A stretch of DNA of 64,000 bases, from assembly GCF_017347095.1 (NCBI RefSeq), contig NZ_JADPRZ010000005.1, forward strand, positions 62,001-126,000, read 5' to 3'. The notes beneath the pieces were generated by a model. The model did no database searches. It was not told where the DNA came from and was given only the letters and a program-made list of their open reading frames with translations. A program made the translations under genes and the position numbers. Shown one piece after another: positions 1 to 64,000 of the stretch; within the stretch, counting starts at the first letter, position 1; each line of letters opens with the position of its first letter. The stretch is from Sporosarcina sp. E16_8. GTDB taxonomy: Bacteria > Bacillota > Bacilli > Bacillales_A > Planococcaceae.

Positions 1-217
1 CAACAGGCGCAGTAAACAATGCAAGCTGTCCCGCTATTTCTGGCACTGCTGCCGCATTCACTCTATAAAAAGGGATTGGAAAGTCAGCTTTCAGTGCATT
101 CACTTGCGGGTATAAGCCCTCACAGACTGAACAGTTGTCAGTTTTCACGAATAGAAGCAGCTTTTTTTGTTGTTCAATTATATCAAGCCATGCCTCGAAT
201 GAGTTAATTTCTATCAT
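1..217 (-). CDS. Thioredoxin-like protein, 3' end outside window
   Basis: Reading the minus strand from an ATG at 217 gives an open frame that runs off the left edge. It starts MIEINSFEAWLDIIEQQKKL and carries a CxxC motif (NCSVCEGLYP) about 31 residues in, as in small thioredoxin-fold proteins. The following FYRVNAAAVPEIAGQLALF segment fits a thioredoxin core. The ribosome site GGAGGGATATAGAA sits just before the ATG. The gene lies 21 bases downstream of ccdA on the same strand, so an operon that moves electrons through the membrane to an extracytoplasmic or cytoplasmic thioredoxin is likely. The exact subfamily cannot be named because the C-terminus is missing. Confidence 0.8.
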   Translation of the reverse strand, partial: MIEINSFEAWLDIIEQQKKLLLFVKTDNCSVCEGLYPQVNALKADFPIPFYRVNAAAVPEIAGQLALFTAPV

Positions 218-238
218 TTCTATATCCCTCCATTTAAC

Positions 239-949
239 TCAAAAACCCTGAAAATCTCCAAAAATCGGGCTAAGCAAGCTTGTTAAATATGTCAATCCAT
301 CGAAGAACAGCAAAATTCCGAATGCGATCATGACGCCGCCCCCAATTTTCATAATCAGGCCACTATTCTTACGAATCCATCCAAGACGCGTTATAAAGAA
401 CGATAAAACAAAGAATGGAATCGCAAAACCGAACACATACATCAGCATATAGATAACTCCTGATCCAGGGTTTGTCGCTGCAAGTCCCAAGATTACCCCG
501 ATTATCGGTCCTGAACACGGCGTCCAACCAGCTGCGAATGCAAGCCCGATCAATGCGCTCCCAAAATAACCTGAAGGGCGGTTTTTAAACTGTAGTTTCT
601 TTTCGCCCATAAGGAATTTAGGTGTGTATACACCTGCAATCATAAGGCCAAATAACACCATAAAAATTGCGCCACCTTGTCTGAGTATTACTTGGTTTTC
701 TATGAAAAATGTCCCTACAAACGATGTAGCGAAACCAAGTACGACAAAAATAACTGAAAATCCGATTAAAAAGAACAGTGTATGTAATATTCCGTTTCTG
801 TTCATGCGTTTCGAGTCCGATTTTAAATCATCCAGTGACATGCCCGTAATATACGAAATGAATGCTGGGTACAAAGGCAATGAACACGGTGAGATGAAAC
901 TTAAGAAACCAGCACCGAAAGCGAGAAATAAATTTAAATCTGTTGCCAT
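239..949 (-). CDS. ccdA: Cytochrome c biogenesis / thiol-disulfide interchange protein CcdA
   Basis: A 236-residue, six-helix membrane protein of the CcdA/DsbD-beta family. The family carries reducing equivalents from cytoplasmic thioredoxin across the membrane to extracytoplasmic thiol proteins, for example in cytochrome c maturation and spore development. Both membrane cysteines are present: Cys22 in FISPCSLPLYP at the end of helix 1 and Cys145 in GWTPCSGPIIG. The length matches B. subtilis CcdA (about 235). The start has a fair ribosome site (AAAGGGGAGA). It is followed closely by a thioredoxin-like gene at 1-217, which is the expected partner type. Confidence 0.93.
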   Translation of the reverse strand: MATDLNLFLAFGAGFLSFISPCSLPLYPAFISYITGMSLDDLKSDSKRMNRNGILHTLFFLIGFSVIFVVLGFATSFVGTFFIENQVILRQGGAIFMVLFGLMIAGVYTPKFLMGEKKLQFKNRPSGYFGSALIGLAFAAGWTPCSGPIIGVILGLAATNPGSGVIYMLMYVFGFAIPFFVLSFFITRLGWIRKNSGLIMKIGGGVMIAFGILLFFDGLTYLTSLLSPIFGDFQGF

Positions 950-1107
950 TATTCTCTCCCCTTTAATTTTACTTCCTTAATCGTATCAAAAGAAGCGTTA
1001 AATTACGTCTAATATGTCTGTGAACAGTTTATGACTTTTTAGCGGATTGTAGTCTCAGGTCTCCGATTCTTGCTGCAATGACCCAATAACCTCTATTTTG
1101 TCGATGT

Positions 1108-1142
1108 AAAAACCGCCTATCCCATATGGGCAGGCGGTTTTA
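1108..1142. terminator. Strong hairpin between the ABC exporter and ccdA
   Basis: AAAACCGCC and GGCGGTTTT form the outer stem around an inner CCCATATGGG palindrome. It lies downstream of the minus-strand ABC gene that ends at 1256 and upstream of ccdA, so it most likely ends transcription of the exporter operon. The rest of 950-1255 holds no gene. Confidence 0.75.
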
Positions 1143-1255
1143 GTTCGTAAAAATATGTAGGCAATCTAAATTAGTCGCGGCCTGCGGCAACAAAGAGGGG
1201 TATAGTACAATCCCTCTTTGTTGCATGACCCAGATATTGTCGCCCAATACATTTG

Positions 1256-3043
1256 TCAGCTAACATCTTCCAAAATATTGTTTTGAAGTAGATACATCTT
1301 ATGATAAAGCCCTTTTTGCATCAGTAATTCCTGGTGTGTTCCACGTTCGACGATTTCGCCTTTGTGCAGCACGAGAATCAGTTCCGCGTCTTGGATTGTA
1401 CTTAGCCTGTGAGCAATTGCAATTGTGGTGCGCCCTTTCCTCATTTTCTCAAGGCTTAATTGAATTGCCACTTCTGTTTCTGTGTCAATATTGGCTGTTG
1501 CTTCATCGAGAACGAGAATTTTTGGATTCGTCGCGATTGTTCTTGCAAATGCAACAAGCTGGCGCTGACCACTTGAGAATGTGGAGCCGCGTTCTGTTAC
1601 TTTTTGAGCGTATTTGTCGGGTAGTTTTTCAATGAATTCATTTGCCTGGACGAATTCAGCAGCTGCTCTCACTTCTTCAGACGTCATTTTCTTATCGTGC
1701 AAACGAATGTTGCTTTCGATGTCCCCATAGAAAAGAAACGGGTCTTGCAAGACAAGTCCTGTCTTCCTCCGAAGTTCTTCTGTCGGGAATTCTTTCAGCG
1801 AAACATCATCGATATAAATACCACCGCGCTCATATTCGTAGAAACGCATTAGCAAGTTGATGATGGAACTTTTTCCGCTTCCGGTATGACCGACGAGGGC
1901 AACAGTTTCACCTGCATTCGCGGTGAATGAAATATCTTTAAGTACATCGGTTTGTCCGTCATACGAAAACGATACATTTCGGAATTCGATTTTCCCGTTT
2001 TGAATTTCAGCATTTATACTATCGTCCTGTTTCGGTTCCATATCCGAATCATCCATTAGTATAAATACACGGGACGCTGCAACCATTGCCTGTTGGAAAA
2101 TAGATAATCGCTGCATTACTTGTTGAACAGGCTGGAATAAACGGCCAATTAAAGTTGTAAATACATATAATATCCCGACTTCAACAGGACTGGCAAGGGA
2201 TAAAAACCCGAAGTATCCGAGTACAAAAACGATTGCTCCAGCATACAGTAAATCAATTGCCGGACCCAGCAGGACACTGTCAAATTTGATGTTTCGCATT
2301 CCCGCGCGGAAATGTTTTTCATTAATATCATCAAATTCCGCTTCTAATCGGTCTTCCTGCCTAAATGCTTGGATCATTCCCATTCCGGATAATGATTCAG
2401 CTATTTTTGCGTTGAGCTGACTTAATCGCTCACGAATGTCTTGATAAAAATCAGCACTATAACGTCTGTAGACGACGATCACGGCTAAAAAAAACGGTAA
2501 TAATAACAAGGAAATAAACGCCAACTTTGCATCAAGTGAAAACAGTGCAATGTAAACGCCGATGATTACAAATATAGCTTGTAAAAACGTGACAATGACA
2601 CTGACGAACATTTCTTTGATTGCTTCCGTATCATTCGTCACACGTGACACGATACTTCCAGCAGGTGTTTTATCAAAATAACGCATACCGAGCCCTTGTA
2701 CTTTTGAAAACACATCAATGCGCATTTGCTGAATGATTTTCAGTGCAATATCTTGGAAACGTATCAGCTGAAAATAAGAGACGATGACCATGAATAGCTG
2801 AATCCCTATATAGACAATTGCGATATTCGTGATGGCACTTCTCTGAAAACTCATTGTGGACAGATGATTATCAATGAATCGTTGAATAATTAAGGGCCCT
2901 ACGATACTGCCTGCGACTGTCAATACAAGCAGGACAAGCGCGATAATTACGCTCTTTTTATGAGGGATGATGTAACGTAACAATCTTTTTAAGACAATCC
3001 ATTGATCTTTCGCTGTTAATTTCGGTTGTTTTTCTGCTGACAT
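1256..3043 (-). CDS. ABC exporter half-transporter, catalytic subunit (BmrD/YheH-like)
   Basis: A 595-residue fused membrane domain plus nucleotide-binding domain, second gene of a heterodimeric multidrug-type exporter. Six helices lie between residues 30 and 320. The ATPase domain has Walker A GHTGSGKS (385-392), a non-canonical signature FSSGQ (489-493), Walker B LVLDE with the catalytic Glu514 intact, and the switch His545. The start overlaps the stop of the upstream half-transporter by one base, so the two are translationally coupled. Together they resemble B. subtilis BmrC/BmrD (YheI/YheH), which extrude drugs. This subunit would supply the catalytic glutamate of the consensus ATP site. 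The substrate is unknown. Confidence 0.9.
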   Translation of the reverse strand: MSAEKQPKLTAKDQWIVLKRLLRYIIPHKKSVIIALVLLVLTVAGSIVGPLIIQRFIDNHLSTMSFQRSAITNIAIVYIGIQLFMVIVSYFQLIRFQDIALKIIQQMRIDVFSKVQGLGMRYFDKTPAGSIVSRVTNDTEAIKEMFVSVIVTFLQAIFVIIGVYIALFSLDAKLAFISLLLLPFFLAVIVVYRRYSADFYQDIRERLSQLNAKIAESLSGMGMIQAFRQEDRLEAEFDDINEKHFRAGMRNIKFDSVLLGPAIDLLYAGAIVFVLGYFGFLSLASPVEVGILYVFTTLIGRLFQPVQQVMQRLSIFQQAMVAASRVFILMDDSDMEPKQDDSINAEIQNGKIEFRNVSFSYDGQTDVLKDISFTANAGETVALVGHTGSGKSSIINLLMRFYEYERGGIYIDDVSLKEFPTEELRRKTGLVLQDPFLFYGDIESNIRLHDKKMTSEEVRAAAEFVQANEFIEKLPDKYAQKVTERGSTFSSGQRQLVAFARTIATNPKILVLDEATANIDTETEVAIQLSLEKMRKGRTTIAIAHRLSTIQDAELILVLHKGEIVERGTHQELLMQKGLYHKMYLLQNNILEDVS

Positions 3044-4797
3044 TATTCCTCGCCTCCTTGTTCGACAAGCACTTCAAGCTGCTGCAAGTCATACATTTCT
3101 TTGTATCTTCCATTCATTTCGAGTAGCTCTTCATGCGTTCCAGCTTCGACAATCGTACCTTCATGCAGAACGATGATTTTATGCGCATGTTGAAGGGCAC
3201 TTAATCTGTGCGAGGTAATAATTGTCGTCTCACCTGTACGTGTTTGTTTGAGTGATTGTAAAATCGCTTCTTCCGTTTTGGCGTCGACGGCCGATAAGGA
3301 ATCGTCCAATAGCAGTAATTCGGGTTCCATGATTAATGCTCGAGCAATGGATATCCGCTGTTTCTGACCACCAGACAACGATACACCACGTTCTCCAACA
3401 ATGGTGCCATATCCTTCCGTAAATCCTGAAATGTCGTCATGGATATGCGCAAGTCGTGCAGCATCATGAATTTTCTCCGCTCCAATTTTCGGATTTGTAA
3501 AAGCTATATTTTCAGCAATTGTTGTTGAAAATAGGAAGTGATCTTGTGGTACATAACCAATCGACTCTCTTAAACGTTGCTGCTTGTATTGATTGATTGG
3601 TTTGTCTCCATAGACAATGCTTCCTTTGTATCCTTCAAACTCTCTTAGTAATAATTTTAAAATCGCCGTTTTACCTGACCCAGTTTTACCGACAACGCCC
3701 ATTGTTTCTCCTCGTATTAGCGTGAAGTGAACGTCGTGCAACGCAGCACGCTCATCACCTGGGAATTTGAACTCATCTATATCGAAATGTAAATCACCTT
3801 CTGGTCTTCTATCAATCGCACCCGCTACGTCTTTAATTTCTGGTGCGACAGATAACAATTCCGTAATCCGGCTATAAGATGCATTTCCACGCTCTACAAT
3901 ATTAAATAGGAAGCCGAATGCAAGCATCGGCCAGACAAGAAGTCCGAGGTACGTACTGAACGCTACCATGTCACCAATTGACATGTCACCTGCAATAATA
4001 AACTTCGTACCAAAATAGAAAGACAAAATGTATGAAATCGCGAAAATCCCTGTAATCGTCGGGTCAAATAATGCATCCACTTTGGCGACACGCATATTTT
4101 TACTAACGACATCTGTAGATAAGCTTGTAAAATCTTCAATATCTTCGTTTTTCTGACCGAATGTTTTGATGACTTTAATGCCAGATATACTTTCCTGCGT
4201 TTTATCATTCAAATTGGAGAATGCTTCTTGGGCAAACCTGAATCGCTTACGTAATAATTTTCCATAGTAACTTGTCAGGAAAATCATGAATGGCAGAGGA
4301 ATGAGTGCAATCAATGTCAATTTCCAATTGATGGTGATGGCCATCGTCAAAATGACGAATCCGCCTGTTGAGATGGAATCGACAAGCGTCAAAATACCCA
4401 TACCTGCCGTTTGCTGTACAGCACCTATATCATTTGTGGCATGGGCCATTAAATCTCCTACACGTCTCTTTTGGTAGAAAGATGGCGACATTCTTGTAAA
4501 ATGATTGAATAACTTTTCACGCATTATTTTGGATAACAAAACGGCTGATCCAAAAATCATCACACGCCAGTAATAACGTGCAATGTACATGAGGATACCT
4601 GCTACAGATAGGATAACAAGCCACTTTGTGAGCCCTTCAGCTGTTAAAGAACCTCCTGCAATGTCATCGACGATAATTCCGATGATTTTCGGCGGCAACA
4701 ATTGTAATAAGGAAACGAAAACTAGCATCGCAATCCCGAAAAGATATTGCTTCTTCTGCTGTTTAAAAAACCAGCTGAGCTGTACTAAAACCTTCAC
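3043..4797 (-). CDS. ABC exporter half-transporter, degenerate-site subunit (BmrC/YheI-like)
   Basis: A 584-residue half-transporter. The membrane domain spans about residues 15-320. The ATPase domain has Walker A GKTGSGKT (370-377) and a canonical signature LSGGQ (474-478). Walker B is LLLDD, so the catalytic glutamate is replaced by Asp499. Heterodimeric exporters such as BmrCD, TM287/288 and LmrCD share this asymmetry: one ATP site hydrolyses and the other mostly binds. This is the first gene of the pair and is coupled to the gene at 1256-3043. No dedicated regulator is adjacent. The B. subtilis bmrB leader peptide has no obvious counterpart just upstream. Confidence 0.9.
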   Translation of the reverse strand: MKVLVQLSWFFKQQKKQYLFGIAMLVFVSLLQLLPPKIIGIIVDDIAGGSLTAEGLTKWLVILSVAGILMYIARYYWRVMIFGSAVLLSKIMREKLFNHFTRMSPSFYQKRRVGDLMAHATNDIGAVQQTAGMGILTLVDSISTGGFVILTMAITINWKLTLIALIPLPFMIFLTSYYGKLLRKRFRFAQEAFSNLNDKTQESISGIKVIKTFGQKNEDIEDFTSLSTDVVSKNMRVAKVDALFDPTITGIFAISYILSFYFGTKFIIAGDMSIGDMVAFSTYLGLLVWPMLAFGFLFNIVERGNASYSRITELLSVAPEIKDVAGAIDRRPEGDLHFDIDEFKFPGDERAALHDVHFTLIRGETMGVVGKTGSGKTAILKLLLREFEGYKGSIVYGDKPINQYKQQRLRESIGYVPQDHFLFSTTIAENIAFTNPKIGAEKIHDAARLAHIHDDISGFTEGYGTIVGERGVSLSGGQKQRISIARALIMEPELLLLDDSLSAVDAKTEEAILQSLKQTRTGETTIITSHRLSALQHAHKIIVLHEGTIVEAGTHEELLEMNGRYKEMYDLQQLEVLVEQGGEE

Positions 4798-4983
4798 GCT
4801 ACTCCCCCTACTTTTCTTTAAAATTAGACCTTTGATTAGTTTAGCAAAAGTCTGAACAACATAAAAGGTCCGGGATTCAAATAATTCGGACTAGGAAATA
4901 GTTATAAGATTTCAAGATGGGATGATGTCTGCTATTTCTTCATACAATTGAGGTGAAACGTTAGTGGATCGAGGAGGATATAT

Positions 4984-5433
4984 ATGAGGAACAAAATACA
5001 CTTATATTTACTTGTACTAATAGCCATGACAGTCAGCTCAGCTTGTTCGTATACTAGTGAAAAAGCAGTCCTAAACGGTGATGTCGTCAATATGCACGGG
5101 CCTATCTATAACTATCCGGTGTTTGAATCGTTTTTGGAAAGTATGGAGATGAAGGAAGCGGCTACAGTTCGTATTGCTAATTACACGCTCGAAGGAGATT
5201 TAACTTTATATAATATTTCTTCCGAAGGCTCAACAATCAACTTAGAAATAGACCGTTCAAAACATAAAAGCAGAGGAAACGATCCTGTCAAAGTTAACAT
5301 GACATGTACGGATCTAATAGAAGAAGAAGGTCAACAATTATTTGTATACACACTTAAAGAATGTGATTCGTCTGTCGAAAGCTTTACGATTTTAAGTGTA
5401 GCGAAAGAACATGTGGAGGAACACGCTCATTAA
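4984..5433 (+). CDS. DUF4362-type lipoprotein
   Basis: A 149-residue secreted protein with a short basic N-terminus (MRNK), a hydrophobic stretch and a cysteine in VSSACS at about residue 21 that fits a lipidation site, although the -3 residue is Ser rather than the usual Leu. The GDVVNMHGPIYNYPVFESFL segment matches DUF4362 proteins of Bacillales as I remember them. The function of the family is unknown. The start follows GAGGAGGATATAT. The gene stands alone, divergent from the ABC exporter. The mature part is acidic and hydrophilic and ends in HVEEHAH. Confidence 0.75.
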   Translation: MRNKIHLYLLVLIAMTVSSACSYTSEKAVLNGDVVNMHGPIYNYPVFESFLESMEMKEAATVRIANYTLEGDLTLYNISSEGSTINLEIDRSKHKSRGNDPVKVNMTCTDLIEEEGQQLFVYTLKECDSSVESFTILSVAKEHVEEHAH

Positions 5434-7075
5434 ATCTTGCTAACCTAGATTAATCAAGCACTCAATTCTTTTTTCATCAACTTGATACTTTCATTTAGGT
5501 TCTATCCATTGATTTAGCCATTTAATTTTCAATTTCGGCTTATGGTCATACCTATTGATTAACCATTTTCTTGCATAACACACTTGTAAGAAAGGCTTGA
5601 AAACATCCATTTTCACTGGGCCATTTCCGGTCCGCTTATGGCGAAATATTCACGATAGCTTAACCTACGGGCATGTGGCTTGATATGACGATGTCATTCC
5701 TCCATGGTCATCCTGTTGCAAATAGTTGCCTGTCGCCTAACTACAACATTCAAGTGATAAATGTAGCTGCTTTATAAAAATAGTAGATCTATCTAACTAA
5801 GGATTCAGTCAGCAATTGAATCCTGTCTTATATACACTTTGAGCTTCGACCGTTCAACAGCAGTCTCAGCTACTTAATAAGCTAAACAGCACTTGAGCCA
5901 TACTTTTGCCAGGAGCGAATACCCCAACTAGTTACCGGGTACGCCATCTATCTTTAGCGAATAAAGAGCAGGATGGAATGCCTAACTTCCAAATTTATTA
6001 GACTGTTTGACAGACGTCGAACGGGACGACCTTCATGGGGATAGAGTGGAAGGGTAGCTAATTTTGTAACTGGCATCCTTTTTTACATCTTCCGCAAATG
6101 CGCAAAACACATCTCGGGAAATGTCACTCAATATAATTGAAAGGGGTCAGCTTCAATATAGACCAGTCCGTATCATCTATTATTTATTTATCTATCTTTT
6201 CTTATTTTATTTCATCGAAAATAACGTGCCCAAAAACCATGGACATGCATATTACAACAGTTGCTAAATAACCTAGTCGGTATTCAATAACACGCAAAAA
6301 AACAAAAGTGATAGCAGTACTAATAAATAAAATGTCCATGATAGATATTAAATTTACCCCCTATATATATTGCTTTCCTGAAAACCAAAAATATTTATTG
6401 TTCCCGGCATTTGGATTTTTTTGATTGATCATGGAGTAGTATTTTATTTTTATATAAAACACCTTCCCCCTAACCGTTCAGCCTGTGAAGAAATAATTGG
6501 ATGCAATTTGCTTGTAATGCCCATATACTATGGTGGTTTCACATCATAGACGTTGTATTATAAATTTTTAGTTACTGCATCATCAACTCCTACAAATCAG
6601 TTCTTCTCCCACTTTTTCTGCAGTAAAATAAGTATACCGATCAATCCCAACGTGCCGAATACAACATAAATGATAGATGAACAATAACGAGATAGCTATC
6701 ATTCAACTAATAATTATGACTTTCGAATTGCATTTAATCCCTCCTGAAATTTTATTTGGCTATCTGTGTAAGTGATTTAATGAAGACTGCTATATCCTTC
6801 TGCTATTTAGATACATTTATTTGTATTATATTATAATAAACCTTTTTCCTTATGGTTAGAGCTCTATCCCAATTGCCCGTCTTGAACTATTATCCTAGGT
6901 TGAAGCATATTCTCGTTATTTTCTACGTAGAATTATCCTCGAACTTCTGACATATCTCTGCATTTACAGTATTTCATAATACGTCTTATTATGAAGAAGG
7001 AAATTTCTATCCACATTTATATAGTTTACATAATAATATTATGCGTTAAACTTATTTTGGTTTTATGGGATTGTC
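5434..7075. other. Long gene-poor stretch with ORF remnants
   Basis: About 1.6 kb without a convincing long gene. AT-rich runs, one possible 45-residue membrane protein (6202-6339, minus), and a broken small membrane ORF. The broken ORF has a good ribosome site and ATG near 6734 (minus) that hits a stop after eight codons. A hydrophobic frame ending IGILILLQKKWEKN then continues to a stop near 6600 in another frame. No tRNA or obvious structured RNA was seen. It looks like decayed accessory DNA. Confidence 0.5.
6202..6339 (-). CDS. Possible 45-residue membrane protein
   Basis: From ATG at 6339 the frame reads MDILFISTAITFVFLRVIEY and ends MVFGHVIFDEIK. It predicts two hydrophobic helices joined by a short loop around RVIEYRLGY. 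A purine run AGGGGG lies 17 bases before the ATG, too far for an ideal ribosome site. The family was not recognised. It could be chance in AT-rich DNA, but the regular hydrophobic pattern favours a real or recently lost gene. Confidence 0.35.
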   Translation of the reverse strand: MDILFISTAITFVFLRVIEYRLGYLATVVICMSMVFGHVIFDEIK

Positions 7076-7097
7076 ATGCCTGCCCCTTCTGTAATCA

Positions 7098-7145
7098 AAA
7101 TTAACCCAAAAACGAGTCGATATTCGCTCGATTTTGGGTTAATTG
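7098..7145 (-). terminator. Terminator after the HTH/RHH gene
   Basis: A near-perfect stem AATTAACCCAAAA / TTTTGGGTTAATT with inner CGAG/CTCG pairs lies just beyond the stop codon of the minus-strand gene at 7155. Confidence 0.8.
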
Positions 7146-7154
7146 GGATACATG

Positions 7155-8138
7155 TCATTCCGTTTTTTCTTCTCTTTCAAACTTCTCACGTATTGCTTCT
7201 TCCACATATTCACTCATTGAAAGGTCTTTTTCTTTGGATATCTCCTGCAATTTATCAAGCAGATTGTTTGGTAAATCAAATGTCGTACGCCGATAGCCGC
7301 TAATTAGCATCCACTCAGCTTCTTCGATCACAACATCACCTAATACGAGAAATTGCTTGATAATACTCGCTGTAAGGATGTCCGGAACCGGTATAGGAAG
7401 CACGATTTTACCGCTTTTTATCGAGAGTTCGATATGAGTTTCTTGCTCGCGGATACGAATATTTTCAATCCCCCACACTTGGTATACGAAATCAAGGAAA
7501 TCAAAGGACTCTTGCATATCTTTCGGCAGTAAAAAGTCTGTATAGCCCCTTACTCTACTGTTCGGTTGATGGATTGGATAAGCCGCTTCGTACTGATAGG
7601 CATGGATGCCGTTGGTATAAGGAATCCATGTTCGTGATTGCAAATAGAAGCCCCACTCTTGGTCGTCGTTGCGCAATACACGCATCTCTTGCCCCTGTTG
7701 TGTACGAAACAGCTGGTAAAGTACGATGTCGAATTTAGAATCATAATACTCAACCCGTGTCCCGCGTACAGATGCGGTACGTTCGATTTCTTGTCGGATC
7801 CAGACGGCCGTTTCATCCGGAATGGAATAGATTGTGCGCTCATCTCCAACAGGCAATTCATCCACAGGTAAAGTAGTCTCTCGAATCAAGGCGTAAATAC
7901 GTTGCGGTGTGACCCCTAATTGCTTAGCGAGTGTAGATGGCCGTAGACCAAGGGGCTGATGGCGTTTGCGTTCGATCGCAAGTGCATCTACCTCTTCTTG
8001 TTTGTACCTAACTTCACGTATTAGACGGTGTGGATTTGCTATTTTGATGATTTTCTTTTGTTTAGCGTAGTGATACACAGTGGCCTTCGAAATGCCAAGT
8101 ATGTCCGCTACCTCTTGTCTGGTATACCAATTTTTCAA
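7155..8138 (-). CDS. Double-HTH protein with C-terminal ribbon-helix-helix
   Basis: About 327 residues from a TTG start at 8138, preferred because AGGGGAG lies six bases before it. The longer ATG at 8216 has no ribosome site. Near the N-terminus, YTRQEVADILGISKATVYHY is an excisionase/MerR-like helix-turn-helix. A second one, LRPSTLAKQLGVTPQRIYAL, follows about 60 residues later. The middle is a globular region of unknown type. The last 50 residues (TTFDLPNNLLDKLQEIS...MSEYVEEAI) look like a CopG/Arc ribbon-helix-helix. Three DNA-binding modules in one chain suggest a site-specific DNA-binding factor. It is divergent from a tyrosine recombinase across an AT-rich gap, which suggests a directionality factor or regulator for that enzyme. 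Function unproven. Confidence 0.7.
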   Translation of the reverse strand: MKNWYTRQEVADILGISKATVYHYAKQKKIIKIANPHRLIREVRYKQEEVDALAIERKRHQPLGLRPSTLAKQLGVTPQRIYALIRETTLPVDELPVGDERTIYSIPDETAVWIRQEIERTASVRGTRVEYYDSKFDIVLYQLFRTQQGQEMRVLRNDDQEWGFYLQSRTWIPYTNGIHAYQYEAAYPIHQPNSRVRGYTDFLLPKDMQESFDFLDFVYQVWGIENIRIREQETHIELSIKSGKIVLPIPVPDILTASIIKQFLVLGDVVIEEAEWMLISGYRRTTFDLPNNLLDKLQEISKEKDLSMSEYVEEAIREKFEREEKTE

Positions 8139-8833
8139 GTCAAACTCCCCTGTCTGCCGAATATGTATCGCATAAATTATAGGTATTCCAGTGCGTTTTT
8201 TTGAGTGAAAATACAAATAAATAGTGCTTTTTTTGATTAATTTTACGTAATTCCTGATTATTTTTATATAGTAATTCGAATAAAACGGATTGTAATACGA
8301 TTTTAACTAATCTCTTTTTTTTACGTATTCCTAGAAACAGTTATGTATGCGTAATTAATTGTGAGATGGAAATAATGGAATAAATCGTATTTATATAGTC
8401 AACAATAGTAATAGTATAGCGTGTTTAAAATTCAATAGCAACTACTTACTATCTAAGAATACATTCATTATAAATATAAATAATAGATAACATAAACAAA
8501 GGGACTCTTTTTTTATGTTATATTGAATCTGTGGTAAAATGGATTTATAAGTAGAAAATGAACTTGCTTGAAGTAAATATTATTGTAATTCTAAATAGAG
8601 TAATACATAGTACTTAAATTCCCATAAAATAGAGTTGTCGCTACTATAATTTAATATCGGAAATAAACAGGTGTAAACGTAATTTTTTAGATAGGTATTG
8701 CAAAACTGGTTTACTTATCGATTGATTCTCATTAGTTCGTCTATAGTCACCTAGTATAGGGTTAAAACTATTGATTGTGTTTCAAAACAACATAACGCTT
8801 GTTTTGCGGATTGTAAAAGGAGAGTTGTATACA
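8139..8833. other. AT-rich divergent intergenic region
   Basis: Very AT-rich spacer between the HTH/RHH gene and the recombinase. It contains several copies of a short ACGTA-centred word: TTTTACGTAATTCCTGA near 8241, TTTTTTACGTATTCCTAGA near 8317, TGCGTAATTAATTG near 8348 and AAACGTAATTTTTTAG near 8677. These could be binding sites for the divergent DNA-binding protein or a recombination site. No ORF was seen. Confidence 0.4.
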
Positions 8834-9979
8834 GTGTTTTCATTGAGTGAAAAAAAACAGTTGCAAATGACTGTTTTGAAAAAGGGTTTACAGGATTTAA
8901 CAACTTTACCTTCGCTTCAAAACCGGTTAGATGAAGCCGAAAAAGAGGGACAAACGGCTTTTCATGATTTTACGGATCCGGAGATGATAAAATGGTTTCT
9001 TTACGAACGCCGCCACTTGAACCAAAAAAACGACCGAACGGAGAGGACGGTCCGAGAGTATCAGCGTGAGCTTCTGCTCTTCATCGAACAGCTCTTTACA
9101 TACAGCGCAGAAATAGATGTAGATGTTGCCTATATAATAGAAGGTTCTTTGTTTAAATCACTTCAATCACGTCATTTAAGGAGGTATCAGGAGTGGTTAG
9201 CAACTGAAAGTCCTTATGTGATAAGTAAGGGGTCATATTCCCCCGCCACTCTGGAACGGAAAACAACGATTCTCAAAGCTTTTTTTGCATTTCTGCATAA
9301 GGTGGGCTATATCCAGGAACCGATTCACAAGGGACTACGCATTGCATCTGTTCGAAAAGATGACCGTCCTAACCGTGATTTGGGGCCAGTTGATGTCGTT
9401 ATACTGCTAGATACATTTCGAGATATTCAGCAGCCGGTCATGTTTACCATTATCCATGTCCTCACAACCACTGGGATTCGGAATGAAGAGTTTTGTACCT
9501 TGCAGGTAAAGGACTTGAAGCTAGATGCAATTCAGGGCGGCTACTATTTAGATGTATTGGGGAAGGGTAACAAGAGACGGCATGTACCGCTGAAAGAGAA
9601 AGTGGTAGACAGCATTCGCGGTTTTCGTCAAGCAAGGGGTCTACTACCGATCGAGCAAGCACAACTAGAAGATCCGCTCTTTACAACGAATACAGGTCGA
9701 GCGTATTCCCCCTCGTATTTATCGCAATACGTAAAAAAGGAAATTACCAGCCTAGAACAGCTACAGTTATCGGATCAAACGCTGAAAATTACCCCTCACG
9801 TATTCCGCCATGCTTTTGCGATTATCTCAAAGCTAAATGGTGTAGATATTTACGATATTATGCGGTCACTGGGGCATGAGAAGATTGAAACGACCATGAT
9901 TTACTTGGAGAAGGTCTTCGAGAAGGAACGACATGCCATTCATTCGTGGAAATCGGAAGGGTTTGGGGAGTATATTTAG
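8834..9979 (+). CDS. Tyrosine recombinase / integrase
   Basis: About 381 residues from a GTG at 8834, placed after AAAAGGAGAG. An upstream TTG at 8771 would give 402 residues but lacks a ribosome site. An N-terminal SAM-like core-binding domain is followed by the catalytic domain with the full set of active residues: Arg216 (TTTGIRNEE), Lys244 (GKGNKRR), His322-x-x-Arg325 (HVFRHAF), His348 (SLGHEK) and nucleophile Tyr357 (TTMIYLE). It resembles XerD-like integrases of mobile elements rather than the housekeeping XerC/XerD, because of its extra N-terminal 80 residues. It is divergent from the HTH/RHH gene and is followed by its own terminator. No other mobile-element genes are adjacent. Confidence 0.9.
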   Translation: MFSLSEKKQLQMTVLKKGLQDLTTLPSLQNRLDEAEKEGQTAFHDFTDPEMIKWFLYERRHLNQKNDRTERTVREYQRELLLFIEQLFTYSAEIDVDVAYIIEGSLFKSLQSRHLRRYQEWLATESPYVISKGSYSPATLERKTTILKAFFAFLHKVGYIQEPIHKGLRIASVRKDDRPNRDLGPVDVVILLDTFRDIQQPVMFTIIHVLTTTGIRNEEFCTLQVKDLKLDAIQGGYYLDVLGKGNKRRHVPLKEKVVDSIRGFRQARGLLPIEQAQLEDPLFTTNTGRAYSPSYLSQYVKKEITSLEQLQLSDQTLKITPHVFRHAFAIISKLNGVDIYDIMRSLGHEKIETTMIYLEKVFEKERHAIHSWKSEGFGEYI

Positions 9980-9992
9980 AGTGTGAACAAGG

Positions 9993-10033
9993 ACAGCCCC
10001 TAATGTCGTTTAAATTCCGACTTTAGGGGCTGT
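9993..10033 (+). terminator. Terminator after the recombinase
   Basis: ACAGCCCCTAA and TTAGGGGCTGT pair, with GTCG/CGAC extending the stem around an AT loop, 13 bases after the recombinase stop. Confidence 0.75.
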
Positions 10034-10143
10034 AAGTTGTGACGCTTTTTATTTGTCTGTAAAGCTATGATTGTAAATGAGTTTTCTTCACTAACTGACA
10101 GCTAGCTCTTTACTTAACTATCACTTATTTCAATAAATCGAAT

Positions 10144-13100
10144 TTAATTATTTTGCTCAAGGCATTGATAAACCGCCATCAAATCTCGTTTAGTTAACTC
10201 ACGAATACGATTGAAGATTGGAATATCAGCAACTGCCTCAGTATATAGGTTTTTCTCAACAACATCACTTACTTTACCAGTGAGCCATGTGTCAACTGCT
10301 ATCCCTTCGACAACCTCCTGAAGTCCTTCATCAGTGATGCCACTTTCATTACAACTCACACATGGAATCGTTAATTTATATACGCCATCATGGAGATTAT
10401 CTTCTGTAATGACTTTCTTTCCTTTACAGAATGGACATGGATAACTTTTTTTGATCTTATTAATTTGGGTAACAATTTTTTTATATCCAAACGCTTCATA
10501 GACATAGGTAAACTTTTTGTATTTTCCATTGGTGAAATACTTATCAATGATCGTTTCTCTTGTCTCAGTGATCTTATCAAAATCACAGATTGTAACCTGG
10601 TTGTTCGTGCTGATGGATTCGATATTGCTGCTAATTTTACCCCAGAATGGTAAGGCATTTTGTAATACCACTTCATAACCAGCAAAGCTTGCCATTTCCA
10701 ATTCAACTATTTTCAGCGCGACTTGTGTTTCCCTAGGCAGTAAAGAGACATCTTCCGTCAAAGTCATGTCTCCACCGACAATAGATTTCAATTTCACCAG
10801 TTCCGGTAACGCACCTACTGTTTTCAATGCTTGATCAAGCGGTTGGTTAATAATCTCACGAATATCCGTATCGCCAAACTTGAGCTGTTGATGATGGTTT
10901 AACACAGAACCTTTGCAAATCGGGCATGTAATCATTTTTCTAGATGCTTTCATATCCTCTTTTATAATCGATTTCGAAATAGACATATACATTCCAATTA
11001 TGCTATTAAAGCCTTGCCATGTTCTCTGCGTCTTGGCTTCTTTATCATAAAATGACTTTTCCAAATACCCGTATAAAAAGGTATGCTTTTCTTCATCCGT
11101 CATCTCATTATAACTTTTACTCATATCATGGCCGAGCTCATTCTTAATTTCATCAAAAATGAATTCCAATCTTGAATATTGATAATGTTTTAATACCTCC
11201 ATCACATCCGGATGCAATAGACCCTCCCAGAATGGAGCGTTTTTGTCTTGAATCACAACATCTATATCAAACTTTCCAATCATCCGACGGCCCGAGCAGC
11301 TTGGACAATGATTGTCTTGATTATAGAAATCGAAGCTATGCGTATTTTTATTGGTCGGATGAGTTGCCACAATATGGTTGATCAATCCACCCATTTCATA
11401 GAGAAAACTATATTGACTATACAAGTGTCGTTCCAGATCAATGGCGATTACGGGTGCAATTGTTTCAGATTCGTATTCACCATAAATCAAACGTGCCATT
11501 GATGATAAACTTTTTAAGATACCACCCTTATAGACGTTTTCTGCATTTTTAAAATAGGCAATCTGATTTTCTTTTAAATAGTTAATACCATTTTGTTGAT
11601 GGATAGTTGAAGGGATTTGCAATGGAGTAACTCGATCCGCACTGTTTTGCTCTCGATAATAATCCTCATGACTGACAACATCAAGACGTTGAACAGGTGC
11701 AAGCTGTCTTTTACCAAAATCAACGATAAAATCAGAGCTTTCCATCATATAAGAGTTATGTTCAATCATGATCATTGAGACAGATTCATCCTGAAGAATG
11801 ACCCTAATACTATCAATGAATTGATTTAAAATGTTTTGTGATAAACCTTTTGAAGGCTCGTCAAAAATAAAAAGCGTATGAGGGTTTCTTGAGTTGGCAA
11901 ACAGCTCAGAAACTAAATGGACACATTGAAATTCACCATTCGATAAGGACTGTGTTTTTCTTTCCAACGTCAAATAACCGAGTCCAAGTTTGATCAATAA
12001 GCTCAAGCGTTTATAAGCGATGTCATCATTCGGCAGTTCGTCAATAATATCTTCAATCGAGCGCTGAAAAATATCTTCTATATCTTCGCTGTACTTTGTG
12101 AGTTTCCTTTTAATATCAAGAAAAGTCGCAACTGTTGACCGACTGGTAATCGATTGGTTTCGATTTTGTCCTACCATTACCAGTTTATCTTTTGGATATC
12201 GCTTCAGAAAATCCTTGGCTATACACTCATTGACAAGTGTAGATTTACCACATCCAGACTCACCGGTAAAGGTTACAAGTCTATTTTGGGGAATTTGAAT
12301 TTCAGCCATTTGAATAGTACGACAGTAAAGATCATGAAACTGATAGTATTCTGTTGGCATTGCCTGATTTCGTTCCGAAGTGACTGGTTTTGGACGTGGG
12401 GATTCTTCAACAATTTTTCCGCCGTATTTACCACTACCAGGCCCAAAGAACAATTGCTCATCCGTTGCGTCGAGCACCGTGTCAGAATGATCAATAAGCC
12501 AAATTTGATTCTTATAGCCCAATTGTTTAATCTGATCTAAAATTTTCAATAGTGTTTGGTGATCAAGACCCACGGAGATTTCATCAATAATAATAACGGT
12601 ATTTTCACTTGTTGCCATGAATTCCGCCAAGTAAAGTCGTGTTAATTCTCCACCTGACAATGTACCCATAATACGATTTAAAGTTAAGTAACCAATATTC
12701 ATATTGATGATATTTTTAAGAATATGTTGTTTAGCTTCACTAATATGTAATTCTTCTCCAAGGGAAAGAATAGATTCAATGCTTAAGTTGTTGATATCGG
12801 AAATACTATGTGGTTGATCCAATAAATCTATCTTATATTGCTCAACCTCTGGATTATAGCGCCTGCCTTCACACTTTTTACATTCGACATTTTTAGTAGT
12901 CCCGCGTCCTTTACACGGAGGGCACCAGCCTAGCTCATTATTAAATGAAAAAACTTCTGGAGACAGATTGAATTTTTCAGCAAGAGTAACACGAATGTCT
13001 TTAAAAACACCTGTATGTGTGCCAATTGTAGAACGTGGATTGGAAGAAATCGCTGATTTTCCGAGGAAAAGGACTAAAGGCATTTCTTCCATCTTTATGG

Positions 13101-13314
13101 CACTGAAATTGGTCTCCATTATACCGGGAAATAAATACTGATATTCAGCCTTCGGCAATAAGGAAACGAGACGCTTCTTGGATTCTTCACCAATTGTTTG
13201 ACAAAAAGTTGTTTTCCCAGAACCAGACAAACCAGCAATTCCTAACGATTTATCCACTGGTAGTGCTGCATCTAACTTGTCAATATTGTTCGCAATTAAT
13301 TGATTTATCTTCAT
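10144..13314 (-). CDS. Three-module UvrA-like ATPase
   Basis: About 1056 residues from the ATG at 13314, which follows GGAGAGGGTATTACT. An ATG 39 bases upstream has no ribosome site. Module 1 has Walker A GLSGSGKTT (28-36), a zinc knuckle CPPC...CKKC (131-148), signature LSGGE (219) and Walker B IIIDE. Module 2 has Walker A GESGCGKST (351-359), no zinc knuckle, a degenerate signature LSNGE (457) and Walker B IFDEP. From about 580 a third module has UvrA-like zinc pairs (CPSC 670, CPIC 797, CPFC/CVSC 960-988) but no Walker A, and LLPRETQ where a signature would be. UvrA detects bulky DNA damage, and short paralogues give drug self-resistance. This long form is not the housekeeping uvrA, as no uvrB is adjacent. 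Its role is unknown. Confidence 0.8.
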   Translation of the reverse strand: MKINQLIANNIDKLDAALPVDKSLGIAGLSGSGKTTFCQTIGEESKKRLVSLLPKAEYQYLFPGIMETNFSAIKMEEMPLVLFLGKSAISSNPRSTIGTHTGVFKDIRVTLAEKFNLSPEVFSFNNELGWCPPCKGRGTTKNVECKKCEGRRYNPEVEQYKIDLLDQPHSISDINNLSIESILSLGEELHISEAKQHILKNIINMNIGYLTLNRIMGTLSGGELTRLYLAEFMATSENTVIIIDEISVGLDHQTLLKILDQIKQLGYKNQIWLIDHSDTVLDATDEQLFFGPGSGKYGGKIVEESPRPKPVTSERNQAMPTEYYQFHDLYCRTIQMAEIQIPQNRLVTFTGESGCGKSTLVNECIAKDFLKRYPKDKLVMVGQNRNQSITSRSTVATFLDIKRKLTKYSEDIEDIFQRSIEDIIDELPNDDIAYKRLSLLIKLGLGYLTLERKTQSLSNGEFQCVHLVSELFANSRNPHTLFIFDEPSKGLSQNILNQFIDSIRVILQDESVSMIMIEHNSYMMESSDFIVDFGKRQLAPVQRLDVVSHEDYYREQNSADRVTPLQIPSTIHQQNGINYLKENQIAYFKNAENVYKGGILKSLSSMARLIYGEYESETIAPVIAIDLERHLYSQYSFLYEMGGLINHIVATHPTNKNTHSFDFYNQDNHCPSCSGRRMIGKFDIDVVIQDKNAPFWEGLLHPDVMEVLKHYQYSRLEFIFDEIKNELGHDMSKSYNEMTDEEKHTFLYGYLEKSFYDKEAKTQRTWQGFNSIIGMYMSISKSIIKEDMKASRKMITCPICKGSVLNHHQQLKFGDTDIREIINQPLDQALKTVGALPELVKLKSIVGGDMTLTEDVSLLPRETQVALKIVELEMASFAGYEVVLQNALPFWGKISSNIESISTNNQVTICDFDKITETRETIIDKYFTNGKYKKFTYVYEAFGYKKIVTQINKIKKSYPCPFCKGKKVITEDNLHDGVYKLTIPCVSCNESGITDEGLQEVVEGIAVDTWLTGKVSDVVEKNLYTEAVADIPIFNRIRELTKRDLMAVYQCLEQNN

Positions 13315-13353
13315 AGTAATACCCTCTCCATCCTCTAAATTTAGTATTGCCAT

Positions 13354-13691
13354 GTTTGCTAAATAATAATTTTGACAAAACTTGTTTGTTAACTCAATTC
13401 TTTATCCCATTAAAAATGACGCTTTCCATGTTCCGGAAAAGCGCCCTATTGCTGAAGAATGGTTTATTTGAATAAAATGATTACTACATATTCGACACTA
13501 CTTATTTAGAACTAACTAGGTGGTATACCTAACCATAATAACGAACAAAGCTGTATTGGAAGAAAACCCTATTAGTTAAGTGCCGAATATATAGTAATAA
13601 TTATCAATTTCTGATTGATTGATCTATTCAAGTGCCCACTCAATAGGTTTGGCCTTAAAAGCAGGTATTATAGAGGTTCAAGAAATCAATT
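13354..13691. other. Intergenic region with repeat copy 1
   Basis: Holds a GC-rich possible hairpin (GACGCTTTCCATG...AAAGCGCC, near 13418-13445) and dispersed repeat copy 1 (13484-13596). No gene was seen. Confidence 0.5.
13484..13596 (+). repeat. Dispersed repeat copy 1 (MITE-like, internally deleted)
   Basis: About 113 bp. The left end reads TATTCGACACTACTTATTTA and the right end AAGTGCCGAATATATAG, matching both ends of the larger copies at 17540 and 24379. The shared words TAACTAGGTGGTATACCTAA and ATAACGAACAAA follow the left end. Nearly all of the GC-rich middle is missing. Confidence 0.75.
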
Positions 13692-14108
13692 TTACAGTTC
13701 TGCTAACACTCTCTCGAGCTGCTCACCCATTTGTGTCCAAGCATATTTAGCTCCCTCGATAGCACCCTGGCGAGCTTTTGTTTCTTCACTAAATCCAGTT
13801 TGATCGAAATGTAGTTGGACAGTTCCATCTGAACCTTTTTTCAAAGTCCATGTAACAGTAGTGCTTTCTCCAGCACTTACCCAAGTGTAAGATAATTTAT
13901 AAGGCTCGTCCACTTCGAGTACCTCGCTGTCTACAATGCCATCCCACCATTCGTTAGGCTCTGTACGAAACTGAAATTTATGTCCAACGACTGGTTTAAA
14001 ATCATTATCCCATATCCATTTCGCAAGCGTATCCGAATCTGTTAAAGCGTTCCATACCTGCTCGATGGAACTTGTAAATTGATAATCTAAAGATACATCT
14101 GATTTCAT
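13692..14108 (-). CDS. SRPBCC/AHSA1-domain protein
   Basis: A 138-residue START-like fold protein of the AHSA1 (Hsp90 ATPase activator homologue) type. The N-terminal VSLDYQFTSSIEQVWNALTD, KWIWDNDFKP and the tryptophan-rich ESTTVTWTLKKGSDG strand are typical. Members bind hydrophobic ligands or have uncertain roles. The start ATG follows GGAGGAAAAAAA and overlaps the stop of the ArsR gene by four bases (ATGA), so the two are translationally coupled. The ArsR-AHSA1 pair is a recurrent operon in Bacillales, in which the regulator probably controls its partner. Confidence 0.9.
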   Translation of the reverse strand: MKSDVSLDYQFTSSIEQVWNALTDSDTLAKWIWDNDFKPVVGHKFQFRTEPNEWWDGIVDSEVLEVDEPYKLSYTWVSAGESTTVTWTLKKGSDGTVQLHFDQTGFSEETKARQGAIEGAKYAWTQMGEQLERVLAEL

Positions 14109-14431
14109 TTTTTTTCCTCCAATATAAGATTTAATTTAGCAATTCTTTCTTTCCAAAATCCTTCGTAAAAAGATACCCAATCTTGAATTTCTTTCAACGG
14201 GGTGGGATTTAGTCTATATCTTGTTTCCCTACCGACTTTTCGAGCGATTACGAGATCAGCATCTTTAAGGATAGCCAAATGCTTAGAAACAGCTGTACGC
14301 CCCATTTGAAAATGAACCGTTAGCTCATGTAGGGGCAATTCTTCAACATCTGCCAACATTCGAAGTAATTTTCGCCTTGTTGGATCGGCAACAGCGTCAT
14401 AAACATCCCTCACTTGACTTTTTTCGTTCAA
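14105..14431 (-). CDS. ArsR-family winged-helix repressor
   Basis: About 108 residues from TTG at 14431, which has GGCGGGGG five bases before it. A GTG two codons earlier would sit on the ribosome site. The winged helix is clear: AVADPTRRKLLRMLADVEEL, then recognition helix FQMGRTAVSKHLAILKDADL and wing VGRETRYRLNP. No metal-binding CxC pair is present, so a metal sensor is unlikely. It is the first gene of the operon with the AHSA1 gene and is probably autoregulated through the operator in its promoter (14502-14551). Confidence 0.9.
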   Translation of the reverse strand: MNEKSQVRDVYDAVADPTRRKLLRMLADVEELPLHELTVHFQMGRTAVSKHLAILKDADLVIARKVGRETRYRLNPTPLKEIQDWVSFYEGFWKERIAKLNLILEEKK

Positions 14432-14501
14432 AATCACCCCCGCCTTTTCATTAATATTTCCTGTAAGGTCACCGATTAAACATCATGATAACCTAATAGG
14501 A

Positions 14502-14551
14502 CACCATTTGTTGTCTTATTGATTATAGGGCACCAAATGGTGGCGTGTCAA
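14502..14551 (-). promoter_or_regulatory. Consensus promoter with operator for the ArsR operon
   Basis: On the minus strand TTGACA (14546-14551) and TATAAT (14522-14527) are perfect sigma-A hexamers 18 bases apart. The spacer contains the palindrome CACCATTTGGTG (14531-14542). A related word CACCATTTGTTG recurs near the expected transcription start (14504-14515). Two operator half-copies over a consensus promoter fit repression by the ArsR protein. Confidence 0.8.
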
Positions 14552-15054
14552 GTTTCCTTGCTATTCTAATATCTTGCCCTTTAATGGAATAAGGAATGAT
14601 TATTTGATCTCTTCCGATAGCATTCTATATAGAGAAGCTCTAGATAAAATTGTGAACCCCGAAATCATGCTAAGTTTGTTACGGTATTTCATTTAGTCTC
14701 CTGCAGTTAGCATTCTGATCGTATTGTATGTAGTGATTTATTAGTACGTTTACTAAAAACCTATTTTTGAACCTCGATGATAATGAGTCGTTCCTACAAG
14801 GTATGCATACAGAATATTTTTTCAGAATCCGTATAATAGAGTTTAGGAAGTAGACCAATATCTTGATACGTGTGGAAAAATAGAATTGCAGAATTTATTT
14901 GTTGCGGTTTATCCAGTTTAAGTACATATTTTCTGAAACAGTATAGACAAGGCCATCTGTCGTTCCACTCTTCATATTATTAATTTCTTGTTTGTTGAGG
15001 TTAAGTACTTCTTTACCTTGCAGGCTCCTACATATATGATTAACTTTTTATTTT
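14552..15054. other. Intergenic region with a coding remnant
   Basis: About 500 bp without an intact gene. On the minus strand near 14890-15040 a frame without a start reads LQGKEVLNLNKQEINNMKSG and ends SENMYLNWINRNK, which looks like the C-terminus of a lost protein. Family not recognised. Confidence 0.35.
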
Positions 15055-15543
15055 TTAGTCGCATAATGACTCTCCTTGTTGGCATTGAAAAGTCATTTTC
15101 AGAAATTCAAAACGATTACCATTTGTATCCTGCATAAAAGTCTCAACGTCTTCAAATCCAATTTTTCTATATACCTTTATTGCCCTCTGATTGAAAGTTG
15201 CTACTGATAATGTTATCTTTCGTGGTTTATATTTTATTTTGGCAAAATCTAAACCTGCCTTCAAAAGTTCTAATCCATTTCCATTGCCGGTTAAATTCGG
15301 TTTAATTCCTAATCCTATATCAATAGTATTTATTGCTACTCTATTAAAACTAAAGAAACCTATAGCATCATTATCCTTAGTAACAAAAAAGTTTGAGTCA
15401 CCTCGTTTTTGGTCATCTAAGAACTCGGCTAAATCTTCTTTATCTTCTTCCATATTGTAAAAAGAGTATTCAGCATCATAATGCCAATTAAATGCAATCT
15501 CTTCCGCATGTTCTTGTGTCATATATTCAAACTTATACCCCAT
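15055..15543 (-). CDS. GNAT-family N-acetyltransferase
   Basis: About 162 residues from ATG at 15543, chosen because AAGGAGGGATATTT precedes it. The longer frame has no ribosome site. The GNAT fold is visible: IGFFSFNRVAINTIDIGLGI (strands 4-5), an acetyl-CoA pyrophosphate loop KPNLTGNGNGLELLKAGLDF with a modified Q/RxxGxG/A motif, and AVKVYRKIGFEDVE-like RAIKVYRKIGFEDVE near the end. The substrate cannot be inferred. The gene stands alone on the minus strand. Confidence 0.87.
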   Translation of the reverse strand: MGYKFEYMTQEHAEEIAFNWHYDAEYSFYNMEEDKEDLAEFLDDQKRGDSNFFVTKDNDAIGFFSFNRVAINTIDIGLGIKPNLTGNGNGLELLKAGLDFAKIKYKPRKITLSVATFNQRAIKVYRKIGFEDVETFMQDTNGNRFEFLKMTFQCQQGESLCD

Positions 15544-15954
15544 AAATATCCCTCCTTGTATTACTACTACAACACCATCCATTTACCTCGTTCAATTAAC
15601 CTGCGACGCTAGTTACTTTCACTTTTATAAAAATTAGAAGTCGTACCTACAATTTCAAGTGTAACGTAGATAACTTAAACACAATAGATTATTTTCTTTA
15701 CATTCACTCAAGTTCGAATTCCGCGGGAGGTCTGATTGTTAAATGAATTTCCCTTAATAAATGAGGTTTTTTCATGGAAATGTGTTAAGATTTAATAGTC
15801 TAATAATAATTAACACTAAATTATAGGCAATATAATTTTTCGAGGTAGATATTATGACAAACAATAGAAATGTTGGCGTGAAAAATTACAAATGGAAAAC
15901 GTCTAACTAATTAAACTATATAGCGTTTTCCCACATTTGAAAGGGGAAAATCAT
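15544..15954. other. Intergenic region with possible short leader ORF
   Basis: No gene above 60 codons. From 15854 to 15910 (plus) a 18-codon frame starting MTNNRNVGVKNYKW follows GAGGTAG and stops 44 bases before the hydrolase start. It may be a leader peptide or chance. Confidence 0.35.
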
Positions 15955-16512
15955 TTGAATCAAACACTATTAATTATTGATGCTCAACAAGAATTAATAG
16001 ATGGGAATCAAGAAGAAAGTCCGGTTTTCAATAAAGAACAGCTTATTAGGAATATCAATAAAGCGATTGAAAAAGCAAGAGAATCCGAAGTTCCAGTTGC
16101 ATTTGTAAGGGATCTCGATGTTGCTGAAGGTAAAGGTGGAGGATTTCAAGTTCACAATGAAATTAATGTACCTGCGAAGGCAAAGATTTTCGATAAAACT
16201 GCAACGAATTCCTTTCATGGGACAGATCTTCTAAATCATTTACGATCTCAACTAATTGAACATGTTGTTGTTATGGGCTGTAAAACACAACACTGTATAG
16301 ATAGTGTCGTCAGAACAGCCACAATTAGCGGTTTGGATGTAACATTAGTTGGCGACGGGCATTCAACAACGGATAACGAGGTTTTAAATGCGGAGCAAAT
16401 CATAAATCATCATAATAGTACTCTTCATGGACATTACAATGTCGAACACTTTTCAATTGTCAGAAATGTAGAGGAAGACTTGTTTTGTCCAAACCATGAC
16501 TCGTATAGGTAG
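15955..16512 (+). CDS. Isochorismatase-like cysteine hydrolase
   Basis: About 185 residues from TTG at 15955, which follows AAAGGGGAAAATCA. An in-frame TTG at 15937 lies on the ribosome site. The cysteine-hydrolase triad is visible: Asp in LLIIDAQQEL, a lysine in IFDKTATNSFHGT and Cys in VVVMGCKTQHCIDSVVRTA. The family includes isochorismatases, nicotinamidases and other amidases. The active-site loop here is like that of the YecD/RutB-like broad group. The gene stands alone with a strong terminator after it. The substrate is unknown. Confidence 0.88.
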   Translation: MNQTLLIIDAQQELIDGNQEESPVFNKEQLIRNINKAIEKARESEVPVAFVRDLDVAEGKGGGFQVHNEINVPAKAKIFDKTATNSFHGTDLLNHLRSQLIEHVVVMGCKTQHCIDSVVRTATISGLDVTLVGDGHSTTDNEVLNAEQIINHHNSTLHGHYNVEHFSIVRNVEEDLFCPNHDSYR

Positions 16513-16584
16513 AATACAGCTAAAAGCTATACTAAAATATGCGGCTTTTATTCAACAATAATAGAATGCTTTTATGAAATGACT

Positions 16585-16628
16585 AAAGCCTTATTTCTCG
16601 CTTACAACACCGAGAAATAAGGCTTTTT
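16585..16628 (+). terminator. Terminator after the cysteine hydrolase
   Basis: AAGCCTTATTTCTCG and CGAGAAATAAGGCTT form a 15-bp perfect stem with a T-rich tail. It may also serve the converging VOC gene. Confidence 0.85.
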
Positions 16629-16708
16629 ATAATGGATTTTTTTAACGCCACCCCTTTAGGTTAAAAGTGATAGACTGCTTGATTAAGAATGCACTATTTT
16701 TATTTAGG

Positions 16709-17167
16709 CTAGCAATCCGCCTTCTCCCAATCACTCAAATACATATTACTGTTTAAGCTAGGATCGTTTTTCTCCACTTTACAGATGAATTCTAAACTAT
16801 TTCCATCTGGATCATTAAAATGTATTTTGGCATGACCATATCCCTCATTAGGCATAACGAATGGTTCGATTGGTTCAAAACCAAACGCTTTTCTAGCCTC
16901 GATATTTCTTTCAGCAAGCCATTTGAGAGAATTCCGTAGATCTTCTAATTCTACATTGAAAGCAATATGTCGGATTGATGGGTGATAGTCAAGATTTACT
17001 TTGTCCGTTTGCCATAAGCCTAACCAACTTTTGTCTTTTTCTATCCAAAGGAATGCTACTCGAGCATCTATTCTGTGGTCAAATTCTAAGCCTAAACTTT
17101 CATAAAATTTAATTGAACGATCTAGGTCACTTACGGGTAAATGCGCTTCATATAATCCTTTAATCAT
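16709..17167 (-). CDS. VOC-family (glyoxalase/dioxygenase-like) protein
   Basis: A 152-residue vicinal-oxygen-chelate protein. The paired beta-alpha-beta-beta-beta modules begin LYEAHLPVSDLDRSIKFYES and IRHIAFNVELEDLRNSLKWL, and end HFNDPDGNSLEFICKV. Likely metal ligands are His9, a His in RHIAF and the Glu in LEFICK. The family ranges from glyoxalase I and fosfomycin thiol transferases to dioxygenases. The sequence does not carry clear fosfomycin-resistance hallmarks, so no substrate is assigned. The ATG follows AGGGAGATAAT. Confidence 0.85.
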   Translation of the reverse strand: MIKGLYEAHLPVSDLDRSIKFYESLGLEFDHRIDARVAFLWIEKDKSWLGLWQTDKVNLDYHPSIRHIAFNVELEDLRNSLKWLAERNIEARKAFGFEPIEPFVMPNEGYGHAKIHFNDPDGNSLEFICKVEKNDPSLNSNMYLSDWEKADC

Positions 17168-17293
17168 ATTATCTCCCTAACCTAGTTTTCTGTTTTACTG
17201 TTGAATTCCATATTCGTAGCAATGCATTTCTGGTTTGCATGAATTCTCCCTCAATCTAAAGCCTTTAGACCCCTTTAGTTAAAGCAGCCAGTA

Positions 17294-17437
17294 TCAAAGC
17301 CCTGTTCGTGAGATTTTTACTCCCTGGTATCTTACTTCACCGTCAATAGATTGCGCTTCGGATGGAGAGAGACTTACGCTTTGCACTTGATTTAAGGTTG
17401 ACCATGGTGACCGTGCTTTCAAATCGACACTACTCAA
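17294..17437 (-). CDS. Possible 47-residue protein
   Basis: From TTG at 17437, with GGAAGGG eight bases upstream, the frame reads MSSVDLKARSPWSTLNQVQS and ends GEVRYQGVKISRTGL. The composition looks protein-like, and the good ribosome site argues for a real gene or a recent remnant. No family recognised. Confidence 0.35.
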   Translation of the reverse strand: MSSVDLKARSPWSTLNQVQSVSLSPSEAQSIDGEVRYQGVKISRTGL

Positions 17438-17539
17438 ATTAAACACCCTTCCGGAGATTGAATTTTTAGTTATATCACACTAGTACTCTATCATAAAACT
17501 ACATAACTTGTTTTAATTTTAAGTACAATTCGGACACTG

Positions 17540-17800
17540 TATATACGGAACTACTAATTTAGAATTAACTAGGTGGTATACCTAACCCGTATAACGAACA
17601 AATCTAGCGAAGCAACGACACTAATGAAAGGCAGCCCAATGTCGCCGCGTCCTGCGGCAAAGGCTGCACACCTGCATCCTGCAGGCGCCGAAGCAATAAG
17701 ACTGACAGTGTTCTTCTGACGGGCTTATTGCGTAAGGCCATCACCAAGCGACAAAGCGGTGTTAAAAGAACATTCTAGTTGTTAAGTGTCGACTATATAG
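17540..17800 (+). repeat. Dispersed repeat copy 2 (MITE-like)
   Basis: About 261 bp. The left end is TATATACGGAACTACTAATT and the right end TAAGTGTCGACTATATAG. The middle, from ATAACGAACAAATCTAGCG to GAAGCAATAAGAC, is almost identical to the reverse complement of copy 3. It includes the hairpins CCTGCA/TGCAGG and GCCGC/GCGGC. It lacks the AGGAGGG hairpin of copy 3. Confidence 0.85.
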
Positions 17801-17919
17801 CGATGTCATTTATAAATAATCGATTCTAATTAAGCCGTTACCTCAAGGATAGACTGTTTTTTATAGTTAAATGACAAAATGGTTATTACAAATACGCTAA
17901 ATGCAAATATATATGTAAT

Positions 17920-18651
17920 TCATACCATTTTTAAAACATAGTGCAAGTATCTACGAACTTGGATGATCCGTTCAGTCAATGAAGCTGATACGATTATGTA
18001 GAATTTCTCACTTTCATCCGTTTTGTATAAGTTGCGCACAGTCCTTCTTTCATCTGGCCAGAATCCAACCAATGCATTTGTTTCTTCCATTTCACGCGCT
18101 ATATCATATAAATAGCCATTAGATGGAGACCAACCAAACAAACTATTCAATTGTTCCTGAACCTCGGCCATGTGAAAAGATGTACGATTTAAGCTAAGTC
18201 GCAGTGCCATAAACCGTACAACGTCTTTTACAGATAACAACTTTGATATAAATGATCTAAAATCTTCGTGTAATGGTTCAATTTCGACTTCTGCTAGTGA
18301 TCCATTTTTAGTTAGATAATAATAGAACCGATCTATGACAGTCGAAACTTCGCTAAATCGAAGCGCGTAAATAGTTTCGTATTCCTGAAGACGAGCTTTT
18401 CCCTTTTTAGTAATTTGAAAGAGCTTTTTGCGGCCTTCTGTTCGAGAATGCAGAAAACCGTCGTTCTCTAATGTGTTAGCAGTGCGTGCGACATACTCAT
18501 AGGAAACGGAACGTCCTGGGAATTCTAAGTTGAAGTGTTCATGAAGTGCTTTTGAATAATTTTCTTGTTCCACAATAGATCTTAATAAGAACAAGGATAG
18601 AGCATCACCAACACTAAATCCAACAGCTTGTTGAAACGAAGGTAACTTCAT
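17920..18651 (-). CDS. PadR-like winged-helix regulator
   Basis: A 243-residue protein with two wing-like segments. The N-terminal part (SVGDALSLFLLRSIVEQENY, then YEYVARTANTLENDGFLHSR, then FQITKKGKARLQEYE) has the PadR pattern. A second segment near the C-terminus (GYLYDIAREMEETNALVGFW and NLYKTDESEKFYIIV) looks like another winged helix. The tandem arrangement is unusual for PadR proteins, which usually have one domain and a dimerising helix. The ATG follows AGGAGTTG. No co-transcribed target gene is adjacent, so the regulated function is unknown. Confidence 0.6.
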   Translation of the reverse strand: MKLPSFQQAVGFSVGDALSLFLLRSIVEQENYSKALHEHFNLEFPGRSVSYEYVARTANTLENDGFLHSRTEGRKKLFQITKKGKARLQEYETIYALRFSEVSTVIDRFYYYLTKNGSLAEVEIEPLHEDFRSFISKLLSVKDVVRFMALRLSLNRTSFHMAEVQEQLNSLFGWSPSNGYLYDIAREMEETNALVGFWPDERRTVRNLYKTDESEKFYIIVSASLTERIIQVRRYLHYVLKMV

Positions 18652-18957
18652 AAATGGACAACTCCTACTATTTTAAATAATCATACACCTCGCTAGTGCA
18701 TATATCAATACAATTATCGGTCGCGATGTATCTCCTTCTTTTAAAGACTTTCCCTTGCTTTAGCCATCAATTTAACACCTGATCTTAAATGAAGCTAACT
18801 AACACATCATACGGGAATATATCAATTGCAGATGAATATACAATTAGCGAGCAATTTCTTTGTATATGCACTAGCGAGGTTTCATATATTAAGCGTATAT
18901 GCACTCTTTAAAATACTCTTAATTTTCAATTGTTTAACTCCGTATTTCCTTTTCAAG
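18652..18957. other. Intergenic region, nothing recognised
   Basis: AT-rich spacer. No gene, repeat or RNA was seen apart from the terminator that begins at 18958. Confidence 0.5.
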
Positions 18958-18989
18958 GTAAAAAAACCGGTTAGCGCACACCGGTTTTC
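18958..18989 (-). terminator. Terminator after the yqjP-yqjQ operon
   Basis: AAAACCGGT and ACCGGTTTT form a 9-bp stem around TAGCGCAC, just beyond the SDR stop on the minus strand. Confidence 0.8.
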
Positions 18990-19006
18990 ACAAAATATGA
19001 TTCTTT

Positions 19007-19759
19007 TTATTTCTTCATAAAATACTTACGCCCTAACCGTTCGACAAGCGTCGGCGCAACTGCGTGCATTCTACTCGTGATTCCCATATACCAAGGTAAA
19101 TTCACATCGCGAACTGGTTTCCTGACTGTTTTAATCACCGTATCGACCACAGTTTCAATGGTCAATAAGTGCCTACCTAGCGATGTACGATAAGTACCTG
19201 TTTCATCCGCGAGATCCAGAAAGGGAGTGTCAATCGGACCCGGGTTAATTGTAGTTACATGGATATCGAATGGAGCCGCTTCCATTCGAAGCGCATTCGT
19301 ATAGCCGATAATCGCATGCTTTGAGGCAGCATAAATAGAAGCCTTGGGTGTTGCCACTTTTCCAGCTTGAGAACCGAGGAAAATCAAATGACCGCTGCGC
19401 CGCTTAATCATGCTCGGCAATAGAAATTTAGTGAGCTGCATGGGTGCGATTACGTTGACAGCCATCATACTTTGAATCGCTTCGTCAGACGTTTCGTGCG
19501 CGAAATCGAACGAGCCAACGCCCGCCGAAAAGATGACAACATCGGGTGAACCAATCCTCGCCATCAACTGCTTAACGTCTTCACTTTTCGATAAATCTGC
19601 AGGTATCGTATGCGCGCCTTCACGTTGCAACTCCTCTAAAACAGTAAGTGCCCTGCCTGTTGCCCACACCTCGTGTCCTTCTGCCAACAGCCGTTTCGAC
19701 AGTGCATATCCAACCCCGCTAGTTGCGCCTGTTATGAGAATCGATTTAGGCTTGCTCAT
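19007..19759 (-). CDS. Short-chain dehydrogenase/reductase (YqjQ-like)
   Basis: About 250 residues from ATG at 19759. This start overlaps the last codons of the upstream MBL gene, and the longer frame would overlap it by 47 bases. Classical SDR features: cofactor motif TGATSGVGYALSKRL (TGxxxGxG), NNAG counterpart SAGVGSF, and catalytic Ser-Tyr-Lys with YAASKHAIIGYTNALR. The fold continues to a NPGPIDTPF loop. In B. subtilis yqjQ follows yqjP in the same order, which supports the name. The substrate of YqjQ is not established. Confidence 0.88.
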   Translation of the reverse strand: MSKPKSILITGATSGVGYALSKRLLAEGHEVWATGRALTVLEELQREGAHTIPADLSKSEDVKQLMARIGSPDVVIFSAGVGSFDFAHETSDEAIQSMMAVNVIAPMQLTKFLLPSMIKRRSGHLIFLGSQAGKVATPKASIYAASKHAIIGYTNALRMEAAPFDIHVTTINPGPIDTPFLDLADETGTYRTSLGRHLLTIETVVDTVIKTVRKPVRDVNLPWYMGITSRMHAVAPTLVERLGRKYFMKK

Positions 19760-20690
19760 AATGCAAGACGCCGCCTTCATCCCGCTTTTCACGGATCAGC
19801 CCTTCGTCGACTAGGTAATCTGTTTGCCCAATCGTTTCCGAAAGCGTAAGACCAAGCTCTTTTTCATAGACAGCCGGGAACAGTTCACGTGTCAATTCGA
19901 AAATTGTCCGTGGGTTTTCGTCCATCATTGCACGTACTTTAATTGCCCGTTCGCGCTGTTTCACCAGCCGACTTTCAATAAGTTCGTGAGCATTCCGTAC
20001 TTCATTGCCATGCCCGGTATAAATAATGTCTACCGGCAATGTCAGAATACGTTTCAACGATTCGTTGTATTGCAGCAAAGAATGCGGGCGTCCCTGCGCA
20101 GGATCAAGTGGCGGTTCAATAAGTGGGTTTGAAGACACTTTTTCAAGTACTAAGTCTCCACCAATCATTGTTCTATTCTCTTCGTCCCATAATACGATGT
20201 GACTTTGCGCGTGACCAGGTGTTTCCATAACAGTCCACCCAGGGTGCCCGGGGAGCGCATCACCCTCTGACAGCACTCCATCCAATGGACGTTCCCCCAT
20301 AAAAGCGACAGATCGTTTCATCTTCTTAACCCAACCAAGGTACTGTTCAGGCACCCCTTCTTCTTTCAAACATTCGAGATAAAACGCGTCATGGTAGTTG
20401 AAAAATGCTTCATCTCGCTTGAGCCATAAATCGTTATACTTATGCCCAAGAATTTTAGCGTTATCAAACGCGTCAATCCAGCCAGCATGATCAGGATGAT
20501 GGTGTGTCAAAATAACTTGTTCGATATCGTTAAATGTATAACCTGCGCTCTTGATGCCTTGTTTCAATGCTTCATATGCTTCAGGGGTTTTCGGCCCCGC
20601 ATCGACGAGTGACAGTGTATCTCCTTTTATCAGAAATGCGTTTACATCGCCGACTGCGAATGGTGTTGGAATAACAATCTTCTGTATCAT
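19746..20690 (-). CDS. MBL-fold metallo-hydrolase (YqjP-like)
   Basis: A 314-residue metallo-beta-lactamase-fold hydrolase. Metal site residues: THHHPDHAG (HxHxDH), METPGHAQSHIV, IGGDLVLEK and IYTGHGNEV. A C-terminal helical extension of about 80 residues (from ESRLVKQRERAIKVR to the end) matches the winged-helix-like tail found in the LACTB2-like subgroup. The ATG follows AAAGGGGATTTTCCAT. It is coupled to the SDR gene. Substrate unknown. Confidence 0.87.
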   Translation of the reverse strand: MIQKIVIPTPFAVGDVNAFLIKGDTLSLVDAGPKTPEAYEALKQGIKSAGYTFNDIEQVILTHHHPDHAGWIDAFDNAKILGHKYNDLWLKRDEAFFNYHDAFYLECLKEEGVPEQYLGWVKKMKRSVAFMGERPLDGVLSEGDALPGHPGWTVMETPGHAQSHIVLWDEENRTMIGGDLVLEKVSSNPLIEPPLDPAQGRPHSLLQYNESLKRILTLPVDIIYTGHGNEVRNAHELIESRLVKQRERAIKVRAMMDENPRTIFELTRELFPAVYEKELGLTLSETIGQTDYLVDEGLIREKRDEGGVLHYEQA

Positions 20691-20862
20691 ATGGAAAATC
20701 CCCTTTATAAATATGAATGAGTATTCAGTACATTGTACCTTTTTTATTGGATAGCGTCATCTTTTGAATCAATTCACTACCATGAAGTTTAACAATGGTA
20801 TAATGAAAGTATCTATTCTCAAATTTAATAGCACGATATAGAACTACTAGGAGGGCTAAAGT

Positions 20863-22011
20863 ATGGGGTTATTTGGATTTTTCAAAAGTCAGTTTATCGA
20901 GGTCATCGAATGGACAGATAGTGGCACGAATACGATGGTCTATCGATTTCCCGTTCAAAACAATGAAATCAAAATGGGTGCAGAATTAACCGTCCGAGAA
21001 TCGCAAGTAGCTATTTTTGTCAATGAAGGTGAAATTGCGGATGTCTTTGGTCCAGGGCGTCATCTATTATACACTCAAAACATGCCGATTTTGACGAAGT
21101 TGAAATCATGGAAGCACGGATTTGAATCCCCTTTTAAAGCGGAAGTCTATTTTGTCAATACCAAGCAGTTCGTCAATCAAAAATGGGGCACTTCAAATCC
21201 AATAATGATGCGAGATCCAGAGTTTGGCATGATCCGTTTACGTGGTTATGGCATTTATTCATACCGTGTGTCCGAGCCGACTGTATTCTTAAAGGAACTG
21301 TTCGGAACAAATGCATCCTATGATACGAGTAATATTGAGGAACAGTTGAAAAAAATGGTGCTATCAGGATTGACAGATCTTTTTGCCGAGTCGAAAATAC
21401 CGGCATTGGATTTGGCGATGCACTATGATGAACTCAGTGAACTAGGGAAAGAAAAGATGAAAAAACGATTCAGTTCGTTCGGATTTGATATCACTTCCCT
21501 ATATATTGAAAACTTATCCCTTCCTGAAGAAGTGGAAAAAGTAATAGATAAAAGAACATCGATGGGTGTTATTGGAGACATGAACCAGTATCAGCAATAC
21601 CAAGCTGCTGAGGCAATTCGAGAAGCTGCTAGAAATGAAGGTGGCGGATTGGCGGCTGCCGGTGCAGGAATTGGAGCAGGGGCTGCAATTGGTAGTGTCA
21701 TGGCAAATGCATTTCAAGGCAACCAGCAACAAAAAAATTCGCCTTCAATGCCGCAACCGGAAAAATTAACTTGTCCGCATTGTCAGGCACTCATTCATGC
21801 AAGCGCAAAGTTTTGCGGCGATTGTGGGAAAACTGTACAACAGCAAAAAGTACCATGCATCAGCTGCCAGGCGGCAATAAATGGACATGCAAAATTCTGT
21901 GGGGAATGCGGCGCACAACAAGTGACCGAAAAAAAATGTGCGAAATGTGGCAAGGTAAACGCCCCTAATACGAAGTTTTGTGGGGACTGTGGCGACAATT
22001 TGCAACAGTGA
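20863..22011 (+). CDS. SPFH-domain protein with C-terminal zinc ribbons (YdjI-like)
   Basis: A 382-residue protein. The SPFH/Band-7 region spans about 1-230 (FFKSQFIEVIEWTDSGTNTM to DKRTSMGVIGDM). A Gly/Ala-rich stretch (GGGLAAAGAGIGAGAAIGSV) follows, then three zinc-ribbon repeats of CxxC...CxxC type (CPHC..CGDCG, CISC..CGECG, CAKC..CGDCG). B. subtilis YdjI is the SPFH member of the ydjFGHI envelope-stress cluster, where YdjG and YdjH anchor the PspA homologue YdjF at the membrane. The next gene here resembles YdjG, but no pspA-like gene is present nearby. The ATG follows AGGAGGGCTAAAGT. Confidence 0.88.
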   Translation: MGLFGFFKSQFIEVIEWTDSGTNTMVYRFPVQNNEIKMGAELTVRESQVAIFVNEGEIADVFGPGRHLLYTQNMPILTKLKSWKHGFESPFKAEVYFVNTKQFVNQKWGTSNPIMMRDPEFGMIRLRGYGIYSYRVSEPTVFLKELFGTNASYDTSNIEEQLKKMVLSGLTDLFAESKIPALDLAMHYDELSELGKEKMKKRFSSFGFDITSLYIENLSLPEEVEKVIDKRTSMGVIGDMNQYQQYQAAEAIREAARNEGGGLAAAGAGIGAGAAIGSVMANAFQGNQQQKNSPSMPQPEKLTCPHCQALIHASAKFCGDCGKTVQQQKVPCISCQAAINGHAKFCGECGAQQVTEKKCAKCGKVNAPNTKFCGDCGDNLQQ

Positions 22012-22032
22012 ATAGCTAGTGAGGTGTTTAAG

Positions 22033-23154
22033 GTGGATGGTTTAGAAAATGATGGACGTGCGGAAACGATACTAGTTGAACAAACGGAAGTGAATAAATG
22101 CTCTTCCTGTGGCGGTAATACAGTTTTTGAACCTTCAAGTGGAACACTTAAGTGCCCATTTTGCGGAAGCGAAAAAGAAATAAACATATCGCGAGAAAAC
22201 ACGATTGAACATGATTTCTTACAGGCATTAGAAACAGAAGACCACAGTTGGGATGATGAAAAACGTGTGTTCAAATGCGAAAACTGTGGTGCCGAAACCC
22301 TTTTAGATCAAGACAAAGTTGCAGGTTTTTGCTCATTTTGCGGATCGTCGCATATTGCGATCACGGATAACCACGCAGGTATCAAGCCGGCTTTGGTCCT
22401 CCCTTTTCAAATTACGAAAGACGAGGCGGTCGGAAAATTCAAGGTGTGGATGAAAAAGAAATATTTTGCCCCTTCCAAGCTGATCCAATCGTATAAATTA
22501 GACCATTTGGCTGGTGCTTATATTCCTTACTGGACGTTCGATTCTCAGACAAATTCATCCTACGTCGTACAAATTGGTACGTATTATTATGTTACAAAAA
22601 CAAGGACTGTAATTGAAGATGGCAAACCCAAACAAGTAACAGAACAAGTGAGAAAAACCAGGTGGCATACAGAACATGGTAGTTTCAGCAAATTATTTGA
22701 TGATGTATTGGTGAAAGCCTCACGTAATGTGGCCAGCGGATTGATTGATAAAGTTGAACCTTTTCATCTAAATAGACTTGTTGATTATAAAACGGACTAT
22801 TTATCTGGATTTTTGGCAGAGAAGTATTCAATTCCATTGAAAGATGGATGGAATGATGCCAAAGTTGTTATAGACGATGGCATTACAAGTGGTATATACG
22901 GCAAAGTTCATGGCGATGTTGTAAATATTGTGAGTGTCTCCACTGATTATGACAACATAACCTACAAACATATTCTATTACCTTTATGGATTTCGTCGTT
23001 CCAGTTCAACAATAAGGTCTATCGTTTTCTCGTCAATGGACAAACTGGCAAAGTAAGTGGGAAATCCCCTGTGAGTACCGTAAAAGTATCAATTGCAGTA
23101 GGGATGGTTATTGCGATTATAATTGCGATTTACTTTATCTTGGAAATGACCTGA
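22033..23154 (+). CDS. TFIIB-type zinc-ribbon membrane protein (YdjG-like)
   Basis: About 373 residues from GTG at 22033, eight bases after GAGG. The GTG at 22024 overlaps the ribosome site. Two N-terminal zinc ribbons (KCSSCGGN...CPFCGSE and KCENCGAE...CSFCGSS) are followed by an alpha/beta region containing VLPFQITKDEAVGKFKVWMK, an IPYWTFDSQTNSSYVVQIG segment, and a single C-terminal helix (VGMVIAIIIAIYFI). This is the layout of YdjG-like proteins, often misannotated as PriA-like. It lies 21 bases downstream of the SPFH gene, so the two are probably one operon acting at the membrane. Confidence 0.85.
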   Translation: MDGLENDGRAETILVEQTEVNKCSSCGGNTVFEPSSGTLKCPFCGSEKEINISRENTIEHDFLQALETEDHSWDDEKRVFKCENCGAETLLDQDKVAGFCSFCGSSHIAITDNHAGIKPALVLPFQITKDEAVGKFKVWMKKKYFAPSKLIQSYKLDHLAGAYIPYWTFDSQTNSSYVVQIGTYYYVTKTRTVIEDGKPKQVTEQVRKTRWHTEHGSFSKLFDDVLVKASRNVASGLIDKVEPFHLNRLVDYKTDYLSGFLAEKYSIPLKDGWNDAKVVIDDGITSGIYGKVHGDVVNIVSVSTDYDNITYKHILLPLWISSFQFNNKVYRFLVNGQTGKVSGKSPVSTVKVSIAVGMVIAIIIAIYFILEMT

Positions 23155-23180
23155 CAATGACTGGATAATAAATTAGATAG

Positions 23181-23209
23181 TTGACTTTTTTTAGACGACG
23201 TGCAATAAT
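23181..23209 (+). promoter_or_regulatory. Promoter for the proI T-box transcript
   Basis: TTGACT (23181-23186) and AATAAT (23204-23209) with a 17-base spacer lie just upstream of the T-box leader. Confidence 0.6.
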
Positions 23210-23224
23210 CGGTCTAATTCAAGT

Positions 23225-23470
23225 ACATATAGGCGTTGACGAAGACAAGTAGTTGCGGCAATGGAGAACAGAAAATGTGGTCAGCGGCTGAAAGCCACAT
23301 CCCCTCTCCCGCTTCGAACCTCCTTCTGAGCTACTGTGGAAACACAGGCGTGCCTTTCGCGTTAAGAAAGAACGAGATGTACCGGTTTTATGCCGGTAAA
23401 TTTAGGTGGTACCGCGGAAACATGTGTTTTCGTCCTTATTAGTAGGGACGAAAGCGCATTTTTTTATTGT
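23225..23470 (+). promoter_or_regulatory. T-box riboswitch upstream of proI (proline)
   Basis: The leader contains the perfect T-box word AGGTGGTACCGCGG (23404-23417). The competing terminator is TTTCGTCC / GGACGAAA followed by a T run (23428-23467). Stem I elements are present, with AGTAG pairing CTACT. In the specifier loop region GAACCTCCTTCTGAGC, the triplet CCT is in the position where the methionine T-box at 39.3 kb has ATG, so it reads a proline codon. Uncharged tRNA-Pro would stabilise the antiterminator and allow proI transcription, as known for proI and proBA in B. subtilis. Confidence 0.93.
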
Positions 23471-23527
23471 CCAGATTTGAGCGCGCGCGCGTACGCCGTT
23501 ATTAGTGCAATGAGAGGGGTAATTTGA

Positions 23528-24337
23528 ATGGAAACGATTGTATTTATAGGTGCCGGTTCTATGGCAGAAGCTGTTATTGCAGGAATTGTGGAACGAGGTG
23601 CAGTAGTACCCAAAAATGTTTTTGTTATGAATAGATCTGATGATGAAAGGCTACTTTCATTACACAATAAATATGGTGTATCCATTGTCTGCAAGGAAAA
23701 AGAAGCGCTGAAAAATGCAGATCTCATCGTTCTTGCGACAAAACCAAAGGACATCCACCAGGCAATGGCGGATACACTTCCCTATTTAGACGATAATACA
23801 GCCATTTTGTCTGTTATTGCAGGCGTTTCGATTCAGACAATCGAAAAAGGTCTTGGTGCAAGACCTATCGCACGCTCCATGCCAAATACCTCCGCTACAA
23901 TCGGCAAATCTGCCAGTGGTATCGCGTGGAATCAAGCGATTAGCGAAGGGTTAAAAAAACATATCCTCGGTCTGCTAGAATCAATCGGCATGGTAAAAGA
24001 GGTGGATGAAGATGACTTACACGCCGTCACTGCCCTTTCCGGTAGCGGTCCCGCATATGTCTATTATTTAGCAGAAGCGCTTGAGGAAGCAGCGATCGGC
24101 AAAGGACTTTCAAAAGACATAGCGCGCGCGCTTATCATCCAAACGCTTGAAGGCGCAGCGGCAATGTTGAAAGAAACAGGTACAGAGCCCGCGGAACTAC
24201 GGAACAACGTGACGAGCCCAGGCGGCACAACGGAAGCCGGCTTGAATGCGTTGGAGAACGGTAAGTTCAAAGAAACGATTGCGGATTGTATTGAAAAAGC
24301 TGAGGCGCGGTCACGTGAACTAGGGGCGCAGTCTTAA
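23528..24337 (+). CDS. proI: Pyrroline-5-carboxylate reductase
   Basis: A 269-residue NAD(P)H-dependent reductase for the last step of proline synthesis (pyrroline-5-carboxylate to proline). N-terminal Rossmann motif FIGAGSMAEAVIAG, ATKPKDI, and the C-terminal dimerisation domain with the family signature around ALSGSGPAYVYYLAEAL and NNVTSPGGTTEAGL. The length is normal. The ATG follows GAGAGGGGTAATTTGA. Control by a proline T-box in the leader supports a biosynthetic role. In B. subtilis proI sits next to yqjP and yqjQ, as it nearly does here. Confidence 0.96.
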   Translation: METIVFIGAGSMAEAVIAGIVERGAVVPKNVFVMNRSDDERLLSLHNKYGVSIVCKEKEALKNADLIVLATKPKDIHQAMADTLPYLDDNTAILSVIAGVSIQTIEKGLGARPIARSMPNTSATIGKSASGIAWNQAISEGLKKHILGLLESIGMVKEVDEDDLHAVTALSGSGPAYVYYLAEALEEAAIGKGLSKDIARALIIQTLEGAAAMLKETGTEPAELRNNVTSPGGTTEAGLNALENGKFKETIADCIEKAEARSRELGAQS

Positions 24338-24378
24338 AGCTACTTATTTTGCAATAAACAGAGGGACGCAAAACTCGA

Positions 24379-24667
24379 CTATATAGTTGGGACTTAACAA
24401 ATAGAATGTTCTTCCTACATCGCTTAGTAGCTTGGTGATGGCCTTACGCAATAAGCCTGTCAGAATAAGACTTAGGAGGGATTGAACTGCATCCCTCCTA
24501 AGTCTTATTGCTTCGGCGCCTGCAGGATGCAGGTGTGCAGCCTTTGCCGCAGGACGCGGCGACATTGGGCTGCCTTTCATTAGTGTCGCTCCTTCGCTAG
24601 ATTTGTTCGTTATACTGGTGAGGTATACCATATAGTTAATTCTAAATAAGTAGTGCGAAAATATAGT
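24379..24667 (-). repeat. Dispersed repeat copy 3 (MITE-like, longest)
   Basis: About 289 bp, 41 bases after proI. The ends are CTATATAGTTGGGACTTAAC and TAAGTAGTGCGAAAATATAG. The middle holds three perfect hairpins: GACTTAGGAGGGAT / ATCCCTCCTAAGTC with an 8-base loop, CCTGCA/TGCAGG with loop GGA, and GCCGC/GCGGC with loop AGGAC. It is reverse-oriented relative to copies 1, 2 and 5. It may act as the terminator for proI. Confidence 0.87.
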
Positions 24668-24757
24668 AGCCACTTTTATAAAAAGCGTCTACTATTCGAG
24701 CTATCGTTCAAGTTTTAGAAATATGCGTTTTATCTTATCGAACTAGTTTACATATAA

Positions 24758-25156
24758 CTAAATTTGTCCTCTTTCTAGATGACTAAAACCACTCGACGTC
24801 AAATCTTTCCTCCGATAGACGCTTAATACAATCCCAATTAAAAAGGCATTAAACAGGATTGGCATTAATCCATAACTGATAAATGGTAATGAGATAGACA
24901 TGATTGGGAAGAGACCAAGTGTCATTGCGATATTGCTAACTAACTGGACCGTATAAAGAGCAACAGCACCGAAAAGAAGAAGCTTGCCAAATGGATCATG
25001 TATCTTACGCGTAACCATCATGATTCTTGCTACAAAAAGGAGAAGAATGCAGACGAGAGCAAGGGCAGCTAGCCAGCCGTAGTAATACGTAAAACCAACG
25101 AATACCAAATCAGTGTGAACATCTGGTATTACTTGATGATTCGAAGCATTACTCAA
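24758..25156 (-). pseudogene. C-terminal fragment of an FtsW/RodA/SpoVE-type protein
   Basis: The 132-residue frame begins abruptly at SNHQVIPDVHTDLVFVGFTY, which corresponds to the periplasmic loop of a SEDS glycosyltransferase (IPE/DxHTDFIF motif). It continues through the last four helices to ISLPFISYGLMPILFN and a basic tail. About 250 N-terminal residues and the first six helices are missing, so it cannot be a working enzyme. A TTG at 25156 lies exactly on the stop of a grpB fragment, meaning a deletion joined two unrelated genes here. Confidence 0.8.
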
Positions 25157-25233
25157 CCAACCAGCTTATGGGACTCTTCTTCAAAGTTTGAAACCCATTG
25201 TTCATCATAAGGCTTAACTTCAACTTTTCTCAT
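25153..25233 (-). pseudogene. N-terminal fragment of a GrpB-family (UPF0157) gene
   Basis: From ATG at 25233 (ribosome site GGAAAGTGGGATTTAA) the frame reads MRKVEVKPYDEQWVSNFEEE, ends SHKLVG and stops at 25153. This is the typical start of GrpB-like nucleotidyltransferase-fold proteins, which are normally about 170 residues long. The rest of the gene is absent and the sequence runs straight into the ftsW fragment. Confidence 0.75.
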
Positions 25234-25438
25234 TTAAATCCCACTTTCCGTCGTTCAATAAATCCTTTTTTCTTATGGCTATATTAAACGATGAAGTTTA
25301 TTTTGATGAACAGTTTAAGATTCATAATAAATGGGGCTAGTATGTTCGTATATTTAATTAGAGTTCCAGTTAGCGTAAGTTGGTTATTTCCTTCTTTCTC
25401 CCCAAAAAAGTATTAAACCAGTGGACGAAATCACTCCC

Positions 25439-25573
25439 TTATTGCGAAAAATAAGCAATAGTAAACAATATCATGATGATTAATCCTATCCCTGCTACTA
25501 GTAAATAGACTCCACTGATAGTAAATAAAGATATCTCTAAAAGTTTACTAACTCTTTTTTTATTGTTTTTCAA
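25439..25573 (-). CDS. Small membrane protein, 44 residues
   Basis: From TTG at 25573, with AGGGGG nine bases upstream, the frame reads MKNNKKRVSKLLEISLFTIS, then a long hydrophobic run GVYLLVAGIGLIIMILFTIA ending YFSQ. A basic N-terminus followed by one or two helices fits a real miniprotein. An ATG at 25582 would sit on the ribosome site. No family was recognised. The surrounding 25234-25985 contains nothing else intact. A two-part remnant (TRKTPPWFDEA, a stop, then KLHKFSRTEYLRAMENGG) lies at 25871-25979 on the minus strand. Confidence 0.5.
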   Translation of the reverse strand: MKNNKKRVSKLLEISLFTISGVYLLVAGIGLIIMILFTIAYFSQ

Positions 25574-25985
25574 TGCTGCCATCCCCCTAGTCAATTAAAT
25601 AACATCACTTTATCAGGGTCCCTGAAAAATTCAAAAAGTGTTTCTATTTGTGACTCTATTACTCTATCGGTGGAAATTTCTAGTATACTATGTTCATTGA
25701 AAAACTGAATCCCCCTCGTATATTCCACCCCTTATTTACCATTGTAACCTAATTAAATTAAATACTGGAATTAATCAAACATAACAATCCCTTTTAATGA
25801 AAAAAGAGCTACCGACCAAATTAAACTGGACAGCATCTCTTTTTCCCAATATAAAAACTCCATCTGCTATTTACCCACCGTTTTCCATTGCCCTTAAATA
25901 CTCTGTCCTACTGAATTTGTGAAGCTTTTCTAGCTTATCCTATGCTTCATCAAACCAAGGTGGAGTTTTACGGGTACCACTTACC

Positions 25986-27029
25986 TCACTCCACACCGCT
26001 CTCCAGAATCGAGAAAGTCCCCTTATCGCAATTAATCTTTGCCATCACACCATAGGGCAATACAAATTTTGGTTCTGTGTGGCCAAAATTCAAATTATAA
26101 AGAATCGGTAAATCCTCCAAGCCATACTCTCTCATGACCTGATGAATTACTTCTTTATAGGATTCATAATATTTTTCGTCCTGTGGTTTCCCGAAAATGA
26201 TGCCATTTGCCATTTGGAGAATACCTTGTGCAGCATAATTGCGCAACCAGTATTTTATAAAACTAGGTTCGGGCATTTCCTCCGATGTTTCGAAGAACAG
26301 AATGCTGTCTTTCCAATGCTTCTGTTCTGGCCAAATCTCTGTGCCCTTCGCGAACTCTAGTACTTCGATACACCCACCAATCAATCTACCTTGGACAACA
26401 CCTGACCCTTGAAGTACTTCGTATCCAGTATTTTTTTGCATGGTTCGACGTCGATTCTTATTCCTAACATGCCATTCCAAACGCTCACTCGTCCATTTTT
26501 CAGCAGGTTTAATTTTACCAATAACTTCATTAGAAAAAAGTATCCGCTTCAACATATCAACTGTATAGGAATCCATCTCAACGTTTTCAGCGAAATCGGT
26601 TAAAATTGCTGGACCATAAAAAGAAGATATACCTGCTTTATGGCAAAACAGATGAGTAATCGTCACATCAGAATAGCCCATGAATATTTTCGGGTTTTTT
26701 CTCATTATGTTGAAATCAATATATGGAAGTAAACGAATACTATCTTCCCCGCCTATATTCGCAAATATTCCTTTAATGCTCTTATCCTTAAATGCCGTCA
26801 TTAGATCTTCTGCACGAGCCTGTGGATGCTCATAAAGGTAATTCGAACCTTTCAAACTATTCGGCATCGGGACGACCTCAAGCCCAAAAATACTTTCTAC
26901 TCTTTTAACCCCTTGGTCATAACGCCATCTAAGTTCTGAGTCACCTGCCCCTCCCCAAGAAGGACTTACTGTCGCAATTTTATCTCCTGGTTGCAATTTC
27001 TTTGGTTTTATTAGCAAACTAATCCCCAC
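25986..27029 (-). CDS. S66-family LD-carboxypeptidase / MccF-like peptidase
   Basis: A 347-residue serine peptidase of family S66, which includes LdcA (murein tetrapeptide recycling) and MccF (cleaves microcin C to give immunity). Visible features: IATVSPSWGGAG at the N-terminus, nucleophile Ser in FMGYSDVTITHLF, a glutamate in FFETSEEMP, and His in NFGHTEPKFVLPYG near the C-terminus. The insert around WHVRNKNRRR is longer than in LdcA and points to the MccF-like branch. The start may be GTG at 27029 or TTG at 27017, since GTGGGG lies between them. It does not appear to be in an operon. Confidence 0.85.
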   Translation of the reverse strand: MGISLLIKPKKLQPGDKIATVSPSWGGAGDSELRWRYDQGVKRVESIFGLEVVPMPNSLKGSNYLYEHPQARAEDLMTAFKDKSIKGIFANIGGEDSIRLLPYIDFNIMRKNPKIFMGYSDVTITHLFCHKAGISSFYGPAILTDFAENVEMDSYTVDMLKRILFSNEVIGKIKPAEKWTSERLEWHVRNKNRRRTMQKNTGYEVLQGSGVVQGRLIGGCIEVLEFAKGTEIWPEQKHWKDSILFFETSEEMPEPSFIKYWLRNYAAQGILQMANGIIFGKPQDEKYYESYKEVIHQVMREYGLEDLPILYNLNFGHTEPKFVLPYGVMAKINCDKGTFSILESGVE

Positions 27030-27094
27030 TTTCCCCTGTTGTTATCAGTCTATGCGAAGTTTTGCTCGTTGTCAGCTATAAACATTAAATACCC

Positions 27095-27367
27095 TTAAGA
27101 CAGTATCCCTATTATTTCATCAAAATTCTGCTCAAAGCCGATCAGCACTTTTGGTTTACTCATCAAACCAACTAGTGATTTATCTTTAAAAACAAAAGTT
27201 GGCACCATCCTTGCGCCTGATAACTTGATAAGTTCTTGTTCCTTCACTGGATCTTTCGATAAATCATAATCAATATACGAAATGCGATGCTTAGCAAGAT
27301 AAGCTTTTGCATCTTGGCAATCTGAACAAGTAGGTCTAGTGTACAACTCTAGTTGCATTTTTTTCAC
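27095..27367 (-). CDS. Glutaredoxin-like protein
   Basis: About 90 residues from GTG at 27367, preferred because AAAGGGGGATATTA precedes it. The longer frame overlaps copA and its terminator. The redox motif is TRPTCSDCQDAK (CxxC) and the glutathione/thioredoxin-fold cis-proline is in ARMVPTFVF. The C-terminus PKVLIGFEQNFDEII is typical of NrdH/YruB-like glutaredoxins. It follows the csoR-copZ-copA cluster after a hairpin and might protect thiols or handle copper, but that link is only positional. Confidence 0.85.
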   Translation of the reverse strand: MKKMQLELYTRPTCSDCQDAKAYLAKHRISYIDYDLSKDPVKEQELIKLSGARMVPTFVFKDKSLVGLMSKPKVLIGFEQNFDEIIGILS

Positions 27368-27391
27368 ACTAATATCCCCCTTTCGATAAAA

Positions 27392-27422
27392 CAAAAGCCA
27401 TGCAGAATTCTCGCATGGCTTC
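27392..27422 (-). terminator. Hairpin between copA and the glutaredoxin gene
   Basis: AGCCATGC and GCATGGCT pair around GAGAATTCT, followed on the minus strand by TTTTGTTTT. It overlaps the space between the copA stop and the glutaredoxin ribosome site. Confidence 0.7.
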
Positions 27423-27428
27423 AATCCT

Positions 27429-29840
27429 TTAAAGTTTAACTTTTTGCAAACGCAATGCATTCAAAACAACAGACACCGAACTGAAAGCCATCGCTGCACC
27501 CGCAACCCATGGGGCTAATAAACCCATTGCTGCAATAGGGATTCCGATTGTGTTGTAGAAGAATGCGAAGAATAGGTTTTGCTTAATATTACGCATCGTT
27601 TTGCGACTCATAATAATCGCATCAGCTACACTATTTAAGTCTCCACGCATCAGTGTAATATCTGCTGCCTCAATTGCAATGTCTGTACCTGTTCCGACTG
27701 CCATTCCGATATTCGCCATTGCAAGCGCTGGCGCATCATTGATACCGTCCCCAACCATTGCCACTATTTTACCTTGGTCTTGCAGTTTTTTAATTTCATC
27801 GCTTTTTTGTTCTGGTAACACTTCTGCAATGACATGAGAGAGCCCGACTTGACGAGCAATTGCTTCTGCAGTTCGTTGGTTATCGCCTGTCAGCATGATG
27901 ACTTCAAGACCCAGTGCCTGCATTCTAACAATGGCTTCTTTTGACGTTTCCTTCACTGTATCCGCTACCGCCACTACACCTGCAAGTTTATAATCCACAG
28001 CAATCAGCATCGCTGTTTTCCCTTCACTTTCAAGCTTTTCCATAGCAGTATTCAAGTATAAAATAGAGATTTTATAGTCGTTCATCAATTTCCTCGTACC
28101 GACTAACACTTCTTTACCTCTAACATTAGCCCGGATACCATAACCAGGTAACGCTTCAAAATCAGTCACGTCAAGTAATGATAACCCTTTTTCTTTGACG
28201 CCTAGAACAATGGCTTGTGCCAAAGGATGCTCGGATTGATTTTCAGCTGTTGCAACTAATTGCAGCACTTCATCTTCTGAAAAGCCTGCTGTCACTCTAA
28301 TATCTGTCAACGCAGGTTGACCTTTTGTCACTGTTCCTGTTTTATCCAACACGACAGTGTCAATTGAGCGGGTATTTTCCAAGTGTTCTCCGCCTTTAAA
28401 TAGTAAACCCATTTCAGCTGCCCTACCTGAACCTGCCATAATTGATGTCGGCGTTGCCAAACCTAACGCACATGGACAAGCAATAACCAAAATCGATATT
28501 GTTGGAATCAATGCCGAACGGAAATCGCCAGGTGTTACAACGAAAAACCAAATTAGGAACGTTGCAAGCGCAATGACGACAACAACCGGTACAAAGATAC
28601 CTGAAATTCTGTCAGCTAAACGTTGGATTTCAGCTTTCGATCCTTGTGCTTCCTCCACCACTTTTACAATTTGTGCTAATGCTGTATCTTTCCCAACTTT
28701 TGTCGCTTTGATTTGCAATGAACCATTCTTATTGATTGTCGCACCAATTACTTTATCGCCCGCAACTTTATCGACTGGAATACTTTCACCTGTAATCATC
28801 GATTCGTCGATGGCTGAACGTCCTTCAATAATTTCGCCATCCACCGGTATCCTTTCACCTGGCTTCACAAGAATTGTATCTCCCGCAAGTACTTCTTCAA
28901 TCGGCAGTTCAATTTCAACACCGCCTCTTAGAACTCTCGCTGTTTTAGCTTGTAAACCTAGCAACTTTTGAATCGCTTGACTCGTTTTCCCTTTTGCACG
29001 AACTTCAAATAACTTACCAAGAACGATTAATGTAATAATGACAGCGGACGCTTCAAAATATAGCTCAGGACTTCCGACTTTTCCAGTATTCATCCATTCA
29101 ATCGATAAATAAAGGCTATAGAAGTATGCCGCGCTCGTACCCAGTGCAACCAATACGTCCATGTTGGCACTTTTATTACGTAGTGAATTAAAAGCACCTT
29201 TATAAAACTGAGCACCAATGATAAATTGAACAGGCGTCGCAAATGCAAGCTGTACCCACGGGTTCATTAGAATATGAGGCATATAAATAAATGATAAAAA
29301 CTCAAAATGTGCCACCATGGTCCATAGTAATGGAATCGTTAAAATCAGTGAAAGCATGAACTTTTTCTCTTGCCTTTTGATTTCCTGTTCCTTGTGATCC
29401 ATTTTGTCTTTGCTATCTTGTTTTGGAATTAATTCATAGCCCATTTTCTTAACGGCCGTAATCATTTCTGCTGTTTCAACTTGTTTACTATCGTATTCGA
29501 CTGCAATTGTTTCTAGAGCAAAGTTAACACTTGCGTTGGAAACACCATCCATCTTACCAATTCGCTTTTCGATTTTCGTCGCACAGGCCGCACAGGTCAT
29601 ACCCGAAATGTCAAAAGCTACTTTTTCTTGAACGACACTGTAACCGAGTTTTTCGACTCTTTCCTTAAACTCATTGACATTCGTTTTAGCTGGATCATAG
29701 ACGATTGTTGAGCGTTCCAAAGCAAAGTTAACGTTGGCTTTCTCAACACCCTCTATTTTTGAGAGTCCTTTTTCAATGCGGTTCGCACAAGCTGCACAAG
29801 TCATGCCGGAAATTTGTAACATTTTTTCTGCTGTTGCCAT
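27429..29840 (-). CDS. copA: Copper-exporting P1B-type ATPase CopA
   Basis: About 803 residues from ATG at 29840 (TTGGAGGCGAGAAAA precedes it). Two N-terminal heavy-metal domains, each with GMTCAAC. Then eight helices, TGES actuator motif (MITGESIPVD), the copper-selective CPC in VIACPCALGLATP, phosphorylation site DKTGTVTKG, nucleotide-binding HP (SEHPLAQA) and GDGINDAPALA hinge. The M7/M8 residues YN and MxxS (FFYNTIGIP, AMAFSSVSVVLNA) identify the Cu(I) subgroup. It exports cytoplasmic Cu(I). It is preceded by copZ and csoR, and its own leader has CsoR-like GC boxes. Confidence 0.97.
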   Translation of the reverse strand: MATAEKMLQISGMTCAACANRIEKGLSKIEGVEKANVNFALERSTIVYDPAKTNVNEFKERVEKLGYSVVQEKVAFDISGMTCAACATKIEKRIGKMDGVSNASVNFALETIAVEYDSKQVETAEMITAVKKMGYELIPKQDSKDKMDHKEQEIKRQEKKFMLSLILTIPLLWTMVAHFEFLSFIYMPHILMNPWVQLAFATPVQFIIGAQFYKGAFNSLRNKSANMDVLVALGTSAAYFYSLYLSIEWMNTGKVGSPELYFEASAVIITLIVLGKLFEVRAKGKTSQAIQKLLGLQAKTARVLRGGVEIELPIEEVLAGDTILVKPGERIPVDGEIIEGRSAIDESMITGESIPVDKVAGDKVIGATINKNGSLQIKATKVGKDTALAQIVKVVEEAQGSKAEIQRLADRISGIFVPVVVVIALATFLIWFFVVTPGDFRSALIPTISILVIACPCALGLATPTSIMAGSGRAAEMGLLFKGGEHLENTRSIDTVVLDKTGTVTKGQPALTDIRVTAGFSEDEVLQLVATAENQSEHPLAQAIVLGVKEKGLSLLDVTDFEALPGYGIRANVRGKEVLVGTRKLMNDYKISILYLNTAMEKLESEGKTAMLIAVDYKLAGVVAVADTVKETSKEAIVRMQALGLEVIMLTGDNQRTAEAIARQVGLSHVIAEVLPEQKSDEIKKLQDQGKIVAMVGDGINDAPALAMANIGMAVGTGTDIAIEAADITLMRGDLNSVADAIIMSRKTMRNIKQNLFFAFFYNTIGIPIAAMGLLAPWVAGAAMAFSSVSVVLNALRLQKVKL

Positions 29841-29861
29841 TTTTCTCGCCTCCAATACTCG

Positions 29862-29936
29862 GTGGGGGTATATTATTTTTCAAAAAGAAGGATTATACCA
29901 AAAAGTATAATCGTTTCTACCGCTATATACCCCCAC
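29862..29936 (-). promoter_or_regulatory. Nested inverted repeats before copA
   Basis: A 12-bp perfect inverted repeat (GTGGGGGTATAT at 29862 and ATATACCCCCAC at 29925) encloses a smaller one (GATTATAC / GTATAATC, 29891-29912). The GGGGGTAT arms resemble CsoR sites, and GGTATAAT could be a -10. It may be an extra copper-responsive promoter, a transcript processing stem or both. Confidence 0.55.
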
Positions 29937-29961
29937 GTGGTGTAAGCAGACAGTCAATTCG

Positions 29962-30162
29962 TTAAGCGAGGTCGTAGCCTTGCTCTTCAATCGTTTCTTT
30001 GATTTGCGCAAATGTAGTTGCATTGTCAAATTCTACTGATACTTCATTATTGCCGAGATCTACTCTAACTGTTGAAACACCCGTAAGTTCTCCAACGCTC
30101 GTTTCGATTGAATTAACACAATGATTACATGACATGCCCTCTACTTTTAATGTTTCTTTCAT
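29962..30162 (-). CDS. copZ: Copper chaperone CopZ
   Basis: A 66-residue single heavy-metal domain with the Cu(I)-binding loop GMSCNHCVNSIE and the usual ferredoxin-like beta-alpha-beta pattern. CopZ carries Cu(I) in the cytoplasm to CopA and to CsoR. The ATG follows AGGAGGTTTTTAAT. It lies between csoR and copA in the standard csoR-copZ-copA order. Confidence 0.95.
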   Translation of the reverse strand: MKETLKVEGMSCNHCVNSIETSVGELTGVSTVRVDLGNNEVSVEFDNATTFAQIKETIEEQGYDLA

Positions 30163-30195
30163 ATTAAAAACCTCCTATTTTAATTGTTAATCCAA

Positions 30196-30224
30196 ACTTA
30201 CTATACCCCTGCCAGGTATGTCAA
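30196..30224 (-). promoter_or_regulatory. CsoR-type operator and promoter for copZ
   Basis: On the minus strand TTGACA (30219-30224) is the -35 and TAAGTT a weak -10 at 18 bases. ATACCTGGCAGGGGTAT (30203-30219) is a CsoR-like inverted repeat inside the spacer. Copper would release CsoR and open the promoter. Confidence 0.65.
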
Positions 30225-30238
30225 GCGAGGCACATTTT

Positions 30239-30526
30239 TTACTTCGTCATTGTTTTCATAACGTCCATCAATTCTTTAATAGCCGCATCACCATTCTGAC
30301 CTTTAATGGCATTCACTACACAGTGATGTGTATGATCTTCTAACAAGGCTAAAGAAACCTTGTTCATGGCCGATTGAATCGCACTAATCTGATGTAAAAT
30401 ATCGACACAGTAGCGATCATTCTCAACCATTTGATGAACGCCTCTTACTTGTCCTTCTACACGTTTTAATCGATTAAGAAGCTGCTGTTTATTTGGTTGG
30501 ACTGTTGTTTTTGTGGATTCCTCCAT
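30239..30526 (-). CDS. csoR: Copper-sensing repressor CsoR
   Basis: A 95-residue all-helical CsoR/RcnR-family repressor. The Cu(I) ligands Cys-His-Cys are visible as RYCVDILHQ, then EDHTHHCV. The N-terminal helix RLKRVEGQVRGVHQMVEND is the family signature. CsoR binds GC-rich inverted repeats and leaves DNA when it binds Cu(I). The ATG follows AAGGAGGCGAGATC. Operator-like repeats lie upstream of csoR itself, copZ and copA. Confidence 0.95.
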   Translation of the reverse strand: MEESTKTTVQPNKQQLLNRLKRVEGQVRGVHQMVENDRYCVDILHQISAIQSAMNKVSLALLEDHTHHCVVNAIKGQNGDAAIKELMDVMKTMTK

Positions 30527-30551
30527 GATCTCGCCTCCTTAAACAGGTACA

Positions 30552-30596
30552 TATACCCCGTATCCCTATCCTAGCATTTTAATTGGAGTGGGTCAA
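30552..30596 (-). promoter_or_regulatory. csoR promoter with operator-like GC box
   Basis: TTGACC (30591-30596) and TAGGAT (30568-30573) are 17 bases apart. ATACGGGGTAT lies just downstream at 30554-30564, over the likely start of transcription, suiting autoregulation. Confidence 0.65.
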
Positions 30597-30852
30597 TGCG
30601 TTCGCTTTTTAGGTTATCTACTCCAAAACGATGCGAGAATTTAAACTGCCGTTCATCTCGATTATCTTTAATTAACGGGTGGCAAGTGGGAAAACCCAAT
30701 CCGGGTAAACGTCTATAAGTAAAATTCATGTACATTGATAACTGCATCAATCGCTTGCAAGGTCTTCATGACCTTTAGTTGATCAATAAAATCGGCGTTC
30801 CTTCCATTAGCTCAATATAGATATATAACCACTTCTTAATGTGAAGTGGTTA
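30597..30852. other. Intergenic region with terminator
   Basis: No intact gene. A terminator-type hairpin AACCACTTC / GAAGTGGTT (30827-30851) ends the minus-strand gene at 30853. A short startless frame near 30730-30820 (ADFIDQLKVMKTLQAIDAVI) may be a remnant. Confidence 0.5.
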
Positions 30853-31323
30853 CTAAATTAAATCTCTAAATATAAGATCAGAAGATACAGGTTTTAATCC
30901 TAGATCTCTAGACCAAACAGATAATTGTCCAATATGATGAATTTCATGTGATGTTATATGAGCAATTATTTTATCATATGAGAATGATTTAGTGGTACCA
31001 TTTCTATTCTTGACCAGCAAAATCCTATCCTGAGCTTCAGATGTATGTGATTTAATAAAGCCCTCTGTTGCTGGTTTGGTTAGATCAGAAAATGTCTTAA
31101 CATCGTTAAGGCTTAATATTCTATTTATATCTTTAATGATAACAGGTGTTCCTAGCATTTGATTAACCCATATTTGTTCGCAGTCAATTAAATGAAATAG
31201 ATTATGTATTATGCTCAGCATACCCCCCATACGTTTTTTAGTGAGTTCTTCGTATGAAATAGTTTCACACCACTTAAACCAGTCTTCTCTGATTTGCCAA
31301 TTATACTGAAACATTTTTATCAA
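30853..31323 (-). CDS. DinB-superfamily protein
   Basis: A 156-residue four-helix-bundle protein of the DinB/YfiT superfamily. Candidate metal ligands are a His in IHNLFHLIDCEQIWVNQ and the HxxxH-type pair in AHITSHEIHHIGQLSVW. Family members include thiol transferases such as BstA/BacA, but many are uncharacterised. The start is TTG at 31323, preceded by GGAGTGATTTAA at the end of the upstream HAD gene. The two genes abut, so they are co-transcribed. Confidence 0.85.
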   Translation of the reverse strand: MIKMFQYNWQIREDWFKWCETISYEELTKKRMGGMLSIIHNLFHLIDCEQIWVNQMLGTPVIIKDINRILSLNDVKTFSDLTKPATEGFIKSHTSEAQDRILLVKNRNGTTKSFSYDKIIAHITSHEIHHIGQLSVWSRDLGLKPVSSDLIFRDLI

Positions 31324-32097
31324 TTAAATCACTCCATACTTTTTCAACGCATATTCAATTCCGTCTTCACTTGACTTTTTAGTTACGAAATCTGCAACAG
31401 TTTTTAATTTTTCATTCCCATTTTCCATAGCTATACCAAGTCCTACTAATTCCAACATGCCTATGTCATTCTCTCCATCACCAAACGCAATTGCCTTTGA
31501 TTTATCAATGTCGAAATACTGTAAAACTTTTATTATGGCTAATGATTTAGATACCTCTTCTTGTAATATATTCAACACAAAAGGATGCCATCTATTAAAT
31601 GTTAGATCGGGAAATTTTTGAATGTATTTCTCAACTGTTTCGTCAGTTGCATACAAGCACATCAAGTAAACCTCTTGATTATAAATCAGTGGGTTTATTT
31701 CAGGATAGTTATTCAATGATAAAGTTTCCTTCAATGCTTTTACTATTTCAATATCTTTTACACCATTCATGCTAAAATCTTCAGTGAAGAATGACAGACC
31801 TTGATTCTCAGTAGAGGAAAATTCAACCACTTCCCGAATAACATTTTTATCCATCGGCACTTTATGAATAACTTGTTGATTGTGTTTGACATACGCTCCA
31901 TTCGCAGTGATGAACGTATCTATTCCTAGGTCTTTTATTTCTTCGCACATAGATAATGGTCTTCCAGTGGCCGCCACTACCCTTATTCCTCTGTTTGTTA
32001 ATGCTTTTATTGCTTCTTTAGTAGTAGTTGAAATACTACCGTCTTCATGGTGCGTTATAGTTCCATCAACATCGAAAAACACAATTTTGTAAGCCAT
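31324..32097 (-). CDS. Cof-type HAD-IIB phosphatase
   Basis: A 257-residue haloacid-dehalogenase phosphatase. Motif I FFDVDGTIT has the nucleophile Asp. Motif II lies around VAATGRPLSM, and motif III/IV is FGDGENDIGMLELVGLGIAM. The C2B cap sits between, as in sugar-phosphate or FMN phosphatases of the Cof group. The ATG follows AAAGGGGATTTTT. The substrate cannot be inferred. It forms an operon with the DinB-like gene downstream. A short remnant of a similar gene is found at 57268-57321. Confidence 0.88.
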   Translation of the reverse strand: MAYKIVFFDVDGTITHHEDGSISTTTKEAIKALTNRGIRVVAATGRPLSMCEEIKDLGIDTFITANGAYVKHNQQVIHKVPMDKNVIREVVEFSSTENQGLSFFTEDFSMNGVKDIEIVKALKETLSLNNYPEINPLIYNQEVYLMCLYATDETVEKYIQKFPDLTFNRWHPFVLNILQEEVSKSLAIIKVLQYFDIDKSKAIAFGDGENDIGMLELVGLGIAMENGNEKLKTVADFVTKKSSEDGIEYALKKYGVI

Positions 32098-32173
32098 AAA
32101 AATCCCCTTTAGAAAAATTAGATGAAAACGACTATAATGAAGAATTGCCTCCTGTTAGTTGAATTACAACTTC

Positions 32174-32533
32174 CTATTTTTCTCTAATTACCATAAAATC
32201 AGACGGGCCTAATTCTTCAGATTCAACTACAATTGCAGTAAGTCCAGTATCAGTTGCAGTTTCGTGTCCTTCGCCTTTTTCCCAATAAACCGCATCACCA
32301 ATTTTTATATTTACTCTTAATTTATCATCCCCTATTACCCAACCTTCCCCATTTACTATAAGGAGTAATTGTGGAACAACAGCTTGATGAAAGCCAACAA
32401 TGCCTTTAGCATCTAAATGCATATAACCAATTTGCGTGGTCTTATCCGTTTTCAAAATTCGAGACATAATGAAATCCGAATTAAAATGAGTGATTTTTTT
32501 ACCGACATCTTTGCCAAACCTATAAAGCTTCAT
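32174..32533 (-). CDS. Cupin-domain protein
   Basis: A 119-residue single-domain beta-barrel protein. The cupin core reads VGFHQAVVPQLLLIVNGEGW, then KIGDAVYWEKGEGHET. The first cupin motif keeps one His but lacks the usual HxH...E set, while the second motif keeps a His. Metal binding is therefore uncertain. The ATG follows GGGGAGGATATTTA. Family function is unknown. It lies between the HAD and nucleotidyltransferase genes on the same strand with gaps of 76-84 bases. Confidence 0.8.
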   Translation of the reverse strand: MKLYRFGKDVGKKITHFNSDFIMSRILKTDKTTQIGYMHLDAKGIVGFHQAVVPQLLLIVNGEGWVIGDDKLRVNIKIGDAVYWEKGEGHETATDTGLTAIVVESEELGPSDFMVIREK

Positions 32534-32617
32534 TAAATATCCTCCCCAAATTCACTTATCTTGTAAATGCTATATGTTATAGTAGGCAAACGGGTAGACC
32601 AAAATCAGCTGTATTAA

Positions 32618-33439
32618 TCACACTCTATGTTTCTGGATAAAGCAGCGATTGCAGTAACGAATGATATATTTCGAAAATCTTAAAGCCATATCAATTCGCT
32701 CTTCATCCGAGATAAAGATTTCCGTCTTGACACCTTTCCGAACATTTATTGCTTCTCTAATTATCTGATGCCACTCCTCTGGCATATGCAGCAATGCGTA
32801 CTCACCGGCACCAAGTTTGGATACTATGCTGTGTTCCTTTAAGGTATAATATTGGCGCAACAAACCGAGAACGGACCACTCAATTTCTATATCAATCTCT
32901 TCTGTCGCTAGTTGTGGTATCTGCTCAATTGAACTCTCAATTTTCCGAATCCGTTGCTCCCAATACGTATTCATATTTTCAGATACATAAGATACTAGAT
33001 GCAGCGGGTCAACTTCAATTCTAAGTGCTGTTGGTTCAGGACCTATAATGCTAATTCCACTCGTTTTCAATATCCACCAGGTAATGGAGTTGAAATAAGC
33101 ACCAAAACTCAAGGTTCCACCATTATAGAAAGGATACTTGTTGTCGGCAGCGTCCAGTTTACCAATATCCTCCCACATGATATATGCTCCATCCATTTTC
33201 GGATTTTGATAGTTACTAGCTATCATTCCGTGTATTTCAGATAAAACCCCCACCTCACTCTTTGACAAGCGACGGTTTATAATTGCAATAAAATCAATAT
33301 CACTTGAATCATTCACGTAGGCATTCAGTGCAATTGATCCATGGATATACAATCCTTCTAGGGTATTCGGTAAAAGCTGATGCAACAAGTCGATGTAGTC
33401 GTTTAGAACGTTTTGTACAACAGCTGGGATTTTCCGCAT
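32618..33439 (-). CDS. Nucleotidyltransferase with aminoglycoside adenylyltransferase-like C-domain
   Basis: About 273 residues from ATG at 33439 (AAAAGGGGAGAACTTA precedes it). The N-terminal Pol-beta-type active site is IHGSIALNAYVNDSSDIDFI, with the GS and DxD motifs intact. The C-terminal half (IEWSVLGLLRQYYTLKEHSI, then ADYALLHMPEEW-like GEYALLHMPEEWHQII) matches the DUF4111 helical domain of AadA/ANT(9) enzymes that adenylylate spectinomycin or streptomycin. Chromosomal relatives are common in Bacillales and often do not confer resistance, so drug modification is only a possibility. Confidence 0.82.
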   Translation of the reverse strand: MRKIPAVVQNVLNDYIDLLHQLLPNTLEGLYIHGSIALNAYVNDSSDIDFIAIINRRLSKSEVGVLSEIHGMIASNYQNPKMDGAYIMWEDIGKLDAADNKYPFYNGGTLSFGAYFNSITWWILKTSGISIIGPEPTALRIEVDPLHLVSYVSENMNTYWEQRIRKIESSIEQIPQLATEEIDIEIEWSVLGLLRQYYTLKEHSIVSKLGAGEYALLHMPEEWHQIIREAINVRKGVKTEIFISDEERIDMALRFSKYIIRYCNRCFIQKHRV

Positions 33440-33694
33440 TAAGTTCTCCCCTTTTTTAAAAGGCATTTACCTACACTGAAAATAATTCCACCGCTGGCAG
33501 AGTGAGTCCTAGTTACTTTGTGCATCATCTTCATTTTTCAGCATCTTAAAATTGGTGTCCATATATCTTCATTAAATGAGTTCATTGCTAGTAAACTTAC
33601 ACACATACAAGCAAAAGTATTGAAACTGTTGCATACTTCCTCGGTTTCATAGAACATATTCCTTCTTTTTCTCCGCTTTGCTAAATTTCCTCTA

Positions 33695-33817
33695 TTATAT
33701 AGTCGGCACTAACAAATGGAATGTTCTTCCGACACCGCTTAGACGCTAGATTTGTTCGTTATATGGGTGAGGTATACCATCTAGTTAATGCTAAATAAGT
33801 AGTGACGAATATATAGT
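33695..33817 (-). repeat. Dispersed repeat copy 4 (MITE-like, internally deleted)
   Basis: About 123 bp with both ends present: TTATATAGTCGGCACTAACA on the left and AGTAGTGACGAATATATAG on the right. The words ATGTTCTTCC and AGATTTGTTCGTTATA match copies 2 and 3, but the GC-rich hairpin core is missing. Confidence 0.8.
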
Positions 33818-33888
33818 TAGACGAGAAATATGACAGAAGGTTCTAATTACTACCAAACTGCAATCCAATCTGCACCGATTTGATACTA

Positions 33889-33931
33889 GAAAGGAGCCAG
33901 TTCCTATTTACGTCAGAACTCGGCTCCTTTC
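33889..33931 (-). terminator. Terminator after the methyltransferase gene
   Basis: GAAAGGAGCC(A)GTTC and GAACTCGGCTCCTTTC pair around TATTTACGTC-type loop, directly beyond the stop at 33933. Confidence 0.8.
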
Positions 33932-33932
33932 A

Positions 33933-34697
33933 TTATTTAATCTTACACACATACACCATTGAAATACTTTTCACATTGAGCCCACTTTTATCCCAATCAC
34001 CGTATACTTGTAAAATCTCAAATCCATTATTTTTAAGCACTCTTTCCATTTCGAGTGGAAACGAATAGCGTAAGGAAATGCCATCTTGCTCATTAGCGAT
34101 TAAGGTTTCTCCTCTATAAATTTGCCGATCTGTACGATAATGTAAGATTTGGGTCATAGAATTGTATTCTTCACGGTGCAATTCAATGATTTGATTTCCA
34201 TTTTTATCACTATACTGTTGCTCATACTCATCAACAGTTGCTAACTCATGTAGTAAAGGATTTCGCGTGTCAAAAATAAAAACTCCATCCTTTACCAGAT
34301 GTTGTCGGACAGTTTGCAATAGGGCATCTTGTACTTCATTCGTCAGGAAATGTTGAAAGGAATTCCCAGTCATAAAAACTAACGAACTTTTCACGGGTAA
34401 ATTCAACTTCGTGCAGTCTTGCAGTAAAAATTCAATCGAAACCATTTGCACTTTCGCCTTTTGCTTCGCACGTTCCAACATACCCTCATGCAGGTCAACT
34501 CCAACCATTTGAAACCCACGTTTTGCCATAGGTATGGTGAGTCTGCCTGTACCGCACGCCAATTCAATGATTGGTTGACCGAGCTTGGCCCATTCTAAAA
34601 TCACGTTTAGATCCTTCTGATAACCTTCATAAAAGTGGTCATACATTTCAGGATCGGCATATTTCTCAAAGTTCTCTTCAAATGCATTCCTGCTCAT
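33933..34697 (-). CDS. Class I SAM-dependent methyltransferase
   Basis: A 254-residue Rossmann-fold methyltransferase. Motif I is IIELACGTGRLTIPMAKRGF, followed by VGVDLHEGMLERAKQKA (ribose-binding acid) and LQDCTKLNLPVKSSLVFMTG. The C-terminal beta-strand region (TQILHYRTDRQIYRGETLIA) is typical of the YcgJ/Methyltransf_25 group. The ATG follows GAGGAGGGAAGAATTA. The substrate is unknown. Neighbours are small accessory enzymes without a shared pathway. Confidence 0.87.
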   Translation of the reverse strand: MSRNAFEENFEKYADPEMYDHFYEGYQKDLNVILEWAKLGQPIIELACGTGRLTIPMAKRGFQMVGVDLHEGMLERAKQKAKVQMVSIEFLLQDCTKLNLPVKSSLVFMTGNSFQHFLTNEVQDALLQTVRQHLVKDGVFIFDTRNPLLHELATVDEYEQQYSDKNGNQIIELHREEYNSMTQILHYRTDRQIYRGETLIANEQDGISLRYSFPLEMERVLKNNGFEILQVYGDWDKSGLNVKSISMVYVCKIK

Positions 34698-34846
34698 TAA
34701 TTCTTCCCTCCTCCAGTTTTCACCTTGAACTAGAATCCTGCTGGTACACTAAATAGTCTGATTCAAAACAACAATCTACACCCTTTATTAAAAAATAATG
34801 AGCCTCGTCGCCTATAGTGTTTGCAATTCTCTATGTGGGAGTACTT

Positions 34847-35284
34847 TCATATTGAAAAGTAGTAAAAGTAAGTTGACTCTCTTACAAAACCAACTTTTTC
34901 ATAAAGATTCTGTGCTGCCACGTTTTCCTTAGCTGTTTCAAGTAATACTCCTTTTGCACTAGTTTCCTCAGCATAATCAATTGCCTTTTGGATTAACATC
35001 TCAGCAAATCCTTTTTTTCTAGCATATACTTTCACATATAAATCGTTCAACACCCATGATCGCTTCATGCTTACTGATGAAAATGATGGATATAACTGTA
35101 CAAAACCAATAGGGTTTTTTTCATCAAAGGCTATAAAAATGACTGACTCCTCGTTAACTAACCGCTCCTTTAAAAACTCCCTTGCATCTTCAAGATTAGA
35201 CTCTTGCCCATAGAACGATCTGTATAAATCAAAGAGATCGGTTAAACAATCAAGCTCATTTACTGTTGCCTTTTGAATGATCAT
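34847..35284 (-). CDS. GNAT-family N-acetyltransferase
   Basis: About 145 residues from ATG at 35284, nine bases after AGGGGG. A TTG three codons earlier is in frame. GNAT features: NPIGFVQLYPSFSSVSMKRSWVLNDLYV, the acyl-CoA loop ARKKGFAEMLIQKAIDYAEE, and GVLLETAKENVAAQNLYEKVGF, then YFYYF at the end. The arrangement is close to aminoglycoside 6'-acetyltransferase-like and YncA-like GNATs, but the substrate cannot be assigned. Confidence 0.87.
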   Translation of the reverse strand: MIIQKATVNELDCLTDLFDLYRSFYGQESNLEDAREFLKERLVNEESVIFIAFDEKNPIGFVQLYPSFSSVSMKRSWVLNDLYVKVYARKKGFAEMLIQKAIDYAEETSAKGVLLETAKENVAAQNLYEKVGFVRESTYFYYFSI

Positions 35285-35341
35285 GTAGTGCAACCCCCTC
35301 TTATTTTATGGTGCAAAAAGACCGGAATTAACCATCGAATA

Positions 35342-36280
35342 TTACTGCGGTTGGTTTTCCGAAAAAACACTTATAATTCCTAATATAAATAGCATTAATA
35401 CCCCAATCAATGTAGGGGTAGAACACACAATACGTGGATCGAAAAGTTGGAAAAAGAATGTGAAAGCAGGTATAAAACAAATGGTCATCATGACAAAAAA
35501 CGGCTCACAATATTGAATCCCTTTTTGCAACAAAAACGTTGGAACGGCTACACCGAAAATGGTTATAAGTACGATCCAATCTATATTTCCCATTAAATAA
35601 GTTAGCAAATTATCATACGTCATCAAAAATGAAATGGCAATAATAGCGTAAAATCGATGTGCTAAAATCAAGGAGCTAGTCCATCCTGCATTGCTTAATC
35701 TTTTTGAATAAATCGTACATAATACGGCACCTAATCCACATAACACGGAGGCAATAATACCGTATACGAAGTCAGTACTGCTTGTCACTTTAACGCCAGA
35801 TAGCCCAAATAATGCTGTCATCACTAACAATAAACTAGCTGCAAACGTACCCACTGTAATCAACCACTGTGCCCGCGTCGCGCGTATCTTGCTCTTCGCA
35901 ATCATTGCAGTTACAATAATCGCAAAAAAGGGGCCGACTCCCATCTCAAGTGAGCTGACGATTGCAGGTTCGATAAATTTCAATGCATAATAAAAGCCCA
36001 TAAACGCCAAAACAGAACTACCATTCAATTTTACTAAATCATAGCCAAATGATCGTGCTGCAACAGTCAATCGCTTTGGTTGTTTCAATGCAATCACATT
36101 GAAAATTAATGCTGTAATAAAAAAACTAACACCTGTAAATAAAAAGGGGTGCACCCCTTGAACTTGATTGGCGTAATATACTTGGCTAATGGACGTAAGT
36201 AAGGCTGAAAGTAGCAAAAAGCCCGCACCCATGATCGTTGATTTTGATAAACTTACTTTTGACATTGTTATAGTTTTCAA
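35342..36280 (-). CDS. EamA/DMT-family transporter
   Basis: A 312-residue ten-helix protein of the drug/metabolite transporter superfamily, with two EamA repeats (about 15-150 and 165-300). The repeats are visible as FYYALKFIEPAIVSSLEMGVGPFFAII and ILAHRFYAIIAISFLMTYDN...VPTFLLQKGIQYCEPFFVMM (helix pairs at the pore). Such proteins move amino acids, drugs or metabolites. The substrate is unknown. The start is taken as TTG at 36280 after AGGTAAAG. An in-frame ATG follows at 36265. Confidence 0.85.
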   Translation of the reverse strand: MKTITMSKVSLSKSTIMGAGFLLLSALLTSISQVYYANQVQGVHPFLFTGVSFFITALIFNVIALKQPKRLTVAARSFGYDLVKLNGSSVLAFMGFYYALKFIEPAIVSSLEMGVGPFFAIIVTAMIAKSKIRATRAQWLITVGTFAASLLLVMTALFGLSGVKVTSSTDFVYGIIASVLCGLGAVLCTIYSKRLSNAGWTSSLILAHRFYAIIAISFLMTYDNLLTYLMGNIDWIVLITIFGVAVPTFLLQKGIQYCEPFFVMMTICFIPAFTFFFQLFDPRIVCSTPTLIGVLMLFILGIISVFSENQPQ

Positions 36281-36429
36281 CTTTACCTAGCCCTCTCAGC
36301 GAAAATAACCCCTATCTAATAGCACTCCCCATTACATGGGCTCAAAGTTTATAACTGCCTCCACTAATTACAGAAAAAAAAGAGCTGTCCAAACAACTCA
36401 TTTTCTCTTTTCAACAATAAAATTTGCAT

Positions 36430-37056
36430 TTACCTCGTTAGCATAAATACGCCGCCGCAATGCGATACAGGATGAAATTTACATGTATAGACGTTTTTTA
36501 ACGATGCATTGATTTCATTGGAGACAAAATAAAACTCATCCTCATCCCAATAGTCAATGCTAGCATTTCGACAAACTTCAAGTTCCCAGCGTGTACGGAA
36601 TGCAATATCCCCAATGAATATTTTTCCATTCACTGTAAGCAGAGGAAGCAAACTCTTAATAAATGTTACTTTCTCTTCATCCGCCAAATGATGCAACGCA
36701 TATGTGCTTACAATAGCGTCATACTTATTATCTTTAAAAGAATCAGGTAAGCCCTTTGAAATATCCCACTCCATTAAATTCGCCAATGGCATTTTAGATT
36801 GGGCTATAGCAATCATCCTCGTAGAAAAATCTAAACCATCTATACGATGCCCGTTTTCATAGAGTTGACTCGTTAAAACCGCTGTGCCAAACCCAATATC
36901 TAAAACGTTTGATTGCTTGTTCTGCATGATTTCCTTAAAAATAGTATTCAATACATTTTTGTATCCAGCAAACGGATACAAATTATTGTCTTCACTTAAC
37001 TGTACTGTTTGATCATAGTCATTCGCCCATAAATTAAACCCTTGCTCATTAAGCAT
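36430..37056 (-). CDS. Class I SAM-dependent methyltransferase
   Basis: About 208 residues from ATG at 37056, which follows AGAGGGGGAGCATTT. The longer frame to 37200 has no methyltransferase features in its first 48 codons. Motif I is VLDIGFGTAVLTSQLYENGH, then IDGLDFSTRMIAIAQSKM, MEWDISKGLPDSFKDNKYDA and YALHHLADEEKVTFIKSLLP. These are hallmarks of the UbiE/YodH-like group. The N-terminal FNLWANDYDQTV resembles B. subtilis YrrT-type methyltransferases of sulfur metabolism. It is upstream of no recognisable partner. Substrate unknown. Confidence 0.87.
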   Translation of the reverse strand: MLNEQGFNLWANDYDQTVQLSEDNNLYPFAGYKNVLNTIFKEIMQNKQSNVLDIGFGTAVLTSQLYENGHRIDGLDFSTRMIAIAQSKMPLANLMEWDISKGLPDSFKDNKYDAIVSTYALHHLADEEKVTFIKSLLPLLTVNGKIFIGDIAFRTRWELEVCRNASIDYWDEDEFYFVSNEINASLKNVYTCKFHPVSHCGGVFMLTR

Positions 37057-37121
37057 AAATGCTCCCCCTCTAATTCGAACGAGCAATCGAGTAGACCTTT
37101 TAAACAATTTGATATCCCCGA

Positions 37122-37184
37122 TTAGCCGCCGATCGTTTTCCCTAAGACATTGCGACAATAGACAAAAGTAGTTTTTTTCATCAT
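37122..37184 (-). CDS. Possible 20-residue leader peptide
   Basis: From ATG at 37184, after AAAGGTGGAATTT, the frame reads MMKKTTFVYCRNVLGKTIGG and stops 66 bases before the methyltransferase ATG. It has a better ribosome site than most chance ORFs. It could be a regulatory leader or the remnant of a lost gene. Confidence 0.35.
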   Translation of the reverse strand: MMKKTTFVYCRNVLGKTIGG

Positions 37185-37450
37185 AAATTCCACCTTTCAT
37201 AGATATATAAATATTATCATAATATTGCGCATTTAGGAATCGTTTAATATGGAGGTAATTGCTTATTGAGGGAATCTAGTCCATTTTTTTGTGAAATAGT
37301 TTAGTATTTTAGACTTTCTGACGAAACACTTAGCCATATTATCCACCATTTTATTTCCCCTATCAATGCTTCCTAGGGAGTAGGCCTCCATGTTAGAAGC
37401 TTACAACGTTGGATAGCGGTTTAGTTATTGTCGTTCTCTCGGTCATTTGC

Positions 37451-39082
37451 TTATATCGCATTCAATTTTAGCTTCTCTAATTCAACCTCAATCTGATTTA
37501 AATCGATTCGTTCAAATAAAGGGTTTACTTTAAAGGTATGGTAAGCTAATTCTTCTATGGGCACCCACGTAAATGGAGCTAAATGTAACATTTCTTTCAC
37601 TTTATCACTCGAAAAAGGTAGGAACGGCGATAATAATTGAGCACAATTCGCAATAATATGCACACATGTAAGCAAGATGTTCTCGCACTCTTCCCTGTTA
37701 TTATAGATTTCTTTCCAAGGTTGTTTTGTATCAAAGTATTTATTTCCGAAACGAATGGTTTCAAAAATCGTTTCAATCGCTTGTTTAAAATGACCTTGTT
37801 CAATCAAGTGACCAATTTCACCGTATCTAGATTGAATCATTTCTACTATATCGACATCTATGTTTCCAGAAATAGCACCTTCAAATGACTTATCTATAAA
37901 CTTCAACGTCCTATTTACGAGGTTGCCGTAAGCACCAAGGAGCTCAGTATTATGACAGAAAATGAATTCTCGCCACGAAAAATCAGCGTCTCTATTTTCA
38001 GGTGCATTTGCAGTTAGAAAATATCGAATCGAGTCAGGATTATAGCTTTCCAAAATGTCGGGAACCCACACAGCCCAGTTTTTGCTCGTTGATAGTTTCT
38101 GCTTTTCTAATGTTAAGTACTCGTTCGACACAATATGTGTCGGAAAAGCATCCTTTTGAATACCTGATAAAATAGCTGGCCAAATAATCGTGTGGAAGGG
38201 AATATTGTCTTTTCCATGTACATAATAAGATACGGTCTCTTCATTCCAAAAAGCGTCATCACTTTGATTGGTATCATTCGCCCATTGTTGACTGGCCGAA
38301 TAATAACCTGAAACTGCTTCAATCCAAACGTACACCTTTTTATCCTCATAACCTTGCACTGGGACACTTACTCCATTTGGTAAATCTCTGGACACTGCGC
38401 GATCATGTAAACCTTCTGTCAAATACCTCTTTGATAAATGGATGGCATTTTCTCTCCACGCTTTGTTTGCTCGAACCTTCTTAACTTGCTCTTCTAGCTC
38501 TTGTTGAAATGAACTTAATGAGAAATAGAAGTGTTCTGTTGCCTTTGTGGTTGGTTCATTGCCACAAATTTTACACTTCCGGTCAATTAAATCTAGCGGA
38601 TCAAGGATGGTTGAACAATTATCACATTGATCCCCACGAGATGGATGCCCACAGTTCGGACAAACCCCCTCCACATACCGATCCGGTAAAAATTGTTGGT
38701 CGAACTCACAATAGGTTTGTTCAATTTCTTTTTTATAAATGTATCCATTCTCAAGCAGCTGCAAGAAAATCCGCTGGACGACTTCATGATGTTGTTGACT
38801 ATCGGTTCGGGAATACAAATCATAACTAAATCCAAGTTTCGCAAAGCTTTCTATAAATTCTTGATGATAGCGATCTGCGATATCTTGAATCGCTACCCCT
38901 TCTTGACTAGCCCTAATCGAAATCGGTGTACCATTACAATCGCTACCTGACACATACAAGACGGATTCCCCTTTTAGTCGATAATACCTCGCTAAAATAT
39001 CACCCGGCAACAACGCTGCGATATGACCTAAATGCAATGACCCATTGGCATACGGCCACGCACCACCAATAAAAATACTCAA
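37451..39082 (-). CDS. metG: Methionyl-tRNA synthetase, short two-knuckle type
   Basis: A 543-residue class I synthetase that charges tRNA-Met. The HIGH motif is LHLGHIAAL and the KMSKS motif is KLSTSKNW. The connective domain has two zinc knuckles (CPNC...CDNC and a second CKIC-type set). The C-terminal EMAP/tRNA-binding domain of the usual Bacillus MetS (about 650 residues) is absent. The initiator is TTG at 39082 after AAAGGAGGAATTCGA. A methionine-type T-box leader precedes it. The layout resembles the second MetRS of some Gram-positives (the MetRS2 type), so another metG likely exists elsewhere in the genome. That is inference. Confidence 0.9.
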
Positions 39083-39109
39083 TCGAATTCCTCCTTTTTA
39101 AGGCATACA

Positions 39110-39405
39110 AAAAACCCCGCCACTTATCGTTTCCGATAAGGACGAGGTTGATATTTCACTCGTGGTACCACCTTAGTTCACAAATGGCTCACACCACTTG
39201 TCTTAGTAAGTACGTAGCTACAGTTATGCTAGTATACTCTGACATTTGTAACAAGTGCCAAATCTTGTTGCAGCCTACTCATCCGCAGATTTTCAGTGCA
39301 AAGCTCGGAGATCATGTTCATCAGACTAGTTTGCTTCATTTCCACCAACAGAAGCTCTCTATATAACATCGTCTCATTACTTTTCCTCGTCATCGCCGTT
39401 TAGTA
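39110..39405 (-). promoter_or_regulatory. T-box riboswitch upstream of the MetRS gene
   Basis: On the minus strand the T-box word AAGGTGGTACCACGAG lies at 39160-39175. The terminator is ACCTCGTCCTTATCG / CGATAAGTGGCGGGGTT with a T run (39112-39148). In Stem I the specifier stretch GAACATGATCTCCGAGC offers the triplet ATG, a methionine codon. A -10 like TATACT lies at 39412-39417. Uncharged tRNA-Met would induce the gene. Confidence 0.92.
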
Positions 39406-39604
39406 TAAGGTTAAAATTGATTATAGAGAATTGTGTGTGCAAATGCAACTGCTAAACAAACGTATCTCGTTGTTCAAGTGTAGCGCAACGTCAGCGATAT
39501 ACTACATGGGATGATTTCATTCAAAACGTCTAATATATTTAAGTCCTTATTATTATTTGTTCTTCTATACCCGTCTTGTAGCGATTAATTATTGATTTTT
39601 TATA
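39406..39604. other. Intergenic region
   Basis: Contains the likely promoter of the T-box transcript. Otherwise nothing recognised. Confidence 0.4.
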
Positions 39605-40051
39605 CTACAACAACATTTTCACAACTTTGCTGATCAAACCGCCTTCAGCTTTGCCTTTTAGTTCAGACATTGCAAGTCCCATCACCTTGCCCATATCTTG
39701 CTTACCGGAAAAACCATTCGATTCGATGATACTCTTAATAATTGTTTGGACTTCATCTTCGCTAAGTTGCTTAGGTAGATATAATGTAAGATACTGAATG
39801 CGATTTTCAAGATTAGTTATCATCTCATCCTTATTAGACTGTTTCGCGTACATCAGAGACTCCTGAGTTTGCTTAATTTCCGTTTGGACGATTTGCATAA
39901 CTTCCGCATCGCTAAGGTCTATACCATCATTTTTATCAATTTCTTTTTTTTGAATCGTACTTAAAACCAAACGAATACTTGTTAATTCTTCTTTATTTTT
40001 CGCTTTCATGGCTACTTTCATTGAATCTTTTAGTTGTTGTTTAAGCGTCAT
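39605..40051 (-). CDS. yqeY: GatB/YqeY-domain protein
   Basis: A 148-residue, all-helical protein of the YqeY family. It shares a domain with the C-terminus of the GatB amidotransferase subunit and may bind tRNA. The sequence shows KQQLKDSMKVAMKAKNKEEL, TSIRLVLSTIQKKEIDK, LTLYLPKQLSEDEV and a C-terminal GKVMGLAMSELKGKAEGG typical of the family. The length matches B. subtilis YqeY (148). The ATG follows AAGAGGGAGTTTTTTAA. No partner gene such as rpsU is adjacent. Confidence 0.92.
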   Translation of the reverse strand: MTLKQQLKDSMKVAMKAKNKEELTSIRLVLSTIQKKEIDKNDGIDLSDAEVMQIVQTEIKQTQESLMYAKQSNKDEMITNLENRIQYLTLYLPKQLSEDEVQTIIKSIIESNGFSGKQDMGKVMGLAMSELKGKAEGGLISKVVKMLL

Positions 40052-40421
40052 TTAAAAAACTCCCTCTTCTAATTCATATTCTACCTATTCCTATTTGTAA
40101 TTATATCCTACATTCATTACTTTTGAAAAAATAATGAAGTGTGCCTGTATTTGTTCAAAAGACAAACAATTCACTATTCTTGACCGCCACATTTTCCATA
40201 CTTGAATTCCTCTAAGGTGTCAGTCTGATTCTTAAAATTAAGATGAAATTGATACATCGATTGCTTTTCTATTTTACCAAAACCATTCAAATATAAGTAG
40301 AGTGCTACCAATACAATTCAAAACTGTGTTGATGCCAGGTATCTTTTTCAAGTCGGGACCCCTGCCTTATACTCGCGCCTTTGTTATACTAATCGTGTTA
40401 AACATTAAGGGGGTTAAGAAA

Positions 40422-41441
40422 ATGGCAATGTTATTTGAACCATTTACAATACGCGATGTTGAATTTAAAAACCGTATCGTTATGTCGCCGATGTGTATGT
40501 ATTCGAGCCATAACGAAGACGGAATGATTGAGGATTGGCATAAGACTCATTACGCCACGCGTGCAGTCGGTCAAGTTGGCCTGATTATTGTTGAAGCGAC
40601 AGCTGTACAACCTGCGGGACGTATTTCTGCACAAGATCTTGGCATCTGGAGCGATGATCATGTTGCAGGATTAACAGAAGTGGTCCGTCTCATGCAGCAG
40701 CATGGTGCGAAAGCGGGTATCCAGCTCGCACATGCCGGACGAAAAGCGACAGTTGACGGCGATATCTATGCACCTTCAGCAATTGCATTTAATGACAAGT
40801 ATAAATCACCTTTTGAAATGACTATAGACGATATAAAAACGACTGTCCAAGCATTCAAAGAAGGTGCAATTCGAGCGAAGAAAGCTGGGTTCGACGTCAT
40901 CGAACTCCATGGTGCACATGGCTATCTTATCAATGAATTCTTATCGCCTTTATCTAATAAACGGACGGATAATTACGGTGGCACTGCAGAAAACCGCTAT
41001 CGCATGTTACGTGAAATTATCGACGCAGTACGTACCGTTTGGGAAGGTCCCCTTTTCGTCCGAATATCCGCGCATGATTACACTGACGGAGGCATGACGT
41101 CCATTGCATACGTCAAAATGGCGAAGTGGATGAAAGAGCAAGGCATCGATCTAATTGATGTTAGTTCTGGAGCGGTCGTTCCAGCTGCAATTGATGCATT
41201 CCCTGGCTATCAAGTGAAGTTTTCGGAAACAATCAAAGAAGGCGCCGATATAGCAACAGGTGCCGTTGGCTTGATCACTTCTGGTATCCAAGCAGAAGAA
41301 GTCTTGAAAAATGGCCGTGCCGATATGATTTTGCTGGCTCGCGAACTATTGCGTGACCCGTACTGGGCCTATACAGCGGCAAAAGACCTTCGTGTTGAGA
41401 TTCAGTCACCGAAACAGTATGAGCGAGGCTGGATGTTTTAA
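40422..41441 (+). CDS. namA: NADPH dehydrogenase NamA (YqjM), Old Yellow Enzyme
   Basis: About 339 residues from ATG at 40422, after AAGGGGGTTAAGAAA. The longer frame from 40302 has no ribosome site. An FMN-dependent TIM-barrel ene-reductase: [19 protein letters not shown] with the key Cys for the YqjM subgroup, [12 protein letters not shown], and active-site [17 protein letters not shown], plus [15 protein letters not shown] at the end. B. subtilis YqjM is 338 residues. It reduces activated alkenes and is linked to oxidative and electrophile stress. In B. subtilis it lies in the same neighbourhood as rnz and proI. Confidence 0.95.
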
Positions 41442-41444
41442 AGA

Positions 41445-41518
41445 ACAAAAGCGCAAGCGCCTGTTCAGCCCCGACAGAAGCAACTCGTGGGGCTATGCGC
41501 TGGAGTCTAGACGGAAAA
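41445..41518. repeat. Palindromic intergenic repeat (REP-like)
   Basis: AAAGCGCAAGCGCCTGTTCA, CCCCGAC...GTGGGG and GCGCTGGAGTCTAGAC form the GC-rich interspersed palindrome often seen after genes in Bacillaceae and Planococcaceae. It is not a gene. Related GC-rich words occur near 54735-54775. Confidence 0.6.
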
Positions 41519-41571
41519 TCTCTACGTTACTACTTATCCACAGTATGAGATTTTATAATTACCTAGACAAC

Positions 41572-41623
41572 AAAAAAAGCAGTAGCACTACTCCCTATTG
41601 GGAGTAGTGCTACTGCTTTTTTT
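41572..41623. terminator. Bidirectional terminator between namA and the hydrolase
   Basis: AAAAAAAGCAGTAGCACTAC and GTAGTGCTACTGCTTTTTTT, with TCCC/GGGA inside, give a perfect long stem around TATT. It lies between the stops of two converging genes. Confidence 0.95.
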
Positions 41624-42698
41624 AGTGAGATGCTACTAGAGCCTTCTCTTTGATAGCAATCATTAGCGTATGGAATTTATCCATCTCTTCGAAATGTGGG
41701 AAGTGTGCAGATTCCTCGAACCATATAAACTGTTTGTCAGGCGCGCTCAACTTTTTATAGTAGTTGTAAGCATCTTCAGATGGCGTAATATAATCATATC
41801 TTCCCATGCAAAGATAAACAGGAACGCTTAATGCGGGGACAGTTTTAAAAAAATTAGAATACTGGATTTGCGGCAGTATCGCATTTTTCGACAACCAGCT
41901 ACCGAATGCCATACGTATTCCATCCGCCCATGTGTATTCAGGTGCAAATAATATCCCTTTAAGCAGTTCTTTCTGCGTATGACTCTTGCGTTCGGCGCCC
42001 CCAAAATCAGTAATCCACTTCTGCTCTAGCCTTGTAACTTTACTATAATCCTTATAAGGGGGAGGTCCAATACTTTCAAGTTCCTTCACCGCTTCTGCAT
42101 TATTTCGTTTTCGTGCTTCATCAAGTACAAATTGATACGACAAATGTTCACCGAACGGAGCATCTGCAACTTGTCCTATACCTATATAAGCATAGAAATG
42201 CTCAGGAAATTGTTGAACTGTCAATGTTGCTAACATACTCCCCCAAGAATGTCCGACTATAAAAATTTTGGGTTGGTTAAATTTATGTTCCAGGTACTTT
42301 GTTAGATCGAGTGTGTCTTCAACTAGATTGTCGATTTGTAAATCTTCAACAGTTAGATTCCAATGATAAGACTTTCCAGAACCCCGTTGATCCCAATTGA
42401 CGACGATGAAATCCTTTTCCAAATCCCTTTGATATTGTCGTGCATAAGCGATTTGAGAGTAGCCTGGTCCGCCATGAAGGAATAGTAAAATAGGATTACG
42501 CTGATCATTTCCGCGAATAAGGACCGACTGTTTAATGCCGCCTAGTTCAATTTGTTCAAGCGTAGAGACACTATTTGGAAGCAGTGCTCTGCTTTCATCT
42601 CTAATTCGAGGAGTCCAAGACGGAAAAATAAACGCAAGGATGGGTAGGCATAAGAAAAACAATACGTATCGGAAACGTTTGCGTTTAATAATTTTCAT
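41622..42698 (-). CDS. Membrane-anchored alpha/beta hydrolase (proline iminopeptidase-like)
   Basis: A 358-residue protein. The first 25 residues (KIIKRKRFRYVLFFLCLPIL) form a basic, hydrophobic signal anchor. The hydrolase core has the oxyanion motif LFLHGGPGYSQ, NWDQRGSGKS and nucleophile elbow VGHSWGSMLA. A late Asp in MGRYDYITP and His in ESAHFPHFE complete the triad. The HGGPG and DQRGSGKS signature is that of proline iminopeptidases and related S33 enzymes. The substrate is unknown. The minus-strand stop overlaps the shared terminator. Confidence 0.87.
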   Translation of the reverse strand: MKIIKRKRFRYVLFFLCLPILAFIFPSWTPRIRDESRALLPNSVSTLEQIELGGIKQSVLIRGNDQRNPILLFLHGGPGYSQIAYARQYQRDLEKDFIVVNWDQRGSGKSYHWNLTVEDLQIDNLVEDTLDLTKYLEHKFNQPKIFIVGHSWGSMLATLTVQQFPEHFYAYIGIGQVADAPFGEHLSYQFVLDEARKRNNAEAVKELESIGPPPYKDYSKVTRLEQKWITDFGGAERKSHTQKELLKGILFAPEYTWADGIRMAFGSWLSKNAILPQIQYSNFFKTVPALSVPVYLCMGRYDYITPSEDAYNYYKKLSAPDKQFIWFEESAHFPHFEEMDKFHTLMIAIKEKALVASH

Positions 42699-42862
42699 GA
42701 TGAGACAATCACTCTTTCCATTAATTACAGTACTCTAACTATACACTTTTAGCCTAGCGCATAAACGTTCTTTATTAATGATTCCAATAAAAATGAAGGA
42801 AAAGGCTATAAACTTGTAGAATATTGCCTATTAAACGAAAATGCTTGAAAGGGTTGGGATGA

Positions 42863-43027
42863 ATGCAGAACTTAACGACAAATGTTCAGAAAGTACAGGA
42901 GAAACTACTAGAGTTGGGACATCTAAACAAGGTCGTCCAATTGACAGACAGCGCCCGAACTGCTCAAGAAGCGGCGGATGCCTTAGGATGTAAGGTCGCG
43001 CAGATTGCTAAATCAATTATCTTCAAA
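42863..43027 (+). pseudogene. 5' part of a YbaK/EbsC-type deacylase gene split by an IS
   Basis: The first 55 codons read VQEKLLELGHLNKVVQLTDS, then ARTAQEAADALGCKVAQIAK and SIIFK. This is the N-terminal half of a YbaK/EbsC aminoacyl-tRNA deacylase-like protein. After Lys55 (43025-43027) the frame runs into the IS200/IS605 right end. The continuation is at 44842 in the matching phase. Rejoined, the protein would be about 156 residues, the normal family length. Members hydrolyse mischarged Cys-tRNA-Pro or related species. The gene is now inactive unless precisely healed. Confidence 0.88.
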
Positions 43028-43250
43028 GTGAACCTCTTTGCAATAAATTACCGAGCATCCGCACAAAGTAGAAACCTCCAAGTAATTAGGGGGATCTAGT
43101 TAGGCAGATACACAAAATAATGTGTTTTCCGTTTCATTGAGCCGGCCATTGCCGCACTCTCCACGAAGGCACGTTCCGCACCTTATGATACTTAGGTATT
43201 AAGCAATCTGCTCCAAGACGAGTCTCAAGATGTTTTTGGCTGCGTTGACA
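43028..43250 (-). ncRNA. Probable omegaRNA (TnpB guide RNA) at the IS right end
   Basis: TnpB-family elements encode a structured RNA that overlaps the end of tnpB and runs to the right end, with the guide copied from flanking DNA. Here the sequence from the tnpB stop to 43028 ends in GCAAAGAGGTTCAC, similar to known right ends. The adjacent flank TTTGAAGATAATTGATTTAG (43027-43008, minus strand) would be the guide. Boundaries are inferred. Confidence 0.5.
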
Positions 43251-44296
43251 TCGCGGTCGTCTACATAGCCACACCGACAACGGTGAACTCGCTCTCCTTT
43301 TGTTTTTCTTACGATTTCTAGACAGTTTGAACATTGTTGAGTTGTGTTATATGGATTGACAAGCAACACTTGCTTACCAGCTTTTGCAGCTTTGTAAGTC
43401 GTGTAGTCAATGAGTTTTCTCCATGCACTGTCGACAATACTTTTCGCATAATCATGACTTTTCACCATCTTTTGAATGTCCAAGTCTTCAAATACAAGTA
43501 GATCATACGCGTCTACAAGATTCCTTGCTGTTTGATGTGCTGTATCTTTTCGCTTATTCGCAATATGTTCATGCAGCTTTGCTAGTTGATGAACTGCTTT
43601 CTTACGTCGATTCGAACCACGCTTTTTCTTGGATACCAATCGTTGCTTCTTCTTTAGTTTGTGCTCCAGTTGCTGTAGGTGTTTGGGGTTATCGTGAAAA
43701 TTCCCGTCCGACGTGATTGCGAGATGTCTGACACCCAAGTCGATGCCTACAGCACGCTGGTTTTTCTTTTTAAGTTTTCGTGCATTAATTTCACAGGAGA
43801 AGCTGACGAGAAACTGTCCATTCTTATGAATAATTTGACATGTTTTCACTTGCCCTTTCATGACCCGATGGCGATTGATTTGTATTTTCCCGATTTTGGA
43901 GAGCGTTAAGAAGTTTCCTTCGATCTTGAATCCGCTTTGTGGATACGTAAAAGAGTGGTAGTGATTTCGTCCTTTGAAGCGAGGAAATCCAGCCTTCTCA
44001 CCTGTTTTCACACGTCTGAAAAAGTTTTGATAGGCCCCATCAAGTCTTTCTGGCACATTTTGCAATACTTGAGAATGAATGCCTTTAAATTCAGGCAACA
44101 CTTTTTTAAGTGCAGGAAGCTCTTTCTTTTGTGTGTAAAACGACAGGCATTTCCCCTGTTTTTCATAGGCAATCATACGCTGCTCAAGCCCTGAGTTATA
44201 CAACCAGCGACACAGATTCAACGTATGGTAAATCTGTTCCCGTTGTTCTGGCGTTGGAGCTAACTTAAATTGATAGGCCGTCATCGTCATCATCAT
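43199..44296 (-). CDS. tnpB: RNA-guided endonuclease TnpB, apparently intact
   Basis: 365 residues from ATG at 44296. That ATG overlaps the natural tnpA stop (TGATG) after GGGGGTGGCTATTG. The N-terminal helix-turn-helix region (YQFKLAPTPEQREQI) and KGRNHYHSFTYPQ are typical. RuvC residues are Asp186 (GIDLGVRH), Glu270 (VFEDLD) and Asp349 (DDRDVNAAKN). The zinc ribbon has Cys322, 325, 340 and 342 (CSNC...CRC). All are present, so nuclease activity is plausible. It would use the omegaRNA to cut the transposon-free allele and keep the element in place. Confidence 0.92.
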   Translation of the reverse strand: MMMTMTAYQFKLAPTPEQREQIYHTLNLCRWLYNSGLEQRMIAYEKQGKCLSFYTQKKELPALKKVLPEFKGIHSQVLQNVPERLDGAYQNFFRRVKTGEKAGFPRFKGRNHYHSFTYPQSGFKIEGNFLTLSKIGKIQINRHRVMKGQVKTCQIIHKNGQFLVSFSCEINARKLKKKNQRAVGIDLGVRHLAITSDGNFHDNPKHLQQLEHKLKKKQRLVSKKKRGSNRRKKAVHQLAKLHEHIANKRKDTAHQTARNLVDAYDLLVFEDLDIQKMVKSHDYAKSIVDSAWRKLIDYTTYKAAKAGKQVLLVNPYNTTQQCSNCLEIVRKTKGERVHRCRCGYVDDRDVNAAKNILRLVLEQIA

Positions 44297-44731
44297 CAAT
44301 AGCCACCCCCTTTCTGTTGTCGATCGATATATTTTTTGATGTTTTCTTCTGAAGTAGACCCAATGGTCTCTAGATAATAGCTGCCATTCCATAAACGGCC
44401 TTTCCAGCATTTTTTTCAATTCGGGATATTCCACAAATAGCTTTCGAGCTGAAATCCCTTTTAACATTTTCGCCATGTAACAAGGAGCAATTTTTGGATG
44501 TCCTGAGACAAACACATGGACGTGGTCTTGTTCTCCCACTTCGATTTTGTGTAGAATAAAGTCTTTATCTTTCGCGAAGTCATGACAGACTTCTTTTAGC
44601 CTTTCTTCAATTTTTGTCGTTAAAAAAGGATGACGATATTTCACAGACCATACTAAGTGATAATTGACGTTATATACGCAGGTTCTCGCGTGAACTAAGT
44701 GTTGTTTTCTTATACGCATAGCATACCGCAT
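44296..44731 (-). pseudogene. tnpA: Y1 transposase TnpA, frameshifted at an A7 run
   Basis: The first 107 codons give a normal HUH-superfamily transposase (VYNVNYHLVWSVKYRHPFL, and DHVHVFVSG with the HUH pair His70, His72). At seven A residues (44410-44416 on the plus strand as T7) the frame shifts. The next frame then reads the correct tail CWKGRLWNGSYYLETIGSTS followed by NIKKYIDRQQKGGGY, which contains the catalytic tyrosine. In frame zero the protein instead fuses to tnpB as one 510-residue ORF and loses the tyrosine. Slippage at A7 could restore TnpA. Confidence 0.85.
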
Positions 44732-44841
44732 TTAACCCATTATTCACACTACTTAACGATAGAGTTCAATACATATAGTTCGAGACCTTGCGATTCATCT
44801 CCCCAATGAATTAGGGAGGATTCTCGCAAATTAACCTAAAA

Positions 44842-45147
44842 AGTACAAACCAACCGCTATTGGTTGTTGCGAGTGGAAGCAATCGTATTGATGAGAAATT
44901 AATTGCTCAAAGACTAAATGATAAACTAGGTAAAGCCGATGCTGATTTTGTCCGCGAATCCACAGGATTTGTTATTGGCGGGGTTCCTCCATTAGGGCAT
45001 AAAAACCCTGTGCTAACTTTAATTGACGAAGATCTTTTCCAGTATGAAACAATCTGGGCTGCTGCTGGGCATCCCAAATCCGTGTTTCAATTAACACCTG
45101 ATGAATTGGAAAAAATGACAAAGGGACAAGTGGTCCCTGTTATATAA
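44842..45147 (+). pseudogene. 3' part of the split YbaK/EbsC-type gene
   Basis: In the phase that continues Lys55, the sequence reads STNQPLLVVASGSNRIDEKL and goes on to GFVIGGVPPLGHKNPVLTLI and FELTPDEL-like VFQLTPDELEKMTKG. The GGVPPLGH motif is the YbaK/ProX substrate-pocket signature. About 101 codons remain to the stop. It lacks its own start and is separated from the first half by the IS element. Confidence 0.88.
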
Positions 45148-45163
45148 TGTTTGATAATTACAC

Positions 45164-45204
45164 AAAACCCGATTCTTCCTGCAATAGGTAGAAGTCGGGT
45201 TTTT
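45164..45204. terminator. Terminator after the ybaK remnant
   Basis: AAAACCCGA and TCGGGTTTT form the stem, extended by TTCTTCC / GGTAGAA, with a T run on the plus strand. It also faces the converging rnz gene. Confidence 0.8.
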
Positions 45205-45272
45205 GCTTACATATTTTGACGAAAACACTGCTATACCGGTCGAAGAGGACCCTTATCACCCCGACTACATGT

Positions 45273-46211
45273 TTAGTACCGAATAACTTCGCCATTTTTC
45301 CATTCGAACCGTGAGAAGTCTTCCGCGATATGAAGTGCAGGGAAAATGGCTTCCCCTTGTTTCTGCAATTGCGCCACGTCGCTGGGCATGAAACGGGCAC
45401 TAATATGATTGGCAATTAGCGTTTTCGCTCCTGCTTCTAGAGCTACCCGTGCTGCGTCACCGATTGTTGAATGGCCATATTCTTTCGCCAGATTTCCCGT
45501 CTCTATATCGAACGTAGCCTCGTGAACGAGAATATCCACGTCTTGCGCCAGTTCAACAGCAGCGGAACAATAATTGGTATCGCCTAGAATAGCAATCGTA
45601 AATCCTTCTTGCGGTTCCCCAGTGACGTCCGAACTGACTACAACTCGCCCGTCCTCTAATACCACATCTTCTCCGCTCTTCAACTGTTTCAGTAGCGGAC
45701 CATTTGGTACACCCGCTTCTTTCGCCTTTGCAATGAGTAATTTTCCAGGGAGTGGCTTTTGCTCAATCCGATATCCTAAAGACGGGATAATATGCTGTAA
45801 ACTTTTCGCGGTTACACGGTAATCGGCATCTTCAAAAACAACGCCTTCCCCGATTTCATGAACAATTAGCTCATAGTTTAAATGCGTGTTGGTCACGCGC
45901 AACGTTGTCTTCAGCCATTCATCCAATCCGGAAGGCCCGTATATGTCAAGTCGCTCCTCACCACCAAGGAATGATCGCGAGCCAATCAATCCAGGCAATC
46001 CGAAAATATGATCGCCATGCAGATGCGTGATAAATATCTTGGCGATCTTCCGTGGTTTTAGCGTTGTATGTAATAGCTGATGTTGCGTCGCTTCCCCACA
46101 ATCAAACAGCCAGTAACCTTCTCCTTCAGCCGACAAATTCAAGATGACGGCTGACGTATTACGCATTTTGGACGGCATACCCGCACCTGTCCCCAAAAAA
46201 TGTAGTTCCAT
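45273..46211 (-). CDS. rnz: Ribonuclease Z
   Basis: A 312-residue metallo-beta-lactamase-fold tRNA 3'-processing endonuclease. The zinc motif is ITHLHGDHIFGLPGL (HxHxDH), with further ligands in VHEATFD, EYGHSTIGDAARVA and LIANHIS. The short exosite typical of bacterial RNase Z (around PLPGKLLIAKAKEAGVPNGP) is present. The length is close to B. subtilis YqjK/Rnz (307). The ATG follows AAAGGTGGATATCCGTT. In B. subtilis rnz lies near yqjH, as here. Confidence 0.96.
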   Translation of the reverse strand: MELHFLGTGAGMPSKMRNTSAVILNLSAEGEGYWLFDCGEATQHQLLHTTLKPRKIAKIFITHLHGDHIFGLPGLIGSRSFLGGEERLDIYGPSGLDEWLKTTLRVTNTHLNYELIVHEIGEGVVFEDADYRVTAKSLQHIIPSLGYRIEQKPLPGKLLIAKAKEAGVPNGPLLKQLKSGEDVVLEDGRVVVSSDVTGEPQEGFTIAILGDTNYCSAAVELAQDVDILVHEATFDIETGNLAKEYGHSTIGDAARVALEAGAKTLIANHISARFMPSDVAQLQKQGEAIFPALHIAEDFSRFEWKNGEVIRY

Positions 46212-46227
46212 AACGGATATCCACCTT

Positions 46228-47412
46228 TCATTTCATGCCCCGCTTCACTGTTCCGGGACCGAATTTTTGTTCCAACTGCAAAAGCAAAGTATCCATTGTC
46301 TCTTCTTTTACATGTTTTTCAAAATTAAAAATCGATAGCTGTTCATGTAATTCATCCATCATAACCACATTTGAAACGGTAATACCAAGAAGTCGAATTG
46401 GTTCGCCATCCCAATGCCTTGTAAACAAATCTGCAGCTTCTTTGTATATATCTTGTTCTTTATAAAGCGGATTAAGGACCGTTCGGCTACGCGTATGATT
46501 ACGCCAGTCGGCTGTACGTATCTGAATCATAACGACTGTACCGGCTAATTGTCTATTATCAAGACGGTTCGCTACTTTAGACGCCAGCCATTTGAAAACC
46601 TTCAGGCATTCATCCAAATCAGTTTCATCTACTGGTAATGTCGTTGAGCTGCCGAAACTTTTTCGTTCGTCAGCAGCTTCAGGGTCTACAAGACGGTAGT
46701 CAATACCATTTGCACGTTGGTGTAGACTGATGCCGTGTTTCCCAAAAGACGATTTGATGGTGATTTCATCTAATCTTGCCAAATCCCCGATTGTGTAAAT
46801 GCCCAACCCATTCATCTTTTTCTCTGTACTCTTCCCAATTCCGTGCATTTCAATAACTGGAAGCGGCCACAAAATTGATTCAATTTCCCGCTTCCGTAAA
46901 ATCGTTATACCCATAGGCTTTTTCATATCTGAGGCAGTCTTTGCGAGAAACTTATTCGGCGCAATTCCAATTGAACAAGGTAGGTCGAGTTCCTGTAATA
47001 GGCGTTGTTGCATAGAGGATGCAATATTGACAGCATTGGTTAATCCACCAATCGCAGTAATATCGATGTACGCCTCATCAATTGACACCGGTTCTACAAG
47101 GTCTGTATAGGTTCGGAGCAAGTCAAAAACCGCAGACGACGCGATTCGATACTTTTCGAAGTCAGGCGGGACAATTACTAGTCCCGGACATAGCCGTTTC
47201 GCTTCGCCGACGGTCATCGTCGTGTAAATGCCAAGCGCTCTCGCTTCATATGAACACGTCACAAGTATGCCTTTGCGTGCTTTGGGATTACCCGCAACCG
47301 CCATTGGGATTCCTTTCAAAGAAGGGTCATGTGCTTGTTCAACGGATGCGAAAAAACTATTCATATCAAGATGTAGAATGACCTTTGCTTGCGATTCACT
47401 AAACGTTGTCAC
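46228..47412 (-). CDS. dinB: DNA polymerase IV (Y-family, YqjH-like)
   Basis: A 394-residue translesion polymerase. The start is GTG at 47412 after GGGAAGGGAATGTGTC. Active-site acids: HLDMNSFFASVEQAHDPSLKG (Asp) and SIDEAYIDITA (Asp-Glu). The thumb helix-hairpin-helix is MHGIGKSTEKKMNGLGIYTIGD and the little-finger domain follows. A C-terminal beta-clamp-binding motif is likely in the QLSIFNF stretch. It copies past damaged DNA with low fidelity. It abuts rnz (16-base gap). Confidence 0.95.
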   Translation of the reverse strand: MTTFSESQAKVILHLDMNSFFASVEQAHDPSLKGIPMAVAGNPKARKGILVTCSYEARALGIYTTMTVGEAKRLCPGLVIVPPDFEKYRIASSAVFDLLRTYTDLVEPVSIDEAYIDITAIGGLTNAVNIASSMQQRLLQELDLPCSIGIAPNKFLAKTASDMKKPMGITILRKREIESILWPLPVIEMHGIGKSTEKKMNGLGIYTIGDLARLDEITIKSSFGKHGISLHQRANGIDYRLVDPEAADERKSFGSSTTLPVDETDLDECLKVFKWLASKVANRLDNRQLAGTVVMIQIRTADWRNHTRSRTVLNPLYKEQDIYKEAADLFTRHWDGEPIRLLGITVSNVVMMDELHEQLSIFNFEKHVKEETMDTLLLQLEQKFGPGTVKRGMK

Positions 47413-47545
47413 GACACATTCCCTTCCCTCATTTTATTTCTCTAATGTTGAAAAAAATGCCATTGAATTTGCTAAGCCAAAAGACGCCTTCACTTAGGTT
47501 ATTTTAGTTATTCATATGATCAATATAGTTAATTATAACATGCAA

Positions 47546-47577
47546 AAACCGGACAGATGACGCTGCCCGGCTTACAG
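47546..47577 (-). terminator. Terminator after the CheW-domain gene
   Basis: CCGGGCAG and CTGTCCGG (one mismatch) fold around CGTCAT and are followed by TTTTTGC on the minus strand. Confidence 0.7.
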
Positions 47578-48054
47578 TTAACTTTCTTGAGCTAGTTGTG
47601 CTTCCACGTACTCGCCGATTTTATCCATCCCAGCAAGCGTTTGGGATAAAATAAGCGGATCGACAACAGTTATCATTCGGTTTTCTAAATTAGCGACTGT
47701 CGTGAAATAAGGTGTTCTTGAGTATGCCATAAGTCCCGATGAAGTTAAAGTACTTTCAGGGATATCAAGAATTTCTTTCGCATCCAGAACGAGAAGTCCG
47801 ATGTATAAACTGCCAGTTTGGACTACCACAACACGTGCATCTTCATATCCTTTTGCAGTTTTACCATAAAGAATCTGTTCAAAATCCAGAATTGGAACAA
47901 GTTCCCCTCGAATCCGCATTAGTCCGAGCATATAGTCGGGGAGATGTGGTATCGGGTTTACTTGTTCGAGACGCTCGATTGACACGACATTATCAACAGC
48001 AATCGCGTATTCCTCGTTACCACACTGGACAATAACTGCTTTCAAATCACTCAT
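47578..48054 (-). CDS. CheW-domain protein
   Basis: A 158-residue stand-alone CheW-like domain: IVQCGNEEYAIAVDNVVSIE, PHLPDYMLGLMRIRGELVPI (the conserved NLRG-type segment), and LVLDAKEILDIPESTLTSSG. CheW couples chemoreceptors to CheA, but isolated copies outside che operons are common in Planococcaceae and could be a second CheW or CheV-like adaptor. Its ATG follows AAAGGCGGGGTATAGA. It lies 16 bases after the M20 peptidase gene, probably co-transcribed, with no evident functional link. Confidence 0.9.
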   Translation of the reverse strand: MSDLKAVIVQCGNEEYAIAVDNVVSIERLEQVNPIPHLPDYMLGLMRIRGELVPILDFEQILYGKTAKGYEDARVVVVQTGSLYIGLLVLDAKEILDIPESTLTSSGLMAYSRTPYFTTVANLENRMITVVDPLILSQTLAGMDKIGEYVEAQLAQES

Positions 48055-48069
48055 TCTATACCCCGCCTT

Positions 48070-49191
48070 TTACTTATTCGCTGTTACATGTACGATTTCA
48101 AGCAAGAGTTCTGTCAGCTTGTTCAACTCTTCAACAGGCATCCGTTCATTTTTCGTGTGAATTTCTTCGTAACCGACAGCTAATGTAACTGTCGGGATAC
48201 CTGCGCCGTTGAATACATTACCGTCACTTCCACCGCCGCTAGTCATTAGCTCTGGCGTCAGTCCGATATTCTTGATAGCTTTCATCGCTGTTTGCACGAC
48301 TTCTGCGTCTTCTTCGAAACTAAATCCAGGATACATAAGCTGAACTTCTGTTTCAGCTGTTCCACCCATTAGTTCAGCAGTCCGCTCAAATGTACGAATC
48401 ATATGTTCAGTTTGTTCATTCAGCTTTTCTTGATTGATAGATCTTGCTTCCGCTAAAATACGCACTTCATCACAAACAATATTCGTTGCTTGTCCACCTT
48501 CAAAGCGTCCGATATTAGCAGTTGTTTCTGAGTCAATGCGACCCAGTGACATTGCAGCAATCGATTTCGCTGCTATATTGATGGCAGAAACTCCTTTTTC
48601 AGGTGCAACGCCAGCATGTGCTGTTTTGCCATGGATTGTCGTCCATAATTTCGCCTGGAATGGTGCAGCAGTTACGATGCCGCCCACTTTTTGGTCACTG
48701 TCGACTGCATAGCCATATTTCGCTGTAATCAATGTCGAATCCATCTCTTTCGCGCCGACTAGGCCACTTTCTTCGCCAGCTGTAATAATGAACTGAATAT
48801 CGCCATGCGCCTTTCCGCTTTCTTTCAATGTACGTGCCATTTCAAAGAGGGCCGCAATCCCCGCTTTATCATCTGCGCCAAGAATTGTCGTGCCGTCAGA
48901 ATAGACATATCCATCTTCACGTAATTCAGGTTTAATACGTTGACCAGGTACGACAGTATCCATATGACATGTGAAATAAATCGGATCGATGCCCACAGCA
49001 GTCCCTTTTAGCGTCGCAATTAAGTTGCCTGCACCATGGCCAGTCCGATCGTCAGAATCATCTTCCTCAACGTCAAAACCGAGTGCTTCCATTTTTAGTG
49101 TTAAAACATCGGCAATCGCGCGCTCGTTTTTCGTTTCAGAATCAATTTGTACAAGTTCAAAAAATTCTTCAAGCAGTCTTTGTTTATTCAT
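48070..49191 (-). CDS. M20-family peptidase (YqjE / PepT-like)
   Basis: A 373-residue di-zinc aminopeptidase-type enzyme. Zinc and catalytic residues: FTCHMDTVVPG (His-x-Asp), TILGADDKAGIAALFE (bridging Asp), FIITAGEESGLVGAKEM (Glu-Glu), YAVDSDQKVG, and a late His in YEEIHTKNERMPVEEL. The dimerisation lid domain lies at about 180-290. Homologues include B. subtilis YqjE and tripeptidase T. The ATG follows AAGGGGATGCTTTAA. It lies 17 bases from yqjD, in the same order as in B. subtilis. Confidence 0.93.
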   Translation of the reverse strand: MNKQRLLEEFFELVQIDSETKNERAIADVLTLKMEALGFDVEEDDSDDRTGHGAGNLIATLKGTAVGIDPIYFTCHMDTVVPGQRIKPELREDGYVYSDGTTILGADDKAGIAALFEMARTLKESGKAHGDIQFIITAGEESGLVGAKEMDSTLITAKYGYAVDSDQKVGGIVTAAPFQAKLWTTIHGKTAHAGVAPEKGVSAINIAAKSIAAMSLGRIDSETTANIGRFEGGQATNIVCDEVRILAEARSINQEKLNEQTEHMIRTFERTAELMGGTAETEVQLMYPGFSFEEDAEVVQTAMKAIKNIGLTPELMTSGGGSDGNVFNGAGIPTVTLAVGYEEIHTKNERMPVEELNKLTELLLEIVHVTANK

Positions 49192-49208
49192 TTAAAGCAT
49201 CCCCTTAA

Positions 49209-50756
49209 TTATAACGGCATATTACCGTGTTTCTTCTTCGGTCTAGTTTCTTGCTTGTTGCGCATCATGTCAAGTGCTTGCAATAGTTTAATACGTGTTT
49301 CACGCGGATCAATAACGTCATCGACCATGCCGTGTGATGCCGCAACGTAAGGATTTGAGAATTTCTCTCGGTACTCCTCGATTTTTTCTGCACGCATTGC
49401 TTCCGGATCATCGCTATTGGCAATTTCTCTGGCAAAGATGATATTTGCAGCGCCTTGCGCACCCATAACTGCAATTTCAGCATTTGGCCAAGCATAGACA
49501 ATATCCGCTCCGATTGATTTGGAGTTCAGTGCAACATATGCACCGCCAAATGCCTTTCGAAGGATAACCGTTATTTTTGGCACAGTTGCTTCCGAATAAG
49601 CATACAAAATTTTTGCACCGTGGCGAATTATACCACCATGCTCTTGTTTAATACCTGGGAAGAACCCAGTCACATCTTCAAACGTAATGATTGGAATATT
49701 GAAAGAGTCGCAGAATCGGATGAAACGTGCAATTTTATCGGATGAATCAATATCTAGCCCGCCTGCCATAACTTTCGGCTGGTTACAAACAAGGCCGACC
49801 GGTTCCCCTTTCATACGGGCCAATCCGACGACAGCATTTCTTGCAAATTCAGCTTGAACCTCCATGAATGAGTCCGTGTCGACGACTTGTTCGATGACCC
49901 TCCGTATGTCATATGGACGAATTGTTTCATATGGCACGACGTCCGCTAAATTTGTACGGTAATCATCTGCTTCATCATAAGCCGCAACTGGCGGTTTTTC
50001 GTTATTATTTTGCGGTAAATAAGCTAGTAATTTCCGGACATTTTCGAGAACAGTCTTCTCATCTTTACCACGGAAATGAGCATTCCCACTAATCGAGTTA
50101 TGTACTTTCGAACCGCCAAGATCTTCTGACGATATCTTCTCTCCAGTAACCGTCTCAATTACTTTCGGTCCTGTGATGAACATCTGGCTCGTTTCATCCG
50201 TCATAAATACAAAGTCTGTAATGGCTGGCGAATAAACTGCGCCGCCTGCACAAGGCCCGAGAATGACCGATATTTGCGGAATAACACCAGAGTAGATAGC
50301 GTTACGATAGAAAATTTCACCATAGCCGTCAAGTGAAACGACACCTTCTTGAATCCGTGCGCCGCCCGAATCATTCAATCCGATGAATGGTGCGCCATTT
50401 TTAGCAGCGAGATCCATGACATTGGCGATCTTCATTGCATGCATTTCCCCTAGCGCTCCTCCGAAAACAGTGAAATCTTGTGAGAATAAATAAATCGGCC
50501 TGCCGTTAATTTTTCCGTAGCCTGTCACCACACCGTCCCCGGGGCCTACCTGCTTGTCCATACCAAAATCACGAGTACGGTGAACAACAAACGGATTTAA
50601 TTCAACAAATGAGTTCGGATCTAGCAGTAGGTCAATTCGTTCTCTTGCTGTCAATTTTCCTTTTTCATGCTGTTTAGCAATTCGCTCGTCTCCGCCACCA
50701 AGTTCGATTACTCTTTTTCTATCATACAATTCATTAATTTTATCATAGATATCCAT
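49209..50756 (-). CDS. Acyl-CoA carboxylase carboxyltransferase subunit (YqjD / MmdA-like)
   Basis: About 515 residues from ATG at 50756, after AAAGGGGACTGACAAA. The longer frame overlaps the upstream epimerase. The crotonase-fold carboxyltransferase shows FLFSQDFTVFGGALGEMHA-like YLFSQDFTVFGGALGEMHAM, LNDSGGARIQEGV, GPCAGGAVYSPAITDF and RKAFGGAYVALNSK with GQGAAN-like MGAQGAANII. These bind acyl-CoA and biotin-carboxyl. With the methylmalonyl-CoA epimerase upstream it fits propionyl/methylmalonyl-CoA metabolism. A biotin carrier is not encoded nearby. Confidence 0.93.
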   Translation of the reverse strand: MDIYDKINELYDRKRVIELGGGDERIAKQHEKGKLTARERIDLLLDPNSFVELNPFVVHRTRDFGMDKQVGPGDGVVTGYGKINGRPIYLFSQDFTVFGGALGEMHAMKIANVMDLAAKNGAPFIGLNDSGGARIQEGVVSLDGYGEIFYRNAIYSGVIPQISVILGPCAGGAVYSPAITDFVFMTDETSQMFITGPKVIETVTGEKISSEDLGGSKVHNSISGNAHFRGKDEKTVLENVRKLLAYLPQNNNEKPPVAAYDEADDYRTNLADVVPYETIRPYDIRRVIEQVVDTDSFMEVQAEFARNAVVGLARMKGEPVGLVCNQPKVMAGGLDIDSSDKIARFIRFCDSFNIPIITFEDVTGFFPGIKQEHGGIIRHGAKILYAYSEATVPKITVILRKAFGGAYVALNSKSIGADIVYAWPNAEIAVMGAQGAANIIFAREIANSDDPEAMRAEKIEEYREKFSNPYVAASHGMVDDVIDPRETRIKLLQALDMMRNKQETRPKKKHGNMPL

Positions 50757-50760
50757 TTTG

Positions 50761-51171
50761 TCAGTCCCCTTTGCCGCTTTTATCACATAGCTCATACAAA
50801 ACACCGAATGATGATTTAGGATGGAGGAACGCCACTTCTGCTCCGCCAGCACCCGGTTTCGGTTCTTCTTGCAGTAATTGAACACCTTTTTCTCGCAGTT
50901 CAGCCATCCTTGAACGAATATCGGTCACGCCGAATGCGATATGATGAACACCTTCGCCACGTTTTTCGATAAATTTTGCAATTGGTCCATCTTCCCCCAG
51001 TGGTTCCAATAGCTCAAGCTTAATATTGCCAGCGTCAATGAACGCGACACGCACGTTCTGACTAGCGACTTCTTCAACTGCTAAAAGCGTTAGCCCGAGC
51101 GTATGTATGTAATAGTCTAGTGATACATCGATACTTTTCACAGCAATTCCAACGTGGTCTACTTTTCGCAT
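50761..51171 (-). CDS. mce: Methylmalonyl-CoA epimerase (YqjC)
   Basis: About 136 residues from ATG at 51171, after GGGGAGGGGAATTGGT. A VOC-fold metal-dependent enzyme that interconverts (2R)- and (2S)-methylmalonyl-CoA. The paired modules begin KVDHVGIAVKSIDVSLDYYI and HHIAFGVTDIRSRMAELREK, with metal ligands His (DHVGI), His (HHIAF) and Glu (VLYELCDK). The stop is four bases before the carboxyltransferase ATG, so the two are one operon, as yqjC-yqjD in B. subtilis. Confidence 0.94.
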   Translation of the reverse strand: MRKVDHVGIAVKSIDVSLDYYIHTLGLTLLAVEEVASQNVRVAFIDAGNIKLELLEPLGEDGPIAKFIEKRGEGVHHIAFGVTDIRSRMAELREKGVQLLQEEPKPGAGGAEVAFLHPKSSFGVLYELCDKSGKGD

Positions 51172-51223
51172 ACCAATTCCCCTCCCCCTATTGTACATTT
51201 TACCTCATTAAAACGACTATATG

Positions 51224-51251
51224 TTGTGATATTCATAAATTCTGTTAAAAT
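51224..51251 (+). promoter_or_regulatory. Possible promoter for prli42
   Basis: TTGTGA (51224) and TAAAAT (51246-51251) are 16 bases apart, 30 bases before the prli42 start. Confidence 0.5.
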
Positions 51252-51281
51252 AGAACTATTAAGCTTAAGGAGTTTTGACTA

Positions 51282-51377
51282 ATGAGCAACCCTAAAGTAC
51301 AAAAAGTTATCGTTTTAGTAATGGTTGGCGCAATGCTTGCTTCAAGTGTTATGTTCGGTCTTAGCATGATTATGTAA
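51282..51377 (+). CDS. prli42: Stressosome-associated miniprotein Prli42
   Basis: A 31-residue protein: MSNPKVQKVIVLVMVGAMLA then SSVMFGLSMIM. A short basic cytoplasmic N-terminus (KVQK) is followed by a single helix. This is the pattern of Prli42, described in Listeria as a membrane tether for the stressosome protein RsbR and conserved in Firmicutes. The ribosome site TTAAGGAG lies eight bases before the ATG. It has its own terminator and is divergent from mce. Too short for usual gene-length cut-offs. Confidence 0.9.
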   Translation: MSNPKVQKVIVLVMVGAMLASSVMFGLSMIM

Positions 51378-51381
51378 AAAC

Positions 51382-51426
51382 AAAAAACAGTCCGTATGTG
51401 CATCTAGCACGTACGGACTGTTTTTT
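51382..51426. terminator. Bidirectional terminator between prli42 and the bacilliredoxin gene
   Basis: AAAAAACAGTCCGTA and TACGGACTGTTTTTT pair around a loop containing TGCATCTAGCA. Confidence 0.93.
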
Positions 51427-51445
51427 CACTTTATAGTTTTTCTTT

Positions 51446-51886
51446 TTACAGCTCTTCGCAATATTCCTCGAACTGGCTTTGTAGGTTTGTCACAACGGAC
51501 ATTGGATCATGCCCTTCGATTTCATATCGACCAACTTCAGCTACCATCTTGCCATCTTTCAATAGTACGAATGATGGTGATGAAGGCAGATGATCTTCTC
51601 CGAAAAGCATACGTGCTTGTGCAGTTGCTTCTTTGTCTTGACCTGCGAACACAGTTACTAAGTGATCCGGTCGTTTGTCATAATGCACTGCATGTGCAGC
51701 CGCTGGGCGTGCGATACCGCCTGCACAACCACAAACTGAGTTAACCATAACAAGTGTAGTACCTGAACGTTTAAAAGCATCCTCAACGAGCTCAGGCGTA
51801 GTCAGTTGCTCATATCCACTAGCTTCCATCTCCGAACGTGCTGTTTTAAGGATATCATTCATATAAAGATCAAAATTCATATTCAT
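51446..51886 (-). CDS. brxB: Bacilliredoxin, BrxB/YqiW-like
   Basis: A 146-residue thioredoxin-fold protein with the bacilliredoxin CGC motif ([15 protein letters not shown]). BrxA and BrxB remove bacillithiol from S-bacillithiolated proteins after oxidative stress. The name BrxB is chosen because this copy lies beside yqjC-like mce, as yqiW does in B. subtilis. A second paralogue lies at 54085. The ATG follows GAGGGGTTTGATTATAC. The stop is followed by the shared terminator with prli42. Confidence 0.9.
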
Positions 51887-52047
51887 GTATAATCAAACCC
51901 CTCTCTATTTACTTCTATATCATAGCAGGACAGGGAGTTTCCTGCAAAAAATCGATTTCGAAATAAATAATAACTTAGAACGAAACCTTTTCCTGTTTCT
52001 TTCGTAAAACTACTAACGACTAATTATTCGAAAAGGAGGGACAAGAA

Positions 52048-52308
52048 GTGATGGAATTCTGGGTCATCGGTTCGGTATTGGTGATTTACTTTCTTATTAT
52101 GATTCCAATTCAATATAACAATATTGCAGTAACAAAAAAAGAGTTAAAAGAGTCTGGTTTGACGCATAATGAGACCTATGAAGAAATGAGTTTTGAGCAA
52201 CAACAGTTACAACTTAATCTGCAAGGCAATCTCTTTAATTTACCGGCCACATTAATTGCACAATTTATTTATTTCTTGCGTCACCGAGGCAACAAAGAGG
52301 TTAAATAG
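52048..52308 (+). CDS. DUF3949 membrane protein
   Basis: An 86-residue protein with one N-terminal helix (FWVIGSVLVIYFLIMIPIQY) and an amphipathic polar tail (KKELKESGLTHNETYEEMSF, EQQQLQLNLQGNLFNLPATL) matching DUF3949 as I recall it. Function unknown. The start is GTG at 52048 or ATG at 52051. AAGGAGGGACAAGAA suits either. It stands alone and is followed by a 20-bp perfect hairpin. Confidence 0.75.
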   Translation: MMEFWVIGSVLVIYFLIMIPIQYNNIAVTKKELKESGLTHNETYEEMSFEQQQLQLNLQGNLFNLPATLIAQFIYFLRHRGNKEVK

Positions 52309-52322
52309 GCTGTTGATAATTT

Positions 52323-52371
52323 GAACAAGGGAATCCTACCTCAATTTCATCGAGGTAGGATTCCCTTGTTC
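52323..52371. terminator. 20-bp perfect hairpin after the DUF3949 gene
   Basis: GAACAAGGGAATCCTACCTC pairs fully with GAGGTAGGATTCCCTTGTTC around a 9-base loop, 15 bases after the stop. There is no long T tract on either side, so strong termination is not certain. Confidence 0.7.
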
Positions 52372-52438
52372 ACTGTATGTTTGATCTGTAATTCGTCAGT
52401 TCGAACCCAATATCAATAAAAAAACACCCCGGGCATGG

Positions 52439-53038
52439 TCACGATAACCACTTAGGAGGTGTGTCTTTTGCCCAATAAATATCACCAATTGAATGATGGG
52501 CTGTAAATTCATCAGCGGCAATATGATAGTGGAAATTGTAATAGTAGCCGTCTTTTGGCCTTTTTTCAGTACGAACATGGAAACGGATAAGGTCTTTTCT
52601 GTCTTCAAGATCATACACATTGAAAATTTTCTCTGAATAGTCCCCGGCAGGCTTTTCACTGATAGCAAGACGACGCTTATGTAGATCCCCGGAACTTGCA
52701 AGTGTCATTTGAATGGCTTCCTCAATTTTCGGGAAAATAATGCTGTCAAATTCATCAGCAATTACCGGACCAACTTTCGTACCGAATTTCATGTACGAAA
52801 GCTTCTTCGCAGACGTGATAAATAAATCTTCTAGGGAGTCCGAACTGCCTTCTAAACTATCATTGGTTAACGAGTCTTCTAACCCAATCGAATAATCATT
52901 ACTTTGTGGTGGAGCAACTGCATGCTTGGAAACACCTTTGTCTTGTAAGTTTGTCCAAATTTCATGATTCGGTGAAATGGCACCGAATGTCAAGAGTGCT
53001 ACGGCAACAATGAGCGTTTTCTGTAACCATTTTTTCAC
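52439..53038 (-). CDS. ypjP: YpjP-like secreted protein
   Basis: A 199-residue protein with an N-terminal signal (KKWLQKTLIVAVALLTFGAI) and a conserved C-terminal half: FLKFGTKVGPVIADEF-like MKFGTKVGPVIADEFDSIIF, EKIFNVYDLEDRKDLIRFHV, DGYYYNFHYHIAADEFTAHH and IYWAKDTPPKWLS. This matches B. subtilis YpjP (about 203 residues) closely over its length, as remembered. Its function is unknown. It is followed on the minus strand by no partner. Confidence 0.9.
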   Translation of the reverse strand: MKKWLQKTLIVAVALLTFGAISPNHEIWTNLQDKGVSKHAVAPPQSNDYSIGLEDSLTNDSLEGSSDSLEDLFITSAKKLSYMKFGTKVGPVIADEFDSIIFPKIEEAIQMTLASSGDLHKRRLAISEKPAGDYSEKIFNVYDLEDRKDLIRFHVRTEKRPKDGYYYNFHYHIAADEFTAHHSIGDIYWAKDTPPKWLS

Positions 53039-53182
53039 TACACTTCACCCGCAATTGTTATTATTTTTGTTCACAAGTAGTTTATTTGACGAAAAAGTAT
53101 TGAAAAGGTTTCTTCTTTCTTATTTTCATTGTACAATAAAAATGAAGATAATTGTATGTTTTTTTGAAGGAGGGTATCACTG

Positions 53183-53260
53183 ATGGATGTGAATCTGTTT
53201 ATCGGTATCGGAATGCTGGCATTGCTCGTGTATCTTAGCTCATTGAATTTCACCCACTAA
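53183..53260 (+). CDS. 25-residue membrane miniprotein
   Basis: From ATG at 53183, after GAAGGAGGGTATCACTG, the frame reads MDVNLFIGIGMLALLVYLSS then LNFTH. The strong ribosome site, single helix and own terminator (53267-53308) support a real gene. The family was not recognised. Such miniproteins often bind larger membrane complexes. Confidence 0.7.
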   Translation: MDVNLFIGIGMLALLVYLSSLNFTH

Positions 53261-53266
53261 TATCAA

Positions 53267-53308
53267 TAAACGCCGTCGCCCTCAATTTGAGGAGGACGGC
53301 GTTTTTCA
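53267..53308. terminator. Bidirectional terminator after the miniprotein gene
   Basis: AAACGCCGTC / GACGGCGTTT with inner CCTC/GAGG pairs and T tract. The converging methyltransferase gene ends at its edge (53306). Confidence 0.9.
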
Positions 53309-54085
53309 TTTTTCGATAAAAGCGAAATGGAACTTCGTATTTGGTCTGATTTTTCGTTTCATATCAAATTGCTCGAATACGGGTGAATCAAACCGATCTT
53401 TCACCACAACACGTCGCTTACATACACGTTGGGCTTGTTCTATCCATTCATCCGTCAGCGTACTATGCACGCCAGCTTGACGCAATGGTGTAAAATTGGT
53501 CGATTCCGAAATGGGTGCATGAAACATCGGATCGATATAGACAATATCCCATGATGAATCAGCTTGGAGGCTCAAAAACTCAACCGCTTCGGACTGGATG
53601 ACTTCGATCCGGGTCATAGCCTGAACAAGTTGCTCCGACTCAGATGGAAACGAACGAAGCCCCCGATCCGTTATGAACGCGACTGCAGGATCAGCTTCTA
53701 TGCCCAATACTTTGCCGCTTTCACCTGTTATGAAAGAGGCGATGATACTGTCAGAACCAAGCCCAAGTGTACAATCCAGAAACGAATCATCTTTTTTCAA
53801 TTGAGTTATCTCGATTAGTGGGTCCGTTTCACCTAGCAATAACCGTTTCAATCTGAATGCTGCAGAATTTGGATGAAAGAAAAACGGTTCTTCCATTCCA
53901 ATACGATACAAATCATAGCGATTTTTCCCCGCCACAATAACATCAGAACCGTTCGTGTTTTGTATTCGGGCAACCGCTTGTTTTTTACGTTCGACAATCG
54001 GGTAGCCTAGAATTTCAGACGCTTCTAACGCAAGTTGTAGCGATTGATCATCAGGCCTGCCAGCAGTCGTGATGACTGTACTCAT
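53306..54085 (-). CDS. Class I SAM-dependent methyltransferase (YpiP-like)
   Basis: A 259-residue protein. The N-terminal third (ITTAGRPDDQSLQLALEASE, PIVERKKQAVARIQ, GKNRYDLYRIGMEEPFFFHP) precedes a methyltransferase core with FLDCTLGLGSDSIIASFITG, VLGIEADPAVAF and WDIVYIDPMFHAP (PMF instead of PPY). This is the RsmJ-like/YpiP group, probably acting on RNA. Its ATG overlaps the stop of the bacilliredoxin gene (TAATG), so they are coupled. In B. subtilis ypiP is also next to yphP (brxA). Confidence 0.87.
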   Translation of the reverse strand: MSTVITTAGRPDDQSLQLALEASEILGYPIVERKKQAVARIQNTNGSDVIVAGKNRYDLYRIGMEEPFFFHPNSAAFRLKRLLLGETDPLIEITQLKKDDSFLDCTLGLGSDSIIASFITGESGKVLGIEADPAVAFITDRGLRSFPSESEQLVQAMTRIEVIQSEAVEFLSLQADSSWDIVYIDPMFHAPISESTNFTPLRQAGVHSTLTDEWIEQAQRVCKRRVVVKDRFDSPVFEQFDMKRKIRPNTKFHFAFIEK

Positions 54086-54519
54086 TATTTACAAACTTGA
54101 TCGAGTACTTCCGATAGATGGTCTTTAATTTGCCCCATCTCAAAATTCTCGATTTGTTCTCTTGGAATAAAGTACGCGAGTGCCCCGTCTTTCCAAAGTG
54201 CGATAGAAGGTGAGCTAGGCGGTACTTCCGGGAAATAATCCCGCATCATAGCTGTTGCTTCTTTATCTTGTCCTGCAAATACTGTAAACAAGTGATTTGG
54301 TGTATGTTCAGCTTCCTCTAATGCTTCTCTCACTGCCGGACGCGCAAGACCTGCGGCACATCCACAAACCGAGTTGATAACGACAAGCGCTGTCCCCTCG
54401 AGTGTCTTCATTCTTGCTTCAACGTCCTCAGCCGTCGTCAGTTCCGTAAATCCATTTTGTGCAAGTTCTTCACGCATCGGTTTCACGATGCCCTTCATGT
54501 ATTCGTCGTAAGCATTCAT
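54085..54519 (-). CDS. brxA: Bacilliredoxin, BrxA/YphP-like
   Basis: A 144-residue thioredoxin-fold protein with the CGC motif [15 protein letters not shown]. It is about as similar to the paralogue at 51446 as B. subtilis BrxA is to BrxB: the blocks [13 protein letters not shown] and PPSSPSIALWKDG are shared. It acts on bacillithiol-protein mixed disulfides. The name BrxA follows from its overlap with the ypiP-like gene. The ATG is preceded by AAAGGGGATTAATAAT. Confidence 0.9.
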   Translation of the reverse strand: MNAYDEYMKGIVKPMREELAQNGFTELTTAEDVEARMKTLEGTALVVINSVCGCAAGLARPAVREALEEAEHTPNHLFTVFAGQDKEATAMMRDYFPEVPPSSPSIALWKDGALAYFIPREQIENFEMGQIKDHLSEVLDQVCK

Positions 54520-54774
54520 ATTATTAATCCCCTTTCACTCTATCTAAAATAGTGCTTGTTGTTAACGGTTTTTCTATCTTTCATATTACCTTGTCCTTCA
54601 TATTATTTCACTAAATAGCGACTAAATTTGGTGAAATTATGATTCCCTTCGAATTGTGGCAGCAGCTGGCACCACACTCTGGGTAACAAAGGACAAACTA
54701 AACAATCTCTAGGAGCATATAGGACACAAATATCCCCTTCAACTCCGCTTCGGCGCTTGAGGACGCCTCCCGCC
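54520..54774. other. Intergenic region with GC-rich palindromic patch
   Basis: No gene was seen. Near 54735-54775 a GC-rich patch (GCTTCGGCGCTTGAGGACGC) resembles interspersed palindromes of Bacillales genomes and may end the upstream operon. Confidence 0.4.
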
Positions 54775-55167
54775 TTAAGCATTATTTCTCATGAAAAATC
54801 CTCTCGAAAAAATCCTCACAAATAATTGACCTGTAAAAAAAACTAACGCAACAAATATAACCGCGCCATCTCGGCCAACAGGTTTAAACCAGCCACTCTC
54901 ATCCACAATAAAATTAGAAGCCAAAAACACTGATAATACGCCAGTTATTATATTCACACAAAAAATGTAACGCAGTTTTACTGCTCCTGATAAAAGACCT
55001 GATACTACCACGTACAAAATAGAGCCCGCGAGTAGAAAAGAAGCTTCTTCGTGTTTCATATGCTGTCCATATTCGTAATAATGAAAAAGGAACGGAGCCG
55101 GAATTAAAGACACAATCAACCATAGTACTTTCACAAGACCCTCCCTAACAAATTTACTTTTCGCCAT
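54775..55167 (-). CDS. Small integral membrane protein
   Basis: About 130 residues from ATG at 55167, which overlaps the stop of the XRE gene and follows AAAGGAGAGTCACCTGACG. Four helices are predicted: VKVLWLIVSLIPAPFLFHYY, FLLAGSILYVVVSGLLSG, YIFCVNIITGVLSVFLAS and GAVIFVALVFFTGQLFVRIF. No enzyme motif. Co-translation with an XRE regulator is a recurrent layout of small membrane modules in Bacillales, in which the membrane partner may modulate the regulator or be its only target. Function unknown. Confidence 0.75.
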   Translation of the reverse strand: MAKSKFVREGLVKVLWLIVSLIPAPFLFHYYEYGQHMKHEEASFLLAGSILYVVVSGLLSGAVKLRYIFCVNIITGVLSVFLASNFIVDESGWFKPVGRDGAVIFVALVFFTGQLFVRIFSRGFFMRNNA

Positions 55168-55630
55168 CGTCAGGTGACTCTCCTTTGAATAACTCACGTA
55201 AACGAGTTAAGGCTTCTTGCTCTTCAAACGAGCTATACCATCTATAATTTTTGTCGTCTAAAATTCGATAATGTTGGCTAATTACATTTTGTTGTAATCG
55301 AAAACTCCCTTGATTATCAATTTCTTGCCACCAAACTCTTCCTCCCATTGACTTATCTCTTGGTCTATCTATACCATTATGAGCAATAGTTTCAATTATT
55401 TCTAAAGGTTCATCCCCTAAAACTGACCGCAAAATTTCACTATCTCTGAATAACGCACAGACCGCAATTACATTTGCCCAGCCCGATAACGTTCTTCCTT
55501 TTTCAATTTGGATAAGTGTTTTTTTGGATATGCCCATAATGTCTGCCATTTTTTCTTGAGAATAATTTTTTTCTAACCGAATAAGTCTAATTTTACTGGA
55601 AATAAGTTCAATCATTTGCTCTTTATTCAT
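55154..55630 (-). CDS. XRE-family transcriptional regulator
   Basis: A 158-residue protein with an N-terminal Cro/C1-type helix-turn-helix (IRLIRLEKNYSQEKMADIMG, ISKKTLIQIEKGRTLSGWAN) and a C-terminal half of unknown type (VWWQEIDNQGSFRLQQNVIS, NYRWYSSFEEQEALTRLREL). The ATG follows GAAGGAAGTAACAT. Its last codons overlap the start of a four-helix membrane protein, so the pair is a regulator/membrane module. A possible operator TTGGTGTAATATTACACTAA (55667-55686, a near-perfect palindrome) lies about 40 bases upstream. Confidence 0.85.
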   Translation of the reverse strand: MNKEQMIELISSKIRLIRLEKNYSQEKMADIMGISKKTLIQIEKGRTLSGWANVIAVCALFRDSEILRSVLGDEPLEIIETIAHNGIDRPRDKSMGGRVWWQEIDNQGSFRLQQNVISQHYRILDDKNYRWYSSFEEQEALTRLRELFKGESPDDGEK

Positions 55631-55666
55631 ATGTTACTTCCTTCCCCAAGGTTACTTACGACACCT

Positions 55667-55686
55667 ATTGGTGTAATATTACACTA
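55667..55686. promoter_or_regulatory. Palindrome upstream of the XRE gene
   Basis: TTGGTGTAATATTACACTAA contains GTGTAATATTACAC, a perfect 14-bp palindrome (55670-55683), in the promoter region of the XRE gene. Likely an operator for autoregulation. Confidence 0.6.
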
Positions 55687-55858
55687 ACAGGGAATAGGTA
55701 TCAAGATTTACTTTTCCATTATTTAAGATTTTGTCGGACTACTACTTTGAATTTATAGAAAGAGCCACTCAATCGGTTCTTTGTACATTCACTAATTCAA
55801 TTAATATTCTATCTTGAATCCTAAACACTTTTCCCATCGCAGTAATTAGGTCATAATT

Positions 55859-55901
55859 AAAACAAGCCATCTTCTCAATCAAGAAAAGATGGCTTGTTTC
55901 G
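55859..55901 (-). terminator. Terminator after the amidase gene
   Basis: AAACAAGCCATCTT and AAGATGGCTTGTTT pair with a loop CTCAATCAAGAA-type, downstream of the amidase stop at 55970 on the minus strand, followed by TTTTAATT. The rest of 55687-55969 shows no gene. Confidence 0.8.
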
Positions 55902-55969
55902 TTTTCACCATGGTTCTAGTTGCAGCTAATCTTTTTCATTTCACCTACTTACGAATAAATGACAAGCAT

Positions 55970-56779
55970 TTACTTCCCATCTACCAAAAGGCCACGTTCA
56001 ATCGCTACATACAAGAGCCCAATTGCATCCGAGTCCGTCAACGTTCCCTTCAATAGCTTGTCATGCCAAGTTGGGGGTAACGGGCCTTCTGCCATCTTTT
56101 CAAGTCGTTTTAAAACGGCGCTTGTCGAATTGATAACTGATTGCGATGATGGTTTATACAATTTATTCGCCCCTTCCTTTGGTGATAGTAGCGGACTGCT
56201 TCCCTTAGCTGTTAGCAGCTGCAATTTAAAGTAGATAGCCAATCCTTCTGCGATTGCCTCACCTTGGGCTTGCAAATAGTGATTATCCCGTAACTTTAGT
56301 ATGTCAACTGTTGAATCCATAAAGCCTCCCTCGCTTAAGAATGCCGGCATAGCGGATTCCCGAAGAACGTGGAAGTTGGCACGCTTCATCCCACGATCAC
56401 TTATCCCCATAGCCATTACAATCCTAGGATGAATAGCGCCCGCAATTTCCATTGACTTTGGGTTCGCTGTTGGGTTGTCCATTGTATATGTTTCAATACC
56501 ACTATGACTGCCCCATTTATCCGCTAGGGTATTATGATGGATAGAAGCATATACATCGGCTTGCCATTCGTTCGCTAGAGTTGTGCGTGTAGTAAGCGGA
56601 ACATCTGTCTTACCGGTCGGATCATCCACACGTAGAATTTCCACGTTTTTGTATGTCTTTAGTTTAGCAATCGCGTATTTGGCTACTTTATTGTTAAACG
56701 ACCACTCCCGCTCGTCATCCGGAGAACGTTTACCAGGTGTATTGAATCCGTGCCCAGCATCAATTACTATTTTTACCAT
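55970..56779 (-). CDS. N-acetylmuramoyl-L-alanine amidase (Amidase_3)
   Basis: A 269-residue zinc amidase that cuts the bond between muramic acid and the peptide stem. Catalytic domain (1-185): IDAGHGFNTPGKRSP (His), a Glu after VEILRVDDP, YASIHHNTLADKWGSHSGIE (His), and AFLSEGGFMDST (catalytic Glu). A linker and a C-terminal helical domain (LKRLEKMAEGPLPPTWHDKL, DSDAIGLLYVAIERG) follow. There is no signal peptide, as in CwlC-type mother-cell or phage-like amidases. The ATG follows AAAGGAGGTGTCGAAAA. It stands alone. Confidence 0.92.
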   Translation of the reverse strand: MVKIVIDAGHGFNTPGKRSPDDEREWSFNNKVAKYAIAKLKTYKNVEILRVDDPTGKTDVPLTTRTTLANEWQADVYASIHHNTLADKWGSHSGIETYTMDNPTANPKSMEIAGAIHPRIVMAMGISDRGMKRANFHVLRESAMPAFLSEGGFMDSTVDILKLRDNHYLQAQGEAIAEGLAIYFKLQLLTAKGSSPLLSPKEGANKLYKPSSQSVINSTSAVLKRLEKMAEGPLPPTWHDKLLKGTLTDSDAIGLLYVAIERGLLVDGK

Positions 56780-57377
56780 TTTTCGACACCTCCTTTACGT
56801 GTCCTATCAAAAAGTATTAGTCTTTTTTAAATTGCCACGGCAATCTAAAAATACCTTTCTATCTATACTATTCACAATGTGTTTGGGGATGGCGGCACTT
56901 GTCCGTTTTTGATTAAATATATAGAGGACATGCCAAAAACTAATGTTTTAAGTTGTCCATTTTATATTAAACTAACCCTAGACGTTGGATGTATAGTTGC
57001 TTTTAGAATTCTTTGGATTGAATGACTTTTAAACGATTACCGTGATGTCTGGATGTGTAGCGATGCGACTTTTTTCTGTAAATGTATGGTGGTTATTCAA
57101 CTGTCGCGCTCCAAATGGATACGTACACGAAGGAGGCCACTGAAAAACTTATGTTTTAAATCCTGTAAGTGAGCCTAGATTTAAAAGACGCTATTTCATT
57201 CGAAAATCGAACGAAATAGCGTCTTTATCTTGCGTATTCCTTACTCTGTTTCCCCCATTTTTTAATTCTAAGTAACGCTAGTGATTGTTCCATCTACATC
57301 AAAAAATCCGATTTTATAGTCCTTACTTTTCTCCTTTTAAAAAAGAGAAAAACCTCACAACGACCCTAAGGCTAACA
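56780..57377. other. Intergenic region with hairpin and HAD remnant
   Basis: No intact gene. A perfect hairpin AAAGACGCTATTTC / GAAATAGCGTCTTT (57184-57226) has no obvious gene to terminate. The HAD fragment is listed separately. Confidence 0.5.
57268..57321 (-). pseudogene. N-terminal scrap of a HAD phosphatase gene
   Basis: The minus-strand frame DYKIGFFDVDGTITSVT then stop carries the HAD motif I (FFDVDGTIT), almost the same as the start of the intact HAD gene at 31324-32097. A ribosome-site-like AAAAGGAG lies upstream but the start codon is lost. The rest of the gene is gone. Confidence 0.65.
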
Positions 57378-58658
57378 TCACAACCTAACAACCAATACAA
57401 TAGCTACGACATTGTCCTTAGTTTCGGCAAAAATGTCGCCTTCCATTTTCTTAAGTAGCTGTTTGCCTATATATAATCCCAACCCGTTGCCTGGCTTGTC
57501 GCCTACATTTGAGCCCCGCCAAAAGCTTAAAAACATATGAGGCAGCTCATTTTGCGAAATGGATGCACCCGAATTCTCAATTCGGATTAATTGTCGATAG
57601 TCTTCTTCATAGAACGATACTTTAATATAATTACCGTCTCCGTATTTAATCGCATTTTCAATAATGTTATCGAATACCTCTACAAGTCTATCCGGGTCCC
57701 CTACCAAGAGCTTGTCTCGAGCTGGCTCTATCTCAAAATTAATTTTAAGCAGAGCAAGTTTTTCTTTATTACTATACGTTACCTTTTCAATCCACTCGCT
57801 TAAATAAAATTCTCTCGTTTGAATCTCAAAATCACTTAAGGAGGATGTTGAAGTGGTGATAATTTCACCAATCAGCTTTTCAATCTTTTCAGCATTTCGC
57901 TCAATGAGTTTGGCGCATTCCTTACGTTTCTTGTCACTTTCATAAAGGTCTTCATATAAGGCAACCGCATATAGCTTAATGGCAGAAACCGGTGTTTTAA
58001 GTTCGTGTGAGATGGATGCAATCAGTGTTTGTCTATCCTTTTCAAGTCGTAAATTGGTCTGCTTTTGCGACTCCAATTTCTCTCTGAGCAAATCAAGTCC
58101 CCAAATAAATTTTCCGAAGAACCTACTTTTACTCTCTTTTATACCTTGATGTAAATGTCCCTTTGATAATTCAAGTGGCATTTTCTCTATAGCATGAAAT
58201 GGCTTAATAATTTGTCTTCTTACATATAACAGCATCAACAGAACAGCAGTTAAAGCAATTAGTAGAATACTATCTACGGTCATGATTAGTGACATATTCG
58301 AATTCTGAACAGGATAGATTATCCGCAGATACCCTGCTAATTGTTGTCTGTCATAAATGGGCTTGATCATAAAACCTGCTCCATTTCTAACATCTGCACC
58401 GTTAAAAAATTGTTCAATCTGTTTTGGCTCTGCATTTCCCGACATCCAATCAAAATCCTGGATATAGTTAGCTTGATCAATCTCAATATCATTTAGCAAT
58501 ACACCATTGTTCATCTGGTTGGCTATGCGATTCGCTTCAATCACATAGCCCTTGTTCGCCTCAGTACCTCCACCATAAAAGACAGCAAAGGAAAAAACGG
58601 TCACAAGCCCGATTCCAATGACAACAACCCATACAATTAGACGATTAAATTGCTTCAT
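57378..58658 (-). CDS. Sensor histidine kinase
   Basis: About 426 residues from ATG at 58658. A TTG at 58670 is in frame but sits on the purine run. Two helices (about 8-29 and 125-146) flank a 90-residue extracytoplasmic domain. A short HAMP-like linker follows. The H box is ASISHELKTPVSAIKLYA with phospho-acceptor His about 218. The N box is NIIENAIKYGD and the G boxes include GNGLGLYIGKQLL. It would phosphorylate the response regulator encoded just upstream, with which it overlaps by 14 bases. As it follows a FtsX-type ABC transporter, sensing of an envelope-acting peptide is a reasonable guess. Confidence 0.92.
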   Translation of the reverse strand: MKQFNRLIVWVVVIGIGLVTVFSFAVFYGGGTEANKGYVIEANRIANQMNNGVLLNDIEIDQANYIQDFDWMSGNAEPKQIEQFFNGADVRNGAGFMIKPIYDRQQLAGYLRIIYPVQNSNMSLIMTVDSILLIALTAVLLMLLYVRRQIIKPFHAIEKMPLELSKGHLHQGIKESKSRFFGKFIWGLDLLREKLESQKQTNLRLEKDRQTLIASISHELKTPVSAIKLYAVALYEDLYESDKKRKECAKLIERNAEKIEKLIGEIITTSTSSLSDFEIQTREFYLSEWIEKVTYSNKEKLALLKINFEIEPARDKLLVGDPDRLVEVFDNIIENAIKYGDGNYIKVSFYEEDYRQLIRIENSGASISQNELPHMFLSFWRGSNVGDKPGNGLGLYIGKQLLKKMEGDIFAETKDNVVAIVLVVRL

Positions 58659-59325
58659 ACTTGTATCCAATTCCCCATACGGTTAGAATTCTTCTTGGTT
58701 CTTTGGGGTTCGTCTCAATTTTCTCGCGAAGTTTACTAATATGAACAGTGAGAGTAGAAAGTTCACTAAAGCTATCAATGCCCCATACTGCATCAAACAA
58801 CCACTCTTTGCGGAGGGCTTTACCTTTATTCATCATCAATAGCACCAATAAATCATATTCCTTGGATGTCATCACAACCAATTCATCTTTGAGATACACC
58901 TTCATCGAATCTCTATTTATGGTAAGGTCACCTGCAGAAAGCAATTGTTTGTTGTCAAACATATGATAGCTGCGACGAAGATGCGACCTTACTTTTGCGG
59001 TTAACAAATTTACTGAGAAGGGCTTTTCCAAGTAATCATCTGCCCCGAGTTCTAGACCAATAATCTTATTATCATCCCCATGTCTGGCACTCATAATAAT
59101 GATTGGAAGATTATATCTTTCTCTAGTTATCCTACAAACCGCAAACCCGTCAAGCTCTGGAAGCATGATGTCTAACAACAATAGTTTCACCGGATATTCC
59201 GCAAGATATTGAAGCCCTTCTTCTCCACTGGGCGCAACAAATACGCTGTATCCCTCATCTAACAAGAAATCTGAAAGAATCGTAGAAAGCTCCATATTAT
59301 CTTCAATGATTAAAATATCTACCAC
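58645..59325 (-). CDS. OmpR/PhoB-family response regulator
   Basis: A 226-residue two-domain regulator. The receiver has acidic pocket IIEDN and phospho-acceptor Asp52 (LLLLDIMLPELDG), plus IIIMSARHGDD and the conserved Lys in YLEKPFS. The C-terminal winged helix has VMTSKEYDLLVLLMMNKGKA and the wing VHISKLREKIETNPKEPRRI...GIGYKYE. The start is GTG at 59325 after GAGAGGTGTAGAACA. It is the third gene of the four-gene operon and probably controls the transporter promoter at 62.5 kb. Confidence 0.94.
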   Translation of the reverse strand: MVDILIIEDNMELSTILSDFLLDEGYSVFVAPSGEEGLQYLAEYPVKLLLLDIMLPELDGFAVCRITRERYNLPIIIMSARHGDDNKIIGLELGADDYLEKPFSVNLLTAKVRSHLRRSYHMFDNKQLLSAGDLTINRDSMKVYLKDELVVMTSKEYDLLVLLMMNKGKALRKEWLFDAVWGIDSFSELSTLTVHISKLREKIETNPKEPRRILTVWGIGYKYEAI

Positions 59326-59361
59326 TGTTCTACACCTCTCTGACTAGCAACAACGGAAGGC

Positions 59362-60138
59362 TTACCAGCCCATTTCCATCAGCCAATTGTTCAATCTTCT
59401 TTCTCGTTCCCTTACACTCTTTTCATAGCTAAATTTATCTAATTTCAATTCACCTTGAATATTACCATCTACCATATAAAATACCTTATCACTTTGTGCG
59501 GCTACCTTCACATCATGAGTGACAATCATAATCGTTGTGCCGTCTCCATTAATCTGACAAAGCTCGGCCATAACTTCCTTTGCTGCCTTAGAATTCAGTG
59601 CCCCAGTAGGCTCATCTGCAAATAACATTTTCGGCTTGTTAATCAGCGACCGGCATATACATGCTCGTTGTAATTGTCCACCTGAAACCTCGGTGATGTC
59701 ATGGCTAGCTAATTTAATAATACCAAGCCTCTTCATAAGCTTATCTGCATCAGCATTCACATCGCTACGACTGCGTTTACTCCCATTACTCTTCAAAGCT
59801 TGATAGCCCGATAGAATAATATTATCATAAATAGACAGATTTTTCAGCATATTAATTTGCTGAAAGATAAACCCCATCTTATGCAGCCTTATCTCAGCCA
59901 TCTGTTTCTCTGAGAGCTTTGAAAGACTTATTCCGTCAAAAATGACCTCGCCAGCTGTTAAGCGATCCATACCACTGACAGTGTACAGCAATGTAGATTT
60001 CCCTGAACCAGATGGCCCCATAATTGAAACAAACTCTCCCTCCTGCAAGGTGAAGTTAATATTTCTTAACACATTATTTTGTTGTTTGTTCACGATGTAA
60101 GTTTTGCATAAGTTCTCAACAGTTAATACTGCACGCAT
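59362..60138 (-). CDS. ABC transporter ATP-binding protein (MacB/LolD-type)
   Basis: About 258 residues from ATG at 60138, after GGGAGGAATCTAGTC. Walker A is GPSGSGKST, then FIFQQINMLKNLSIYDN (Q loop), a signature VSGGQLQRACICRSL and Walker B LFADEPTGALNSKAAKEVM. The H loop is MIVTHDVKVAAQ. The LNxxxxxxI-like ALNSKAA pattern after DEPTGAL is usual for the MacB/LolD/BceA group. Works with the FtsX-like permease encoded upstream, with which the longer frame would overlap. Substrate not known. Confidence 0.94.
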   Translation of the reverse strand: MRAVLTVENLCKTYIVNKQQNNVLRNINFTLQEGEFVSIMGPSGSGKSTLLYTVSGMDRLTAGEVIFDGISLSKLSEKQMAEIRLHKMGFIFQQINMLKNLSIYDNIILSGYQALKSNGSKRSRSDVNADADKLMKRLGIIKLASHDITEVSGGQLQRACICRSLINKPKMLFADEPTGALNSKAAKEVMAELCQINGDGTTIMIVTHDVKVAAQSDKVFYMVDGNIQGELKLDKFSYEKSVRERERRLNNWLMEMGW

Positions 60139-60163
60139 GACTAGATTCCTCCCGCTCGTTTGA

Positions 60164-62518
60164 TTATTCCTCATTCATGTTCCACACTTGTATTTTTTTG
60201 ATTTGTCCGCAACTAGAGTAAACCGCTAATAAGACAACAATTACGATCAACAGTGGATACCATACATAAACTTGTAAGGCTACAATATTCATGTCGAACT
60301 TCGTTAAACCGAATAAACTAAACAACACGCCTCCTAGTTTTTCTCCAAATACATTCGCAATAAATAGACCCAATACAATGGATGCAACAAGCAGAATTAG
60401 AATACGCAAACTTTGCCATAGTTTTACTTGCCCATTCGTAAAACCAAGACTTTTCATAATTGCAATCCCTTGCACTTCTTTGGTAATTAAAAGCCTAACA
60501 AAAAGACTCGTAATAAAGAATATTATGAGACTCATAATCGCAATAATTAAGACAATAATCATCTTAAGTTGGCCCATAAACCCTCCAGTCAAATCGCCCA
60601 TCATATCCATGGAACTTTTGATAGTGAGGTGACCTAACTGTTTTTTCATATTTTCCATAATTAGCGGTTTTTCATCAGCGGGAGCATTTATATTTCCCGT
60701 AAATTGATAAGCTGCTACATGTACAGGCTTAAAAGCATCTGATAATCGAACCATATACCCTTCATTGGTAATCGTTTGAAGAGTTCCAGAAATTAGGAAG
60801 GCCTGTTTTTTTCCTTCGATATCAAAAACAATTGAATCCCCAATGACTTTGTTGTATTTTTCTGACATAATGCCTGTTATCGCAATTTCATTCTCAAGCT
60901 TCGGAGCCACTCCGTCCAAGTAGTCATACTGTATTATCTTAGACTCGTTTTTCGTACCAATAATACGCCTGCCACCCTCGCCATTATCGGGAATATGTTT
61001 GGTGTTGAAATAATAATCAGCCGAGATTGTGACGTCGAAGTTCTTGTCACGAAACTCTTGTTCTAACAAATCCATCTCGTTCTGAACCTTAGACATCGAG
61101 CCCTCGGATGTCTCTGTTGCTGGGTAAAAATCAGCCTGGGTTGTTCCAAAATAACTAATAAAATTCGGCGCTAGTATTGTGTTGGCTAAATTGATTGGAA
61201 TAAGAATAATCACAGTGCTTAATACAAATGTAAGAATTAATGTGGAATATCCTTTCATCTGATTTAGCACATCACTAATCGCTAAGAACAAGGCAGTATG
61301 AAGAAATTTACTTTTATGAAGAGACGTTTTTCTGGATGCCTTAAAACGCTCCCCGTTATTTCCCTGTCTAATTGCGTCAACCGGAGAAGCCTTATTTATT
61401 TTACGAACACACATCGAGCAAAATAATAATGTAACAGCTACAATAGCAACTGTGCTTAATGCAGCGACAACCAAGCTGGTACTGCCAACGGGCACAATTA
61501 CATATTCCGATACTCTTCGTGACATAATTACCGTGAGAGGAAGGCTTATTGCTAAACCGATTACACCACCCACGGCAGATAATCCAAAATACTTAGTAAG
61601 ATACAGTCTTCTAATACTGGCATTCGTAAAGCCAATTGCTTTCATAACACCGATTTCCTTGTAATCATCCTGTATCGTGGAAAAAATAGTGAATCGTAAG
61701 GTCAAAAAAGAAATAAAGACCAAAAATAAGCTAACAATAAATAAGATAGCTGACATAATACGATCCGTCATAAATGACAGTTCCACAAGCGCTTTGTCAA
61801 TTTCCATAATGCTTAGAATATCCGACTTTGAAAATTCTATTGAAAGATCAGTTTCACTTTCTTCTGGGCTTTTGACAATACTCCATAACTTAATCCAAGT
61901 TTCCTCGGGCAAACTTTGCTTTATTTCATCATAATCATGCTGCGAAATTATAAGTCTTTTTAGGCCAATTAGATCAGATCCCAGAAGCGCATCTTTAAAA
62001 AATTCTTTCACTATAAAGGTTTTAGATAACCCTTCAACATCAATTGTGAGCTGATCTCCAAGTTTAATCCCCGTCGTATTCTTAATGTTAATCGGTAATC
62101 CTATTTCTCCCTCTTCCACTTTAAATCGTTCATCATTTTGCCCAAAAACATAATTTACATCTACAGGTAGGGTCGTCAAGAAAATACTAATATTTCCTGA
62201 TAGTTCCTTACTCCCACTTGGAACGGTGAAGGCTTTCGAAGAAACACCAATTTGAACATCAGAGTAGTAAGAACCAATAGAATTCTGACTACTCATCCAC
62301 TCTTCAATCTTTTTGTCGTTCTCTGGTGTGTTAGAGATCATAATATTGAGATCAGCGACCTGACTTGTTCTAATAAAATTATCTACAGCCGTTGTTGTGG
62401 AGACCATTAAATTGGTACTAGTAGCAATAAGTGTTGATGCCAAAGTAATTAGAATAAAGAGCACGGTATTCATAGCCTTTTTACGCTTCAAGTCCTTTTT
62501 TAGTATTTTCAGAAACAC
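60164..62518 (-). CDS. FtsX-family ABC transporter permease
   Basis: A 784-residue membrane protein. An N-terminal helix (AMNTVLFILITLASTLIATS) leads to an extracytoplasmic domain of about 200 residues. The first FtsX domain (about 245-375) includes the EIGVMKAIGFTNASIRRLYL loop. A second extracytoplasmic domain follows, then a second FtsX domain (about 650-775) with GIAIMKSLGFTNGQVKLWQS. The duplicated layout is that of MacB/YtrF-like and antimicrobial-peptide transporters, not the ten-helix BceB type with a single large loop. The start is GTG at 62518 after GAAAGGGGTTATACC. First gene of the permease-ATPase-RR-HK operon. Confidence 0.9.
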   Translation of the reverse strand: MFLKILKKDLKRKKAMNTVLFILITLASTLIATSTNLMVSTTTAVDNFIRTSQVADLNIMISNTPENDKKIEEWMSSQNSIGSYYSDVQIGVSSKAFTVPSGSKELSGNISIFLTTLPVDVNYVFGQNDERFKVEEGEIGLPINIKNTTGIKLGDQLTIDVEGLSKTFIVKEFFKDALLGSDLIGLKRLIISQHDYDEIKQSLPEETWIKLWSIVKSPEESETDLSIEFSKSDILSIMEIDKALVELSFMTDRIMSAILFIVSLFLVFISFLTLRFTIFSTIQDDYKEIGVMKAIGFTNASIRRLYLTKYFGLSAVGGVIGLAISLPLTVIMSRRVSEYVIVPVGSTSLVVAALSTVAIVAVTLLFCSMCVRKINKASPVDAIRQGNNGERFKASRKTSLHKSKFLHTALFLAISDVLNQMKGYSTLILTFVLSTVIILIPINLANTILAPNFISYFGTTQADFYPATETSEGSMSKVQNEMDLLEQEFRDKNFDVTISADYYFNTKHIPDNGEGGRRIIGTKNESKIIQYDYLDGVAPKLENEIAITGIMSEKYNKVIGDSIVFDIEGKKQAFLISGTLQTITNEGYMVRLSDAFKPVHVAAYQFTGNINAPADEKPLIMENMKKQLGHLTIKSSMDMMGDLTGGFMGQLKMIIVLIIAIMSLIIFFITSLFVRLLITKEVQGIAIMKSLGFTNGQVKLWQSLRILILLVASIVLGLFIANVFGEKLGGVLFSLFGLTKFDMNIVALQVYVWYPLLIVIVVLLAVYSSCGQIKKIQVWNMNEE

Positions 62519-62524
62519 GGTATA

Positions 62525-62563
62525 ACCCCTTTCTCATTCTGTCTATTCACATTATAAAGGGGT
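62525..62563 (-). promoter_or_regulatory. Promoter with inverted repeat before the permease operon
   Basis: ACCCCTTT (62525-62532) and AAAGGGGT (62556-62563) flank the leader. The second arm overlaps a -10 TATAAT (minus strand, 62551-62556). No good -35 is visible, which suits an activator such as the operon's own response regulator. Confidence 0.55.
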
Positions 62564-63054
62564 AGTTATTAAATAATCCTAAAGTCAAATGTGAAAAAAA
62601 CAAAAAAATCGACGCTTCTGTAAAAATGATAGCAATGTAAATACCATTTTAGAGAGGGCGATTTTTATGCATAATGCAAAGATACCTATTTATTGTTAAT
62701 AACAAATAAAGGTTCCGTAACAAATCAATAGGGGTCTCTTCCATTTATTAATTATTTTAATCCAGCAATGATGTAAAGTTAGTTACTATATTCATCATTT
62801 TGGATTCAATGCAACGCTAGTGTCCCCCATCAGTATAACGAACAAATCTAGCGAAGGAGCGACACGAATGAAAGGCAGCCTACTATCACCGCGTCCGGAA
62901 GGAGCCGGAGTAATAAAACCTAGGAGGGATGCTAGTTCAATTCCTCTCGAGTGACCTTCTGGTGGACTTATTGCTTGAGGCTCTCACCAATCGACTAAAC
63001 CGCGTTGAAATAACATCCCATTTATTAAGTGCCGACTATATAGTTAGTTAATAC
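62564..63054. other. Intergenic region with repeat copy 5
   Basis: No gene. Carries dispersed repeat copy 5 (62829-63044). A 10-codon ORF at 62668 with AGAGAGGG upstream is probably chance. Confidence 0.5.
62829..63044 (+). repeat. Dispersed repeat copy 5 (MITE-like, left end lost)
   Basis: Starts with AGTATAACGAACAAATCTAG (inner part of the left end), shares AATGAAAGGCAGCC with copies 2 and 3, contains CCTAGGAGGGATGC, and ends TAAGTGCCGACTATATAG. The terminal 40 bases of the left end are missing and the centre is diverged. Confidence 0.75.
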
Positions 63055-63495
63055 TCAAGACTTTTTGAGTTTATTTTTGTCAAATGGCAAACCTAATTGC
63101 TTCCTATAAAAGTTGAAATTTAGTTCGACGTGTCGTAATAATCGTTTATTTTTATCAAATAACGTTAAACTATCTTCGTAGTGTTCCCACCTGATGTCCT
63201 TTTTAATGGCCCAAATAATCGAATCTAAATCAGGATCAACTAGTTCATAGTTCCTTTTTATAACGTCTTCAATTTCAAAAAAAGATTCTTTTGTAATCCC
63301 GTCATATCCGTCACCAGGCACAGTAGCTGCTACGAGTAATTTTAATACAGGGGTATAAACATTTTTCAAGATTTCTGTTTTATATTTTACCGCTTCGTTT
63401 CGTATCTCTTTCATTAGCTGAAAATGATAGTTAAAAAAACTTGTGATAATGATTGTAATTGAAGAACTGACTAACGCAATGATGACTTCTTTCAC
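63055..63495 (-). CDS. Hypothetical membrane-anchored protein
   Basis: A 146-residue protein with one N-terminal helix (IIALVSSSITIIITSFFNYH) and a charged, mostly helical cytoplasmic part (LMKEIRNEAVKYKTEILKNV ... FYRKQLGLPFDKNKLKKS). No catalytic motif or known domain was recognised. The start is GTG at 63495 after GGAGAGAGGGCA. It ends right beside repeat copy 5. It could be a small accessory or phage-exclusion-type protein, but nothing in the sequence demonstrates that. Confidence 0.65.
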   Translation of the reverse strand: MKEVIIALVSSSITIIITSFFNYHFQLMKEIRNEAVKYKTEILKNVYTPVLKLLVAATVPGDGYDGITKESFFEIEDVIKRNYELVDPDLDSIIWAIKKDIRWEHYEDSLTLFDKNKRLLRHVELNFNFYRKQLGLPFDKNKLKKS

Positions 63496-63583
63496 TGCCC
63501 TCTCTCCTAACGCTTCTATTCAACCGATATAGCCATTATATTCAGGTCGAGTAATGCAGTGTGTACAATCACCAGGTAATAGA

Positions 63584-63620
63584 AACAGCCGCCTACTCAA
63601 TTTGAGCGGGCGGCTGTTAT
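63584..63620. terminator. Terminator after the MFS transporter
   Basis: AACAGCCGCC and GGCGGCTGTT pair around TACTCAATTTGAGCG, in the gap between the transporter stop (63721) and the hypothetical gene. Confidence 0.8.
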
Positions 63621-63720
63621 ATTTGTTGAAAGAAAGAACCCCATTGAATTCTCTGCGACTAGCCCTTGAAAAGCGCCTTCGCTTAGATTATATAGGTATT
63701 CATTTGTTCATTATATATAG

Positions 63721-64000
63721 TTAGTTTTGTTCAACTTTGACTCTTGAAAGTCCAAAATACGCGAGGACTGCAATTAAACTTGAAGCGAAGATAATAGCTC
63801 CCATCGGAATTGCGGTCTCTTCGCCTGCTATTCCAACAAGTGGTGCCGTGATTGCGCCTAATATGAATGGCAGTAATCCAAGTAATGCCGATGCACTACC
63901 CGCAATATGCCCTTGCTTTTCCATCGCGAGTGAAAAGGAGGATGTCGAAATGATACCAATCGAAGCGACGAAAAAGAAGATAGGTACAACGATTGTAATA
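63721..64000 (-). CDS. Bcr/CflA-type MFS transporter, C-terminal part
   Basis: The frame is open to the right edge of the window, so the start lies outside. The visible 92 residues cover the last helices: PIFFFVASIGIISTSSFSLA, MEKQGHIAGSASALLGLLPF, ILGAITAPLVGIAGEETAIP and MGAIIFASSLIAVLAYFGLS. The GxASALxGxxQ/PF-like helix and APLVG segment are typical of Bcr/CflA drug-proton antiporters (bicyclomycin-type). The substrate cannot be stated. It ends with VKVEQN and a terminator. Confidence 0.85.
   Translation of the reverse strand, partial: ITIVVPIFFFVASIGIISTSSFSLAMEKQGHIAGSASALLGLLPFILGAITAPLVGIAGEETAIPMGAIIFASSLIAVLAYFGLSRVKVEQN

Follow-up and report, generated by a model that had tools for sequence, protein, structure and literature searches.

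The window analysed here, a stretch of 64,000 nucleotides from a soil bacterium, encodes a 1056-residue protein related to UvrA in which two ATP-competent modules are followed by a long C-terminal part free of ATP motifs. An earlier note had taken this part for the fossil of a third half-UvrA. The locus raises the question of what this part derives from and what a protein of this architecture does.

Module order of the UvrA-like protein

We confirmed the protein, its two ATP-competent modules and its ATP-motif-free C-terminal part. The open reading frame runs without interruption from 13314 to 10144 on the minus strand and encodes 1056 amino acids plus a stop. An alternative in-frame ATG lies at 13353; in most loci, homologue matches extend back to residue 1 as counted from 13314, and this start is preceded by a G-rich stretch resembling a ribosome-binding site. 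The protein scored 256.6 bits over four stretches against the UvrA model TIGR00630 (family cut-off 729.8), 258.2 bits against NF001503 (cut-off 1147), and 155.7 bits against the double-UvrA model NF001885 (cut-off 3054; 1056 residues vs 1809 model positions), all below the cut-offs, and none of the top 25 Pfam or NCBIfam matches is a model specific to the family. Chance similarity to UvrA was ruled out by the profile matches, the module scores, and the Foldseek search given below. The features are as follows.

10144..13314, minus strand: tandem double-UvrA-like gene (open reading frame, profile and homologue matches)
12370..13314, minus strand: module A, residues 1-315, half I-like, with an intact ATP site and a zinc knuckle, without a UvrB-binding domain or DNA-binding insertion (profile scores, motifs)
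12871..12924, minus strand: zinc knuckle of module A, C131, C134, C145 and C148 (invariant, 101/101)
11695..12369, minus strand: module B, residues 316-540, half II-like, with an intact ATP site, without a zinc module (profile with a small margin, motifs)
10570..11607, minus strand: module C, half I remnant spanning about residues 570-915, free of ATP motifs (shuffles, profile, Foldseek; tail without sequence support)
11296..11307, minus strand: UvrA zinc module 2, cysteine pair C670 and C673 preceding the insertion domain (invariant, aligned to UvrA)
10936..11268, minus strand: UvrA DNA-binding (insertion) domain PF17755, residues 683-793 (above curated cut-off)
10915..10926, minus strand: UvrA zinc module 2, cysteine pair C797 and C800 following the insertion domain (invariant, aligned to UvrA)
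10147..10569, minus strand: module D, half II remnant spanning about residues 916-1056, with zinc module 3 and part of the signature domain, free of ATP motifs (shuffles, structure alignment)
10351..10437, minus strand: zinc module of module D, C960, C963, C985 and C988 (invariant; predicted strand hairpin)

Motifs were compared in an alignment of 101 rows, comprising the window gene, a second partial copy (L003), 79 of the 80 loci of one collection, and 20 further genome regions that may overlap with these loci; L116, with a broken frame, was left out. Every row has two P-loops (G....GK[ST]), both within residues 1-545, and lacks one in the C-terminal part, as the earlier note had described for the window gene. 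GLSGSGKTT, SGGE, DE244-245, and H276 are invariant in module A, as are GESG.GKST, S.GE, DE485-486, and H519 in module B, and the two ATP sites of a canonical UvrA, with Walker A, signature, Walker B, and H-loop, are found in A and B in all 101 rows. The altered second signature that had been pointed out was confirmed: the window gene is one of 9 rows with LSNGE, the other 92 having LSTGE, and S(T/N)GE differs from the SGGE of canonical UvrA. Twelve zinc-type cysteines are invariant (101/101), at positions 131/134/145/148, 670/673, 797/800, 960/963, and 985/988; module B has no zinc module, in agreement with the claim that the first of the two ABC modules carries a zinc knuckle and the second does not. 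In the C-terminal part, the S.GE signature and the Walker B DE are absent from every row. Here we take LLPRETQ as the presumed signature position, the same place that had been proposed before; at the presumed place of the H-loop, D911/F912 are invariant and a nearby histidine occurs in only 17 of the 101 rows.

The modules were then scored against the two halves of UvrA with insertion domains removed. Module A favoured half I (140.7 vs 108.5 bits for half II), and module B (316-560) favoured half II by a small margin (87.2 vs 80.2 bits). The two ABC modules are thus half I and, by that margin, half II in their normal order, the first of them having lost its DNA-binding insertion. For module C, the half I zinc/DNA-binding profile gave 65.7 bits vs 13.1 for the half II zinc profile; its head resembled half I (z 5.6, 0/60 shuffles) and not half II (z 0.4), and it includes SLSS.AR...IAPVIAID, a segment of half I (z 5.6). 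Module D resembled half II with cysteines held fixed (z 4.1, 0/60 shuffles) more than half I (z 2.6, 1/60 shuffles), whereas the plain profile showed no preference for half II (5.1 vs 6.1 bits for half I). The narrower targets behind these shuffle counts were picked after a run with wider targets, in which 1/40 shuffles matched D and 1/40 matched the head of C. In the tail of module C (830-915), a sequence signal to UvrA was absent, with 50/60 shuffles scoring as high for half I, 45/60 for half II, and 25/40 with the wider targets. Sequence proof for placing this tail failed, and its putative placement follows predicted structure and order. At 683-793, PF17755 (UvrA_DNA-bind) scored 24.9 bits, just above the curated cut-off of 23.2, and 26.4 bits against the C-terminal part alone, while module A had no match to it. 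PF17760 (UvrB-binding domain) was absent from the full match lists for module A and for C-D, and the genome's own UvrA, as a positive control, scored 142.5 bits.

The full-length AlphaFold model was poor (mean pLDDT 64.9, pTM 0.41) and was therefore not used for the arrangement of protomers. The C-terminal model (mean pLDDT 76.8) retrieved UvrA-family chains at Foldseek ranks 1-39, the first other fold appearing at rank 40 (E 0.14). Its best VIA alignment was to 9gxl_A (Z 9.6, rmsd 7.1, 310 aligned), with model 72..516 collinear with UvrA 73..846, where the alignment ends; VIA values of Z 8-10 with rmsd 6-15 are just modestly over background. A strand hairpin lies between the C960/C963 and C985/C988 pairs, its tip at pLDDT < 50, as are residues 541-620, which hold the P-loop equivalent. 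Profile comparison and structure prediction, both of which had been called for, thus bear out a UvrA-derived C-terminal part with zinc and DNA-binding segments in UvrA order. The "third half-UvrA" holds insofar as the extra part comes from UvrA; by profile, shuffles, and structure, however, it contains remnants of two halves (I' and II').

We considered whether the protein might instead be a single UvrA2/DrrC-type protein in rearranged order, its half I insertion domain shifted to the C-terminus without any duplication. Such an origin would fit the sole UvrA_DNA-bind match at 683-793, with none in module A, and the zinc module that is missing from B and present in D. However, the half I segment SLSS.AR...IAPVIAID is also found in C, half I-type zinc sites occur in both A and C, so that half I is seemingly present twice, and the C-terminal model is collinear with UvrA 73-846, which makes a rearrangement unlikely. 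Taken together, these results indicate that the UvrA-like protein is very probably a shrunken tandem double UvrA of 1056 residues in the order half I - half II - half I' - half II'; its last 490 residues resemble a complete second UvrA protomer, half I' spanning about 570-915 and half II' about 916-1056.

Selection, spread and neighbouring genes

The description of the C-terminal part as a fossil did not survive. Purifying selection acts in all modules (dN/dS <= 0.305 in each; 0.018-0.291 for C and D in 14 pairs), and together with the invariant zinc cysteines it rules out a fossil or pseudogene. Stops inside the gene or split matches occur in some genomes (G130, G224, G185, and G262). The family was found only in Bacilli, where it is patchy, with 77 of the 261 genomes of one taxonomic family carrying it. 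Canonical UvrA was present in 14/14 genomes checked. In two genomes of the same genus, UvrA matched at 95-97% vs 84-85% for the C-terminal part of the UvrA-like protein, and in five genomes of other families at 69-71% vs 77-78%; in the remaining 7 of the 14, the mismatch was absent or weak. Judged by sequence comparison, the divergence of the family does not appear to track that of canonical UvrA, as expected of lateral transfer, a reading that is well supported. One scan of viral contigs with the C-terminal alignment gave no sign of viral carriage, and none of 43 matched phage records covered 80% of the protein; among 763 matching plasmid records, one, a Niallia megaplasmid, covered at least 80% of it. 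A search of 398 genomes of the class and 398 of the phylum showed no intermediate between the family and UvrA: the near-whole C-terminal query was matched in 11 class and 3 phylum genomes, and the other 9 class and 8 phylum matches were UvrA frames of canonical size (25-29%) or, in G596, a 60-residue fragment (47%) with stops.

Directly upstream of the UvrA-like gene in the window are arsR and a gene of the SRPBCC type.

13692..14108, minus strand: AHSA1/SRPBCC ligand-binding-type protein, 138 amino acids (PF08327, 7.1e-22; linkage)
14105..14437, minus strand: ArsR-family regulator, 110 amino acids, without cysteine (PF01022, 4.3e-11; NF033788; linkage)
13363..13392, minus strand: promoter-like site of the UvrA-like gene, TTAACA-18-TATTAT (consensus scan alone; no excess over shuffles)
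13418..13445, minus strand: hairpin resembling a terminator, in the stretch that separates the SRPBCC gene from the UvrA-like gene (consensus scan, 1 found vs 0.9 in shuffles)
14522..14551, minus strand: promoter-like site of arsR, TTGACA-18-TATAAT (12/12), its spacer containing CACCA-TT-TGGTG (consensus scan, sequence)

In 49 of the 77 own-family genomes, an SRPBCC gene is encoded on the same strand no more than 5 kb upstream, and in the other 28 the UvrA-like gene has no adjoining SRPBCC gene; in the collection of 80 loci, ArsR is linked in 30 and SRPBCC in 29. The outer flanks of these three-gene loci mostly differ. The earlier note had seen no biosynthetic cluster at the locus, and none, nor any known resistance gene, stood out among the recurrent neighbours read by eye; it had missed the linked arsR-SRPBCC pair. 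The SRPBCC protein is weakly similar (E 0.004) to CalU16, which PMC6804068 names as a calicheamicin self-sacrifice protein.

Co-regulation with arsR-SRPBCC is at most putative, given the 28 of 77 genomes without an adjoining SRPBCC gene and the terminator-like hairpin between the genes, which by eye is also found upstream in L039, L050, and L114. Other loci conserve a promoter-region core that differs from the TTAACA-18-TATTAT site and is present with <=5 mismatches in 40 of 81 regions and in no shuffles. By eye, this core is unlike the palindrome in the arsR spacer, which gives no support to a shared ArsR operator. SOS control was rejected, since LexA boxes with <=2 mismatches occurred upstream in 6/81 regions vs 4.0 expected from shuffles. 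No Rfam element reached the gathering score at the UvrA-like gene. The ArsR-SRPBCC linkage points to an inducible resistance determinant.

Proposed division of labour

Module order and identity (the tail of module C excepted), motif loss and retention, selection, lateral spread, and linkage are shown or well supported; from them we infer a pseudo-dimer, a division of labour, a DNA-drug substrate, and regulation. UvrA works as a dimer. Protomer 1 (A and B) has retained both ATP sites and lost the DNA-binding insertion and UvrB-binding domain, and protomer 2 (C and D) has lost the ATP motifs and retained the insertion domain and both zinc modules. By the model of UvrA, the single chain would fold as an asymmetric pseudo-dimer. 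Modules A and B would form two composite ATP sites, whose hydrolysis of ATP would power DNA binding or release by modules C and D, which would hold and read the DNA. Handover to UvrB, as by UvrA, would not be expected; because the UvrB-binding domain is absent, we infer that the protein acts alone, like Ecm16 and DrrC. By analogy with these two, it may recognise DNA carrying a bound small molecule (a natural product) and expel or shield the compound, which the arsR-SRPBCC partner may sense or bind.

Three other functions were weighed. A laterally spread protein for anti-phage defence or competition, acting on foreign or modified DNA, would agree with the patchy, lateral distribution and with PADLOC matches to mad3 (E 1e-32) and mad8 (1.1e-17). 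However, the best stretches of both matches are the ABC modules, common to UvrAs, and the recurrent genes directly upstream are arsR and SRPBCC only, and we regard this role as improbable; when five window neighbours were compared with NCBIfam for mad genes, the only match was MAD1 NF047737 to a helix-turn-helix ORF (7155-8216), below its cut-off (30.7 vs 80). A nucleotide excision repair accessory working with UvrB/UvrC like UvrA is more doubtful still: overall homology to UvrA speaks for it, and its partners probably exist, as canonical UvrA is present in 14/14 genomes, but the UvrB-binding domain is absent from A and C-D, unlike in the positive control, LexA boxes are not in excess, and presence is patchy (77/261). 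A zinc- or metal-responsive system, in which an ArsR metalloregulator controls a 12-cysteine protein that buffers or senses metal, is very unlikely, for although ArsR exceeds the NF033788 metalloregulator cut-off (76.9 vs 55 bits) and the 12 cysteines are invariant, the window's ArsR has no cysteine, and the cysteines in C coincide with UvrA structural zinc positions, as do those in A and D in local alignments.

We therefore return to the tandem double UvrA. That it acts as an asymmetric pseudo-dimer on drug-bound DNA, architecture and function taken together, we judge evenly balanced. More tentatively, and with somewhat less confidence, the locus may be a laterally mobile Bacilli resistance cassette, in which ATPase and DNA reading are split between the fused protomers of an asymmetric single-chain UvrA dimer and a dedicated ArsR-SRPBCC pair senses or binds a DNA-targeting natural product. 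In that case, the protein would represent UvrA in a minimal form with its functions separated. To our knowledge, how signals pass between the ATP sites of UvrA and the domains that read damage in each protomer is a standing question, and a natural chain with the ATP sites in one protomer and the DNA-reading parts in the other would allow a direct test without engineered heterodimers.

Comparison with known systems

Among the papers listed in literature searches, we recognised no description of this stripped double-UvrA architecture or of an arsR-SRPBCC resistance cassette. Like Ecm16, DrrC, and D. radiodurans UvrA2, the protein is derived from UvrA, lacks the UvrB-binding domain and its zinc module, and keeps the ATP sites and the insertion domain. 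According to PMC10192343, class II UvrA is defined by the absence of the UvrB-binding domain and zinc module 1, Ecm16 has a UvrB-independent mode in which DNA binding needs the insertion domain, and the eight class II proteins tabulated are single UvrAs of 756-874 amino acids. In contrast, the present protein has 1056 amino acids and a second protomer, and its insertion (683-793) lies in the ATP-dead module C, with none in A, whereas that of class II lies in half I of an ATP-competent protomer. In the phylogeny that had been suggested, A-B formed its own clade on a branch of 5.75 changes per column, so long that its placement is unsure; the comparison set comprised 13 canonical UvrAs and six shorter UvrA-like proteins, the latter assigned to class II from size and identity alone. 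A close kinship of A-B to class II UvrA is thus not supported by the tree.

The domain order of the canonical UvrA of the same genome (G000:C41), which has a UvrB-binding domain, appears twice over in the UvrA-like protein, which has no such match. MarR-UvrA pairs on plasmids of lactic acid bacteria (L173, L174) likewise place a small regulator directly upstream of a UvrA-like gene, there MarR with a single gene of 752-754 amino acids, here ArsR-SRPBCC with a double one. Finally, NF001885 (PRK00635, 1809 positions) describes what we take to be a chlamydial tandem UvrA-UvrA duplication in one chain; its copies are full-size, whereas the UvrA-like protein consists of two stripped-down protomers that complement each other.

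Modular organization of the UvrA-like protein

13314..10144, minus strand, UvrA-like gene, 1056 residues

In line with the earlier note, residues 1-540 of the product hold two ABC modules (A, B), which are followed by four CxxC pairs, no P-loop, and LLPRETQ where LSGGEAQ would likely stand (modules C, about 570-915, and D, about 916-1056). Pfam matched ABC_tran and, barely over its curated cut-off, UvrA_DNA-bind (PF17755) at 683-793; NCBIfam returned two canonical UvrA models (257-258 bits, four stretches), far below their cut-offs; and phmmer against solved structures aligned residues 659-822 to UvrA 285-454. We then scored each segment against half I and half II profiles built on 17 UvrAs stripped of their insertion domains. 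Module A (1-315) scored 140.7 bits with half I versus 108.5 with half II, and for module B (316-560) half II was slightly ahead (87.2 versus 80.2 bits). Module C (561-912) scored 65.7 bits with the zinc and DNA-binding profile of half I; together with PF17755, this answers in the affirmative the HMM comparison with UvrA that had been proposed for the C-terminal part. Module D gave at most 6 bits with either half in this plain comparison.

A profile-profile test was run against 60 column-shuffled controls with cysteines fixed. The head of module C (SLSSMARLIYGEYES...IAPVIAID, aligned to half I SLSSYARQFLGQMDK...LSPAISID) reached z 5.6 with half I, which none of the 60 controls equaled, versus z 0.4 with half II. 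Module D reached z 4.1 with the zinc module and signature domain of half II (0/60 controls as good) versus z 2.6 with half I (1/60). An earlier, wider-target run was weaker: one of 40 controls did as well for D and likewise for the C head, and the zinc part of D was equaled by none of the 40. The tail of module C had no UvrA signal in the profile-profile test (50/60 controls as good), a gap on which the AlphaFold model of residues 541-1056 bears (115 sequences, mean pLDDT 76.8, pTM 0.64; the full-length prediction was of poor quality, mean pLDDT 64.9). Foldseek with the 541-1056 model placed UvrA-family chains at all of ranks 1-39 (E down to 1e-15). VIA aligned 612-1056 to UvrA 73-846 (best 9gxl_A, Z 9.6, rmsd 7.1, 310 residues) with modest Z values, rows 1-26 being UvrA (Z at least 6.0) and the next fold dropping to 5.4. 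Taken together, these results indicate the order half I - half II - half I' - half II', with a single chain holding two UvrA protomers (A+B and C+D). The suggestion of a third half-UvrA therefore stands for the UvrA origin of the C-terminal part and falls for a single extra half, since the profile-profile test and predicted structure give half I' and half II' instead. That the protein is a permuted single UvrA carries lower weight.

Motif conservation and selection

Modules A and B kept their Walker A, Walker B, and H-loop residues unchanged in all 101 aligned rows except at position 355, where four rows have S and 97 have C. All 12 cysteines were invariant, and the third letter of the module B signature was T in 92 rows and N in nine. 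The C-terminal part carried a P-loop in 0/101 rows, and likewise an S.GE signature or Walker B DE in none. The UvrB-binding domain (PF17760) was not found in A or C-D, with the genome's own UvrA as control (142.5 bits), and PF17755 matched module C only. With ATP motifs confined to A and B and PF17755 to C, protomer 1 resembles an ATPase that lacks the DNA-reading insertion, and protomer 2 a DNA reader that lacks the ATPase. In 14 pairs, dN/dS ranged from 0.010 to 0.098 in A and from 0 to 0.305 in B. In C it was 0.032-0.276 and in D 0.018-0.291; the low values in these two argue that the C-terminal part is maintained and not decaying, contrary to its description as a fossil.

The upstream pair, flanking DNA, and spread

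13692-14108, minus strand, AHSA1/SRPBCC gene, directly 5' of the UvrA-like gene
14105-14437, minus strand, ArsR gene, 5' of the UvrA-like gene, beside the AHSA1/SRPBCC gene

Upstream of the UvrA-like gene, ArsR (at least 70% identity) was found at 30 of 80 loci and SRPBCC (at least 56%) at 29; at L059, L079, and L091, loci of relatives, the two are fused in a single frame of 250-257 aa. The next commonest neighbor family, a generic ABC ATPase by sequence, occurred at 15 of the 80 loci in dispersed positions. In the own-family genomes, a set that may overlap with the 80 loci, SRPBCC (E 1e-40 or better) lay no more than 5 kb 5' of the UvrA-like gene, in the same orientation, in 49/77; of 74 genomes with SRPBCC, 15 lacked the UvrA-like gene. 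The linked state requires 13 changes on the FastTree gene tree (80 rows), which shows that the pair was repeatedly joined to or lost from the UvrA-like gene. The kin of this SRPBCC are Mll2253 (5.7e-19) and BH1534 (8.6e-13), and weakly YndB (1.8e-5) and CalU16 (0.004).

The stretch between SRPBCC and the UvrA-like gene holds a terminator-like hairpin as well as a separate promoter-like site; neither is more frequent than in shuffles. A core in the promoter region is kept in 40/81 upstream regions (15 with the pair, 25 without). On these grounds the UvrA-like gene is probably transcribed as a unit of its own.

We compared the first 30 kb of the window with relatives' loci. Only 10066-14567 was common to L039 and 10071-14591 to L050 (one gap each), and only the UvrA-like gene to L041; L114, the closest relative, shared 7021-14562 and 17915-24472, and L011 shared 8661-13137, reaching the edge of the sequence compared. 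Sporosarcina L114 lacks window 14563-17914, a block of about 3.35 kb with GNAT, isochorismatase, and glyoxalase ORFs; in L114 the flanks of this block are about 50 bases apart. A tyrosine recombinase (PF00589; 8771-9979, plus strand), convergent to the UvrA-like gene, lies inside the stretch common to L011 and L114 and outside the matching parts of L039 and L050. Elsewhere in the window are two Bacillaceae-1 RNA matches (RF01690) in opposite orientation (17620-17685, plus; 24519-24584, minus; 58.7 bits each), T-box leaders (RF00230; 23227-23440, plus; 39135-39402, minus) with proC-like and methionyl-tRNA synthetase-like ORFs, by eye, 3' of them, and a 510-aa ORF (43199-44731, minus) that we take to resemble an IS200/IS605 transposase of the TnpA type, with a TnpB-like protein continuing in frame after it.

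Queried with its C-terminal 497 residues, the family was present in 77/261 genomes of the window's taxonomic family (75/251 high-quality), in 8/19 genera. In the class sample, 20/398 genomes matched, 11 over nearly the whole query (72-100% identity), the others being eight canonical-size UvrAs (25-29%) and one short fragment; in the phylum sample, 11/398 matched, three of them members. No intermediate between the family and UvrA was seen in these 398 class and 398 phylum genomes. The best 80 of 119 relatives from the genome-contig scan (78-95% identity, full length) include Paenibacillus, Listeria, Sporosarcina, Neobacillus, Peribacillus, Psychrobacillus, and others, and the rows closest to the window gene on the gene tree are Sporosarcina. 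Identities of canonical UvrA and of the UvrA-like C-terminal part were compared in 14 genomes.

Identity of canonical UvrA versus the UvrA-like C-terminal part
Two same-genus genomes: 95-97% versus 84-85%
Two further same-genus genomes: 96-99% versus 93-94%
Four same-family genomes: 80-81% versus 69-84%
Five other-family genomes: 69-71% versus 77-78%
One other-family genome: 79% versus 80%

These values indicate that the two diverge out of step. Genus labels are dispersed on the gene tree (36 changes for 16 groups, minimum possible 15). Given this dispersal, the out-of-step divergence, and presence in a minority of genomes, lateral transfer is the simplest account of the spread.

Possible function and known systems

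By analogy, modules C and D may sense DNA carrying a foreign ligand, A and B would drive its removal, and the ArsR-SRPBCC pair would sense or bind the ligand. According to one paper (PMC10192343), Ecm16, a UvrA-like protein without the UvrB-binding domain, protects a uvrB knockout and requires its insertion domain for DNA binding; in Ecm16, drug-bound DNA is coupled to the hydrolysis of ATP. Two others report that UvrA-like genes mark clusters for DNA-intercalating drugs (PMC10413001) and that self-sacrifice proteins, CalU16 among them, protect against calicheamicin (PMC6804068). Lower weight is given to a repair accessory, to phage defence, and to a metal response. In the open papers searched, we recognised no description of this protein's architecture or cassette. 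On lactic acid bacteria plasmids (L173, L174), a UvrA-like gene of 752-754 aa has a MarR regulator directly 5' of it, again pairing a regulator with UvrA.

The protein falls outside the cut-offs of both canonical UvrA and double UvrA models, and on a tree with other UvrAs it stands on a long branch of its own. Like class II UvrA it has no UvrB domain, but it departs from the class II layout, in which the insertion lies inside the ATPase protomer.
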